Source: Prevotella sp. (GTDB lineage: Bacteria; Bacteroidota; Bacteroidia; Bacteroidales; Bacteroidaceae). Taken from it: DNA of 47,105 nt. Made by a program: the position numbers and the translations under genes. The notes beneath the pieces were generated by a model. It worked only from the letters and a program-made list of their open reading frames with translations, was not told the origin of the DNA and searched no databases. Positions 1-47,105 of the stretch are shown one piece after another (position 1 is the first letter of the stretch; the number at the start of each line of letters is the position of its first letter). Location: the NCBI GenBank assembly GCA_017619755.1, contig JAFZRU010000046.1, positions 1 to 47,105 on the forward strand, read 5' to 3'.

Positions 1-49
1 CATGCGTCCTGAAAGAGTTCCCTTCGATACCGATGGGCGTACGTCTTAG

Positions 50-499
50 GGGCAATGCCGACTGCCTCGGCTTCTGCAGGGGGGGCTTCGCACTCCCCGT
101 CTATCGCGTTGCGGACATGGTAATTTCAACCGTACTAAAAATTTAACGAAGTATTGTTCATACAACGGAATAGATTATGCATTAGGCCTTTCTAATAATG
201 ACATCATTAGATTGATTGAGACATCTGATAAGCGCTTTTCTGTGAATGGCTATAAAGTTGGGGACGAGATAACCAGAACAAGTATCATTCGCGGTTGGGG
301 AATTATTGCGAAGATCGATGATGAATGGTATGCTGCATGGGCGCCAAAGGATATTAACCACCCAGAGGAAGAGGAAACGGGTAAAATCCAATGGTTCTTC
401 AAATTTGATTTCAATGCACCGCTCTATGAAAAAGAAGATGAAAAGAGTAACCTCCAACCTCTCTATGAGAACCTCCAACCTCTCTTTGAAAAAGAATAA
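50..499 (+). CDS. Hypothetical protein, probably broken or partial at its N-terminus
   Basis: I do not recognise this protein. The frame is open from base 50 (after a TAG at 47-49) to 499. The only usable start I see in the convincing part is a TTG at 212, but the AT-rich sequence before it (about 122-211) also reads like protein in the same frame. The true start may therefore be lost at the window edge or broken by a frameshift near 118-120, where base composition changes sharply from GC-rich to AT-rich. The product is acidic, with several aromatic residues in the middle. It ends in two seven-residue repeats (NLQPLYE, NLQPLFE) encoded by a 21-base direct duplication. No signal peptide or known motif is visible. 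A gene remnant is as likely as a functional gene. Confidence 0.4.
   Translation, partial: GQCRLPRLLQGGLRTPRLSRCGHGNFNRTKNLTKYCSYNGIDYALGLSNNDIIRLIETSDKRFSVNGYKVGDEITRTSIIRGWGIIAKIDDEWYAAWAPKDINHPEEEETGKIQWFFKFDFNAPLYEKEDEKSNLQPLYENLQPLFEKE
449..490 (+). repeat. Two 21-bp direct repeats inside the hypothetical gene
   Basis: Two adjacent 21-base units (449-469 and 470-490) share the core AACCTCCAACCTCTC and differ only near their 3' ends. They keep the reading frame and encode NLQPLYE and NLQPLFE. This is a recent in-frame duplication. Confidence 0.85.
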
Positions 500-959
500 G
501 AAAAGAGGTATCTGGATGACGGAGTTTTTGATTCATTTGCCCGTTAGTTCTTTTGTTGAATGAAGAGAAAAACATGCCAAATAGGATGAGAGCGATAATC
601 AAGAGAACTTTCCCACCCTTAAATAGTTTGTATTATTTTGTTTATCAAGAATTTAAGAATTAGAGAATTATAGCCTTACAAAGGTGTAGCAACTCAGCGA
701 ATCGCAAAAGTAGTCGCCTTCGGCGAAAACCAAAGGTCGCGGATGCAAAGCAGACGCAACCACTAATAGCGGATGCAAAGCAGACGCAACCACTAATAGC
801 GGATGCAAAGCAGACGCAACCACTAATAGCGGATGCAAAGCAGACGCAACCACTAATAGACGGATGCCAAATCTTTCAAATCTATCTACCTCCCTACGGT
901 CAATGGGTCTACGACAAATCTCTCAAATTCGTGATAAAGCCTTTCCCTGATTCGTGGCC
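500..959. other. Intergenic stretch without a convincing gene
   Basis: This 460-base interval separates the rightward hypothetical gene from the 3' end of the leftward BspA gene. It holds the 30-bp tandem repeat array at 739-858. The rest is unremarkable, mostly AT-rich sequence. I see no promoter, tRNA or hairpin that I would defend. Short open frames here show no protein-like composition, and the minus-strand frame through the array only reflects the in-phase repeat. Confidence 0.6.
739..858. repeat. Perfect 4 x 30-bp tandem repeat
   Basis: Four identical, contiguous 30-base units run at 739-768, 769-798, 799-828 and 829-858. Each begins GCGGATGCAAAGCAGACGCA and ends ACCACTAATA, and a degenerate start of a fifth unit (ACGGATGC) follows. 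There are no spacers, so this is not CRISPR. Within each unit, GGATGCAAAG and CAGACGCAAC are loosely related. The identity of all four copies suggests recent expansion or contraction by slippage. Confidence 0.95.
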
Positions 960-2558
960 TCACTCTCCCAAAATGACACTGACAATCCCGGTGATGTCGG
1001 CGATGGTGATGCTGCCGTCGAAGTTTATGTCTGCCATCTGCCAAGAGAACTGCCAGTGGTCTTGGCAGATGACGGCATTGACGGTGACTGTGACATCGGA
1101 GATGGAGACTTTGCCGTCGCCGTTGGCGTCTCCCAAAATGCCGCCGACCACTTCTGAGGAAATGGGCTGTATAGTGAAATTCTTCCAATAATCGGCATTT
1201 TGATAGTTGTCGAGTGCAACATACGGCACGTACAATGGCACATTGTAGTTGTTCGCATTGAAGGTGGATGACTTGACGGCTGGCACATTTGGCGCATAAC
1301 ACAGAAATGACTTGAGATTCGGGCATTGGCTGAAGCCATCGTGCTGTATGACTTCAAGAGTTGGTGGCAAGGCGATGGTCTTCAAAGAGGAGCAGAAACG
1401 GAAGGCGTGGTTCCCGATGGCCTTTAGCGAATAGGGCAGCGTGATGCTCTGCAGTGTCCTGCAATAGTAGAATCCGTAGTCGCCGATGGTGGTGACAGAC
1501 TCTGGCACGACATAGTCGCCGAGTTTTCCTGCCGGACAGCAAACGAGCGTGGTCATGTCCTTGTTGAAGAGCACGCCGTCGGCACTGCAATAGACCGTGT
1601 TCTCCTCCGCCACGTCGATGCGCCTCATATCGCTGCATCCGCAGAAGGCCAGGCTGTCCACCAAGGTGAGTGATGCCGGGAGGGTCATGGCCTTGAGTTT
1701 AGTGCAATTGTCAAAGGCGCGGTAGTCTATCCGCTTGAGGTTGGCAGGTGTCGTGACGGTGGTCATACCATAGCAAAGGTTGAAGGCGCGTTCGTGAATT
1801 TCTTCCACGGCGTCCGGGAGAGTTACGGTCTTCAGTAAGTTACAGTGGTAGAAGGCGTTGACACCTATGGAGGTGATGGTTTGCGGTAGAGTCACACTCG
1901 TTATGGCGGAACAGGAATAAAACATGCTGTCACCCACGCATGGCACGCCTTCTGGCAGGACGATGCTTGTCAGTTTCTTACAGCCATAGAAAGAACGTGC
2001 ACCGATTTCGTTTACCGTCTGCGGGATATCTACAGATGTGATGGAGGCGCAGCCTTGGAAGGCGGCCTTGCCTATCGTGGCCACCGTCAAAGGGATGACG
2101 ATGCCTCCTGCTTTCGTCCCCGGACAGGCAAGGAGCGTGGTGACGGCCTTGTCATATAATAGCCCATCGACAATCGTATATGCGGGGTTTTCCGGGGCCA
2201 CGGTGATGGTGTTGAGTTTGCCGCAGGCGGAGAAGGGTGTCTCGCCCAAGTCGGTCACCGTGGCGGGGATGGATACGCTTGTGAGTTTCGGCGACTCCTT
2301 GAAAGTGCCGTCTTCCACCGCCGTGACGGTATATGTCGTTCCGCCGTAGGTCACCGTCTCGGGGATGATGATGTCTCCCTCATAGGTTTTACGTATGACA
2401 AAGGATGCGCCGCTCCCGGAGGCGGATGGTTCTATCACGAGGCAAACAGTATGGTCGGATGTGATGGAGTACCAGATGCCATCCATTTCAAAGGTGGTGG
2501 CCTTGGCGCAGGCAAAGGTGAGAATGGCTATGACGGTCAGTAATGCTCTTGTTTTCAT
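960..2558 (-). CDS. Secreted BspA-type leucine-rich-repeat protein with C-terminal dockerin
   Basis: The product is about 532 residues. The start is placed at the Met of MKTRALL (2556-2558; the preceding Met at 2559-2561 is equally possible) because a hydrophobic signal peptide ending near AKA follows. Upstream codons in the frame would lie across the promoter. The body is a run of LRR_5/BspA repeats of about 22-23 residues with the pattern xxLxxIxLPxxVxxIGxxAFxxC. Two insertions read NPxYxxxDGLLYxK and NTVYxxxDGVLFNK, as is usual in this family. The last 60 residues hold two dockerin calcium loops, DANGDGKVSISD and DINFDGSITIAD. BspA-like proteins are surface adhesins. The dockerin implies attachment to a cohesin-bearing partner, and a cohesin-like protein is encoded about 8 kb away. 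The ligand is unknown. Confidence 0.85.
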   Translation of the reverse strand: MKTRALLTVIAILTFACAKATTFEMDGIWYSITSDHTVCLVIEPSASGSGASFVIRKTYEGDIIIPETVTYGGTTYTVTAVEDGTFKESPKLTSVSIPATVTDLGETPFSACGKLNTITVAPENPAYTIVDGLLYDKAVTTLLACPGTKAGGIVIPLTVATIGKAAFQGCASITSVDIPQTVNEIGARSFYGCKKLTSIVLPEGVPCVGDSMFYSCSAITSVTLPQTITSIGVNAFYHCNLLKTVTLPDAVEEIHERAFNLCYGMTTVTTPANLKRIDYRAFDNCTKLKAMTLPASLTLVDSLAFCGCSDMRRIDVAEENTVYCSADGVLFNKDMTTLVCCPAGKLGDYVVPESVTTIGDYGFYYCRTLQSITLPYSLKAIGNHAFRFCSSLKTIALPPTLEVIQHDGFSQCPNLKSFLCYAPNVPAVKSSTFNANNYNVPLYVPYVALDNYQNADYWKNFTIQPISSEVVGGILGDANGDGKVSISDVTVTVNAVICQDHWQFSWQMADINFDGSITIADITGIVSVILGE

Positions 2559-2615
2559 CATGGTTGTTTTTGAAGATTGTTTCTTTGAATACCTGTCTTT
2601 TAGAGGAATGTGCCG

Positions 2616-2623
2616 CAAAATTA
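2616..2623 (-). promoter_or_regulatory. -7 element for the BspA/dockerin gene
   Basis: On the minus strand this reads TAATTTTG, matching the Bacteroidetes TAnnTTTG -7 element, about 55 bases before the chosen start. I find no good TTTG at the -33 position, so this is a partial match. Confidence 0.45.
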
Positions 2624-2703
2624 CAAAAAAACAGATAAATAGTAAGGATTGGCAGCTCTTTTATTTGGATTTTTTGCAAAATTTTTATAAAAAAGGAAGA
2701 ATA

Positions 2704-2735
2704 TTTGCACATTATTAAAATATTGACTATTTTTG
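2704..2735 (+). promoter_or_regulatory. Bacteroidetes-type promoter for the 2033-residue protein operon
   Basis: TTTG at 2704-2707 is separated by exactly 20 bases from TATTTTTG at 2728-2735. This matches both elements and the spacing of the primary Bacteroidetes sigma factor consensus. It lies about 107 bases before the ATG at 2842, leaving a very AT-rich leader of about 100 nt. Confidence 0.8.
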
Positions 2736-2841
2736 CACGATAATTTGACATTAAAAAACCAATAATTTGACTTAAATATTTAAACAATTAAAAATCAAAT
2801 CATTACATAAAAACAAAAATACTAACTAAAATGATATTATT

Positions 2842-5800
2842 ATGAACAAATGGATTAGATCCTTTATTTTATTGTTGTTTGCACTATCCACTCAGTGGGT
2901 GCAAGCACAAAATGTCGCAAAAGTCGGCTCGACCGAATATGCGACGTTGCAAGAAGCGATAAATGCAGTTCCACAAAATGGAACAACTGCTACCACTGTG
3001 ACGATGCTAAACGACTACACGACGACTCATATCATTCTAGTGGGTGGCCGGAACGTAAAGCTCGACCTTGATGGAAAAACCCTCACACTGACTGCTGGTG
3101 GAAGGTTGAAAATAAACCAAGAAACTTTGGACTATGACACAGCAGGTGGGTTGACTGTTCAGGGCAGTTTCTTTATTCTCGGCGGTTCGACTTTGATGGT
3201 GACTGGCAACGGCACAATCACTACCAGCAGCAGTACCAATCCTACCATCCTCAACGTCGGCACACTGGTTATCGAGAACGGCACCATTACCCGCACGGAT
3301 GGCTCAGCAAGCGTGATTGTAAACAACTACAATGGGCAGGTAACCATAAACGGAGGAACGGTTGTCAACAATTCCACCGCTAACACCGTCGGGCATACCA
3401 TCACCAACAATGCAGGAACGGCATCCAATGGCGTGATGTCACATCCGAATTCAAAACTGACCGTTAATGACGGTAACGTTTCGGCAACAGCAAACAAGAA
3501 AAATGCCATCGATAATTTTGCCATTGTTGAAGTCAACGGAGGCACGATAACGGGTGGACCTGTTACTGATGGAACTATTCCTTGTGCAGCCATCAACACG
3601 CACGCTGCCGCTGCCACCGTCACCATTAACGGCGGCAACGTCTTTGCTGGCAACGACTCGGAATATTCGAAATGTTTCACTGAAAGTACTGGCATAGTTA
3701 CAATTAATCCCACTTCGACCTTCAACAGAGACATTTCGTTGTTCAATGACAACGGACATGTCACCATTAATGGCGAAGTCATAAACAATAATAATGGCAA
3801 ATGGACTGTTGGAAAAGTTGTTGCTGTCGCCAAGATCGGCGAAACAAAATACCGCACGTTGCAAGCAGCCGTTGATGCTGCCCAGCAAATGGGTGGTGAA
3901 GTGACCATCAATATCATTGACGACATCAGTGGCGAGACCGTCACCATTCCAGAAGTAGCCAACTTCAAACTCACCATAGACGGCCAGAAGGATGCAAGTT
4001 CCAACTACACCGTTGATGCCCTCATCATTGTCGACGGTTTGCGAGGCAATGGAGGCAGCATCACTAATGGCGCTTCTGTCACTCTTCAGAACATCGCCTT
4101 TGTAAACGGAGAAGCGAGAGATGCCATTAACCCTGCACACTATCCGCATGACTTGACAATTCAGGATTGTACTTACACGGGTTCGGATGCAAGCCTTAAA
4201 AATTGGTTCTTGAATGTTACAGATGGTCCTTTGTATGGAGCAACCGTCAAAAACGTTACGGTTGAGCATTCACGTCTGATACAAGGTGATTTTTCTTCGG
4301 AGGTTGTGTTTGAAAACATCGTTGCTACCAACGACGCATATTGTGGTTTCAACATTAAGACAAACGACTCGGGCGGAAAGATTGGTACAGTCCTTATTAA
4401 GGATTGTCAGGTCACGACGGCCAAGTATGCGCTCCGTGATTATATAGATGGTTATAATGGCACCATCACCCTTGAAGGTAACACCTTTATTAGTACCCCG
4501 ACTGAAAGTGACGAAGGTGTCATCGTCAACAGAGGCGGTGCTGTAGGAACTGCCCACATCAATGTTGTCAGTGGCATCTACACCGGCCCTGTCAAGGTTT
4601 TGAACAACAAGGAAGGTGTGCTCGCCATCTCTGGCGGATATTTCTCGGAGGAGTTCCCGCAAGAGTACATTGCCGCAGACCTTGTCGCACAAGGTAAGGT
4701 TTGTGCTCCTGCCACGGATATGCAAGGCTACTTCACCGTTGGCGACCCCCACTATGTGGCACAAATCGGTGAGACCAAGTACGTGTCACTCGCAGCAGCC
4801 GTGAATGCTGTTCCCGCCGACGGTACCGAGACCACCATCGTGATGATTGACGATGAGACCATCAACTCTAATGCAGGAGTGACAATACCTGCAAGCAAGA
4901 ATGTCGTTCTCGACCTGAATGGCAAGACTGTCACCGGTGTTGTCCAAAGCGCCGCTAGTGCGCAGACCATTTTGAACAAGGGCACGCTTGTTGTCACAGA
5001 CAGCAGTGACGAGAAGAACGGAACCGTCACCAATGTGGTCAGCGATGAGAATGCAGGGTCTCCCGGCGATAGCAAGAACTGGTTCAGTAATGCAATTACG
5101 AACAATGGAACCCTGACCGTCAACGCCGGCAACATTGTGAACACTGGCACGGGCGGAGCATGCTACGCCATAGACAATATCACCAACGGCACGTTGTGCA
5201 CTCCGGTGTTGAATATCGCAGGAGGCAATGTCAGCGCGAAGAAAGTTGCTGTGCGCATGTTCTGCAACAGCACCACGAACGATAACACCGTCAATGTTAC
5301 CGGTGGCGTCATCAGTAGTGAGAATGCTTATGCCATCCAACCCCAGCAGGCCAATAATAACGCCAACAAGGCTGTATTGAACATCTCTGGCGGCACCTTC
5401 AGCGGCCAATACGCATTCTGTGATTATGGCAACAATAATGTTGCTTCCCAGTTTGACAATGCTTCTTATAGCATAACCGGTGGCTTCTTCTCCGGCTACA
5501 TGTGGAGTTATGCAACCTCTTACTGTGGCATGGAGGGCTTCGTCTCCGGTGGCTATTTCGACAAAGTTGTCGGTGGTGATATCGTCGCTCCCGGCTCGGC
5601 TTGTGTTGACAACACGGAAGAGGAGACGATGGAAGCCTATCCTTACACCATCGGCATAGCTGACGTCCACTACTATTGGCTGAACAACAGCGGTCAGATA
5701 GACGGTGGTGGCTACTACACCATCTATGCACCCTTCGCCGGTCCTGATCCAGTCTTGATGGACGGAGAATTCATTGAATTGCAGAAAGACGTGACGCTCA

Positions 5801-8800
5801 CCAAGGACATCGAGTATCTTGAGGAATGCAGCTTTGGCGACCCGATTTTCAAGGGTGGTACATTCACGTTGAAATTCGGTGAATACGACATCGACCTGAA
5901 CGGCCATGTCTTCCCGATTCCTACAGGTGTCACCATCTTGACCGACAAGCAGACCGACATCTTCTCCGCTCTCGAGGAGGGCTACAAGGTGGTGGAAGAG
6001 GCTACGGAGACCGGCTATGCATATTCTGTCGTTCCGAAGACCTATGTGGCTCAGATTGGCGATGTCCTATATGAGACCCTCGCCGAAGCCGTGGCCGCCG
6101 TTCCTACCGACGGCACAGAGACCACCATCCTGATGATTGACAACGAGGCTGTCGTTGCAGGTATAACAATTGATGCAACCAAGAACATCGTCCTTGAGCT
6201 GAATGGCAAGACTATTTCCGGTAATACAGATTCCTCGAAAACCTATGCCTTGATTACGAACAAGGGTACTTTGACCATCCAAGACAACACTGACACTGCA
6301 GGAGATGGCACTGGAACAGGTCTGATTACAACTTACATTGCTAACCCCGACGGTGGTGACGTTCCTGGTTATGCCAGCAATACCATCACAAACAATGGCA
6401 ATCTGACCGTGAAAAGCGGAAAGATCGTAAACAACGGTTCTGGTTATGCATGCTATGCCATTGACAATCAAACCAACGGCAACAGCTACACGCCTACATT
6501 AAAGATTGAGGGTGGCCGTATGCAACAGATGAATGCTTACACTTACGCTGTCCGTATGTTCTGTAACAGCACGACCAATGTGAATAGCGTGGAAATTAGT
6601 GGTGGTGTTATCGAGGGCGGCTATGGACTTTGGCTCCAGACCCCCAATAACAAATCCAATAAGGCAAATCTGGTCATCACTGGTGGTACCCTTAATGCCA
6701 ACGATGGTGCAGCATTGTATATTGGTGGAACCAAAGCCGACAATTCCAACATCTCCTTCGACATATCTGGAACTGCTACTTATATCAACGGAACAGGTGT
6801 GATTATCCAAGGACCTCTTAGCGGCACATACGGACACTCTTCCATCTCTAATGGCAACTTCGTCAACGTGCAATGTGGTGCAAATGTAGAAAAATTCATC
6901 ACAGGCGGTATTTATGATGAAGTCGTCAATGACATCTACATTGCAGAAGGCTATATGTGCATACCTTACGGTGCAGACAAATACACCGTTATTCCCATCC
7001 CCGCTTCCTCACTCATCGTCTTCCACGACTCTGGCAACTATGAGCAGTCCTTCGAGGTGCCTATGTTCACCAGGATGGCTGGAGCCGACATTTATTATAA
7101 GGTGAACGGTGGTGCTGCCCAGAAGTACTCTGGTTCTCTCTCCATCAGCGAGGATACCGAGTTGGAGGCTTGGCTGCAAGTTGGCGATACAAAGGTGGGT
7201 GAGTCCATCACTCGTAGTTACGCCATCGTGGAGAAGCCTGCCGGCCCGTCCGTGGCAGACAACTACTACTATATCAAGAACAATGGCAACGGCAAGTATG
7301 TGAACGTGGCAGGTCGCAAGACCGTCACCTTCAAGACCAAGGCTGAGGCTGAGGAGGCCGCTGGTACCGTCATCAGAGTCAATGCCGTTGAGGGCGGAGC
7401 AGTTAAGACGCTGCGCTCACAGGCCATCGACCTGCCTGGCTACGCCAAGCGCGCTATGAACTACGTGCCCGAGATGGTGCAGCTGGTGGTCAGCAAGCTC
7501 CACGCCGACGGCGGTGGCAACATCCTCGGCGAGAACGGAGTGGACGCCATCATGACGAAGTTCAACGAGTCGTTCGACTACAACCTCTATCTTGAGGAGT
7601 ACAACGGTGGCTACCGCATCTACGGCCGTACGCCGAGTATGAAGCCCGTGGTTGATTTCTACGCCGAGAACAAGGACAGGGTTGATGCCAAGTTGCCGGA
7701 ACTGGAAACCTTCATCAACAACGCCATCGACAAGTTGAAGACCAAGTTGAAAGGCCGTGGCGAAAGCATCCTCAAGCCATTCAGCGTGGTAGCCGTATGG
7801 GAAGCCATGGGCGGCACACTGACCAAGCCCGAGGACGCCGAATCGACAGCACGCTTCTATGAGGAGGTGCTCGCCAGCGAGGCCAATGTATGGGAGTTTG
7901 CTTATCAGACAGCCATGATGTACTACGAGCCGCTGATGGCCAGCGAGACCTTCCAGGGTGCGGTTGCCCGACTGGGTGACTACTCGAAGTACCTCGACAA
8001 GCTGCCCAATGTGCGCCCGAACTTCAAGTACTACATCGTTGCCGACGGCAGCAAGATGGACTTCATCAGCGAGGGCAACCCCAATATTGATACAGGCTAT
8101 GCCACCTGGACACTGGAAGACCGCACCAACTTCACCGTGAAGTTCGACGAGGCCGACAAGTTGGTCGATGGTCTGGGTACCAAGTACTACACCACCCTCT
8201 ACACCGACTTCGCTTACACTATGCCGGAGAATGCCAAGGCATACGCCGTGACAAGCTATAACGCCAAAGACATTGCAGACCTGGAGGAGATCACAGGTGT
8301 GATTCCCGCACAGACCCCGGTGCTCCTAATGACTCAAGACGAAGGTTTGGAAGCCACGTTGACTCTCTCCACAGAGGCTGGCACCGCACCCACCACCAAC
8401 CTGCTGAAAGGCAACGACTGGGTGGTGAAAGAATACGACTTGCAGACAGAACAGTTGCATGACATGTTCGAACTGGTCAAGGAAAAGTTGGGTGAAGACT
8501 TCTATAACAACTACTTGGCAGAATACGAACATCTGTTGGCTCTTAACGCAGGCACCGTCAACAACAAGTACTTCTTCGGACTGAAAGCCGAGGTAGCAGA
8601 GGGGGTGTCCAATCTCCGTCAGCTTGGTGTGGATGAAAGTGAAAGCGGTGAAATGAAACTTGGCTTCTGGGAGAACTACAATGCCCTGCCTGCCAACAAG
8701 GCATTCTTGATTGAGGAGCCGAGTCCCGTGCTCATCCCACTCTGGCCTGACGTTAACTGCGATGGTGTCATCAACACTTCAGATGTCATTGCTGTTATGG

Positions 8801-8943
8801 ACATCTATATGGACGGCGATTGGGAAGGTCCGAATTGGATTTACCCGACCTACAATCATAGTGTGGCCGATGTTAATCAGGACGGCATCATTAATGTCAG
8901 TGACGCAGTAATGTTGTTGGATATTTATTTTGAATTGTATTAA
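2842..8943 (+). CDS. Giant secreted repeat protein (2033 aa) with beta-helix modules, chitobiase-C-like domain and dockerin
   Basis: A signal peptide (MNKWIRSFILLLFALSTQWVQA) is followed by four related modules starting near residues 27, 327, 639 and 1069. Each opens with AxIGxxxYxTLxxAVxAVP, then a VxMIDD-type segment and asparagine/glycine-rich strands (NGGTI, NNGxLTV) typical of right-handed parallel beta-helices. Modules 3 and 4 are the most alike. Near residues 1395-1465 a segment with YYKVNGG and SISEDTELEAW resembles the chitobiase C-terminal (CHB_HEX_C/Fn3-associated) domain. A helical and mixed region follows (about 1470-1960) that shares its closing LLKGNDW-type motif with the next gene. 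The C-terminus is a dockerin with loops DVNCDGVINTSD and DVNQDGIINVSD. It is probably a cell-surface adhesin or glycan-binding protein. No catalytic residues are recognised. Confidence 0.85.
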   Translation: MNKWIRSFILLLFALSTQWVQAQNVAKVGSTEYATLQEAINAVPQNGTTATTVTMLNDYTTTHIILVGGRNVKLDLDGKTLTLTAGGRLKINQETLDYDTAGGLTVQGSFFILGGSTLMVTGNGTITTSSSTNPTILNVGTLVIENGTITRTDGSASVIVNNYNGQVTINGGTVVNNSTANTVGHTITNNAGTASNGVMSHPNSKLTVNDGNVSATANKKNAIDNFAIVEVNGGTITGGPVTDGTIPCAAINTHAAAATVTINGGNVFAGNDSEYSKCFTESTGIVTINPTSTFNRDISLFNDNGHVTINGEVINNNNGKWTVGKVVAVAKIGETKYRTLQAAVDAAQQMGGEVTINIIDDISGETVTIPEVANFKLTIDGQKDASSNYTVDALIIVDGLRGNGGSITNGASVTLQNIAFVNGEARDAINPAHYPHDLTIQDCTYTGSDASLKNWFLNVTDGPLYGATVKNVTVEHSRLIQGDFSSEVVFENIVATNDAYCGFNIKTNDSGGKIGTVLIKDCQVTTAKYALRDYIDGYNGTITLEGNTFISTPTESDEGVIVNRGGAVGTAHINVVSGIYTGPVKVLNNKEGVLAISGGYFSEEFPQEYIAADLVAQGKVCAPATDMQGYFTVGDPHYVAQIGETKYVSLAAAVNAVPADGTETTIVMIDDETINSNAGVTIPASKNVVLDLNGKTVTGVVQSAASAQTILNKGTLVVTDSSDEKNGTVTNVVSDENAGSPGDSKNWFSNAITNNGTLTVNAGNIVNTGTGGACYAIDNITNGTLCTPVLNIAGGNVSAKKVAVRMFCNSTTNDNTVNVTGGVISSENAYAIQPQQANNNANKAVLNISGGTFSGQYAFCDYGNNNVASQFDNASYSITGGFFSGYMWSYATSYCGMEGFVSGGYFDKVVGGDIVAPGSACVDNTEEETMEAYPYTIGIADVHYYWLNNSGQIDGGGYYTIYAPFAGPDPVLMDGEFIELQKDVTLTKDIEYLEECSFGDPIFKGGTFTLKFGEYDIDLNGHVFPIPTGVTILTDKQTDIFSALEEGYKVVEEATETGYAYSVVPKTYVAQIGDVLYETLAEAVAAVPTDGTETTILMIDNEAVVAGITIDATKNIVLELNGKTISGNTDSSKTYALITNKGTLTIQDNTDTAGDGTGTGLITTYIANPDGGDVPGYASNTITNNGNLTVKSGKIVNNGSGYACYAIDNQTNGNSYTPTLKIEGGRMQQMNAYTYAVRMFCNSTTNVNSVEISGGVIEGGYGLWLQTPNNKSNKANLVITGGTLNANDGAALYIGGTKADNSNISFDISGTATYINGTGVIIQGPLSGTYGHSSISNGNFVNVQCGANVEKFITGGIYDEVVNDIYIAEGYMCIPYGADKYTVIPIPASSLIVFHDSGNYEQSFEVPMFTRMAGADIYYKVNGGAAQKYSGSLSISEDTELEAWLQVGDTKVGESITRSYAIVEKPAGPSVADNYYYIKNNGNGKYVNVAGRKTVTFKTKAEAEEAAGTVIRVNAVEGGAVKTLRSQAIDLPGYAKRAMNYVPEMVQLVVSKLHADGGGNILGENGVDAIMTKFNESFDYNLYLEEYNGGYRIYGRTPSMKPVVDFYAENKDRVDAKLPELETFINNAIDKLKTKLKGRGESILKPFSVVAVWEAMGGTLTKPEDAESTARFYEEVLASEANVWEFAYQTAMMYYEPLMASETFQGAVARLGDYSKYLDKLPNVRPNFKYYIVADGSKMDFISEGNPNIDTGYATWTLEDRTNFTVKFDEADKLVDGLGTKYYTTLYTDFAYTMPENAKAYAVTSYNAKDIADLEEITGVIPAQTPVLLMTQDEGLEATLTLSTEAGTAPTTNLLKGNDWVVKEYDLQTEQLHDMFELVKEKLGEDFYNNYLAEYEHLLALNAGTVNNKYFFGLKAEVAEGVSNLRQLGVDESESGEMKLGFWENYNALPANKAFLIEEPSPVLIPLWPDVNCDGVINTSDVIAVMDIYMDGDWEGPNWIYPTYNHSVADVNQDGIINVSDAVMLLDIYFELY

Positions 8944-8962
8944 GTGATCATTTTTCTCAAAA

Positions 8963-10216
8963 ATGAAACGATTTGTAATCATCATGCTTGTTGCTATGAG
9001 CTGGCTGCCAATGGCAGCCCAGCTCAATGGCAACGGCTACTATCGCATTCGCAATGTGGCGAACCCTACGCGCTATATCACCATTGCGAATGACACCTTG
9101 AATTATACCACGGCGATTTCCACAGCGGCAGGAGGACTGATGGAACTCAACGGAGGTTCCTTGTTGTTTGGCGATGCCGCCGTGGCCGCCGCCGCGAAAG
9201 CCAGAGGTTTGGAGTGCGCCACCAAATTCCTGATGACGGACATTAAATTGAAAGAGGACCCGAACTGCGTGGACGTGGCCAGTATCATCTACCTGAAGAA
9301 TAGCTCTGGAGCGAAATATGACTTGATCGGCCAATCCACCAGCTTGATAGAAATCACCACTGGAACCTATCCGGGTTCTGTTGTGTTGCAATTCAAAGAC
9401 ATATACGCTTCAATAACCAAAAGCAGTGGTTCTGGTGCAAATAGCAAGTACACGGCAAAAGTCGATTTGAAGGCCTCCAATTATTCTGCAGCCAATCTGG
9501 GTTCACGGTATTTCATCGACGACAATGGCACCTTCACCATCAGTGAAAGCTACTCTGGTGATAATGCCAAATGGTATCTGACAAAAATCACCAGTTTCAA
9601 TGTCGATGCCTCACTGGAGTACAAAGGGAAATATTATTGCACGATGTTCACCCCCTTTGCTTACACGCTGAGTGGGCAAACGTGGAAAGCATGGGTGGTC
9701 ACCGGCATCAATGCTGATGGAACACTCGAAAAGCAATGCATCGCGGCAAATGCAAACGTTGATGACGAAGATGCCGGTGTCGCCGGTGTCGCCGTACCTG
9801 CCGCGACCCCCGTCATCCTGGAGTGCAAATCCAATGTACCTTCTGAATGTCAAGTCAATCCGGAAGGGGAGCCGAAGGTCGCTCACCATAACGAACCACT
9901 GACTTCCAATTATACTGGTGTCAACCTGCTGAAAGGCACCTGTTTCTGCAATACGGATGGCAGAATAACCTTTACTACCAAGAGTGGAACCAGTTATTTC
10001 AATGCTGACAACTACACCAAATATGTAGCAGCAAACATGCTGGTGCTCGGCATTGCCGAGTCACCCACGGGGGTAAGCCGTCTCGGATTCTTCCCCTACA
10101 CTGGCGACAAGATGAAGAGCAACAAGGTGTGGCTGGACATCTCCGGCAGCAGTGCCAATGCGAATTTTACTTTCGACACCGATGTACCTAATCAGAAAGG
10201 AGTGACAAATGAATAA
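8963..10216 (+). CDS. Secreted protein of unknown function, related to the C-terminal region of its upstream neighbour
   Basis: The product is 417 residues, starting 19 bases after the giant gene, with a signal peptide ending MAAQ. The mature protein opens with NGYYRIRNVAN, like the YYYIKNNGNGKY motif near residue 1475 of the upstream protein. Later it has YYCTMFTPFAYTL, then PAATPVILE and LLKGT. These correspond in order to YTTLYTDFAYTM, PAQTPVLLM and LLKGN in the upstream protein, so the two share a domain architecture. No dockerin, lipobox or enzyme motif is seen. Its stop overlaps the next start by 8 bases, indicating translational coupling. Function is unknown; co-secretion with the operon's other surface proteins is inferred. 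Confidence 0.75.
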   Translation: MKRFVIIMLVAMSWLPMAAQLNGNGYYRIRNVANPTRYITIANDTLNYTTAISTAAGGLMELNGGSLLFGDAAVAAAAKARGLECATKFLMTDIKLKEDPNCVDVASIIYLKNSSGAKYDLIGQSTSLIEITTGTYPGSVVLQFKDIYASITKSSGSGANSKYTAKVDLKASNYSAANLGSRYFIDDNGTFTISESYSGDNAKWYLTKITSFNVDASLEYKGKYYCTMFTPFAYTLSGQTWKAWVVTGINADGTLEKQCIAANANVDDEDAGVAGVAVPAATPVILECKSNVPSECQVNPEGEPKVAHHNEPLTSNYTGVNLLKGTCFCNTDGRITFTTKSGTSYFNADNYTKYVAANMLVLGIAESPTGVSRLGFFPYTGDKMKSNKVWLDISGSSANANFTFDTDVPNQKGVTNE

Positions 10217-10664
10217 ATTTACCTACAGTTTGCTGTCCCTGCTGCTCTTCCTCCCTTTGGGCATCTCGGCACAGGAGGACATCACCATTATCGTAAACGA
10301 TGAGAGCCAAATCGTGACAGGCACGGTGATAACCATCTCCGACACCGAGGAGTATATCGACACCGAAACCAATCTCTACCAGGTGACTGGCAAGAACACT
10401 TTCATGTTAGGTGACATCAATGAAAATGGTCATGTGGATGTATCTGATGTTGTCAGTATAGTGGATATTTATTTTGATGATGAGAACTCCAAGGTAGCTG
10501 ATATGAATGAAAATGGTTATGTTTCCACAGATGATGCTATTATTGGTGTAGACACTGTGTTTGGTGAGGTAGAAGAAAAAGTAATTGTGGAGAGCTATGA
10601 GGTGGAGGATATTACCAACTTGTGGATCTGTAGCAAAACAACCCCAGCGGTTGACCAACATTAG
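10209..10664 (+). CDS. Small secreted dockerin protein
   Basis: The product is 151 residues. A signal peptide (MNKFTYSLLSLLLFLPLGISA-Q) is followed by about 55 residues of beta-type sequence. Two dockerin-like calcium loops come next, DINENGHVDVSD and DMNENGYVSTDD, linked by VDIYFDD. An acidic tail of about 40 residues closes the protein. The start overlaps the previous gene by 8 bases. The protein is little more than a dockerin on a short stalk, so it could act as an adaptor or cap in a cohesin-dockerin assembly; this is inference. The first half is GC-richer than the second, and the AT-rich part continues into the next gene. The stretch at 10462-10477 is identical to one in the dockerin of the giant gene. 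Confidence 0.75.
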   Translation: MNKFTYSLLSLLLFLPLGISAQEDITIIVNDESQIVTGTVITISDTEEYIDTETNLYQVTGKNTFMLGDINENGHVDVSDVVSIVDIYFDDENSKVADMNENGYVSTDDAIIGVDTVFGEVEEKVIVESYEVEDITNLWICSKTTPAVDQH

Positions 10665-10711
10665 TTTAGTGAATTCTTTTGAATTATTATAAATATAAAA
10701 TAACAATAAAC

Positions 10712-11974
10712 ATGAAAAGATTATTATTTTTCTTATTTGCTTTCTTTGCAATTGGAAGTAGCGTCCTGGCAGAAGAAATACTGCAGGATGTAATTAGTGT
10801 GGATGATGTGGAAATCACTCCGGGAGGAGAAGTTGAAGTTACAGTAAAATTGGTCAATCCACCTACTGATGGATTGAGATCTGTTTCATTCGACCTCTAT
10901 TTGCCAGATGGATTTACAATCAAGAAGAAGAATGCCAATAAACAAAATGTAATTGTAAACCTTTCTGATGATCAAGACGAAGCTTTTCAGGCTACAGGAA
11001 AGACCGTCAAAGAAAATGGAGTTGAAAACCTACAACGTATTAGGTTTGCTATTCTTTCAGTTACGGACAATGAAGCTTTGTTGGAAGTAGGAGATTTGTT
11101 CTCTTTTTATCTTGTGGCTGACGAGGATATTAATATTGACAACTATCAAGCAATTCTAGGCGGACAATTTGCCGTTACGGGTAATATCACATTGACAGGT
11201 CATGTGGGTTCAATTACCTATTATCAACCTCCTTACACCTTCAACATCAAGATGCCAATCGAGTTGAGCGAGGAGAAGAGCTATGCAGAGGGCTTTGGCA
11301 ACTATACCGACGTGAAGGTGATTATGAACAAGCGCACGTTGAAGGCCGACACCTGGAACACCATCTGCTTCCCGTTCGATATGGACGCGGATGCCATCAA
11401 GAAAGCCTTTGGTGAGGACAACACTGTCACCATCGCCACCTTGATGGGTAGTGAGACCAAAAAGAAAAACGGCAAGGTCCATTCCATCGTCATCAAGTTC
11501 GACACCAAATCTACAACGGAGATTTCTGCCAACACACCATACTTGATCAAGTTGAGTGAGGCTGTTGATGTATTTGCCGTGGATGGCGTGAGCCTAAGCG
11601 ACAACCAGAGCCCTGTCTCCGTGACAGGTGGCGACTGCACCTTCTATGGCAACTATGACGTCATCGAGAACCTCGGTGCAGATACACCTGTGTTGTTCAT
11701 CTCAGGCAACAATTTCTACTATGCCACCGGCAACACGACAATGAAGTCATTCCGTGGCTACTTCACACACCCCGACCTCGCCGAGTATATCCAAAATAAA
11801 ACGGCTGGTGCAAACATCACCCTCTTCGTGGACGACGAGCCTACGGGCATCAGAAACATTGTTACTAATCAAGGCGGCGAGGATGTGTATGACATCTCTG
11901 GCCGCAAAGTGAATAACGACAACTTGCAGAAGGGCGTTTATATCGTCAACGGCAAAAAGCAGACAGTTCATTAA
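10712..11974 (+). CDS. Secreted protein with cohesin-like N-terminal domain and sorting-type C-terminal tail
   Basis: The product is 420 residues, with the start placed at MKRLLFF (10712) to give a clean signal peptide ending VLA. Residues 22-170 look like a cohesin or cohesin-like beta-sandwich: VDDVEITPGGEVEVTVKL, then SVSFDLYLPDGF, and later RFAILS and GDLFSFYLVA. Residues 215-385 contain TWNTICFPFDM and ISANTPYLIKL, a module seen in many Prevotella secreted proteins. The end, VYDISGRKV...GVYIVNGKK, resembles type IX secretion or cell-surface sorting tails. Cohesins bind dockerins, and three dockerin genes surround this one. The cohesin assignment rests on pattern alone. Base composition changes abruptly near 11,220, between the cohesin-like half and the rest. 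Confidence 0.6.
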   Translation: MKRLLFFLFAFFAIGSSVLAEEILQDVISVDDVEITPGGEVEVTVKLVNPPTDGLRSVSFDLYLPDGFTIKKKNANKQNVIVNLSDDQDEAFQATGKTVKENGVENLQRIRFAILSVTDNEALLEVGDLFSFYLVADEDINIDNYQAILGGQFAVTGNITLTGHVGSITYYQPPYTFNIKMPIELSEEKSYAEGFGNYTDVKVIMNKRTLKADTWNTICFPFDMDADAIKKAFGEDNTVTIATLMGSETKKKNGKVHSIVIKFDTKSTTEISANTPYLIKLSEAVDVFAVDGVSLSDNQSPVSVTGGDCTFYGNYDVIENLGADTPVLFISGNNFYYATGNTTMKSFRGYFTHPDLAEYIQNKTAGANITLFVDDEPTGIRNIVTNQGGEDVYDISGRKVNNDNLQKGVYIVNGKKQTVH

Positions 11975-12001
11975 AAAGTATCACTCAATAAATTAGGAAC
12001 A

Positions 12002-12187
12002 ATGAAAAAGACATATATCAAGCCTGAAACAGGAATCGATACACTCACCCTCGAGGCACCTTTCTTGGGCATTAGTGGGCAAGACGAGAATGGTAACACC
12101 ATCATTGGCGGTGGTGAAAATGGTGATAACGTAGATCCTGATGTTAACAGGCATTCACTATGGGATGAGGTAGAAGAGGATTATTAA
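12002..12187 (+). CDS. MKKTY-type small peptide (61 aa)
   Basis: A 61-residue acidic peptide starts 27 bases after the cohesin-like gene. It begins MKKTYIKPETG, has a short hydrophobic patch (EAPFLGISGQ), then a glycine/asparagine-rich middle, and ends SLWDEVEEDY. I recall short Prevotella/Bacteroides proteins with the same plan: MKKTYxxP start, hydrophobic patch, Gly/Asp-rich middle, and a WD(D/E)xxxx acidic end. No function is established to my knowledge. There is no signal peptide in the usual sense. It is the last gene before the operon hairpin. It could be a precursor peptide, a chaperone-like partner, or a stray conserved small protein. Confidence 0.7.
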   Translation: MKKTYIKPETGIDTLTLEAPFLGISGQDENGNTIIGGGENGDNVDPDVNRHSLWDEVEEDY

Positions 12188-12206
12188 CCATCCTATATGA
12201 CATGAA

Positions 12207-12242
12207 AATGGCAGCCGCACTTGCAAAAGTACGGCTGCCATT
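12207..12242 (+). terminator. Hairpin ending the secreted-protein operon
   Basis: AATGGCAGCCG (12207-12217) and CGGCTGCCATT (12232-12242) form a perfect 11-bp stem with a 14-base loop, 20 bases after the small peptide gene. The tail (GCTTTGC) has only a short T tract, so termination is likely but not certain. Confidence 0.65.
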
Positions 12243-12365
12243 GCTTTGCAGGGGTGAGTCAAAATCACCCACGTCAAAAATGCGCCGTTTTCTACAAATC
12301 TTATTAAACCAAACCAACCGGGCTTCATCTAATCGGAAACAATGTTTTTCAATTAAACCATTTAA

Positions 12366-13247
<882 letters not shown>

Positions 13248-13273
13248 TCGTCCACAATCAGTGGGTATCACGA

Positions 13274-13303
13274 AGGGGGTGTGGCTATTTTGACACACCC
13301 CCT
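13274..13303. terminator. Hairpin after the esterase gene
   Basis: AGGGGGTGTG (13274-13283) and CACACCCCCT (13294-13303) form a 10-bp stem with a 10-base loop. CACGA/TCGTG extends the stem across a small bulge. It is 27 bases past the esterase stop and is followed by TTGTTTC. The convergent gene ends at 13502, so it could serve either strand. Confidence 0.7.
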
Positions 13304-13316
13304 TGTTTCGTGGACA

Positions 13317-13390
13317 GACTTTATGTCGTAGCGCCAATAGGCCGTGTGTCAAACATTCGCCCTGACGGGCGAGCGGATGGACATAAAGTC
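13317..13390. repeat. Nested palindrome, possible dispersed intergenic repeat
   Basis: GACTTTATGTC (13317-13327) is the exact reverse complement of GACATAAAGTC (13380-13390). Between them lies a perfect inner hairpin, TCGCCC-TGAC-GGGCGA (13357-13372). The element sits in the convergent gap after the esterase terminator. Its two-level symmetry resembles REP- or MITE-like intergenic elements. Only one copy is seen in this window. Confidence 0.6.
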
Positions 13391-13501
13391 CACCCCTACA
13401 GCAACCCTGTCCTCTTGGCGTTTTTAGGGAATCGCTTTCGGAAAGATGGGGATAATCAAAATTTTTATGGTGGCTGGGCTTTTTGGCAAATGAATAGTTC
13501 C

Positions 13502-14527
13502 TCATTCGAACATTTCCCACCGCCGTCTTGTCCATTCGATGGTGTCGTATTCGATGGTTTTGGCCAAGCCGGCCATGTTGATTTCCACCACCTTTTGCAT
13601 GAGTTTGGGCCAGCCATTGAAGAAATAGCAATACTGTGCGAGGTTGTTGGCGGTCATTCCCTCTTCATTGGCGGTGAGAGCCTCATTCATATATTTGCTC
13701 ACGCTGTCGGTCAGTTCATTGTTGAAGAGCAAGTCCATGGTGGGGCTGATGAGATGTTTCACGTCATCGGCCGATAATTGGGTGTCGGTGCGGGAATAAA
13801 TGACATAATCACCTTCGCAGTCGTATTCATCCTCCGCTGCGGGGTAGAAAGATTCAACCCTTGTGTGCGTGTGGTAGCCCTGCTCTGACAGGTCGTCACT
13901 CTCCACAGGAGCCATGGTCACCTCCTTGCCATGGAAACCGAAGAGCATTTCAAGTTCGTCATATTGTTCTTTGATGCCATCCTCCGTGGAGCATCCCAGG
14001 AGTACCAAACTCTCCATTTGCTTTCGCGGCATGATGCTGTCCAATTGTGGCATGGATGCGTAAAGTTCGTCGAAGACCTTCACATAACTTTTCTTCAGCA
14101 CGTCACGTATCTCACGCCAGTTCTCTATGTGCTGCACCTCTCCATATTCATCGGTGGTGAAACGGCAGTGCAGGTCTTTGATCTCTTTCCACAGCAGAGA
14201 GGCCATGCGTGTTTGGTAGTCATTGGTGTTTTCATCCACTTCGCATGACACGGGGATGATTTCCATGTTGTAACCATTGCTGGTGGAGTCTGTTACTGTG
14301 ATGATGAACTTCTCGGTGATTTCGTACTGTTGTGTTGTGTCGTTGCCGGCGATTTTCATTTTCCCCTGTATCCGTTGATACTCCATGGTGTCGTTTTTGC
14401 AGAAATAGGCGATGACGGCAATTGTGGAATCCTCTTTCTCATCATTCTGCAAGGTCATGCTTTGTGCATGAGCAGTCAATGCCATGATGGTGAGGACGAT
14501 AGTTGTCAGAATTTTTTTCATTTTCAT
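13502..14527 (-). CDS. Secreted protein of unknown function
   Basis: The product is about 341 residues from the Met at 14525-14527 (MKMKKIL; an alternative start is 14521). This choice gives a signal peptide ending AHA and leaves the -7 element at 14561-14568 upstream. The mature protein is acidic, with two TTDEYGEV/DEYDCEGDYV-like segments, and appears globular without repeats. A central stretch, CSTEDGIKEQYDELEMLFGFHG, contains one of its few cysteines. I do not recognise the family. It may be periplasmic or outer-membrane associated. The neighbouring genes are unrelated and suggest no job for it. Confidence 0.7.
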   Translation of the reverse strand: MKMKKILTTIVLTIMALTAHAQSMTLQNDEKEDSTIAVIAYFCKNDTMEYQRIQGKMKIAGNDTTQQYEITEKFIITVTDSTSNGYNMEIIPVSCEVDENTNDYQTRMASLLWKEIKDLHCRFTTDEYGEVQHIENWREIRDVLKKSYVKVFDELYASMPQLDSIMPRKQMESLVLLGCSTEDGIKEQYDELEMLFGFHGKEVTMAPVESDDLSEQGYHTHTRVESFYPAAEDEYDCEGDYVIYSRTDTQLSADDVKHLISPTMDLLFNNELTDSVSKYMNEALTANEEGMTANNLAQYCYFFNGWPKLMQKVVEINMAGLAKTIEYDTIEWTRRRWEMFE

Positions 14528-14560
14528 AAACAGAAGTTGATGTGTTGAACAAACAGGGTG

Positions 14561-14568
14561 CAAAGGTA
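14561..14568 (-). promoter_or_regulatory. -7 element for the secreted unknown protein
   Basis: On the minus strand this reads TACCTTTG, an exact TAnnTTTG, 34 bases before the chosen start at 14527. No convincing TTTG lies 19-21 bases further upstream. Confidence 0.5.
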
Positions 14569-14639
14569 ATCATTTCCCTAAGAATAAGTGGTATTTACAC
14601 ACCTTTTTTTCAACACGAAAGGCCACGTCGCCCTTATGT

Positions 14640-15956
14640 TCATTCGCCCGTGAACCTCCCCACGAAGAGGATGACGCCCGAGGAGGCTTCGTAGATGAGG
14701 TAGATGAAGGGTCTGTTGGCATGGAAGGTGGCCTTGGGAGGTGCCATGGGAGCGTCGGCTTTAGTAGTGGTGTATGTCCCGGCTATGGTGACGGCAGCGG
14801 CTTCGGCGCCCTCCTCGTTCACCTTGATTTTGGCCTTTTGGCGCATCATGGCGATATGGATGGGCCATTCACACATGTTGGAAATCTCGGTGCAGTCGGG
14901 ATTGAAAACTTGGTGGATGCCCAATTTTTGCAGCAGACCGATGAGGCCACCTTGCAAGTTGTCGGTGTCGGAGGAAGTCTCGTGGCGTGGCAGTTTCAAG
15001 TCCACCTCGTATGTGGAGTATTCTTTCATCGTGCCACTGAAGCCGTCAGAATGGTTGTATTGCGCACTTGTCAGGCGATGGATGATGTCGTCGGTGCTCT
15101 TGCCTTCCTCCGGCAGCATCACCACCATGTTCCAGTAACCATTTCCATAGGGCATCATGATGGAGGAATAGGTTTCATTCTTCGCATAACTGATGAGCAC
15201 GTCCTGGTGCATCAGCGGCAGTTGGGTCGTGCCGTTCTTGGTGGTGAAATTCTCCGTGCGTGTGTCCTTGGGGTCGAATTTGGAAATCCAGTCGGCCTTG
15301 AAATAGATGGCATTGAGAAGGTATGACACCATGTCGGGGTCGATGTTGTCGAGGATGGAGGGAATCATCCCGTTGGTCTTGTTGTCGCACCAGTTGTTGA
15401 TGTGGTTGAGCGTTTTAGGAGAGGAGAAATCGAGCGCCTCGGCCTCGGCGTCGTAATACTCCTTCATGTCCTCCTGGAACTGCTTTTTCAGTTGGTATTT
15501 CTTGTTGAGGAAGATGGCGTTGGCAATGTTCAGCGTCACTTTTTCATCCACTTTGGGCAGGTTGTCAATCAGGTTCTTGCAGTAGTTGTTCACCGCTTGT
15601 ATGCCCCCCTCGTGGAAGCCCAATGTCTGCTCCAATTCCTGTTCGGTCTGACCCGTTGCGGCGTCGTTCACCATCCCCAATACGTAGGTGATGCTCAGCG
15701 GTGAGTAGATGAAACTCTTGCTACCTTGGTCGGTCTCGTTCACCGTTTTCAGGAACTTGAGTGCGAAGGTGTTGTTGTCGTTGACAAACACCTTCTGCTC
15801 CCTGGTCAATTGCAGTGGCTTGGCTTTAGGCACCATGTCCACCACCTTCACCGTTTTTTGGTTTACATACAGTTCCTCCGAATTGTCCGAGGAGCATGAT
15901 GTCGGCAAACAGCAGGCCGCCAAGGCCGCCATCCCTATGAAAAGACTTTTTTTCAT
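14640..15956 (-). CDS. Serpin family lipoprotein (serine/cysteine protease inhibitor)
   Basis: The product is 438 residues, close to normal serpin length plus a lipoprotein leader. MKKSLFIGMAALAACCLPTSC-SSDN gives a signal with candidate lipidated Cys at position 21 (less likely 15). Serpin features include NxFALKFLKTV near the start, SIMMPYGNGYWNMVVMLP in the middle and the reactive-loop hinge EEGAEAAAVT. The C-terminal motif ANRPFIYLIYEASSGVILFVGRF is also characteristic. The small residues in the hinge suggest an inhibitory serpin. The loop after it (AGTYTTTKADAP) sets specificity but I cannot assign P1. As a surface lipoprotein it would protect the cell or its secreted enzymes from host or self proteases. 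It is divergent from the ECF sigma gene. Confidence 0.93.
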   Translation of the reverse strand: MKKSLFIGMAALAACCLPTSCSSDNSEELYVNQKTVKVVDMVPKAKPLQLTREQKVFVNDNNTFALKFLKTVNETDQGSKSFIYSPLSITYVLGMVNDAATGQTEQELEQTLGFHEGGIQAVNNYCKNLIDNLPKVDEKVTLNIANAIFLNKKYQLKKQFQEDMKEYYDAEAEALDFSSPKTLNHINNWCDNKTNGMIPSILDNIDPDMVSYLLNAIYFKADWISKFDPKDTRTENFTTKNGTTQLPLMHQDVLISYAKNETYSSIMMPYGNGYWNMVVMLPEEGKSTDDIIHRLTSAQYNHSDGFSGTMKEYSTYEVDLKLPRHETSSDTDNLQGGLIGLLQKLGIHQVFNPDCTEISNMCEWPIHIAMMRQKAKIKVNEEGAEAAAVTIAGTYTTTKADAPMAPPKATFHANRPFIYLIYEASSGVILFVGRFTGE

Positions 15957-16103
15957 CTTTGCAGTTTTTTTCTATTCGTCTATTATAAAAATGCGGGAAA
16001 TGAGGGATTCTTGCATGGCGGAGTGTTAAATAAACAAAAAATGTGATGGCGGCATACAAGATTTGCCCCATTCTGTAATTAATAAGTAGGAATACACGAA
16101 AAA

Positions 16104-16646
16104 ATGGTCGAGCAACTCGTTGAGCGCATACGTAACAAGGACCAACAGGCATTGAAGCAACTCTACCTACTGTATGTAGAGGAACTCACGTCTGTTTGCC
16201 ACCGCTATGTGCCTGACGATGACGATGCGAAGGACGTGCTCCAAAACAGTTTCGTGAAAATCTTCACGTCCATACCGGCGATGGAATATCGTGGAGAGAA
16301 AAGTTTCAAGGGTTGGATGCGCAAGGTGGTGGTGAACGAGGCGCTCAGTTTCTTGAGGGGAAGAAGGAATTGGCTCAGGATGATGCAGGAGGCAAGTCCT
16401 TTGTTGGTGGAAGATGATGAAGAACCCGAGGTGGAGTGTGTGTCGCCAGACGAGTTGCATCGGCTGATAAGAGAATTGCCCGACGGTTATCGGACCGTGC
16501 TGAACCTCTATGTCTTGGAGGGCTATCCCCACAAGAAGATTGCTGAAATGTTGGGCATCAAGGAAAGCACGTCCGCCTCTCAACTCTATTGTGCAAAGCA
16601 GAGATTGGCAAGGAAAATCAAGGATTTAATGAAAGGTATGCGATGA
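16104..16646 (+). CDS. ECF-type RNA polymerase sigma factor
   Basis: The product is 180 residues. Region 2 (about 10-75) contains ALKQLYLLYVEEL, DDAKDVLQNSFVKIF and FKGWMRKVVVNEALSFLR. Region 4 (about 118-175) contains LPDGYRTVLNLYVLEGYPHKKIAEMLGI followed by STSASQLYCAKQRL. This is a standard extracytoplasmic-function sigma factor. The stop overlaps the next start (ATGA), so it is translationally coupled to its presumed anti-sigma partner. No promoter of the housekeeping type is evident directly upstream; autoregulation would fit but is not shown. Confidence 0.9.
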   Translation: MVEQLVERIRNKDQQALKQLYLLYVEELTSVCHRYVPDDDDAKDVLQNSFVKIFTSIPAMEYRGEKSFKGWMRKVVVNEALSFLRGRRNWLRMMQEASPLLVEDDEEPEVECVSPDELHRLIRELPDGYRTVLNLYVLEGYPHKKIAEMLGIKESTSASQLYCAKQRLARKIKDLMKGMR

Positions 16647-17887
16647 AAGACAAGTGGATGGAAATAATGAGACACAAGATGGAGGGACATCGGAAGACTC
16701 CTCCCGACGGCTTGTGGGAGGGCATCAGCGAGAAGATGGGGCTTCAGCCAGAAACGACAGGGCATTCCGCATCCCGCGGTCGATGGTGGTGGGCTGCTGC
16801 TGCGGCCATCTTGGCGCTCGGAGGATTTTTCACCTTCTATCAATTTGACAACTCTCGTCCTTCTTCACAGATGGTGTTCAATGAGCCACGGGTGGAGGAA
16901 AAACTACTCGCGGAAGAAACCCCTCTTGCAGAGGAAACACCACTCACGGAGGAAACCCCACTTGCAGGGAAAGCACCACGGTTGGAGACCGACAAGCCCC
17001 TTCCCCGCCAGCACGCCTATGTGTCGCCGGCGACCCCTCCACACCCTGTCACCTTGGCTTTGGCACGTGACGACAAGGCTCAAGCGACACACCAAGAAAC
17101 AGTGGCGGGAAATGAGGAGCCAATCCCTGCGACGGTGGAACAACCCCTCCCTGCCAATGTCGATGTTTCACAGCAAGAAACAACGTCGAGTGAAGAAAAG
17201 CCCATGCAACAAAAAACGGACAACAAGCAGAAAGGCAATTTGGCCAGCAGTGAAGTCTTGGAACCCTCGTTTGAAATGGCTCGCCAGCATCCCTTGAAGA
17301 CGAACAAATGGTCGATGGGTCTGAATGCGTCGGGCGGCCTGTTGGCGGCCAACAACTCCACCAACGAGGTGGCGTCTTATTACGTGATGAGAGCAAACGC
17401 GATGAGCTATGCCCCCATGACATCATTCGCACTCGTGGAATATGAGACACGTCATTCCAAGCATCATCTGCCCGTGCGCATGGGCATGAGTTTGCATTAT
17501 CAGTTGAACGACCGCTTGGCACTGCTCAGCGGCGTCAATTATTCCTGGCTCTATTCGGAGTTCACCGTGGGCAGTACTGAAACCGACCAGCACCTGCACT
17601 ACTTGGGCGTACCTATAGGTGTGGCGTGGCGGTTGTGGTCCAATGACCGTCTCCAATTCTATCTCACAGGCAGTGCCATGGTGGAGAAATGCCTGAATGA
17701 GAAACCCTGGCAATGGTCTGTTGACGCAGGAGCAGGGGCGGAGTATGCCATCACCCAACAGGCGGGGCTGTATTTCGAACCCTCCCTCGGCTACTTTTTC
17801 GACGACGGCACCTCTTTCGAGCATTATTACAAAGACCATCCTCTCGCACCCTCCATCATGTTCGGCCTAAGAATGCACCTCAAATAA
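16643..17887 (+). CDS. Single-pass membrane protein with anti-sigma-like N-terminus and outer-membrane-barrel-like C-terminus
   Basis: The product is 415 residues, with the start at 16643 overlapping the sigma stop. A short cytoplasmic part of about 48 residues (MKDKWMEIMRHKMEGHR...LWEGISEKMG) precedes one transmembrane helix (WWWAAAAAILALGGFFTF). A Pro/Glu-rich linker follows with four EETPLA-like repeats. The C-terminal 170 residues carry alternating aromatic and polar strands (LPVRMGMSLHYQL, LALLSGVNYSWL, YFEPSLGYFF) like a PorT/OmpW-type barrel domain. This layout matches Bacteroidetes proteins encoded directly after ECF sigma genes and is usually taken as an anti-sigma factor. How one chain would span both membranes is unresolved. 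Confidence 0.75.
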   Translation: MKDKWMEIMRHKMEGHRKTPPDGLWEGISEKMGLQPETTGHSASRGRWWWAAAAAILALGGFFTFYQFDNSRPSSQMVFNEPRVEEKLLAEETPLAEETPLTEETPLAGKAPRLETDKPLPRQHAYVSPATPPHPVTLALARDDKAQATHQETVAGNEEPIPATVEQPLPANVDVSQQETTSSEEKPMQQKTDNKQKGNLASSEVLEPSFEMARQHPLKTNKWSMGLNASGGLLAANNSTNEVASYYVMRANAMSYAPMTSFALVEYETRHSKHHLPVRMGMSLHYQLNDRLALLSGVNYSWLYSEFTVGSTETDQHLHYLGVPIGVAWRLWSNDRLQFYLTGSAMVEKCLNEKPWQWSVDAGAGAEYAITQQAGLYFEPSLGYFFDDGTSFEHYYKDHPLAPSIMFGLRMHLK

Positions 17888-17967
17888 TTTTTTTGCTGCA
17901 AGATGATGATGTATGGGAAAAAGTTCGTATCTTTACACGCAAATAACCAAAGCCCAAAAAATCTGAT

Positions 17968-19950
17968 ATGAACAAAGCCCATGCCCTGATGGCGATGCTG
18001 CTGACATTTGCACTCGTCACCACCGTTTCCGCCGCCAAGAAAATTGCCGCCAACACGCCAACGGAAGACCCCGACGAGATGGTGGCCTACCTCTTCACCT
18101 ATTTCAACAGCAACGCACCGGAGGACGAGCAGATTTGCTACGCCCTGAGCGACGATGGCTATAATTTCACGCCGCTCAACCACGGGGCGCCTGTCATCAC
18201 CAGCGACACCATCGCCCTGACGCAGTGCGTTCGCGACCCGCACATCCTCCGCTGCCAGGACGGCAAGACCTTCTACATGGTCGCCACCGATATGCGCTCC
18301 TCCTTGGGATGGTCGAGCAATCGCGGCATGGTGCTGCTCAAGTCCAACGACCTGGTGCATTGGCAGCACTCGACCGTCAATTTCCCCACCCGCTACACCA
18401 AGGCTTGGAAGAACGTCATCCGCGTGTGGGCGCCGGAGACCATCTACGACCGACGCGCCGGCAAGTACATGGTGTTCTATTCCCTCCGTACCAGCGACCC
18501 CGGCTCCTTTGACAAAATCTACTACCAGTATGCCAATAGCGACTTCACCGATTTGGAGGGTGAGCCACGCTGGCTCTTCGATGCCGGCAACGCCACCATC
18601 GACGGCGACATCGTTTACAACGACGCCGACCAACTCTACCACCTCTTCTACAAGCAGGAAGCCGGGCGCGGCATCTACCAGGCGGTGGCGAAGGAGCTCA
18701 CAGACAAGTGGCAGATGCTCGAAGGAAACGTCGAGCAGACGAAAGAGGCTGTCGAGGGCGTGGGTGTGTGCAAGGCCATCGACGGCAAATCCTGGATCAT
18801 CATGTACGACTGCTATGGCAACGGCCATTACCAGTTCTGTCGCTCCGAGGACTTAAAAACCTTCCAGTTTGTGCAAAACACCGAGACGAAGGGGAAATTC
18901 ACTCCCCGGCACGGCACCATCATCCCCATCACCCGGGCGGAGAAGGAGCGGCTCCTCAAGGAGTTTGGCAACCACAAGCAACCCATCCTCACCGGCTTCC
19001 ACGCCGACCCCGAGGTGCTTTACTCCAACAAGACAAAGAAATACTACATCTACAGCACCACCGACGGCACGCCCGGATGGGGCGGGCACGACTTCAGCGT
19101 CTTCTCCAGCACCAATCTTGTGGATTGGACCGACGAGGGGAAGATGCTCGACGTGAAGGGCGACCAAGTGACATGGGCCACCGGCAACGCATGGGCCCCT
19201 GCCATCGAGGAGGTGAAGCAGAAGGACGGCTCCTATAAGTATTATTTCTATTTCTCCGCACATAACCCCAAGAGCAACCGCAAGGAAATCGGCGTGGCGG
19301 TGAGCGACAACCCCACCGGACCCTTCACCGCCACCGGGGCGCCCATCATCACCGACGCCGACAGACCCGAGGCCGCTCGTGGAGGGCAGGCCATCGACGT
19401 GGACGTCTTCCACGACCCGCGCACCGGCAAGCACTACATCTACTGGGGCAACGGCTTCATGGCCGGAGCAGAGCTGTCCGACGACATGCTGTCGGTGAAG
19501 AAGGAGACCATCACCCACCTTACCCCGCAGGGAGGAACGTTGCAGACATGGGCTTTCCGGGAGGGCGCATACGTGTTCTATCGCAAAGGCACTTATTATT
19601 TCCTCTGGTCGGTCGATGACACCGGCTCGCCCAACTACCACGTGTGCTACGGCACGGCCAAGTCGCCGTTGGGTCCCATCAACATCGACGAGCAGAATTA
19701 CCGGGTGATAGAGCAGCGGCCCGAGGACAAGATTTATGGCACCGCACACAACTCCATCCTCCAAATCCCCGGTCGCGACGAGTGGTACATCGTCTATCAC
19801 CGCATCAACAAGAATTATGTCGATAGGAAATTCGGAGGTGGTGTGCCGGGTACGCACCGCGAGGTGTGCATCGACCGTCTCACGTTCGACAAGAAAGGGC
19901 GCATCGTGCCGGTGACACCGACACTCAACGGCCCGGAACCGCTGAAATAA
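17968..19950 (+). CDS. Secreted glycoside hydrolase with two GH43 domains
   Basis: The product is 660 residues with signal peptide ending VSA. Two five-bladed propeller domains are visible. Domain 1 (about 38-320) has RDPHI (Asp90), an ATIDGDIV motif (Asp212) and AVEGVG (Glu263). Domain 2 (about 338-655) has GFHADPEV (Asp347), QAIDVDVF (Asp477) and FREGAYVF (Glu532). These fit the Asp/Asp/Glu set of GH43, so both domains may be catalytic. GH43 enzymes act on arabinose and xylose linkages in plant hemicellulose or pectin. Together with the CE1-like esterase it suggests arabinoxylan side-chain removal. The next gene starts 7 bases downstream. Confidence 0.88.
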   Translation: MNKAHALMAMLLTFALVTTVSAAKKIAANTPTEDPDEMVAYLFTYFNSNAPEDEQICYALSDDGYNFTPLNHGAPVITSDTIALTQCVRDPHILRCQDGKTFYMVATDMRSSLGWSSNRGMVLLKSNDLVHWQHSTVNFPTRYTKAWKNVIRVWAPETIYDRRAGKYMVFYSLRTSDPGSFDKIYYQYANSDFTDLEGEPRWLFDAGNATIDGDIVYNDADQLYHLFYKQEAGRGIYQAVAKELTDKWQMLEGNVEQTKEAVEGVGVCKAIDGKSWIIMYDCYGNGHYQFCRSEDLKTFQFVQNTETKGKFTPRHGTIIPITRAEKERLLKEFGNHKQPILTGFHADPEVLYSNKTKKYYIYSTTDGTPGWGGHDFSVFSSTNLVDWTDEGKMLDVKGDQVTWATGNAWAPAIEEVKQKDGSYKYYFYFSAHNPKSNRKEIGVAVSDNPTGPFTATGAPIITDADRPEAARGGQAIDVDVFHDPRTGKHYIYWGNGFMAGAELSDDMLSVKKETITHLTPQGGTLQTWAFREGAYVFYRKGTYYFLWSVDDTGSPNYHVCYGTAKSPLGPINIDEQNYRVIEQRPEDKIYGTAHNSILQIPGRDEWYIVYHRINKNYVDRKFGGGVPGTHREVCIDRLTFDKKGRIVPVTPTLNGPEPLK

Positions 19951-19957
19951 CGAAACG

Positions 19958-20524
19958 ATGATCAAGACCAAGGAAGACTTGAGACTTTACCTCCGTGAGG
20001 ACGCCCTCCGCAACGACGTCACCTCCTTTGGGGGATACCTCCTGAGGTTGTGGGTGGGGGCGGAGAGCGCCCGCGCCTTTCGTTACATCAGGTGCATGCG
20101 CAAGTTGGAATACCATCTCAACAATGTTTCCAGCTTGCCACACCGGTTGTGGTATTATTACTACAAGCTGAAACTCACACGCCTTGGGGGCAAGTATGGC
20201 ATCAGCATCAACCCGAACACATGCGGATACGGCCTTCGCATCATGCACCTCTCCGGTGGTGGCGGTGTGCGCCTTGGTGCGGCAAGCGTAGGCAATTACT
20301 GCGGTTTCAACGCGGGCGTGCTGATAGGCACGAATGGCAGCCTCGATGCACGGCCTACATTAGGCGACCACGTGGCTTTCGGCCCCGGAGCGAAAGCCTT
20401 TGGCAAAATCAACATCGGCAGCCATGTCTTCGTAGCCGCCAATGCCGTGGTGGTCAAGGATGTCCCTGACAACTGCATCGTGGGAGGGGTGCCGGCAAAG
20501 GTGATCAAGAGGAAGGAAGAATAG
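19958..20524 (+). CDS. Hexapeptide-repeat acyltransferase (serine acetyltransferase-like)
   Basis: The product is 188 residues. The N-terminal half is helical and basic. From about residue 80, left-handed beta-helix turns appear: INPNTCGYGLRIMH, VRLGAASVGNYCGF, PTLGDHVAFGPGAKAFGKINIGSHVFVAANAVVVKDVPDN, then the typical ending CIVGGVPAKVIKRK. The HxSGGGGV segment resembles the catalytic-His region of serine O-acetyltransferases. Short proteins of this kind next to glycosyltransferases usually acetylate sugars of capsule or LPS, and the facing gene cluster supports that. It sits directly after the GH43 gene, with which it probably shares a transcript. Confidence 0.8.
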   Translation: MIKTKEDLRLYLREDALRNDVTSFGGYLLRLWVGAESARAFRYIRCMRKLEYHLNNVSSLPHRLWYYYYKLKLTRLGGKYGISINPNTCGYGLRIMHLSGGGGVRLGAASVGNYCGFNAGVLIGTNGSLDARPTLGDHVAFGPGAKAFGKINIGSHVFVAANAVVVKDVPDNCIVGGVPAKVIKRKEE

Positions 20525-20645
20525 GGGGAGATAGGAGGAGATAGGAAAATATAGGAGATAATAGGAATTTATAGGAGGTCATAGGAAATCCTATCTTTCC
20601 TATTATCTCCTATTTCCTCCTATTATCTCCTATTTTTCCTATTCT
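20521..20645. repeat. 10-bp-phased dyad repeat between convergent genes
   Basis: Seven ATAGG cores start at exactly 20521, 20531, 20541, 20551, 20561, 20571 and 20581. Six CCTAT cores follow, starting at 20590, 20599, 20609, 20619, 20629 and 20638. The two halves are mirror complements around ATAGGA-AA-TCCTAT. The tract fills the whole gap between two convergent genes and overlaps both stop codons. In RNA it can fold into a long hairpin in several registers, so it may act as a bidirectional terminator. Confidence 0.9.
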
Positions 20646-21772
20646 ATATGCTTCTTGATAAAATGTATCAGCCTGTCGCGGTGTGACTCGCACTCTATCT
20701 TGTTGAGGAGTTTGGGCCATTTCCCCTTGGAGATGCAGGTGGGGAGGAGACCTTTTTCGCACAAGGCTTCCGTGAATTTGTTGGAGTAGGGGGTGAACAA
20801 GGTGTCATACCGGTTGGAGGTCCTTTCCAAGTATTGACGATACACCTCCTCCAATGCCTCGCTGTCGGCGATGGGGCGGCTTTTCTCCTCCAACTTCTCC
20901 ATGAAGTGGCTTCGCTCCTCCCCTTGAAGGAAATGCACGGAGGGTGTCTTGCTGCACTGCATGTAGGGAAACACCTGACATTCCACCGAATCTTTGTCGA
21001 GGGTGAGCCCCACCACGTAACCCTCGTTCCAGAAACAATCACGATATTGAGGTTTGTCGAAGCAGAAATTTCCCAAGCCGTAGAAGATGGGCTTCCCCTT
21101 GTAATACTCGTAGCCGCAGAAGCAATGCTGGTGGTGGTTGACCACGGCGTCTGCTCCGACTTCGATGAAAAAGCGGTAGGCTTGCCGCATGCGAGGGGTG
21201 GGATGGTCGTAATGCTCCACGCCGCCATGGGTGATGACCACGACGTAGTCGGCCTTCTGGCGAGCCTCCAAGATGGCATGGTATTGTTCGATGGGGTCGA
21301 AGGGGTTGGAACCGGCGGACTGCTTGGTGGCGATGCTCGACTCGTGCTCCGTGCAGTTGATGAGAGCCAGTGTCTCACCACCGATTTTTTTGTAGAGCGT
21401 GGTGCCGGCCTCCTGAAGGTCGGCGCCTCCACCGACGTAGTCGAGGCCGAGTTGCTTGAGGGTTTTCAGTGTGGCCTTGACGCCCTCGTCGCCGTAGTCG
21501 TAGAAATGGTTGTTGGCAAGGCAGGCACAGTCGAAGCCGGCCCATGCCACCATCTTCAGGCTTTGCTCGTCGCACGACAAGTTGGGGCCGCATTTGACAA
21601 TCGGTTTGGCTCCCTCGGGGGCCATGGGGCATTCCACGTTCACCAACCGGTAGTCGTAGTCGGCGAAAAGCGTTTTCGTCTCGCCCAGCACCTCCTCGTA
21701 GCGACCTTGGGAGGCCAGGTCCTTCACTCTGTTGATGGGGACGAAGTCCGCGGCAATGACTATTCTTGTCAT
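20639..21772 (-). CDS. CapA/PgsA-like metallophosphatase-fold protein
   Basis: The product is 377 residues from the Met of MTRIVIAADF (21770-21772); a longer frame upstream lacks protein-like character. PGA_cap motifs are clear: ADFVPIN at the start, NVECPM, CLANNHFYDYGDEG (Asn-Asn-His), ITHGGVEHYDHPTPRMRQAYRFFIEVGADAVVNHHQH and KPIFYGLGNFCFD. Members of this family were first linked to poly-gamma-glutamate capsule export, but in Bacteroidales they often accompany polysaccharide genes. It is the last gene of the LicD-glycosyltransferase-CapA group, 28 bases after its neighbour. Its substrate is unknown. Confidence 0.85.
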   Translation of the reverse strand: MTRIVIAADFVPINRVKDLASQGRYEEVLGETKTLFADYDYRLVNVECPMAPEGAKPIVKCGPNLSCDEQSLKMVAWAGFDCACLANNHFYDYGDEGVKATLKTLKQLGLDYVGGGADLQEAGTTLYKKIGGETLALINCTEHESSIATKQSAGSNPFDPIEQYHAILEARQKADYVVVITHGGVEHYDHPTPRMRQAYRFFIEVGADAVVNHHQHCFCGYEYYKGKPIFYGLGNFCFDKPQYRDCFWNEGYVVGLTLDKDSVECQVFPYMQCSKTPSVHFLQGEERSHFMEKLEEKSRPIADSEALEEVYRQYLERTSNRYDTLFTPYSNKFTEALCEKGLLPTCISKGKWPKLLNKIECESHRDRLIHFIKKHIE

Positions 21773-21800
21773 AAGGTGTGTTCTTTTGTTGTTGTTCTTT

Positions 21801-22820
21801 TCATCGGTGGCGTTCCTGGCCGGTGAGTTTGCGCACGCGGCGGCGGAGGGCTTGCCAGATGCCCTGGAAATTGCCATGGCGCAGGTTGAGGTACAGTTCC
21901 TCCAAGGAGCGACAGACTTTCACCCATGGATGTCCCCAAGCATTGGTGCGGTAGAGTCTCTCCTTGTAGGCCCAGTGGTCGATGACGTATTTCGGGTGAC
22001 GCAGCGGGAACTCCATCTCGTATCGTTGCATGGTAAAAATCTTCCGATAGGCACGGGGGGTGGTCTTGATGCTGCCAGAAAAATGTGTGCTGTCGGCAGA
22101 AAGGCCGAGGTTGTTGATCATGTTCTTTTGGGGCATGATGGCCAAGCCTGACTGGAGGATGTTGCTCGCCCAGAAGATGCTCTCGTAATATTCTTTTCCG
22201 CTTTCACGGTGCTGACGGCACATCTTGAGGAAATCGCTGCGGTAACGACGCTGGCGCACCAACGTTTCAAGTTGCCGCATGGCGGTTGGGTCGTCGAGGA
22301 ACGCATAGTCGCCTTCCCATTTGTCGATGACACGGCGCCAGGAAGCCCAGCCCCAGATGGCGAAGACGGAAGTGAAGAAATAACTGTCGGAGATGTCGGG
22401 TGTCACCTCGTCTTCGTTGAAACCAGAAATCATGCTCACGCGCTCGTCGTGTTCATAACGGTCGAGCATCTCCTTGCAGAAGGGAAAGAACGACAGGGAA
22501 GGCACGTCGTCGTCTTCGAGCACGATGCATTTGTCGGTCATCGAAAAAGCCCATTTCTGTGAAAGGTATTCCGAGGGGTCGCAGCCTTGGTTCTTTTCTT
22601 GGTAGTTGCGGTGAACCTCACATTCCCAGTCGATGTTCTCCACCACCTTTCTGCACGCTTCGATGCCGGCCATGTCGCGCTCACCCCGAGGCCCGTCTTG
22701 ATAGAGAAACAGACGGGCGGGTCGCGCCTCACGCACTTGGTTGAACACTTGGGACAGGTGGTCGGGGCGGTTGAAGAAGAGGATGAGGACGGAGATGTCG
22801 ATGTTGGGAGGAGGGAGCAT
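21801..22820 (-). CDS. Glycosyltransferase, GT-A fold (family 2-like)
   Basis: The product is 339 residues. It starts ISVLILFFNRPDHL and has a metal-binding acidic motif, CIVLEDDDVPS, around residues 98-108. FAIWGWASWRRVIDKWEGDY follows, a signature of a subgroup of Bacteroidetes sugar transferases sometimes labelled hemolysin- or HlpA-like. The C-terminal 60 residues are basic and aromatic, suggesting membrane association. It lies 6 bases after licD and 28 before the capA-like gene. Sugar donor and acceptor are unknown. A role in capsule or LPS assembly is inferred from context. Confidence 0.85.
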   Translation of the reverse strand: MLPPPNIDISVLILFFNRPDHLSQVFNQVREARPARLFLYQDGPRGERDMAGIEACRKVVENIDWECEVHRNYQEKNQGCDPSEYLSQKWAFSMTDKCIVLEDDDVPSLSFFPFCKEMLDRYEHDERVSMISGFNEDEVTPDISDSYFFTSVFAIWGWASWRRVIDKWEGDYAFLDDPTAMRQLETLVRQRRYRSDFLKMCRQHRESGKEYYESIFWASNILQSGLAIMPQKNMINNLGLSADSTHFSGSIKTTPRAYRKIFTMQRYEMEFPLRHPKYVIDHWAYKERLYRTNAWGHPWVKVCRSLEELYLNLRHGNFQGIWQALRRRVRKLTGQERHR

Positions 22821-22826
22821 GGAATT

Positions 22827-23651
22827 TTATTTTTTACTATTCTCGCTGAGTCGCTCCACCATGAAGATGGCGTGTATCTTGCGCTTTTCGGGTGGTGGGA
22901 TTTGCATATAGTCGCCATAGAGGTCGCGCAGGAAGGTGTCGATGTCGCCTGGTGCGCTGAAGGTGCGCCCCTCGAACTCCACCGAAGACAGTGGCAGGAT
23001 GCTGCTGCGCAGATGGGTGGTGCCGTAGCCGTTGTTCATGGGGATGATGGAAGCGTATTTCTTGCGGGAGGTGAGGAGGCAGGCGGCGTGCCAGACGGCG
23101 CTGCATGCCGCGTATTTCGCACCAAACCAAAAGAATTCCGCCACGGCGCGGAGGCCGTAGGGGTGGGGCTTGTGGAGGATGGCGCGGCTGCGGCAGAGCG
23201 TGCGTACCAACCGGCCGCAGAACGAGCGGGGGATGTTGGGATAGCCCACGAAGGGGAAGATGTCAACGAAGAGCCCCTTGGGGTAGTTGTTGGTAAAGCG
23301 GTCGCCTGGCTCCACGAAAAAGGAGTCCAGGTCGCGCACCTTGATGATGGGTTCCTTCGCCTCTGGCATGGTCTCCGGCGTTTGCAGCACCATCGTCTCA
23401 GGTAGTTCGGCGGGGGCTACTGCCTTGAACCGCTCCACCTCCGGGAGCATCATCCCCACGTCGATGTCGTCATCCCAGGGGATGAAGCCGCCGTGGCGGA
23501 CGGCGCCGAGCAGCGTGCCGCTCTCCAACCAGTAGTCGATGTGGTGTTTCCGGCAGATTCGGTCGATCTCCACCAGGATGGACAGCTGTTTCAGTTGGCA
23601 GGCACGGAGGGCGCGTTTCTGATAGGCCTCAAGGTAGTCGTTTTGGTGCAT
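22827..23651 (-). CDS. LicD family phosphotransferase-like protein
   Basis: The product is 274 residues. The hallmark LicD/nucleotidyltransferase motif is present near residues 40-68: YWLESGTLLGAVRHGGFIPWDDDIDVGM. It is followed by IIKVRDLDS, KGLFVDIFPFVGYPN, and near the C-terminus the FEGRTFSAPGDIDTFLRDLYGDYMQIPP region. LicD proteins transfer phosphocholine or related groups onto teichoic acid or LPS sugars. Here the substrate is unknown but a surface glycan is likely. It heads a three-gene group with its own promoter candidate at 23680-23710. Confidence 0.92.
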   Translation of the reverse strand: MHQNDYLEAYQKRALRACQLKQLSILVEIDRICRKHHIDYWLESGTLLGAVRHGGFIPWDDDIDVGMMLPEVERFKAVAPAELPETMVLQTPETMPEAKEPIIKVRDLDSFFVEPGDRFTNNYPKGLFVDIFPFVGYPNIPRSFCGRLVRTLCRSRAILHKPHPYGLRAVAEFFWFGAKYAACSAVWHAACLLTSRKKYASIIPMNNGYGTTHLRSSILPLSSVEFEGRTFSAPGDIDTFLRDLYGDYMQIPPPEKRKIHAIFMVERLSENSKK

Positions 23652-23679
23652 ACGTGTGGCGTGTTGTTGATTTGGTCGG

Positions 23680-23710
23680 CGAAATTATGAAAAAAAACCG
23701 AAATGACAAA
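23680..23710 (-). promoter_or_regulatory. Promoter candidate for the licD group
   Basis: On the minus strand, TTTG (23707-23710), 19 bases, then TAATTTCG (23680-23687). This is one mismatch from TAnnTTTG with ideal spacing, 29 bases before the LicD start, in the 85-base gap after the flippase gene. Confidence 0.55.
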
Positions 23711-23736
23711 GAATGTGCGAGTTTTTCCGTTGATTC

Positions 23737-25179
23737 TCATTCCTTCAGTTCATGGTGTATGAGGAAATGCACACCCTCGTGCAAGATGTGGCTGCCGGCC
23801 ATCCACAGGATTCCCACGTAGGGGAAGGCTACCAAGGCCACCTTCGCTGCCATGCGCAGGTAGATGTTGGGGATGCCGTCGGCGATGAAGTGTGAGGCTA
23901 TGCAGAGGGCGGCGGAGAGGAGCAGGTAGGGGGAGATGTCGCGGAGGAATTCCGTTGTCCGAAGACCCGTCTCGCGGTGGGCCAAGCGCAGCCACACCCC
24001 CGTCCACAGCACGCTCACCACCACGTAGGCCGACACCATGGTGTGGATGCCATGTCGGGCAAGCAGCAGGGCCACAGCCAAACCGGCGAGGCATTGGGCG
24101 ATGGTGGACCACATGTAAGCCCCGGAGTGTCCTCGGCTGATGACGAGGTTGGAGAACAGGGCGGAGACGGGCATGAAGGCCCCGGCGATGCAGAGCAGCT
24201 GCATGATGTGTGCACTGTCGAGCCATTTCTCCGTGATGAGGATGACGATGAACTCACGGGCCACGAGTGACAGGCCCAGCATGAGCGGGAACGATATCAA
24301 GGCAATGAAGCGGAGCATTTTGCGTAGCACCGCCTTCTGGCGGGCGCGGTCGCCCTCCACGCGTGTGAACACGGGTTGCGCCACGCCGTAGATGATGCCG
24401 CTGATGAGTGACGAACCCATCGTGTTCCATTTGTTCGCCTGGGTGTAGTTGCCCACGTCCCGGGGGGTGTAGAGTTTGCCCAAGACCACGGAGAAGACGT
24501 TGGTGTTGATGATGTTGAACACGTTGGTCACGATGAGACGGCTGCTGAAGCCCAGCATCTCACGCACCGGGGACAAGTCGAACTCCCAGTGGGGACGCCA
24601 GCCGGAGAAATAGTAGCTCAGTGCTGCGACGATGCTGATGTAAACGATGTTCTGGGTGGCGATGCCCCAATAGGCCATGCCGCTGTAGGCCATGGCGATG
24701 GCCACCACGCCCGACACCGCCAAGGCGGTGAGCGTCATGATGGAGGTCTCGCGCACCATGAGATGCCGGAAGAGCCAGGCGCGGGGAGCCGTGGAGAGGC
24801 TGGAGATGACGACGCTGAGTGTGACGTAGCGGGTCAGGGGGGTGAGTTCCGGCACACCGTAGAAACGGGAAATGAGGGGGGCCAGGGCGAACAGGATGGC
24901 GTAGAAGGTACCACCGACGGCAATGCTTGTCCAGAACACGGCGTTGAAGTCGCGATGCGTGGCTCCCTGCCGTTTGTTCAGGGCCGCGATGAAGCCGCCC
25001 TCCTGCAGACAAGCCCCCAAGGCGGTGAAGATGGCCACCATGCCCACCATTCCGTAGTCGGCTTCCGACAGGCGGCGGGCGAGGAAGATGCCGATGACGA
25101 GGTTGAGCAACTGCTGCAAGCCGTTGCTCAGACTGCCCCACAGCAGGCCACGCGCCGTTTTCTCCTTCAGACTCGACAT
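23737..25179 (-). CDS. Polysaccharide flippase (MOP/Wzx-like)
   Basis: The product is 480 residues from MSSLKEKTARGLLWG (Met at 25177-25179). Upstream codons in the frame overlap the preceding gene and look non-coding. The N-terminus KTARGLLWGSLSNGLQQLLNLVIGIFLARRLSEADYGMVGM is diagnostic of the RfbX/Wzx branch of lipid-linked oligosaccharide flippases. About 12-14 hydrophobic segments follow. It would move lipid-linked repeat units across the inner membrane, consistent with the glycosyltransferase, LicD and acyltransferase nearby. It is separated by 10 bases from the gamma-carbonic-anhydrase-like gene and is probably co-transcribed with it. Confidence 0.92.
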   Translation of the reverse strand: MSSLKEKTARGLLWGSLSNGLQQLLNLVIGIFLARRLSEADYGMVGMVAIFTALGACLQEGGFIAALNKRQGATHRDFNAVFWTSIAVGGTFYAILFALAPLISRFYGVPELTPLTRYVTLSVVISSLSTAPRAWLFRHLMVRETSIMTLTALAVSGVVAIAMAYSGMAYWGIATQNIVYISIVAALSYYFSGWRPHWEFDLSPVREMLGFSSRLIVTNVFNIINTNVFSVVLGKLYTPRDVGNYTQANKWNTMGSSLISGIIYGVAQPVFTRVEGDRARQKAVLRKMLRFIALISFPLMLGLSLVAREFIVILITEKWLDSAHIMQLLCIAGAFMPVSALFSNLVISRGHSGAYMWSTIAQCLAGLAVALLLARHGIHTMVSAYVVVSVLWTGVWLRLAHRETGLRTTEFLRDISPYLLLSAALCIASHFIADGIPNIYLRMAAKVALVAFPYVGILWMAGSHILHEGVHFLIHHELKE

Positions 25180-25189
25180 CGGTGGGAGC

Positions 25190-25702
25190 TTATTCTTCTT
25201 CTGCCAGGTACCATTTGGAGTAACCCACATAGTGGGCTGCGAAACTCTCTGCCTGGTCGGGTCGGGTTTTCTTGATGAACTTCGCCGGCACGCCGCCCCA
25301 AATCTCGTGGGGGCCGATTTGAGTGCCTTGAAGCACCAGCGCACCGGCGGCTACGATGGCTCCCTCGCCCACCACGGCGTTGTCCAATACCGTTGCGCCC
25401 ATGCCGATGAGGGCGCCTCGGCGGATGGTGCAGGCGTGTACCGTGGCGTTGTGGCCGATGGACACGTCATCCTCGATAATGGTGGGTCCCACCTCGTAGG
25501 TGACATGTACGCACGCCCCGTCCTGGACGTTGACGCGGTTGCCCATGTGGATGTAGGCCACGTCGCCGCGAACAACGGCGTTGAACCAGATGGAGCATTC
25601 GTCGCCCATCTCCACTTCGCCAACAATGGTGGCGTTTTCACTGAAATAGCAGTCTTTGCCCCATTTGGGCGAAAGGCCTTTTACTGACTTGATAAGTGCC
25701 AT
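25190..25702 (-). CDS. Gamma-carbonic-anhydrase family hexapeptide protein
   Basis: The product is 170 residues. Left-handed beta-helix turns run through most of it, with the family motifs IWFNAVVRGDVAYIHMGNRVNVQDGACVH and SIGHNATVHACTIRRGALIGMGATVLD. The three metal-ligand histidines expected for gamma carbonic anhydrases (one in ACVH, two in GHNATVH) are all present. The end, EIWGGVPAKFIKK, is also typical. Many such proteins are uncharacterised acyltransferase or anhydrase relatives, so the enzyme activity is not proven. It precedes the flippase by 10 bases. Confidence 0.88.
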   Translation of the reverse strand: MALIKSVKGLSPKWGKDCYFSENATIVGEVEMGDECSIWFNAVVRGDVAYIHMGNRVNVQDGACVHVTYEVGPTIIEDDVSIGHNATVHACTIRRGALIGMGATVLDNAVVGEGAIVAAGALVLQGTQIGPHEIWGGVPAKFIKKTRPDQAESFAAHYVGYSKWYLAEEE

Positions 25703-25712
25703 GTCTTTTTTG

Positions 25713-25778
25713 AAGGGACTTTAAGGTCTCTAAGGTCTTTAAGGTCTTTAAGGACTTTAGAGACTTTAAGGTCTTTTT
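25713..25778. repeat. 9-bp-phased repeat between malY-like and gamma-CA genes
   Basis: Consecutive 9-mers begin at 25713 (AAGGGACTT), then 25722, 25731, 25740, 25749, 25758 and 25767. The consensus is TAAGGTCTT, with variants TAAGGACTT and TAGAGACTT that supply the complement. The tract ends in a T7 run abutting the MalY stop. Because AAGGTCTT and AAGACCTT pair, RNA from either strand can fold. It fills the entire gap between the two genes. Confidence 0.9.
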
Positions 25779-26939
25779 TTAGTTTAGTGTCTTGCAAATG
25801 TTTTCGAGGGCTTCTTGCAGGTATCGGAGGGGGCATGCCAGGTTGAGGCGGATGAAGCCCTCTCCGGCGGTGGCGCCATACATCGTGCCGCTGTTGACGA
25901 GCACGTGGGCGCGTTCCAAGAGGAGGCGGGTCACTTCGTCGGAGGTGAGGCCCAGCGCACGGATGTCAATCCAGGCAAGGTAGGTGCCTTCAAGGCGGGT
26001 CACCTTCAACTGTGGCAACCTCTGCTCGATGGTGGAGCACAGATAGTCGTAGTTGCGATGGAGGTAGTCGCAGAGCTGTTCTATCCAGTATTCACATTCG
26101 TTGTAAGCCGCGATGGTTCCCACGATGCCGAAGGGGTTGACGTCGCAAATCTCGTTGATGTTGATGGCGCGGTCGATGCGCTGGCGAGTTTCCTCGTCGT
26201 TGCTGATGATGTTGGCTATCTGAAGACCGGCGGTGTTGAAAGACTTGGAGGGTGAGTTGAGCGTGATGGAGTTGTCGAGACATTCCTGCGACACGGAGGC
26301 GAAGGGGGTGTACTTGTAGCCGGGCATCACTAACTCGCAATGTATCTCGTCGGCCACCACTTTCACGCCATGCCGTAGGCAGATGGTGTTCACGCGTTCC
26401 ATTTCCTCGGCGGTCCACAGTCGTCCGGCGGGGTTGTGGGGGTTGCAGAAGAGGAGGAGCCTTGTCTGAGGGTCGGCGGCTTTGCGCTCCAGGTCGTCGA
26501 AGTCGATGTGGTAGCTGCCTTCTTCGTAGATGAGCGGGTTTTCCACAAGGATGCAGTCGTTGTTGCGGATGGAGGAGAAGAAGCAGTTGTAAACCGGCGT
26601 CTGTAAAATCACCTTCTCACCCGGGGCGGCGAGGGCCTTGATGGTGGCGGAGAGCGCCGGCACCACGGCGGTGGTGTAGAGTATCCATTCGCGCTTGATG
26701 GTCCAATGGTGGCGACGTGAGAACCACGAGATGACGGCTTCGTAGTATTCGTCTGGCACCAAGTTGTAGCCGAAAACGCCGTGTTCCACGCGGCGGTGAA
26801 GGGCGTCGATGATGGGCTGGGCGACGCGGAAGTCCATGTCGGCCACCCACATCGGAATGGCGTTGGAAGCCTCGGGGGTGTCCCATTTCACACAGTTGGT
26901 GTGGCGACGGGGTATAAGAAGGTCGAAGTCGTGTCGCAT
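25779..26939 (-). CDS. MalY/PatB-like PLP-dependent C-S lyase or aminotransferase
   Basis: The product is 386 residues, full length for the family. It opens with WVADMDFRVAQPIIDAL (31-47), typical of MalY/PatB. Other landmarks are LLLFCNPHNPAGRLWTAEEM (161-180), VVADEIHCELV with Asp197, and SPSKSFNTAGLQIAN, where Lys232 should bind PLP. MalY/PatB enzymes cleave cystathionine or cysteine conjugates to pyruvate, ammonia and a thiol. The gene begins 1 base after the DUF3737 stop, so the two are translationally linked. Assignment to lyase rather than aminotransferase follows family resemblance. Confidence 0.9.
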   Translation of the reverse strand: MRHDFDLLIPRRHTNCVKWDTPEASNAIPMWVADMDFRVAQPIIDALHRRVEHGVFGYNLVPDEYYEAVISWFSRRHHWTIKREWILYTTAVVPALSATIKALAAPGEKVILQTPVYNCFFSSIRNNDCILVENPLIYEEGSYHIDFDDLERKAADPQTRLLLFCNPHNPAGRLWTAEEMERVNTICLRHGVKVVADEIHCELVMPGYKYTPFASVSQECLDNSITLNSPSKSFNTAGLQIANIISNDEETRQRIDRAININEICDVNPFGIVGTIAAYNECEYWIEQLCDYLHRNYDYLCSTIEQRLPQLKVTRLEGTYLAWIDIRALGLTSDEVTRLLLERAHVLVNSGTMYGATAGEGFIRLNLACPLRYLQEALENICKTLN

Positions 26940-26940
26940 G

Positions 26941-27792
26941 TCAGTTCTTGTTGCGGGTGATGATTTGGCAGTCGGCAGGGCCTTTGATGTTCTCGTCGAT
27001 GACCACCTCGCCGAAGCTGTCGGCCACGATGCGTCCTCCGGCGGGGTTTTTTATGCCGGCGATGTGGCCGCGGATGTCGGCCTGCACGGTGGAATATTCA
27101 AAGGCGCGGTCGCTGGCAGGGTCGAAGGTGCAGTTTTCCAACACCAGGTTGCGGGCGTAGCACAGGGGTTGCTCGCCGCCGATATGGCAGTTCACCAAAC
27201 GCAGGTTGTTGGAGTGCCACCCCAAGTACTCGCCGTCGATAAAGGAGTCGTAGATGGTGACATCCTCCACCTCCCAAAAGGAGTCTTTCGTGGTGATGTG
27301 GGCATCGTGTATTTCCACGTCTTTCACATACTGGAAGACATATTTGCTGTCGCTCTCCAAATGGTCCACGCGGATGTGGCGGCTGCCCATGAAGGGGTAG
27401 GTGCCGTCGTGCAGCGTAACGTTTTCAAGCACCAAGCCGTCGATGTTCCAAAAGGTCTCGTCTGCGTCGTTGATGGTGACGTTTCGCAAGGTCAGGTTGC
27501 GCATCTCCCTGAAGAACTTTGGGGCGTCGATGATGCAGTCCGTCATAAGCATGTGGTTGGAATACCAGATGGCGGAGCGGGAGCCAGGAGCGAAATGGCA
27601 ATGGGTGATGAGGCTGCGGTTCACGTGCCAGAGGGGATATTTGCCCTCAAAACGGCAGTGGTCGCACTCGATATCGCTACATTCCTTGAGACCCGACTCT
27701 CCCTCGGTGATGGTGACATGCTCCAAGCGGAGACCGTGTGATTCGAAAAGCGGGCGTTCGCCTCCGAAGGATTGGTTGCGGATGGTTCTCAT
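26941..27792 (-). CDS. DUF3737 family beta-helix protein
   Basis: The product is 283 residues. It opens NQSFGGERPLFESHGLRLEHVTITEGESGLKE and repeats short strands with His, Asp and Trp (KYPLWHVNRSLI, DETFWNIDGLVLENV, DSFWEVEDVTIYDS, GEYLGWHSNNLRLVNC, GEQPLCYARNLVLENC). It ends with NPAGGRIVADSFGEVVID. This is the DUF3737 pattern, a pectate-lyase-like right-handed helix of unknown function. No signal peptide is present, so it is cytoplasmic, unlike most beta-helix enzymes. It is coupled to the MalY-like gene, suggesting a shared substrate or regulation. Confidence 0.88.
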   Translation of the reverse strand: MRTIRNQSFGGERPLFESHGLRLEHVTITEGESGLKECSDIECDHCRFEGKYPLWHVNRSLITHCHFAPGSRSAIWYSNHMLMTDCIIDAPKFFREMRNLTLRNVTINDADETFWNIDGLVLENVTLHDGTYPFMGSRHIRVDHLESDSKYVFQYVKDVEIHDAHITTKDSFWEVEDVTIYDSFIDGEYLGWHSNNLRLVNCHIGGEQPLCYARNLVLENCTFDPASDRAFEYSTVQADIRGHIAGIKNPAGGRIVADSFGEVVIDENIKGPADCQIITRNKN

Positions 27793-27823
27793 TGTCTTGG
27801 GGTGAAAGGCGGCTTTTTAGGGG

Positions 27824-27868
27824 CTATAGCTTCTATAGTTTCTATAGTTTCTATAGCGACTATACTCT
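27824..27868. repeat. 9-bp-phased CTATAG repeat
   Basis: Five consecutive 9-mers start at 27824, 27833, 27842, 27851 and 27860: CTATAGCTT, CTATAGTTT, CTATAGTTT, CTATAGCGA, CTATACTCT. CTATAG is itself self-complementary. The tract lies between the mdh terminator and the DUF3737 start. Confidence 0.88.
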
Positions 27869-27879
27869 ATCCCATGCAA

Positions 27880-27913
27880 AAGCGGCGGTCTGCCTGATGG
27901 CAGGCCGCCGCTT
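27880..27913 (-). terminator. Terminator of malate dehydrogenase
   Basis: On the minus strand AAGCGGCGGCCTGCC and GGCAGACCGCCGCTT form a 15-bp stem with one G-U pair or mismatch and a 4-base loop, 17 bases after the mdh stop. It is followed by TTTGCA. This is a strong intrinsic terminator. Confidence 0.9.
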
Positions 27914-27930
27914 GATGGTGGAAGAGGTGT

Positions 27931-28923
27931 TTACAAGTTGGGGTTGATCTTGCTCCACTCTGCGATGGGCGGCACGATGTTGAGGGTGACCAACTCGTCG
28001 CGCATCTTGCAGAGGTGCTCATAGGAGGCGTCAAGTTTGGCGTTCTCCTCGGGTGTGCCTTGTGGCACCTCGAAGGTGGCTCCTTCAGGTGTGAGGCAAG
28101 TCTTCATGGCCATCATGATGTGGTCATACTTGTCGGTCTTCACGTAGGTGCCAACGGGGAAGCGGAAAGGCTCGCCACCCATGGCGGCGCGAATCATCTC
28201 CACCGAGAGGTAGGACGGGCTTTGGAAGGACGAGCGGCCGCGAAGCTTGATGATGCGGGCGCCACCCTGTGTCACTTCCTTCTTCATCTGCTCCCATTCC
28301 TCCTCGGGGAACTCCTCCGTGCCGATGATGTCGGTGAGTTTACGACCGGCAATCACCACATGGCTGCCGAAGACAGCCATCTGCTCGCCGTGTCCGCCGT
28401 AAGTGGCACATCCGGTGATTTCGTCTTGCATCACGTTGAATTTCTTGGCCAAGGCCGACTGCAGACGGGTGGTGTCAAGGCCGGCGAGGGTGGTCACCTG
28501 ACCGGGTTTCAGTCCTGAGTAGAGCAGGGTCACCAAGCCGGTGAGATCGGCGGGGTTGAAGATGATGACCACGTGCTTCACGTCGGGGCAGTATTTTTGG
28601 ATGTTCTCACCCAACTCCTGGGCAATCTTGCAGTTGCCTGCGAGCAAGTCCTCGCGGGTCATGCCCTCCTTGCGGGGGGCGCCGCCGCTGGAAATGATGT
28701 ATTTAGCGTTGGTGAAAGCCTCTGCGGCGTCGGTGGTGGCGGTGATGTTCACGTTGCCAAAGCCGCTCTGGCGCATCTCCTCGGCCACGCCTTCTGGGGA
28801 GAAGACGTCATAAAGGCAGATGTCATTTGTCAAGCCCATCATGAGGGCGGTTTGAACCATGTTGGAGCCAATCATGCCGGCAGCGCCGACAATTGTCAGT
28901 TTTTCATTTGTTAAAAATGCCAT
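27931..28923 (-). CDS. mdh: Malate dehydrogenase
   Basis: The product is 330 residues from MAFLTNEKLTIVGAAG (Met at 28921-28923). The promoter at 28963-28993 rules out the longer frame upstream. The nucleotide-binding GAAGMIGSN loop is at residues 13-21. GGAPRKEGMTREDLLAGN carries the mobile-loop arginine that marks malate rather than lactate use. VVIIFNPADLTG and the active-site region CATYGGHGEQMAVFG with catalytic His follow. It interconverts malate and oxaloacetate, using NAD(H), in the cytoplasm. In Prevotella this belongs to the fumarate-succinate fermentation route. It is a single-gene unit with its own promoter and terminator. Confidence 0.93.
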   Translation of the reverse strand: MAFLTNEKLTIVGAAGMIGSNMVQTALMMGLTNDICLYDVFSPEGVAEEMRQSGFGNVNITATTDAAEAFTNAKYIISSGGAPRKEGMTREDLLAGNCKIAQELGENIQKYCPDVKHVVIIFNPADLTGLVTLLYSGLKPGQVTTLAGLDTTRLQSALAKKFNVMQDEITGCATYGGHGEQMAVFGSHVVIAGRKLTDIIGTEEFPEEEWEQMKKEVTQGGARIIKLRGRSSFQSPSYLSVEMIRAAMGGEPFRFPVGTYVKTDKYDHIMMAMKTCLTPEGATFEVPQGTPEENAKLDASYEHLCKMRDELVTLNIVPPIAEWSKINPNL

Positions 28924-28962
28924 AAATTCAGTATTAAATGGTTGATAATCCTTATTTAGCCG

Positions 28963-28993
28963 CAAAGATAGTTGAAATCGAGTATAAAACAAA
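28963..28993 (-). promoter_or_regulatory. Promoter of mdh
   Basis: On the minus strand TTTG (28990-28993), 19 bases, then TATCTTTG (28963-28970): both Bacteroidetes promoter elements with correct spacing, 40 bases before the mdh start. Confidence 0.8.
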
Positions 28994-29028
28994 ATAAATT
29001 CCCAATTTTATTTTTCCTTGCCGTCAAG

Positions 29029-29060
29029 TTTGGTCATTTCCCATATTTTTGCTAACTTTG
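29029..29060 (+). promoter_or_regulatory. Promoter of the C10 protease gene
   Basis: TTTG (29029-29032), 20 bases, then TAACTTTG (29053-29060), 27 bases before the ATG at 29087. It is divergent from the mdh promoter; the two -33 elements are 35 bases apart. Confidence 0.8.
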
Positions 29061-29086
29061 CCTTCTCCATCCTAAAACGCAATGCC

Positions 29087-32000
29087 ATGAAAAGAACAAC
29101 CACCATTTTGGCCCTTGTGATGCTCGTTTCGGTCGTCATCGCCCATCCCGTCGATTTTCAAAAGGCACGGGCGCTCGCTTCAAGATATTCCCTCGTCGGC
29201 GACGCGCCAGCCCTGAGCCACGCTGCGAAAGTCAGCAGGGCGGATGTCACACCGCCCTATTATGTCTTCAGCAGGGGAGAGGGGGCCGGATATGTCATCG
29301 TTGCCGGCGACGACTGTCTGCCGGCCATTTTGGGCTATACTGAAAGCGGAGACTTCGACGAGAGTCGCGAGGCGCCTCAGCTCCTGGCCATGCTCGACCA
29401 TTACGCCAATGTGGTGGAAAAGTTGAGGGCAGAGGGGAGAAACATCCCATACGGGTCGGGGCCGTCAAGGATTTCCGCTGCTGTGAACACCCGTGTTAAC
29501 GTGCCGGTGCTGCTCACCTCGCATTGGCACCAGTCGTCGCCCTACAACGACCGGGCGCCCAAGTTGCCGAACGGCAACCGCGCTCTCGCCGGTTGCGTGG
29601 CGACCGCCGGTGCACAGGTATTCTATTACTGGCGGCGTGACATGCCGACCACCCTTGCCGCCACCACGCCCACCTACACTTTCGGCGACGCTCCCGCCAC
29701 CGCCGAATTTCAAATCAAGGCCGGTACGCCGCTGAAATGGGAGTTGATGCGCAACTCCTACGCCAGCCAGCCCTCCGAGTACCGCGACGCCGTGGCCATC
29801 CTCGTGGCTGCCGTGGGCATGCAGACATACTTGGAGTATGGTGAGTCCACTGGCGGATATATATGGAAACTGCCCTACGACCTATACAACCTCGAATGGA
29901 AACAGGCCAACAAGAGCGACAACTATACCGACGACATGTGGTCGGCATTGATATATAGCGATTTGAGAAAGGGGTATCCTGTCATCTATTCCGGCTATTT
30001 GGAGAACAACGAAGGCCATGCCCTTGTCATCGACGGCTACAACGCAAAGGACGACCTCTTCCATTTCAACTACGGATGGGGTGGGCAGAGTGATGGCTAT
30101 TACACCGTCAAGGATCCTGAAGCTGGCAGTTACAATAACATAGATTTTTCCTACTCGCCCACCGTCATCTACGACATCCACCCAAATAAATACAACGTCG
30201 AGGTGGACATTCTCACCGCCGACAAGGTGTATGCGCAGGTGAGCAACGACCTCACGCTGCGGGTGACCAACAAGTCCAGTAAGGCCGTTTCTGGCTTCTA
30301 CGTCTTCACCAACAAAAACGGAACGAGTCCCACACGGCTTGCCGACGCGCAGTCGAGCGACAGGGAGACGACTGTGGGCGTGGACCAGACCGGCGAACTG
30401 ACGCTCAGCGTTACGCCAGGAGCCGTTGGCACGTGCTACATCATCGTCACCGACAACAACCTCAATATCTTGGCCAAGAAAGCAGTGACCGCCGAAGAAG
30501 GTGTGGCAGACCTCTGGGTGGAGGACTTGCACATGGAGGGCAGCACGGAGACCGAGCACCACGGCTCCGACGACTACTGCGTGACCTACCACACGAAAGG
30601 CACCGCCGTCGCTCGCATCCACAACAAGGGCGAGGCGGCTTTCGAGGGAGCCATGAGGATGCGTCTGTGGAGCACCAGCGACGAGGGAGCCACTTGGCAG
30701 GAGGTGGGTATGAAGACGGGAAGGGCGACCTTGCCGGCAGGTGCCACGGCCGACGTCGCTTTCTCCATTGCCGGTTCCACGGCGGCCCCGGTGAAGGAGG
30801 GGGTGCTTTACCGCGTCACCATGGTGCGCCCCGTGCCGGTGTCTGACACGCCCGTCTCCTTCGAAGAGGGGTGCGACACGGTGGCTCATTTCGTGCTGAG
30901 AGAGCCTGACCTCACCATCGATGCTTTTGAGGATGGCGTGTTGCGCTTCTCCGGCCATTGGGACCCCACGCTCTTCGCCTCCAACACCATGGCGGGAAGT
31001 CCGTCTTACGCCGGAGCCACCGCCTACGACCTGCGCAACGTCACTTCCATTGGCAGTGTGCCGCGACTCGAAACCAATCCCAACGCGCTCTTTTTGGTGC
31101 CGTCCGACGCCGACGTGAAGGGAGTCAACGTGGTGCGTGACGGAGTGTGCACCAAACTCTCCCTCATACCCGGGTACAATTTCCGTCCACCGGTGGAACT
31201 GCGCTTGGCAGGAGGCGACATCTCGCTCCGTGAGAAGGTGGGCAAATGGTGCTTGTTGACGACTCCTTTCAATGCCCAGGTGCCTGATGGTGTCATCGCC
31301 CGCCGCATCGACAGCCACGCTGCAACGGGCATTTCCGGGAAAACCACCAATGTCAAGGTATTGGAGGCGGGTAAAACTTACCTTGCCATGACCTCGTACC
31401 ATGACAACCAGGTGCTTGAAGCCCTCGTGGAGGGGGAGACGGCTCCGGTGGCCATGGTTCCCGCAGCCAATGCCGACCCGGCCTTGGTGGGCACGTATGT
31501 CGGCATGAAAGCTCCCGAATTGTCGATGATGCTCAACGATGATGACAACCAGCGGTTTGTATTCACAGAGGAGGGTGCCGCCGTGCAGGCCCTCCGGGGA
31601 TATTTCTTCGCAGAGGATGTGTCCGGTAATTTCTCCGCCAGTTCCAACTCACTCATTGACCCTTCTTACCGCACCTTGGCCCTTGCCATCGACCAGGCAT
31701 ACGGCATCTTGAACAAATACAGCGATATCGTGGCTCAAGAGGCATACGACGAATATCTCGAAAGCATCAAGGAGGCGGAAAGGGAGTTCTCCAACAGGGA
31801 GTCCTCGACGCTCGACACACCCGCCAAGGTGACCGCCTACGCACAGGAGTTGCTCGACAAGGGTAATGATTACATGCGGAAAATCGAAAAGCCGGGAAAG
31901 GTGGAGGTGGACTTTACGTCGTATATCAAAAACCCGTCGTTTGAACAGAAAAACACCAATGGTTGGACGCTCACAACCCCCGTCAATCCCAACATCACCG

Positions 32001-32560
32001 CTACGACGGCGGCGAAGGTCTATTATAATTCCTCGGACAACTATTTCACCGCGTACGCCGACGGCAGCTACATCCTCAACTCGTCCTACATGTTCACCAA
32101 AGAAGAGGGGGTGCGCGACACCCTCGGCGTGGGCATCTCGCAGGAGGTGGAGGGACTGGTGCCGGGCAACTACCGGTTGACGGCGTTGCTCGCCTCCGAT
32201 GAGGGAGGTGTCATCACCCTCTTTGCCGGAGACAAAACGACCATCGTGACCGCACATCCTTTCGGGAGGCATTACTTCACAGAGGGCGTGGTGGACAGCG
32301 TGGAGGTGAAGGCGGAGAACGGTGGTCTTGGGTCGCTGCTCATCGGCATCCAACCGGGGCATTGGTTCAAGGCCGACAACTTCCGCCTCACATGGATGGG
32401 TCCTGCCTCAAGTGGGGATATTCCCGACGCCATCGCCGAGACACCCACGCTGCCACGACCGGCCCTCCGGGGAACATACACCCTCCAAGGCCAGCGTGTG
32501 GAGCGCCCCACCCGCCCCGGCATCTACATTATGGATGGCAAAAAGATAGTAATCAAGTAA
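29087..32560 (+). CDS. Secreted C10 family cysteine protease (streptopain-like), multidomain
   Basis: The product is 1157 residues from MKRTTTILALV (29087), the first Met after the promoter. A signal peptide (about 1-20) and propeptide precede the papain-like domain. NRALAGCVATAGAQ gives catalytic Cys170, and NNEGHALVIDGY gives His311, followed by FNYGWGG. These are the streptopain (SpeB) landmarks. Beyond about residue 390 there are beta-sandwich-like regions, a coiled segment near 890-950 and a carbohydrate-binding-like stretch near 960-1100 (SYIKNPSFEQKNTNGW). The C-terminal tail TLQGQRVERPTRPGIYIMDGKK resembles type IX-type or surface-sorting tails. Such enzymes cleave host or food proteins and are made as inactive zymogens. 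Confidence 0.92.
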   Translation: MKRTTTILALVMLVSVVIAHPVDFQKARALASRYSLVGDAPALSHAAKVSRADVTPPYYVFSRGEGAGYVIVAGDDCLPAILGYTESGDFDESREAPQLLAMLDHYANVVEKLRAEGRNIPYGSGPSRISAAVNTRVNVPVLLTSHWHQSSPYNDRAPKLPNGNRALAGCVATAGAQVFYYWRRDMPTTLAATTPTYTFGDAPATAEFQIKAGTPLKWELMRNSYASQPSEYRDAVAILVAAVGMQTYLEYGESTGGYIWKLPYDLYNLEWKQANKSDNYTDDMWSALIYSDLRKGYPVIYSGYLENNEGHALVIDGYNAKDDLFHFNYGWGGQSDGYYTVKDPEAGSYNNIDFSYSPTVIYDIHPNKYNVEVDILTADKVYAQVSNDLTLRVTNKSSKAVSGFYVFTNKNGTSPTRLADAQSSDRETTVGVDQTGELTLSVTPGAVGTCYIIVTDNNLNILAKKAVTAEEGVADLWVEDLHMEGSTETEHHGSDDYCVTYHTKGTAVARIHNKGEAAFEGAMRMRLWSTSDEGATWQEVGMKTGRATLPAGATADVAFSIAGSTAAPVKEGVLYRVTMVRPVPVSDTPVSFEEGCDTVAHFVLREPDLTIDAFEDGVLRFSGHWDPTLFASNTMAGSPSYAGATAYDLRNVTSIGSVPRLETNPNALFLVPSDADVKGVNVVRDGVCTKLSLIPGYNFRPPVELRLAGGDISLREKVGKWCLLTTPFNAQVPDGVIARRIDSHAATGISGKTTNVKVLEAGKTYLAMTSYHDNQVLEALVEGETAPVAMVPAANADPALVGTYVGMKAPELSMMLNDDDNQRFVFTEEGAAVQALRGYFFAEDVSGNFSASSNSLIDPSYRTLALAIDQAYGILNKYSDIVAQEAYDEYLESIKEAEREFSNRESSTLDTPAKVTAYAQELLDKGNDYMRKIEKPGKVEVDFTSYIKNPSFEQKNTNGWTLTTPVNPNITATTAAKVYYNSSDNYFTAYADGSYILNSSYMFTKEEGVRDTLGVGISQEVEGLVPGNYRLTALLASDEGGVITLFAGDKTTIVTAHPFGRHYFTEGVVDSVEVKAENGGLGSLLIGIQPGHWFKADNFRLTWMGPASSGDIPDAIAETPTLPRPALRGTYTLQGQRVERPTRPGIYIMDGKKIVIK

Positions 32561-32660
32561 AGTCGTAAAGGTCTTTAAAGTCCTTAAGGTCTTTAAAGTC
32601 CTTAAAGTCGTTAACGACCTTAAACCCTTAAACCTTTAAACTCTTAAACCCTTAACCCCT
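32558..32660. repeat. 9- then 8-bp-phased TAA repeat with central palindrome
   Basis: TAA cores occur at 32558, 32566, 32576, 32585, 32594, 32603, 32612, 32621, 32629, 32637, 32645 and 32653. The spacing is mostly 9 in the first half and exactly 8 at the end. The middle holds a perfect palindrome, GTCGTTAACGAC (32607-32618). The left half is rich in AAAGTCCTTAAGGTCTTT, related to the tract at 25713-25778. It fills the gap between the protease and pepP and ends 8 bases before the pepP start. Confidence 0.88.
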
Positions 32661-32668
32661 TCCCCCTT

Positions 32669-34483
32669 ATGCAAAACAAGACTATACAAGAAAGGCTGGA
32701 AGCCCTCCGCACCTGGATGCGGCGGGAGCAACTTGACGCATTCATCTTCCCCAGTACTGACCCTCACAACAGCGAATACGTGCCTGACCATTGGAAGGGC
32801 CGCGAGTGGATCTCTGGCTTCAATGGTTCGGCTGGCATCGCCGTGGTGACGGCGGAAAAAGCCGCCCTATGGACAGACTCTCGTTATTTCATCGCTGCGG
32901 AACAGCAGCTTGAAGGCACCGGATACGTTCTCATGCGAGAGCGCATCGAGGGTACGCCGACCATCGCTGACTGGTTGGGAAGCGTTTTTAAGGAAATGAA
33001 AAGCGACAAGGATGCCTTCGCCGAAAACGGGTCGATGGTAGGCATCGACGGGATGGCCTCCAGCTTTGAGAAGGTGATGACGTTGCAGACTGACTTGTCG
33101 GTGTGGGGAATAAAACTAAAAACAAGTCTTGACCCTCTTGCTGAAATATGGACGGATCGGCCACCCATCCCCAAGAAGCGGGTGAACGTCCATCCCTTGG
33201 AATACGCCGGGGAGACGGCGACAAGCAAGATTGGGCGCATCAGGGAAAAACTGGAGGAGCAGCATACGCAAGCCATCCTCGTCAACACCCTTGACGACAT
33301 CGCGTGGACGCTCAACCTGAGGGGTGATGACGTGCATTGCAATCCGGTGTTTGTGGCCTATTTGCTCATCAACCAGGAGGAGACCGTCCTCTTCATCGAT
33401 TCCGACAAGGTGGATGAAGAGGTGAGGAACTACCTGCAAGCCGAGGGGGTGGAGATAGAAGGATACGACCGTGTGGTGGAACGTATGGGGATGTCGTGCG
33501 ATGGAGTATTGTCTATCGACCCGGGCTTGGTCAACTACACCCTCTTCAAGGCGGTGAAGTGCATCTATAAACCCCAGAAATCAATCATTCCCGCCATGAA
33601 GGCGGTGAAAAACGAGGTGGAGATGGCCGGATACCGTAGCGCGATGAAAAAGGACGGAGTGGCCATGGTGAAATTCCTCTACTGGTTGGACAAGGCGATG
33701 AAGAGGGGAGGGGAGACGGAACTCTCCATCGACAGAAAGCTCACCGCGTTACGTGCCGAGCAACCGCTTTTCAGGGGTCTTTCCTTCGACACCATCGCCG
33801 GATATGGGGCACACGGGGCCATCGTCCATTACGAGGCAACGGAGGAAACCGACATCGCCTTGAAGCCGGAGGGGCTTCTGCTGCTCGACTCCGGCGGACA
33901 GTACCTTGACGGCACCACGGACATCACACGAACCATTCCCTTGGGACCTGTCACCGACGAGATGCGGCGGGTATATACGCTCGTGTTGAAGGGACACATA
34001 CGGTTGCAGATGCTCAAGTTCCCCGACGGAGCCTGTGGCTCGCAGCTCGACGTGGCGGCACGTGCGCCGTTGTGGCGCGAGGGTCTCAATTTCCTGCATG
34101 GCACGGGTCATGGCGTGGGCTCTTATCTCAACGTACACGAAGGGCCGCACCAAATCAGGATGGAGTGGTGGCCGGCACCGTTGAGGGCGGGCATGACCGT
34201 CACCGATGAACCTGGCATCTACGTGGAGGGAAAATTCGGCGTGAGGATAGAGAACACGCTGCTCATCACCCCCTACAAGGAGACGACATTCGGACGCTTC
34301 CTGCAGTTTGAGACGCTCACCCTATGCCCTATCAGCCTCGCGCCGGTGGATTTCTCCCTCCTCGACCATGAGGAGATAAGTTGGCTCAACGACTACCACC
34401 GCAAGGTGTATGACGAATTGGCTCCCCTGCTCGACGACGAGGAGCGGCGGTGGCTTGCCAAGGCCACCGCACCTGTGGTTTGA
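32669..34483 (+). CDS. pepP: Xaa-Pro aminopeptidase (M24B)
   Basis: The product is 604 residues, the long three-domain form with two creatinase-like N-terminal domains and a C-terminal pita-bread metalloprotease domain. Motifs in the last include GLSFDTIAGYGAHGAIVHY, LLLLDSGGQYLDGTTDITRT (two metal Asp), FLHGTGHGVGSYLNVHEGP (metal His), TDEPGIYVEGKFGVRIENTLL (metal Glu) and a closing LCPISLAPVDFSLL. It removes N-terminal residues before proline in the cytoplasm. It is preceded by a phased repeat rather than a recognised promoter. Its end lies 18 bases from the convergent carbamoyltransferase stop, too close for a separate terminator. Confidence 0.95.
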   Translation: MQNKTIQERLEALRTWMRREQLDAFIFPSTDPHNSEYVPDHWKGREWISGFNGSAGIAVVTAEKAALWTDSRYFIAAEQQLEGTGYVLMRERIEGTPTIADWLGSVFKEMKSDKDAFAENGSMVGIDGMASSFEKVMTLQTDLSVWGIKLKTSLDPLAEIWTDRPPIPKKRVNVHPLEYAGETATSKIGRIREKLEEQHTQAILVNTLDDIAWTLNLRGDDVHCNPVFVAYLLINQEETVLFIDSDKVDEEVRNYLQAEGVEIEGYDRVVERMGMSCDGVLSIDPGLVNYTLFKAVKCIYKPQKSIIPAMKAVKNEVEMAGYRSAMKKDGVAMVKFLYWLDKAMKRGGETELSIDRKLTALRAEQPLFRGLSFDTIAGYGAHGAIVHYEATEETDIALKPEGLLLLDSGGQYLDGTTDITRTIPLGPVTDEMRRVYTLVLKGHIRLQMLKFPDGACGSQLDVAARAPLWREGLNFLHGTGHGVGSYLNVHEGPHQIRMEWWPAPLRAGMTVTDEPGIYVEGKFGVRIENTLLITPYKETTFGRFLQFETLTLCPISLAPVDFSLLDHEEISWLNDYHRKVYDELAPLLDDEERRWLAKATAPVV

Positions 34484-34501
34484 AAACGATGGAAACAGTC
34501 G

Positions 34502-35467
34502 TCAAGCCAGTCCTTCGAGCACGCGCTTGATGACCGTTTCTGCGGAGATCTCGCGGTTGGCGGCCTCGGGGATGACGATGGAGTGGTCGCTCTCGATGAC
34601 GTCGTCTGAGACGATGAGGCCTCGGCGGACGGGGAGGCAGTGCATGAAATAGCCGTTGTCCGTCCATGACATGTGCTCCGTGTCGATGGTCCATGACATG
34701 TCGCGGCTGATGATCTTGCCGTAGTCTTCCGGACGGGTGACACCGGGGCAGCTCCAGTTCTTGGCATAGACGAAATGTGCGCCTTCAAGGGCCTTTCGCT
34801 GGTCATATTCCACGCGGGCGTCGCCGACAAACTTGGGGTCGAGTTCGTAGCCCTCGGGATGGGTGACAACGAGGTCCACGTCGGCGGCGTTCATCCATTG
34901 TGCGAAAGAGTTGGGCACGGCCTGTGGCAGTGAACGACAATGGGGAGCCCAGGTAAGCACCACCTTCGGACGTGCCACCGGTTTGTACTCCTCGATGGTG
35001 ATGAGGTCGGCGAAGGCTTGGAGGGGGTGCACCGTGGCGGTCTCCATGGCGATGACCGGGCGGCCGCTGTAGCGCACGAACTGTCCCACGATGGTCTCGG
35101 CGTAATCGAACTCGCGGTCGGTCAGTCCGGCGAAGGAGCGCACGGCGATGATGTCGCAGTAGCTGCCCATCACGGGGATGGCTTCCAAGAGATGCTCGCT
35201 CTTGTCGCCGTCCATGATGACGCCGCGCTCGGTCTCCAACTTCCAGGCTCCGGCGTTCACGTCGAGTACGATGACGTTCATACCAAGGTTGGTGGCGGCC
35301 TTTTGGGTGGAGAGGCGCGTGCGCAGACTGTTGTTGAAGAATATCATCAGCAGCGTCTTGTTCTTGCCAAGATGCTGGAAGGCGTAGCGGTCGCGCTTGA
35401 TGGCTTGTGCCTCGGCGAGGGCGCTTTGCAAGTCGCCAAGGTCTTCTACGTTGAAAAAGGTTCGCAT
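34502..35467 (-). CDS. argF': N-succinylornithine (or N-acetylornithine) carbamoyltransferase
   Basis: The product is 321 residues. The carbamoyl-phosphate site is MIFFNNSLRTRLSTQKAATNLGMN; other landmarks are WKLETERGVIMDGDKSEHLLEAIPVMGSYCD, MHCLPVRRG and the ending VIPEAANREISAETVIKRVLEGL. These are features of the transcarbamylase of Bacteroides fragilis, which uses N-succinyl-L-ornithine, rather than ordinary ArgF. The Pro in EAIPVMG is the position reported to favour succinyl- over acetylornithine, where acetyl enzymes have Glu. It makes N-acyl-citrulline from N-acylornithine and carbamoyl phosphate. It is the last gene of the arginine/proline operon, 21 bases after proA. Confidence 0.88.
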   Translation of the reverse strand: MRTFFNVEDLGDLQSALAEAQAIKRDRYAFQHLGKNKTLLMIFFNNSLRTRLSTQKAATNLGMNVIVLDVNAGAWKLETERGVIMDGDKSEHLLEAIPVMGSYCDIIAVRSFAGLTDREFDYAETIVGQFVRYSGRPVIAMETATVHPLQAFADLITIEEYKPVARPKVVLTWAPHCRSLPQAVPNSFAQWMNAADVDLVVTHPEGYELDPKFVGDARVEYDQRKALEGAHFVYAKNWSCPGVTRPEDYGKIISRDMSWTIDTEHMSWTDNGYFMHCLPVRRGLIVSDDVIESDHSIVIPEAANREISAETVIKRVLEGLA

Positions 35468-35488
35468 GGTTGTATTTTTTCAAGTTTT

Positions 35489-36742
35489 CTAACTTCTCAC
35501 TTGTCCGTGGCCTTCGATGAGCCACTTGTAGGTGGTGATTTCCTCCAGGGCCATGGGACCTCGGGGACCAAGCTTTTGCGTGCTGATGCCAATCTCGGCG
35601 CCCATGCCGAACTGTGCTCCGTCGGTGAAGCTGGTGGGGGCGTTGACATACACGCAGGCGGCATCTACCTGTGCCTCGAAGGTGGCGGCAGTCTGGGGAT
35701 TCTCAGTGATGATGCACTCGCTGTGACCGCTGCCATACTGGCTGATGTGCTGGATGGCCTCTTCCACGGAGGAAACGGTGCGCAGGGCCATGGCATAGTC
35801 CATGAACTCCGTGCCGAAGCTCTCGGGGGTGGCGTGGCGCAGGAGGGTGTCGGGGTATTTTCCGCTGAGGGCGGTGTAGGCCGGCTCGTCGGCATGGATG
35901 ATGACGTTGCTCTTGATGAGCGGTTCACACAACTCGGCCAAGTCGTCGAGACGTGCCTGGTGGACGATGAGGCAGTCGAGGGCGTTGCACACGCTGACGC
36001 GGCGTGTCTTGGCGTTGTTGATGATGAGGCGTCCGATGCTCAGGTCGCCCTCCACGTCGAAATAGGTGTTCACCACGCCGGCGCCGGTCTCCACCACAGG
36101 CACGCGGGCGTTGTCGCGGACGAAATCGATGAGGCGCTTGCCGCCACGGGGGATGCACAGGTCGATGTATCCCACGGCGTTGAGCATCTCGCCCGTCGCC
36201 TCGTGGGTGGCGGGAAGCAGTTCCACCACCGAGGGGTTGACATGGTGTGCTTCAAGCACCTCGTGGATGAGTTGCACGATGGCTTTGTTGGAATCGTCGG
36301 CGTCGCGCCCGCCCTTCAATACGCAGGCGTTGCCACATTTGAAACAGAGGGAGAAGACGTCGAAACTGACATTGGGACGTGCCTCATAGACCATGCCGAT
36401 GACACCGAAGGGTACGCTGACGCGGCGCAGGTGGAGCCCGTTGTCAAGGGTTTTGTCGATAAGGGTCTTCCCCAAGGGGGAAGGCAGGGCGGCCACGTGG
36501 CGCATGTCGCCGGCAATGCCAGCCAATCGCTTCTCGTCGAGCAGCAGACGGTCGTAGAGGGGGTTGCTGCGCTCCATGCGTGCCAGGTCGCGGGCATTGG
36601 CTTCCAAGAGTTGGTCTTTGTGGGTGAGGATGGCGTCGGCCACGTCGAGGAGCACCTCGTTCTTTCGCTGGTCGTCGATGAGTGCCAGTTCGCGGCTGGC
36701 CGCCTTGGCGCGCTCGAAAATGTCTATGAGTTGAAGTTCCAT
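35489..36742 (-). CDS. proA: Gamma-glutamyl phosphate reductase
   Basis: The product is 417 residues, full length. Landmarks are [39 protein letters not shown] (111-149), [27 protein letters not shown] and the catalytic [16 protein letters not shown] with Cys252. The C-terminal [16 protein letters not shown] is also typical. It reduces glutamyl-5-phosphate to the semialdehyde with NADPH, the second step of proline synthesis. It follows proB by 30 bases, forming the expected ProB-ProA pair inside the larger operon. Confidence 0.97.
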
Positions 36743-36772
36743 GATGGTTGATGTAAATGGGTTGGGGAGTGT

Positions 36773-37849
36773 TTACTCCAAGTAGAGGTAATCGTAGTGG
36801 ATGATGGGTTTCTGGTCGTGTTGTCCCATGAGTTGGATAGCGGTGCCGCTGTCGTAGGCGGTGCGTCCGATGGCCAAGCGTATGCCGTGTTCATCGACGA
36901 TGCTCACCAAGTCGCCTTCCTCGAAGTCGCCCTCCACCTTGGTCACGCCGACGGGCAGCAGACTCACGGCGCCGTTGCCGCAAAGTGCCTCTGCGGCGCG
37001 GGCGTTGATGGTGAGGCGGCCCTTGGCGAAGCTGTCGCTGTGGGCAATCCATTTCTTGATGCCGCTGACGCCCGCCGGCGTGGGGGTGAACTCAGTATGG
37101 GGGATGTTGCCGGGCTGCTCCACAAGGTCGATGAGGATGTTGTCGCGCTTGCCGTTGGCGATGATGACGCGGATGCCTTCCTCCGCCACCTTCCGGGCGA
37201 TGTTGTATTTCGTCACCATGCCGCCGCGTCCGAAGCCGCTGCGACCGGTTTGGATGTACTCGCCCAGGTCGTTGCCGGGTTCCACATGGGTGATGACGTG
37301 GGAGGCGGGGTCGGAGGGAGGGCCGTCGTAGATGCCGTCGATGTTGCTGAGGATGATGAGCGCCTCGGCATCCATCATCGAGGCGATGAGGCCGGAGAGT
37401 TCGTCGTTGTCGGTGAACATCAGTTCGGTGACGCTCACCGTGTCGTTCTCGTTGACGATGGGGATGACGCCGTTTTCGAGCATCACCTCCATGCAGGCCC
37501 GTTGGTTGAGGTAGGCGCGGCGGGAGTTGAAATTCTCCTTCATCGTCAGCACCTGGCCCACGGGAAGACGGTATTCGCGGAAGAGGTCGTAGTAATGGTT
37601 GATGAGTTTGGCCTGGCCCAAGGCGGAAAAAAGCTGGCGTTGCGCCACGCTGTCCAAGCGGCGTGACACCTTCACCTCGCCACGGCCGCTCGCCACGGCG
37701 CCGCTGGAGACGAGAATCACCTCGTAGCCCATGGCGTGGAGCCATGCCACCTGGTCAACGATGGCCGACATGCGCGTGATGTCGAGCTTGCCGTCGTTGC
37801 GTGTGAGCACGTTGCTGCCCACCTTCACCACGATGCGGTGCTTGCTCAT
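36773..37849 (-). CDS. proB: Glutamate 5-kinase
   Basis: The product is 358 residues from MSKHRIVVKVGSNVL (Met at 37847-37849), whose ATG overlaps the previous gene's stop. The amino-acid kinase domain has VVKVGSNVLTRNDGKLD, VILVSSGAVASGRGEV, PIVNENDTVSVTELMFTDNDELSGLIASM and GFGRGGMVTKYNIARK. A PUA domain follows from about residue 265 (AKGRLTINARAAEALCGNGAVSLLPVGVTKVEGDFEEGDLV). It phosphorylates glutamate to commit it to proline synthesis and is usually feedback-inhibited by proline through the kinase domain. It lies between the acyl-CoA synthetase and proA. Confidence 0.96.
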   Translation of the reverse strand: MSKHRIVVKVGSNVLTRNDGKLDITRMSAIVDQVAWLHAMGYEVILVSSGAVASGRGEVKVSRRLDSVAQRQLFSALGQAKLINHYYDLFREYRLPVGQVLTMKENFNSRRAYLNQRACMEVMLENGVIPIVNENDTVSVTELMFTDNDELSGLIASMMDAEALIILSNIDGIYDGPPSDPASHVITHVEPGNDLGEYIQTGRSGFGRGGMVTKYNIARKVAEEGIRVIIANGKRDNILIDLVEQPGNIPHTEFTPTPAGVSGIKKWIAHSDSFAKGRLTINARAAEALCGNGAVSLLPVGVTKVEGDFEEGDLVSIVDEHGIRLAIGRTAYDSGTAIQLMGQHDQKPIIHYDYLYLE

Positions 37850-39498
37850 TTGTCTCTCTCCCTGATTTCCACCCTTCTGATCTTTCCGCTGATGGTCTTG
37901 GGCAGTTCGTCCACAAACTCGATGATGCGCGGGTATTTGTAGGGGGCCGTCACGCGCTTGACATGGCTCTGGAGTTCCTTGACAAGTTCCGGACCGGCCT
38001 TCGCCTTCCATTCCTTGCCCAAGACCACGGTGGCCTTCACCACCATGCCTCGGATGTCGTCAGGCACGCCGGTGATGGCACATTCCACGACGGCGGGGTG
38101 GGTCATCAGCGCACTCTCCACCTCGAAGGGGCCGATGCGGTAGCCGCTGCTCTTGATGACGTCGTCGATGCGGCCCTCAAACCAGTAGTAGCCGTCCTCG
38201 TCGCGCCAGGCCACGTCGCCGGTGTGGTAGAGGCCGTCGTGCCAGGCCTCGCGGGTGAGTTGTTCGTCGCGGTAGTATTCCTTGAAGAGGCCGATGGGCT
38301 TGCGGTCGCCCACGTGGATGACAATCTCGCCCTTCTCGCCGTCCTCGCAGTGGGTGCCGTCGGGCTTCACCAAGTCGATGTCGTATTGCGGGTTGGGCAT
38401 GCCCATGCTCCCGGGTTTGGGGGTCATCCACGGCATGGTGCCAAGGGTCATGGTGGTTTCGGTCTGTCCGAAGCCTTCCATGAGGCGGATGCCGGTGAGT
38501 TCCTTGAACTTGTCATAGACGGCGGGGTTGAGGGCCTCGCCGGCGGTGCAGCAATATCTCAGGGCGCTGAGGTCGTAGTTGGAGAAGTCTTCGCGAATGA
38601 GGAAGCGATAGACGGTGGGAGGGGCGCAGAAGGATGTGACGTGGTATTTCGCCATTTGGCGGAGCATGTTGCCGGCGTCGAATTTCTCATGGTCGAAGAC
38701 GAAGACGGTGGCTCCGGCAAACCATTGGCCGTAGAACTTGCCCCATACCGCCTTTCCCCATCCCGTGTCGGCCACGGTGAGGTGGATGCTGTCCGGGGAG
38801 AGGTTGTGCCAGAAGACGCCGGTGGTGAGGTGTCCCAAGGCGTAGAGGTAGTCGTGGGCCACCATCTTTGGCTCGCCGCTGGTGCCGCTGGTGAAATACA
38901 TGAGCATGGTGTCGCTGTTGGTGTTCACATGCTTCGGACGGGTGAAGGGCGGTGCTTGGCCTATTTCTGCATGCCAGTCGTGGAAGCCTTCCGGCACCAA
39001 GGGGCCGATGCTCACCAGCACATCGACGGTGGGGCTGTCGGGGAGGGCGGCGGCCACTTGCTGCAGCACGTACTCCTCGCCTACGCAGATGATGCCTTTC
39101 ACGGAGGCGCGGGTGTTGCGATAGACGATGTCCTTTTTGGTGAGCATGTGGGTGGCGGGGATGGCCACGGCGCCGAGCTTGCACAAGGCGAGCATGGTGA
39201 TCCACCACTCCAAGCGGCGTTTCTGGATGAGCATCACCATGTCGCCACGGCTGATTCCAAGCGACTGAAGGTAGGAGGCGGCTTGGTCGCTGCGCTCCTT
39301 GATGTCTTTGAATGAGAGGCGTATTTCCGCTCCCTCGTCGTTGGTCCACAACAGGGCGGTCTTGTCGGGCGACGTGGCGGCCCATTCGTCCATCACGTCG
39401 TAGGCGAAATTGAAGTTCTCCTTGATGATGAAATGCAGATTCTCTTTGAAATCTTCCACTGAAGTGAAGGAGGTCTGCGACAAAAATCTTTCTACCAT
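37846..39498 (-). CDS. AMP-forming acyl-CoA synthetase
   Basis: The product is 550 residues. It carries the AMP-binding motifs MYFTSGTSGEPKMVAHDY, GFGQTETTMT, YHTGDVAWRDEDGYYWFEGRIDDVIKSSGYRIGPFEVES and the acylation lysine in LPKTISGKIRRVEIR. The pattern fits the acetyl/medium-chain acyl-CoA synthetase branch. The acid used is unknown. The stop overlaps the proB start by 4 bases (ATGA), and the XRE-cupin gene is 37 bases upstream. Position within an arginine/proline operon is unexpected for acyl-CoA metabolism; a link to the CoA thioester used for N-acylglutamate is one possible explanation. Confidence 0.9.
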   Translation of the reverse strand: MVERFLSQTSFTSVEDFKENLHFIIKENFNFAYDVMDEWAATSPDKTALLWTNDEGAEIRLSFKDIKERSDQAASYLQSLGISRGDMVMLIQKRRLEWWITMLALCKLGAVAIPATHMLTKKDIVYRNTRASVKGIICVGEEYVLQQVAAALPDSPTVDVLVSIGPLVPEGFHDWHAEIGQAPPFTRPKHVNTNSDTMLMYFTSGTSGEPKMVAHDYLYALGHLTTGVFWHNLSPDSIHLTVADTGWGKAVWGKFYGQWFAGATVFVFDHEKFDAGNMLRQMAKYHVTSFCAPPTVYRFLIREDFSNYDLSALRYCCTAGEALNPAVYDKFKELTGIRLMEGFGQTETTMTLGTMPWMTPKPGSMGMPNPQYDIDLVKPDGTHCEDGEKGEIVIHVGDRKPIGLFKEYYRDEQLTREAWHDGLYHTGDVAWRDEDGYYWFEGRIDDVIKSSGYRIGPFEVESALMTHPAVVECAITGVPDDIRGMVVKATVVLGKEWKAKAGPELVKELQSHVKRVTAPYKYPRIIEFVDELPKTISGKIRRVEIRERDK

Positions 39499-39535
39499 TG
39501 TATTGAGGTTTTTGGTATGACTGGCGAGCCAGTCT

Positions 39536-40090
39536 TTAGAAGATGATGGCCAAGAAGCGCACGGGATGGTTGTTCAGGGCGCGCATGCCGTGAGGTTGGG
39601 TGGCGTCGAAATACACGGAGTCGCCCTCGTTCAGGGTGAGGGCACGGGGGCCGATGGTGAGTTCCATGGTGCCTTCAAGGACCATGTTGAACTCCTGTCC
39701 GCTGTGTGAGTTCATCTCTTTCGGGGTGTCGGCGGGCTTGGGTTCCACGGTGACGATGAACGGGTCGGCCTTCCTGCCCCGGAAGCCGCTGGCCAAGCTC
39801 TCGTACTTGTATGCGCTGCGACGCTCCACGTTCATGCCCTGCCCCTTTCGTGTGAGGAAGTAGCTGCTCATCTTTGGCTCCTCGCCAAACATGAGAACGT
39901 CGAGTGAGACACCGTATTTCTTGGCTATTTTCTGAAGGTTGGCCACGGAAAGCTCGCTTTCGCCGCTCTCCATCTGCTCGTAGTGCTCCACGGTGATGCC
40001 GCAGAGGGAGGCCATTTCGTCGGTGCCGATGTCGAGCACGTCGCGAAGGCCGCGTAGGCGCTCGCCTATTTGTTTGAGTTGTTCGTCCAT
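39536..40090 (-). CDS. XRE-type regulator with C-terminal cupin domain
   Basis: The product is 184 residues. The N-terminus (about 5-65) is a helix-turn-helix: IGERLRGLRDVLDIGTDEMASLCGITVEHYEQMESGESELSVANLQKIAKKYGV. A cupin barrel follows from about 110 (MNSHSGQEFNMVLEGTMELTIGPRALTLNEGDSVYFDATQPHGMRALN), with likely metal or ligand residues His, Glu and the later His. XRE-cupin regulators commonly sense a small metabolite and control adjacent genes. The acyl-CoA synthetase begins 37 bases downstream, a pairing often seen, so that gene is the likely target. Confidence 0.92.
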   Translation of the reverse strand: MDEQLKQIGERLRGLRDVLDIGTDEMASLCGITVEHYEQMESGESELSVANLQKIAKKYGVSLDVLMFGEEPKMSSYFLTRKGQGMNVERRSAYKYESLASGFRGRKADPFIVTVEPKPADTPKEMNSHSGQEFNMVLEGTMELTIGPRALTLNEGDSVYFDATQPHGMRALNNHPVRFLAIIF

Positions 40091-40129
40091 GAGGTGGTGA
40101 TGTGTGTGAAGTGAGAATAGATGTGGTGA

Positions 40130-40921
40130 TTATTTTCCCATCCCGGCCTTGATGCCCCTGACGACGGCGGAGGTGAAGCCGGCATGCTCCATTTCGTTGA
40201 GACCCTTGATGGTAACGCCGCCAGGGGTCGTCACCTTGTCGATGGCGGCCTCCGGGTGCTCGCCGGTGGCTTGCAGGAGCGACACGGCGCCTTTCACCGT
40301 CTGAAGGACGATGTCCTCTGCGTCGTGGGCCTTGAAGCCAATCTCCACACCGCCTTCCACGGCGGCTCTGACGTATCGCATGGCATAGGCGATGCCACAG
40401 GAGGCGAGGGTGGTGCCGGCGGGGAGAAGACGCTCCTCGGTGACGATGCAGCGGCCGAGTTGGCTGAAGAGCCCCTCCACCATTTGGGTGTCGTCGGCTG
40501 TGGCTCCAGCGGGTACGAGGAAGGTCATCGACTCCTTCACGGCGATGGCGGTGTTGGGGATGGCGAGCAGCAGGCGCGGGCGGTCGCCGTTGCCGTTGTC
40601 GAGCCATCGGGCGATGTCTTTCGACGACACGCCGGCGGCGATGACGACGATGACTTGCTCGTTGAGGTTGAGGCTTTCGCGGATTTCTTCAAGCACGCTC
40701 TCCACCAACCATGGTTTCACCACCACGATGACGAGATGGGAGTCTTTGGCGGCTGTGGCGTTGTCGGTGGTGAGGCTGATGCCAGTGTGCGCGAAGCGGT
40801 TGATGGCGGCCTCGCAGGGGTCGGAGATGGTGATGTCGGAGGGCGGGATGTTGGGGCATTTCAGGAGGCCTTCCACGATGGCGCCTCCCATGGCCCCCAC
40901 GCCGATGATGGTTGTTTTCAT
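40130..40921 (-). CDS. proC: Pyrroline-5-carboxylate reductase
   Basis: The product is 263 residues from MKTTIIGVGAMGGAIVEGLL (Met at 40919-40921), overlapping the argD stop by 4 bases. The Rossmann motif GVGAMGG is at residues 7-13. The conserved C-terminal block is intact, with LPAGTTLASCGIAYAMRYVRAAVEGGVEIG and KVTTPGGVTIKGLNEMEHAGFTSAVVRGI. It reduces pyrroline-5-carboxylate to proline, the last step of the pathway. A longer upstream frame overlaps argD and is rejected. Its presence here completes proA, proB and proC in one operon. Confidence 0.95.
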   Translation of the reverse strand: MKTTIIGVGAMGGAIVEGLLKCPNIPPSDITISDPCEAAINRFAHTGISLTTDNATAAKDSHLVIVVVKPWLVESVLEEIRESLNLNEQVIVVIAAGVSSKDIARWLDNGNGDRPRLLLAIPNTAIAVKESMTFLVPAGATADDTQMVEGLFSQLGRCIVTEERLLPAGTTLASCGIAYAMRYVRAAVEGGVEIGFKAHDAEDIVLQTVKGAVSLLQATGEHPEAAIDKVTTPGGVTIKGLNEMEHAGFTSAVVRGIKAGMGK

Positions 40922-42054
40922 GACAGTGCGTTGTTGAGTTTTTCGATGAAGAGGTCGGCGTCGGCCTGTGTGGCGCAGAGGGGCGGCAGCAGGCGAAGCG
41001 TCGTGGCGCCGGAGCATCCGGTGAAGCAGTGCTGCTCATAGACGAGGCGGCTGCGAACGTCCTTTTGGGGGATGTCGAGTTCGATGCCGATCATCAGGCC
41101 GCGGCCGCGCACGTCGGTGATGTGGGACTGCTTCTGCTGCAACTCGCGGAGACGATCCATGAGGTATTCGCCGGTGAGGCGGGCGTTTTCCACCAACTGC
41201 TCCTTCTCCATGATGTCGAGCACGGAGAGGGCGGCGGCACATGCCAGGTGGTTGCCTCCGAAGGTGGTGCCAAGTTGCCCATAGACGGGTTTGAACTCGG
41301 GGGAGATGAGTACGGCGGACATGGGGAAGCCGTTGGCGATGCCCTTGGCCACGGTGATGAGTTGCGGGCGGATGCCAAGCCACTGGTGGGCGAAGAATTT
41401 GCCGCTGCGGCCATAGCCGCACTGTATCTCGTCGCAGATGAGCACGGCGCCGTGCTGACGGCAGGCCTCGCTGAGGCGTTGTGCAAACTGCTCCGTCACC
41501 ATTCTGATGCCTCCCACGCCCTGGATGCACTCGATGATGCAAGCGCAGACATCGCCCTTGGCCAACTCCTCTTCCCATGCTTGTATGTCGTCGAGGGGGA
41601 GGTAGGTGACATGCCCGTTGGCGTTGATGGGGGCGATGATGGCGGGGTTGTCGGTGGCTTCCACGGCGAGTGACGTGCGTCCGTGGAAGGCTTTCCGAGC
41701 GGAGAGCACCCTGGTGCGCCCGGTGTGGAAGGAGGCGAGTTTCAGCGCGTTCTCGTTGGCCTCCGCACCGCTGTTGACGAGGAAGAGCTGGTAGTCGTCG
41801 TACCCGCTCAACTGTCCCAACCGTTCGGCCAACTGTTGCTGAAGGCGGTTGATGACGGAGTTGGAATAGAAGCCGAGGGTGGACACTTGCCGTGAGACGG
41901 CTTCCACGTAGGCAGGGTGGCAATGCCCCACGCTGATGACGGCATGGCCGCCGTAGAAGTCGAGGTAGGGCGTGCCGTGCTCGTCCCATACTTGGCAGCC
42001 TTGGCCGCGAACGATGTTGACATTGAGCAGGGGATATACGTCGTATGGTGTCAT
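40918..42054 (-). CDS. argD: Acetyl/succinylornithine aminotransferase
   Basis: The product is 378 residues. Class III aminotransferase features include FYGGHAVISVGHCHPAYVEAV, FLVNSGAEANENALKLAS, FHGRTSLAVEATDN, VLICDEIQCGYGRSGKFFAHQ (Asp208) and LITVAKGIANGFPMSAVL, where Lys237 binds PLP. It converts N-acylglutamate semialdehyde to N-acylornithine. Given the neighbouring succinylornithine-type carbamoyltransferase, the natural substrate may be the succinyl form. The gene starts 37 bases after argC and overlaps proC by 4 bases. Confidence 0.95.
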   Translation of the reverse strand: MTPYDVYPLLNVNIVRGQGCQVWDEHGTPYLDFYGGHAVISVGHCHPAYVEAVSRQVSTLGFYSNSVINRLQQQLAERLGQLSGYDDYQLFLVNSGAEANENALKLASFHTGRTRVLSARKAFHGRTSLAVEATDNPAIIAPINANGHVTYLPLDDIQAWEEELAKGDVCACIIECIQGVGGIRMVTEQFAQRLSEACRQHGAVLICDEIQCGYGRSGKFFAHQWLGIRPQLITVAKGIANGFPMSAVLISPEFKPVYGQLGTTFGGNHLACAAALSVLDIMEKEQLVENARLTGEYLMDRLRELQQKQSHITDVRGRGLMIGIELDIPQKDVRSRLVYEQHCFTGCSGATTLRLLPPLCATQADADLFIEKLNNALS

Positions 42055-42091
42055 TTTCCTTTTTCTTTGATGGTTGTGGGATGGGCCGGAT

Positions 42092-43060
42092 TCAGAAGGC
42101 CGAGGGCTTGAGGCGAAGGCCGGCGGTCTCGTCGATGCCGAGCATGATGTTCATGTTTTGCACGGCTTGCCCCACGGCGCCTTTGAGCAGGTTGTCGATG
42201 CACGAGGTGACGAGGAGTTTGTTGCCGTGTTTCTCGCAGTGCACCAGGGCCTTGTTGGTGTTCACCACTTGCTTCAGGTCGATGGGCTTGGCAGAGTAGT
42301 GGGTGAAGGGTGTGTCGGCATAGTAGGCTTTGTAGGCGGCCTCTATCTCATCGATGCCGGCCTCGGTCTTCACCACCTCTGTGGCGAAGATGCCACGGGT
42401 GAAGTCGCCTCGGTAGGGAATGAAGTCGATGGAGGCATCCAGACTTCCTTGCTCTTGCAGCAGGCTCTGCATGATTTCCGGCACGTGCTGGTGCTGGAAG
42501 GGCTTGTAGATGCTCATATTGCTGCTTCGCCAGGAGAAGTGCGTGGTGGCGGAAGGCTTCTGGCCGGCTCCCGTGCTGCCGGTGATGGCGTTCACGGCGA
42601 TGTCGCCATGGAGGATGCCCATCCGCGCCGCTGGCAGCAGACCCAACTGGATGCAGGTGGCAAAGCAGCCGGGGTTGGCGATGTGGCGTGACGTGGAGAT
42701 AAGGTCGTGGTTGAGCTCCGGCAGGCCATAGACGAAGTCGTTGCCGGGGGCTGCCAAGCGGAAGTCTTGTGCCAGGTCGATGATGCGCACGTGCTCGGGG
42801 ATGGCGTGCTCCTGTAGGAATGCTTCGCTCTTGCCGTGTCCGAAGCAAAGGAACACCACGTCCACCTCGTCGAAGGGCATGGCGTCGGTGAAGCACAACT
42901 CGGTGTCTCCAAAGAGTCCTTCGTGTACGTCGGAGACAGGGTTGCCAGCGTTGCTCTCACTGTTGGCGAAAGCAATCTCCGCATCGGGGTGGTTGAGCAG
43001 CAGGCGTATGAGTTCGCCACCGGTGAAGCCGGCGGCTCCGAAGATGCCCACCCGAGTCAT
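42092..43060 (-). CDS. argC: N-acyl-gamma-glutamyl-phosphate reductase
   Basis: The product is 322 residues. It has the dinucleotide motif GIFGAAGFTGGELIRLL (5-21), VVFLCFGHGKSEAF, the catalytic HIANPGCFATCIQLGLLP with Cys132, and GSTGAGQKPSATTHFSWR. It reduces N-acylglutamyl phosphate to the semialdehyde. The start codon overlaps the PspC-like stop, so translation is coupled to that gene. An unusual point is that argG and argC are split by that small membrane protein. Confidence 0.96.
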   Translation of the reverse strand: MTRVGIFGAAGFTGGELIRLLLNHPDAEIAFANSESNAGNPVSDVHEGLFGDTELCFTDAMPFDEVDVVFLCFGHGKSEAFLQEHAIPEHVRIIDLAQDFRLAAPGNDFVYGLPELNHDLISTSRHIANPGCFATCIQLGLLPAARMGILHGDIAVNAITGSTGAGQKPSATTHFSWRSSNMSIYKPFQHQHVPEIMQSLLQEQGSLDASIDFIPYRGDFTRGIFATEVVKTEAGIDEIEAAYKAYYADTPFTHYSAKPIDLKQVVNTNKALVHCEKHGNKLLVTSCIDNLLKGAVGQAVQNMNIMLGIDETAGLRLKPSAF

Positions 43061-43251
43061 GACAACGGACTTTTAGGAGCCAAGAGCCACAGGAGGATGT
43101 AAACGAGAAGGCCGCATCCATATCCTAAGAAGAGGATGACGAAAGCTATTCTCACCAAGAGGGGGTCGATGTCGAAATATTCGGCGATGCCTCCGCAAAC
43201 GCCAGCCAGTTTCTTGTCGGTGGTGGACAGGTAGAATCTTTTCTGTTCCAT
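43057..43251 (-). CDS. PspC domain small membrane protein
   Basis: The product is 64 residues from MEQKRFYLSTTDKKLAGVCGG (Met at 43249-43251). The PspC signature KKLAGVCGGIAEYFDIDPLLVRIAFVILFLGYGCGLLVYILLWLLAPKSP covers nearly the whole protein, with one to two membrane helices. PspC proteins act in envelope stress or as membrane sensors. This one is a bare domain. It starts 8 bases after argG and overlaps argC by 4 bases, so it is embedded in the arginine operon rather than next to it. Confidence 0.93.
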   Translation of the reverse strand: MEQKRFYLSTTDKKLAGVCGGIAEYFDIDPLLVRIAFVILFLGYGCGLLVYILLWLLAPKSPLS

Positions 43252-43259
43252 GATGTTGT

Positions 43260-44459
43260 TTATCGTTTTTCGTCGGGGTGTATGCCGTAATAAACTCTCA
43301 GCGGCGTGCTGAGCACCTTGATGAAGCCCTTGGCGTCGTCGGCGGTCCATCCACGCTGCATCTCGCCATACTCGCCAAGTTTCGACTTGAGCAGGTCGTC
43401 GGCGGACTCCACGCCCACGGTCTCGAAGCCGAGGGGGCGCAGTTGAAGGATGACGGTGCCGTTGACATGGCGCTGCGAACTGTCGAGCATCGCCTCGATG
43501 TCGGGCATGACAGGCTCCAAATACTGACTTTCGTGCAGGAACATGCCATACCAGTTGGCCACTTGGTCTTTCCAATACTGCTGCCACTTGCTCAGGGTGT
43601 ATTTCTCCAAGAGGCGGTGGGCCTCGATGATGAGCTTGGGAGCGGCGGCCTCAAAGCCCACGCGGCCCTTGATGCCTATGATGGTGTCACCCACGTTGCA
43701 ATCGCGGCCGATGGCATAGGCGGCGCCCCTTTCCTCGATTTTCTGGATGGCGGCCACCTTGTCGTCGAAAGGCTCTCCATCCACGGCGACAATCTCTCCG
43801 TGCTTGAAGGTGATGCGCAGCAGGCTCTCCTCCTGGCATGTGACGTGCTTGAGGTAGGCTTCCTCCGGCAGTCCTTGGGCGGAGTCAAGGATTTCTCCGC
43901 CGCAGATGCTGGTGCCCCAGATGCCCACGTTGTAGGAGTATTTCAGACGGGTGAAGTCGGCGGCGAAGCCATGGGCGTTGAGGTAGTCCACCTCTTCCTG
44001 CCGGGTGAGGGCCTCGTCGCGGGTGAGGGTGATGATTTCCACTCCGGGAGCCATGACGAGGAAGGTCATGTCGAAGCGTATCTGGTCGTTGCCGGCACCC
44101 GTGGAGCCATGGGCGATGGCGTCGGCGCCTATCTCGCGTGCGTAGCGGGCGATGGCAAGTGCTTGGAAGATGCGCTCCGAGGAAACGGAGATGGGGTAGC
44201 AGTTGTTGCGAAGCACGTTGCCGAAAATCATGTATTTGAGAGATTTCTCATAATACTCCTGGGTGACGTCGAGGGTGACGTACTGCTTGGCGCCAAGGCG
44301 GTAGGCATTCTCTTCGTTGCGCTTGAGTTGTTCGGCGCTGAAGCCGCCGGTGTTGGCACAGGCGGCATACACTTCGTTGCCTTCGTTGGCCAGCCTCATA
44401 ACGGTGTAACTGGTGTCTAAACCGCCGGAAAAGGCTACTACAATTTTCTTCTTTGGCAT
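43260..44459 (-). CDS. argG: Argininosuccinate synthase
   Basis: The product is 399 residues. It starts KKKIVVAFSGGLDTSYTVMRL with the ATP-pyrophosphatase SGGLDTS loop, then VYAACANTGGFSAEQL, AIAHGSTGAGNDQIRFDMTFLV and YNVGIWGTSICGGEILDS. It joins citrulline and aspartate using ATP. The sequence belongs to the branch in Bacteroidales, which differs a little from the classical enzyme near the N-terminus but keeps all these motifs. It lies 23 bases after the GNAT gene. The nearby ends leave no space for a promoter, so it is co-transcribed. Confidence 0.95.
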   Translation of the reverse strand: MPKKKIVVAFSGGLDTSYTVMRLANEGNEVYAACANTGGFSAEQLKRNEENAYRLGAKQYVTLDVTQEYYEKSLKYMIFGNVLRNNCYPISVSSERIFQALAIARYAREIGADAIAHGSTGAGNDQIRFDMTFLVMAPGVEIITLTRDEALTRQEEVDYLNAHGFAADFTRLKYSYNVGIWGTSICGGEILDSAQGLPEEAYLKHVTCQEESLLRITFKHGEIVAVDGEPFDDKVAAIQKIEERGAAYAIGRDCNVGDTIIGIKGRVGFEAAAPKLIIEAHRLLEKYTLSKWQQYWKDQVANWYGMFLHESQYLEPVMPDIEAMLDSSQRHVNGTVILQLRPLGFETVGVESADDLLKSKLGEYGEMQRGWTADDAKGFIKVLSTPLRVYYGIHPDEKR

Positions 44460-44482
44460 TGTTATGATGGTTTGGGTGTTGT

Positions 44483-45073
44483 CTATTGTTCGAGTTGCTT
44501 GATGCGGTCGAGCACTTCCTGCGGAATCTTCGCCGGCAGGTGCTCCTCCGGGTCGTAGAGCATGGCGGTGCAGATGCAGTATTTCCTTCCCGTCCGCTTG
44601 AGGATGTCCACATTGACGCAGCCCTCGCAGCCGCGCCAGAAAGCCTCGTCGTCGGTGAGGTCGTCAAACGTCACGGGCTGGTAGCCCAACTGGGTGTTCA
44701 TGGCCATGACGGCGGCACCGCTGGTGAGACTGAAAATCTTGGCGTGGGGCCATCGGGTGCGGGCAAGCGAGAAGGTCATCTCCTTGATGCGCCGCGCCAC
44801 GCCGCGACCACGGTAGTCGGGATGCACGATGAGGCCGGAGGTGGTGACGTAGTGCTTGTTGCCCCAGGTCTCAATGTAGCTGAAACCGGCGAAGGTCTCG
44901 CCGTCAAGGGCGATGACTGCCTTGGCCTCCCTGATTTTGGTTACTAAGTATTCATGGGTGCGCTTGGCGATGCCGGTGCCACGAACCTTGGCGGCGTCGG
45001 CGATGGTTTCCAGTATGGTATCGACATATTTCTCATGTGAACTGTCGGCTACCAATACGTTGATTTCTTCCAT
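44483..45073 (-). CDS. GNAT N-acyltransferase with cysteine-rich tail, candidate N-acylglutamate synthase
   Basis: The product is 196 residues. The GNAT core includes FAGFSYIETW, then the acyl-CoA-binding motif VHPDYRGRGVARRIKEM (83-99). A distinctive tail FWRGCEGCVNVDILKRTGRKYCICTAMLYD carries Cys149, Cys152, Cys166 and Cys168, suggestive of a bound metal. The gene lies between argR and argG, 45 bases after argR and 23 before argG. No argA or argJ is present in this window, so by position it could acylate glutamate at the start of the pathway. Activity is inferred from context only. Confidence 0.75.
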   Translation of the reverse strand: MEEINVLVADSSHEKYVDTILETIADAAKVRGTGIAKRTHEYLVTKIREAKAVIALDGETFAGFSYIETWGNKHYVTTSGLIVHPDYRGRGVARRIKEMTFSLARTRWPHAKIFSLTSGAAVMAMNTQLGYQPVTFDDLTDDEAFWRGCEGCVNVDILKRTGRKYCICTAMLYDPEEHLPAKIPQEVLDRIKQLEQ

Positions 45074-45118
45074 TCCTGTTCTATGCTGTTTTTGTGTGTC
45101 TTTAGAAGTGGTGAGGAA

Positions 45119-45595
45119 CTAACGGATGTTGCCAAGGATGGGTGTGAGCTCGTCAAAGACATGGGCTTGCTTGGCTCCTTCCTTGAGGACGATGAAGATG
45201 GTGTCGTCGCCGGCTATCGTACCAATGATGCTCGGAGTGTGGCCATTGTCGATGTTGTAGGCAATGCTGCTGGCATAGCCGGGACGGGTCTTGATCACGC
45301 CCATGTTGCCCGAAAAGCTGATGGAGATGAAACCGGAGTTCTGCAGCATCTCGGAGGCCATCCTCGGGGTGGTGACACGCTTGTACATCGTGTCGTTGGG
45401 AAGTACATAGACGTACTTGCCGTTCATGCTCGCTGCCTTGGCCACCTTCAACTGTTTCATATCGCGGCTGAGCGTGGCCTGGGTGAGTTTGAAACCCTCT
45501 TTCTCCAATGCTTGGAGCACTTCTTCCTGACTGCCCATCTCCATGCTGGAAATGAGCATCTTCAAAGCCTCCATTCTGCTGGTTTTAACTTTCAT
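45119..45595 (-). CDS. argR: Arginine repressor
   Basis: The product is 158 residues from MKVKTSRMEAL (Met at 45593-45595). The winged helix has SQEEVLQALEKEGFKLTQATLSRDMKQLKVAKA (with the conserved SR of TLSRD). The C-terminal oligomerisation and arginine-binding part has SIIGTIAGDDTIFIVLKEG. It binds arginine and represses biosynthesis genes, or in other bacteria also activates catabolism. As first gene of the operon it probably regulates its own transcription. A candidate operator overlaps the leader at 45599-45612. Confidence 0.95.
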   Translation of the reverse strand: MKVKTSRMEALKMLISSMEMGSQEEVLQALEKEGFKLTQATLSRDMKQLKVAKAASMNGKYVYVLPNDTMYKRVTTPRMASEMLQNSGFISISFSGNMGVIKTRPGYASSIAYNIDNGHTPSIIGTIAGDDTIFIVLKEGAKQAHVFDELTPILGNIR

Positions 45596-45598
45596 AGA

Positions 45599-45612
45599 TG
45601 TATAATTATTCC
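45599..45612 (-). promoter_or_regulatory. Candidate ArgR operator (ARG-box-like)
   Basis: On the minus strand this reads GGAATAATTATACA, differing at two positions from the core TGAATWWWWATTCA of E. coli-type ARG boxes. It lies between the -7 element and the argR start, a place where repressor would block transcription. Only one box is visible; a second half would normally be expected. Confidence 0.4.
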
Positions 45613-45622
45613 TTTTGCGCTG

Positions 45623-45653
45623 CAAAATTATTGGTTTTTATGCAAACGGCAAA
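45623..45653 (-). promoter_or_regulatory. Promoter of the arginine/proline operon
   Basis: On the minus strand TTTG (45650-45653), 19 bases, then TAATTTTG (45623-45630), 28 bases before argR. Both elements and their spacing match. The region just upstream also has the inverted pair TTTTTGC (45657-45663) and GCAAAAA (45674-45680). Confidence 0.75.
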
Positions 45654-45723
45654 ACATTTTTGCGAATATTGTTGCAAAAATCGCATCCATGCAGGATGAA
45701 AGGCTCCAAAAAGGGCCAATAAA

Positions 45724-45753
45724 ATGGGGAGACGGCTTGGCCGCTCTCCCCAT
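45724..45753 (-). terminator. Terminator of the Bax-inhibitor-1 family gene
   Basis: On the minus strand ATGGGGAGA and TCTCCCCAT pair with an inner GCGGCCAAGCCGTC segment, giving a stem that is essentially continuous. It is followed by TTTTATT. It lies 22 bases after the stop and shields the argR promoter from read-through. Confidence 0.85.
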
Positions 45754-45774
45754 GGACACGGGTCGGGGTGGATG

Positions 45775-46515
45775 TTAGTCTCTCCGACCGAAGATGCGAA
45801 GCAGATAAAGGAAGAGGTTGATGAAGTCGAGGTACAGGGAGAGGGCTCCCAAGAGGGCCATCTTCTGCGCTGTAGCGTCGGCATACTCGGCACTCATGCA
45901 CATCTCCTTGATTTTCTGTGTGTCGTAGGCAGTCAGACCGGCGAAAATGAGGACGCCGGCATAGCTCAAAAGCAGGTCGAAACCGCTGCTCTTCACAAGG
46001 AAGATGTTCACCAACGACGCGATGATGATGCCTATGAGACCCATGAGCAGGAACTTGCCTATCGCAGAGAGGTCTTTCTTCGTGCTGTAACCATAGAGGG
46101 CCATGCCTCCGAAGGTGGCGGCGGTGATGAAGAAGACAGTGGCAATGGAACTCATCTCATATACGAGGAAGATGGATGAGAGGGTGATGCCGTTGATGAC
46201 GGAGTAAATCAAGAACATCACCGTGGCCACTGTGAGCGACAACTTATTGATGGCTGCCGAAAGTCCTATGACTAAAGCCAACTCGGCGATGATGAGTCCC
46301 CACAGAAGGGCACTATTATTAAATAATGTAAAGACGAAGCCGGAGTCGGCCACGTAATAGGCAGCAAAGCCGGTGATGACCAGGGCAAGGGCCATCCAGG
46401 TGTAAACCTTGCGCATAAGGGTGCCGAAAGCCAAACCCATGGTGCGCTCGCGCTCCTGGACGTTGATGCCTGCTTCCTGCTGCTTGATCATTGATGCAAA
46501 TTCTTTTTCGTTCAT
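45775..46515 (-). CDS. Bax inhibitor-1/YccA family membrane protein
   Basis: The product is 246 residues, the normal length. Seven hydrophobic helices are evident: VYTWMALALVITGFAAYYV, ALLWGLIIAELALVIGL, VATVMFLIYSVINGITLSSIFLVY, ATVFFITAATFGGMALYGY, FLLMGLIGIIIASLVNIFLV, LLSYAGVLIFAGLTAYDTQKIK and ALSLYLDFINLFLYLLRIF. The AYDTQKIKE motif in the sixth helix and the last LYLDFINLFLYLLRI segment are diagnostic of the family. Members are proton- and calcium-related channels with poorly defined bacterial roles. It is a single-gene unit with its own promoter and terminator. Confidence 0.93.
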   Translation of the reverse strand: MNEKEFASMIKQQEAGINVQERERTMGLAFGTLMRKVYTWMALALVITGFAAYYVADSGFVFTLFNNSALLWGLIIAELALVIGLSAAINKLSLTVATVMFLIYSVINGITLSSIFLVYEMSSIATVFFITAATFGGMALYGYSTKKDLSAIGKFLLMGLIGIIIASLVNIFLVKSSGFDLLLSYAGVLIFAGLTAYDTQKIKEMCMSAEYADATAQKMALLGALSLYLDFINLFLYLLRIFGRRD

Positions 46516-46628
46516 AATCGTTTTGTTTGGGTGTTACATGTTTCTTCGCCTCAAATTCCATGCCATATTTTATAAATCTTGCTTTATCTATATAGATAAG
46601 GTGGAAATATTTCAGCGCTCTTTTCATG

Positions 46629-46659
46629 CAAAGGTAATGAAACCCCCATACAATACAAA
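46629..46659 (-). promoter_or_regulatory. Promoter of the Bax-inhibitor-1 family gene
   Basis: On the minus strand TTTG (46656-46659), 19 bases, then TACCTTTG (46629-46636). The leader is rather long, about 107 nt to the start at 46515. I see no riboswitch-like structure in it. Confidence 0.75.
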
Positions 46660-46700
46660 AAATTTTAATCTTATTTTATAAAAAAATGGACATAATAAAA

Positions 46701-46780
46701 AGGAGATGATAGGAGGAAATAGGAGCTTCCTATAGCTTCCTATCGTCTCCTATCCCCTCCGATAGCCTCCAATCGCTTGA
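46701..46780. repeat. 10-bp-phased AGGAG/CTTCC dyad repeat
   Basis: Units begin at 46701, 46711 and 46721 (AGGAGATGAT, AGGAGGAAAT, AGGAGCTTCC). They turn into the complement from 46731: TATAGCTTCC, TATCGTCTCC, TATCCCCTCC, GATAGCCTCC, AATCGCTTGA at steps of exactly 10. It uses the same core as the tract at 20521-20645 and lies between two divergent promoters rather than after a gene end. Confidence 0.85.
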
Positions 46781-46836
46781 TTTTAGTCAAGAATCGCGAA
46801 AACTTTCGTGATTCCCTGAAAATTTCGCCCGAAAAG

Positions 46837-46868
46837 TTTGGCGGGTCGGTTGGGAATGTGTACCTTTG
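46837..46868 (+). promoter_or_regulatory. Strong promoter, probably of a ribosomal RNA operon
   Basis: TTTG (46837-46840), exactly 20 bases, then TACCTTTG (46861-46868). All consensus positions match. The following leader contains CGCTCTTTGAAA (46911-46922), close to the antitermination boxA found in rRNA leaders, then a GC-rich segment able to pair (CCGCCG near 46962 with CGGCGG near 46999). It resembles Bacteroidales rRNA leaders, but no 16S sequence is recognisable before the window ends. Confidence 0.65.
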
Positions 46869-47105
46869 CATCCGCTTTCGGCTCGAAGGCCACTTCGGCT
46901 GGACGCGAATCGCTCTTTGAAAGGATTACATGAAGACAGAGAAGTAGTACAAGAAACCCGCCGCAGGCCCGCGCCCGCATGGTGCGAATGGCCGGTCGGC
47001 GGGGGGTAGAGATACGAGCCGTTCAATTTTTTTTGAAGGTGCTTTTGGGCTCAAGAGTATGAAGGAGCGTCCTGGGACAAGACAGAACTGCGCGAGCCGC
47101 CCGAG

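Follow-up and report, generated by a model that had tools for sequence, protein, structure and literature searches.

The window, by which we mean the whole 47,105-nucleotide stretch of Prevotella DNA analysed here, contains a five-gene operon with the following features:

2704..2735, + strand: promoter of the Bacteroidota type, TTTG-N20-TATTTTTG, matched exactly.
2842..8943, + strand: giant secreted protein of 2033 aa with a C-terminal dockerin and, by eye, repeats.
8749..8916, + strand: dockerin of the giant protein (residues 1970–2025; PF00404, E 1.7e-4), the first patch diverged from the related locus L005.
8963..10216, + strand: secreted protein of 417 aa without a dockerin, mostly conserved between the diverged patches.
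10209..10664, + strand: mini-dockerin protein of 151 aa (PF00404, E 0.017; dockerin at about 10389–10575), with orthologues in the related loci L005, L006 and L007.
10389..11233, + strand: diverged block from the mini dockerin into the cohesin domain of protein 4 (60% nucleotide identity to L005).
10712..11974, + strand: protein 4, a single-cohesin protein of 420 aa and putative surface anchor.
10772..11236, + strand: probable cohesin domain of protein 4 (residues 21–175; PF00963, E 0.024; profile A4; Foldseek).
12002..12187, + strand: peptide of 61 aa of the MKKxYxxP family, lacking a signal peptide by eye.
12207..12242, + strand: hairpin 3' of the operon (fold energy z −3.9).

The operon described in an earlier sequence-only reading of this DNA is real: all five open reading frames lie on the + strand, and the intergenic gaps of 19, −8, 47 and 27 bases match the figures given there. 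The proposed promoter is an exact instance of TTTG-N20-TAnnTTTG, which we take to be the Bacteroidota-type promoter consensus; the window holds six exact sites of this pattern against 0.26 expected. The proposed hairpin folds at −25.1 kcal/mol, an energy equalled by none of 200 shuffles, and is absent from the list produced by a terminator scan of the window. The labels 'giant dockerin protein' and 'related secreted protein' given to the first two genes were fair.

The dockerins of the operon combine two calcium-loop repeats with a profile match, as in type I dockerins, and Asp or Asn occupies positions 1, 3, 5 and 12 in all four dockerin loops of the window. The giant dockerin scored 22.1 bits against Dockerin_1, just below the cut-off of 22.9, and 23.3 bits, above the cut-off, in the genome-wide search; the mini dockerin gave weaker matches below the cut-off (E 0.017 and 0.037). 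Dockerins of relatives have Thr, Val or Ile at position 3 of some first loops, which counts against the coupling proposed below. When a profile of the mini protein was run on 199 relatives, 10 matched at 1e-8; besides this genome only that of L005 did better than 1e-20, and the others are mostly dockerin matches. The dockerin reported in the adjoining BspA gene was confirmed (about 990–1136, − strand; Dockerin_1, E 2.8e-6). As a partner for the operon's cohesin it is unsupported and improbable: it is encoded on the opposite strand, and its likeness to the mini dockerin is only average, at rank 42 of 74.

Protein 4 consists of a signal peptide, a cohesin domain, a WNTICFPF domain and a C-terminal tail. 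Its N-terminus appears to be a divergent cohesin domain, with profile scores below the cut-off and a weak structure model. The cohesin likeness noted earlier gave a PF00963 match with the domain alone (E 0.024), and every such match of protein 4 fell below the cut-off: the genome search gave E 0.08, and the full-length protein gave no match. The best PDB match of profile A4 was a cohesin (E 0.0043), and 5 of the 11 members of this profile matched PF00963 at E ≤ 1, the best at 3.6e-6. Profile A3 also picks up a domain on contig C53 that clears the PF00963 cut-off. An AlphaFold model of the domain, proposed as a check in the sequence-only reading, placed cohesin chains at Foldseek ranks 1–12 (probability 0.98–1.00), but its pLDDT was only 47.8, with E at best 1.5e-3 and no matches at E 0.001 or better, and it served the Foldseek ranking alone. 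The AlphaFold model of full-length protein 4, built on four rows, was discarded (pLDDT 39.5). A Pfam search found no carbohydrate-binding module in protein 4, and the T9SS type A sorting-domain profile TIGR04183 did not match its tail; 2 of 28 members of profile A7 matched TIGR04183 weakly (best E 0.0055), and the T9SS translocon gene SprA is present in the genome.

Protein 4-like matches occurred in 117 of 387 genomes of the genus. From the matches listed, beyond which further ones exist, 104 places with frames of ≤500 aa were selected; 99 of these were fetched, a gene on contig C64 of this genome was added and one locus (L193) without a cohesin-protein frame under the filter was dropped, so that with L005, L006, L007 and the window the survey covered 103 loci, some genomes contributing several. 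Two of these had no room upstream and two no room downstream. The gene immediately upstream encodes a dockerin in 78 of 101 loci; since the background (35 of 542 frames) is rough, coming from a simple frame caller that may include spurious frames, the Fisher value for the loci is not a strict probability. No upstream dockerin was matched in the remaining 23, five of which have dockerin-like C-termini by eye, and a dockerin neighbour is absent at this genome's two other protein 4-like genes. A peptide of ~60 aa of the MKKxYxxP family lies 3' of the cohesin gene in 88 of the 101 loci with room. A cohesin match at E 0.01 was absent in 5 of the 103 protein 4-like frames. In a sample of the phylum, only 3 of 394 other genomes matched at 1e-15 and none at full length (with ≤4 candidates scored per genome), and the architecture of protein 4 therefore looks limited to the genus; a scan of viral contigs with profile A1 found no relative. 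The notion of a single dockerin type per operon proved only half true: among 22 extra dockerins within 2.5 kb, likeness to the immediate dockerin ranked first in 6 and within the top five of 74 in 11, and some are of another type.

Comparison with three related Prevotellaceae contigs (those of L005, which is G063:C8, of L006, which is G201:C45, and of L007) revealed a common gene order as far as the contigs extend. The window and L005 share 92% of nucleotides in the flanks, compared with the 60% in the block. The giant dockerin has diverged as well, with 48–67% nucleotide identity from residue 1980 onwards against 85–97% in the windows upstream, and the C-terminal part of the giant protein is conserved in L005 and L006. 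Between these patches, 10 of 11 40-column windows of the gene for the 417-aa protein are 82–97% identical and one is 62% identical. The giant dockerin, mini dockerin and cohesin have thus all diverged from L005 around a largely conserved 1254-bp gene, and the trees of the diverged block and the flank conflict. At the recognition face, giant and mini dockerins agree at 0.56 within the same genome (n = 12) and 0.28 across genomes (n = 24), whereas the loop positions show no such excess (0.25 and 0.34); this comparison covers three genomes, at positions picked from the 74-pair analysis below, which included these mini dockerins.

After four loci with short dockerins were dropped from the 78, partial Mantel analysis of the 74 pairs gave a cohesin–dockerin co-variation of 0.655, compared with 0.266 between the cohesin and its own C-terminal half; the p values for cohesin and dockerin are at the permutation floor, and such tests leave some shared ancestry in. 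The dockerin also showed a slight co-variation with the C-terminal half of the cohesin protein (0.139, p 0.001). Removal of similar cohesins left 49 loci with r 0.431; in the 27 loci where the dockerin protein itself lacks a cohesin-like domain, r was 0.737. The signal is concentrated at positions 10–21 of each dockerin repeat, a range picked after inspection of the profile. Positions 10, 11, 17, 18 and 22, which we take to be the recognition positions of type I dockerins, were set independently of that inspection; coupling at these positions is elevated (Mann–Whitney p 0.0007; 0.004 among variable columns), and the coupled positions cover most of them, although position 22 gave 0.07, a value from the first repeat alone. 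The profiles of the two repeats are alike (r 0.85), which is not independent support because a dockerin's halves resemble each other in any case (0.64 vs 0.28). The cassette has recognisable domains, a conserved operon order and a cohesin and dockerin that diverge jointly, chiefly at the recognition face of the dockerin.

Protein 4 could instead be a general socket for many dockerins of the genome, a stripped-down cellulosome of the kind proposed for Ruminococcus albus. The genome does have 62 dockerin matches above the cut-off and fewer cohesin-like domains (eight places with profile A3), and a broader cohesin profile matches 12 of 63 dockerin proteins. However, the DIY[FM] motif at the recognition residues of the operon's dockerins differs, by eye, from the genome's other dockerins, and cohesins track the neighbouring dockerin across loci, so that a general role for protein 4 is unlikely. 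Orphan cohesin genes on contigs C64 and C43, and a cohesin standing alone on C28, might also serve as general sockets.

Linkage alone, by which adjoining dockerin and cohesin genes travel together without contact, appears improbable. The two lie a few hundred bases apart, and the block from mini dockerin to cohesin differs as a single piece; yet the abutting halves of the cohesin gene co-vary at only 0.27 (partial 0.09), compared with 0.66 (partial 0.62) for dockerin and cohesin, the giant dockerin has diverged too on the far side of the conserved gene, and the signal is confined mainly to one part of the dockerin repeats.

We give similarly little weight to a dockerin that works intramolecularly, either by clamping calcium or by packing against a cohesin-like domain beside it, with protein 4 a paralogue in another role. 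A cohesin-like domain directly precedes the dockerin in 45 of the 78 upstream proteins and co-varies with it (partial 0.437), but no such domain was found at E 0.01 in the giant or mini protein of the window, and co-variation with the neighbouring cohesin remains 0.510 after control for the in-chain domain. A purely intramolecular dockerin, the alternative raised by the sequence-only reading, does not explain co-variation of 0.74 with a cohesin on a separate chain in the 27 loci without an in-chain domain. A cellulosome is rejected because, as previously stated, there is no scaffoldin-like cohesin array, with one cohesin in protein 4 and none in the giant or mini protein.

We therefore favour, with a probability of roughly 0.78, a private coupling: the product or products of an operon would be held by that operon's own single-cohesin protein, which probably sits on the surface. 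This pairing outside a cellulosome, suggested earlier, gains from the profiles, Foldseek and, most of all, co-variation over 74 loci; against it stand, among other points, the sub-threshold PF00963 scores, the poor AlphaFold models, the loci with no dockerin matched upstream, the extra dockerins of another type and the tail that does not fit the T9SS profile. The cohesin of protein 4 would bind the giant and mini dockerins of its operon, probably using calcium as type I pairs do. Protein 4 is probably exported, with its C-terminal part keeping it at the surface, and would thereby present the giant protein, rich in repeats and most likely an adhesin, to the outside of the cell. More speculatively, Prevotella might possess many mutually exclusive private couplings as swapped plug–socket cassettes, with head-to-tail surface fibres on a single-cohesin base and the MKKxYxxP peptide as helper, an extension we hold only tentatively; its fibre part applies where the dockerin protein also has a cohesin before the dockerin (45 of 78).

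A candidate dockerin partner in rumen-type Bacteroidetes can now be named gene by gene, and the 74 natural pairs form a ready set for testing, in which cognate pairs are predicted to bind and swapped pairs not to. If the reading is correct, the genus uses cohesin–dockerin coupling to display individual secreted, often repeat-rich proteins, beyond plant-wall machines, and orthogonal couplers for proteins would be available from the pairs. Bacteroidetes dockerins, which the cited passage takes as a sign of cellulosomes (PMC6071333), would then mislead as such a marker.

The earlier statement that no enzyme carries a dockerin is correct for the operon but not for the genome, where dockerin proteins with glycoside hydrolase, C10 and lyase domains are present: among 63 dockerin proteins (best 25 of 47 families), seven have C10 peptidase, two serpin and two rhamnogalacturonan lyase domains, and one each has GH10, GH5 and GH43. 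The genome has a few dockerin-bearing plant-wall enzymes outside the operon. Like the type I pairs of clostridial cellulosomes, the cassette combines apparent cohesin homology with a duplicated calcium-loop dockerin of two similar halves, and its signal falls at recognition positions 10, 11, 17 and 18. Unlike in clostridial cellulosomes, protein 4 has just one cohesin and no carbohydrate-binding module, a scaffoldin array is absent, few partners have recognised enzyme domains (Pfam on 73 of the 78 upstream proteins; best 25 of 36 families), and each operon has a separate co-varying pair. Peer et al. reportedly described noncellulosomal cohesin and dockerin modules in 2009, and such modules lie outside cellulosomes here too. 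In Ruminococcus albus, according to the passage cited, a single cohesin is proposed to hold dockerin proteins at the surface (PMC6118326); that proposal has one socket for many proteins, whereas here each operon has its own socket of matched specificity in a Bacteroidota host. Rumen Bacteroidetes dockerins, whose role is described in the cited passage as 'not defined yet' (PMC7480376), involve the same kind of organism and module, a cognate cohesin being assigned, relative to that passage, only here and as a candidate. That plug and socket change together across dozens of related clusters suggests individual matched couplings, not a cellulosome.

The N-terminal domain of protein 4, the 420-residue product of the fourth gene (10712-11974) in the operon at 2842..12242, is likely a divergent cohesin by fold and homology. 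No cohesin match was found when protein 4 was searched whole, and the domain alone (10772-11236) matched PF00963 at 0.024, below the cut-off. Elsewhere in this genome, a profile built from this domain and three orthologues matched seven further places. Five of the seven reached E <=1e-5; among them is one on contig C53 that PF00963 itself also matches above cut-off. The best PDB match for a profile of eleven such domains was 5n5p, a cohesin (E 0.0043). The predicted model of the domain is poor (pLDDT 47.8), and its Foldseek search against the PDB returned cohesin-bearing chains at ranks 1-12, none better than E 1.5e-3; we take the 3kcp and 4fl4 chains among these matches to be cohesin-bearing. 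The C-terminus of the giant first product is a dockerin (PF00404, E 1.7e-4, 22.1 bits with a cut-off of 22.9; 23.3 bits in the genome search), the mini protein of the third gene matched PF00404 weakly (0.017), and the BspA gene adjoining the operon on the opposite strand has a dockerin match above cut-off. The sequence-only reading described the five genes, the gaps between them, the promoter and the closing hairpin correctly; the hairpin is absent from the terminator-scan list. By eye, all four large products have signal-peptide-like starts and the 61-aa peptide has none.

The window's contig (C59) belongs to a 3.7-Mb Prevotella-like genome with 62 dockerin matches above cut-off. Among its 63 dockerin proteins, seven carry a C10 peptidase, seven a Spi inhibitor domain and two are serpins, while 12 of the 63 also have a cohesin-like match. 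Further genes noticed in the window and elsewhere in this genome are as follows.

14640-15956, minus strand: serpin-like gene near the operon, lipoprotein-like start, no dockerin (by eye)
29018-32560: protein resembling a C10 peptidase, GKKIVIK-type tail, no dockerin (by eye)
L249 (C64) and L251 (C43): single-cohesin genes, each followed by an MKKxYxxP peptide, with no adjoining dockerin gene
L252:5565-6065 (C28): 166-aa protein with a signal-peptide-like start and hardly more than one cohesin-like domain

The L249 and L251 cohesins are possibly general sockets for scattered dockerins. GC content is 0.44-0.52 across 1-16000, operon included, versus 0.55-0.63 over 18000-47105.

The arrangement around protein 4 recurs across the genus. 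A profile of protein 4 matched 117 of 387 genus genomes at E 1e-20, with at most four candidates scored per genome and some matches covering the C-terminal half only. A cohesin match at E 0.01 lay within the protein 4-like frame at 98 of 103 loci. The immediate same-strand upstream gene carried a dockerin at 78 of 101 loci with room (74 of them at 1e-5), the gap having a median of 26 bp, against a background of 35 in 542 other frames of at least 100 aa at the same loci, and an MKKxYxxP-pattern peptide followed at 88 of 101 loci with room. Where recognised, among the 25 commonest of 36 families in 73 upstream proteins scanned, the domains were mostly repeat and Ig-like surface types, plus a few enzymes (BspA-type LRR 15, Flg_new_2 repeats 14, Big_2 8, CotH 4, C10 peptidase 2, alpha-amylase 1). 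Mini-protein orthologues are rare (3 of 398 genomes, the window's included). In a phylum sample of 395 genomes, full-length matches were confined to the window's genome, with partial matches in three others.

Cohesin and neighbouring dockerin diverge together. Over 74 pairs, the Mantel correlation was 0.680, and 0.655 with the cohesin protein's C-terminal half controlled; that half correlated with the dockerin, given the cohesin, at a small 0.139 (p 0.001), and the two halves of the one polypeptide at 0.266. Co-variation persisted, more weakly, among 49 dereplicated loci (0.431 versus 0.109) and in distant pairs (0.409 at cohesin distance >0.5; 0.322 at >0.65). It reached 0.737 at the 27 loci whose dockerin protein, as in the window, lacks a cohesin-like domain, and 0.769 there without L005, L006 and L007, the three other operon-bearing contigs. 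Variable dockerin columns averaged 0.276 at repeat positions 10-21 (22 columns) and 0.115 elsewhere (21 columns, maximum 0.249). The signal lay at positions 10, 11, 13, 14, 15, 17, 18, 20 and 21, stronger in the first repeat at 13 and 21; position 22, for which the first repeat alone was measured, gave none (0.07). Positions 10, 11, 17, 18 and 22 are what we take to be the recognition set of the clostridial literature, reportedly originating with Pages et al. 1997. Co-variation localised in this way suggests contact between the two proteins and would be hard to explain otherwise.

Of 78 upstream proteins, 45 have a cohesin-like domain 7-38 residues ahead of their dockerin. Across 43 of these tandems, each cohesin co-varied independently with the dockerin (anchor 0.510, in-chain 0.437), which fits either a base protein carrying subunits linked head to tail or intrachain packing, neither being preferred. 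Many of the MKKxYxxP peptides (12002-12187 and 87 further loci) have in common a W-acidic tail and a core near YGGVDxxGxxDP. Peptide divergence tracked the cohesin protein's C-terminal half (partial 0.248) more closely than its cohesin domain (0.026). With the peptide added, the partials over 63 loci were 0.624 for dockerin and cohesin, 0.248 for C-terminal half and peptide, 0.144 for dockerin and C-terminal half, and 0.094 for the two halves.

Within the operon, the same domains changed jointly. All three comparison contigs come from assemblies assigned to Prevotella or Prevotellaceae, and water buffalo rumen or omasum is the source of two; L005 runs from the giant's end through the peptide, L006 does likewise and reaches further into the giant, and L007 covers the mini, cohesin and peptide genes. 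In 20-codon or 40-column windows, window and L005 DNA are 82-100% identical, apart from one dip to 62% within the 417-aa gene, outside three patches. In these, identity is 48-67% for the giant's dockerin (residue 1980 onward), 42-75% for the mini protein (residue 61 onward) and 44-65% for the cohesin domain. From mini dockerin to cohesin-domain end, identity is 60%, with adjoining flanks at 92%; between L005 and L007 this is reversed (block 89%, flanks 74%). Tests on four sequences preferred different trees for flank (p-AU 0.976 versus 0.025 and 0.0006) and block (0.972 versus 0.024 and 0.043); sub-blocks taken singly do not decide between the trees. The window's block is also low in GC (0.364 versus 0.477). 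Module exchange is the simplest account. Between the block and the giant's dockerin stands a 1254-bp gene that is mostly conserved, so one short exchanged piece leaves the joint change of that dockerin unexplained. At nine recognition-face positions, chosen from the 74-pair analysis, giant and mini dockerins agreed at 0.56 within and 0.28 between genomes; loop positions showed no within-genome excess (0.25 within, 0.34 between), both over three genomes only.

Protein 4 is proposed to be a single-socket surface protein that would hold the dockerin proteins encoded alongside it in the operon. SprA, a gene of the type IX translocon, is present in the genome; the tail of protein 4 gave no match to the sorting profile, so the export route and anchoring are inferred. 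Among the papers listed, titles and abstract openings described no such cassette, and Peer 2009 and Bensoussan 2017 could overlap; the latter is said to have tested cohesin-dockerin binding with rumen metagenome modules. In published work, dockerin counts are given for Bacteroidetes bins (PMC6071333), the dockerin role in rumen Bacteroidetes clusters is called 'not defined yet' (PMC7480376), the symmetrical dockerin and its dual binding are described (PMC12484212), and a single anchoring cohesin is proposed for R. albus (PMC6118326).
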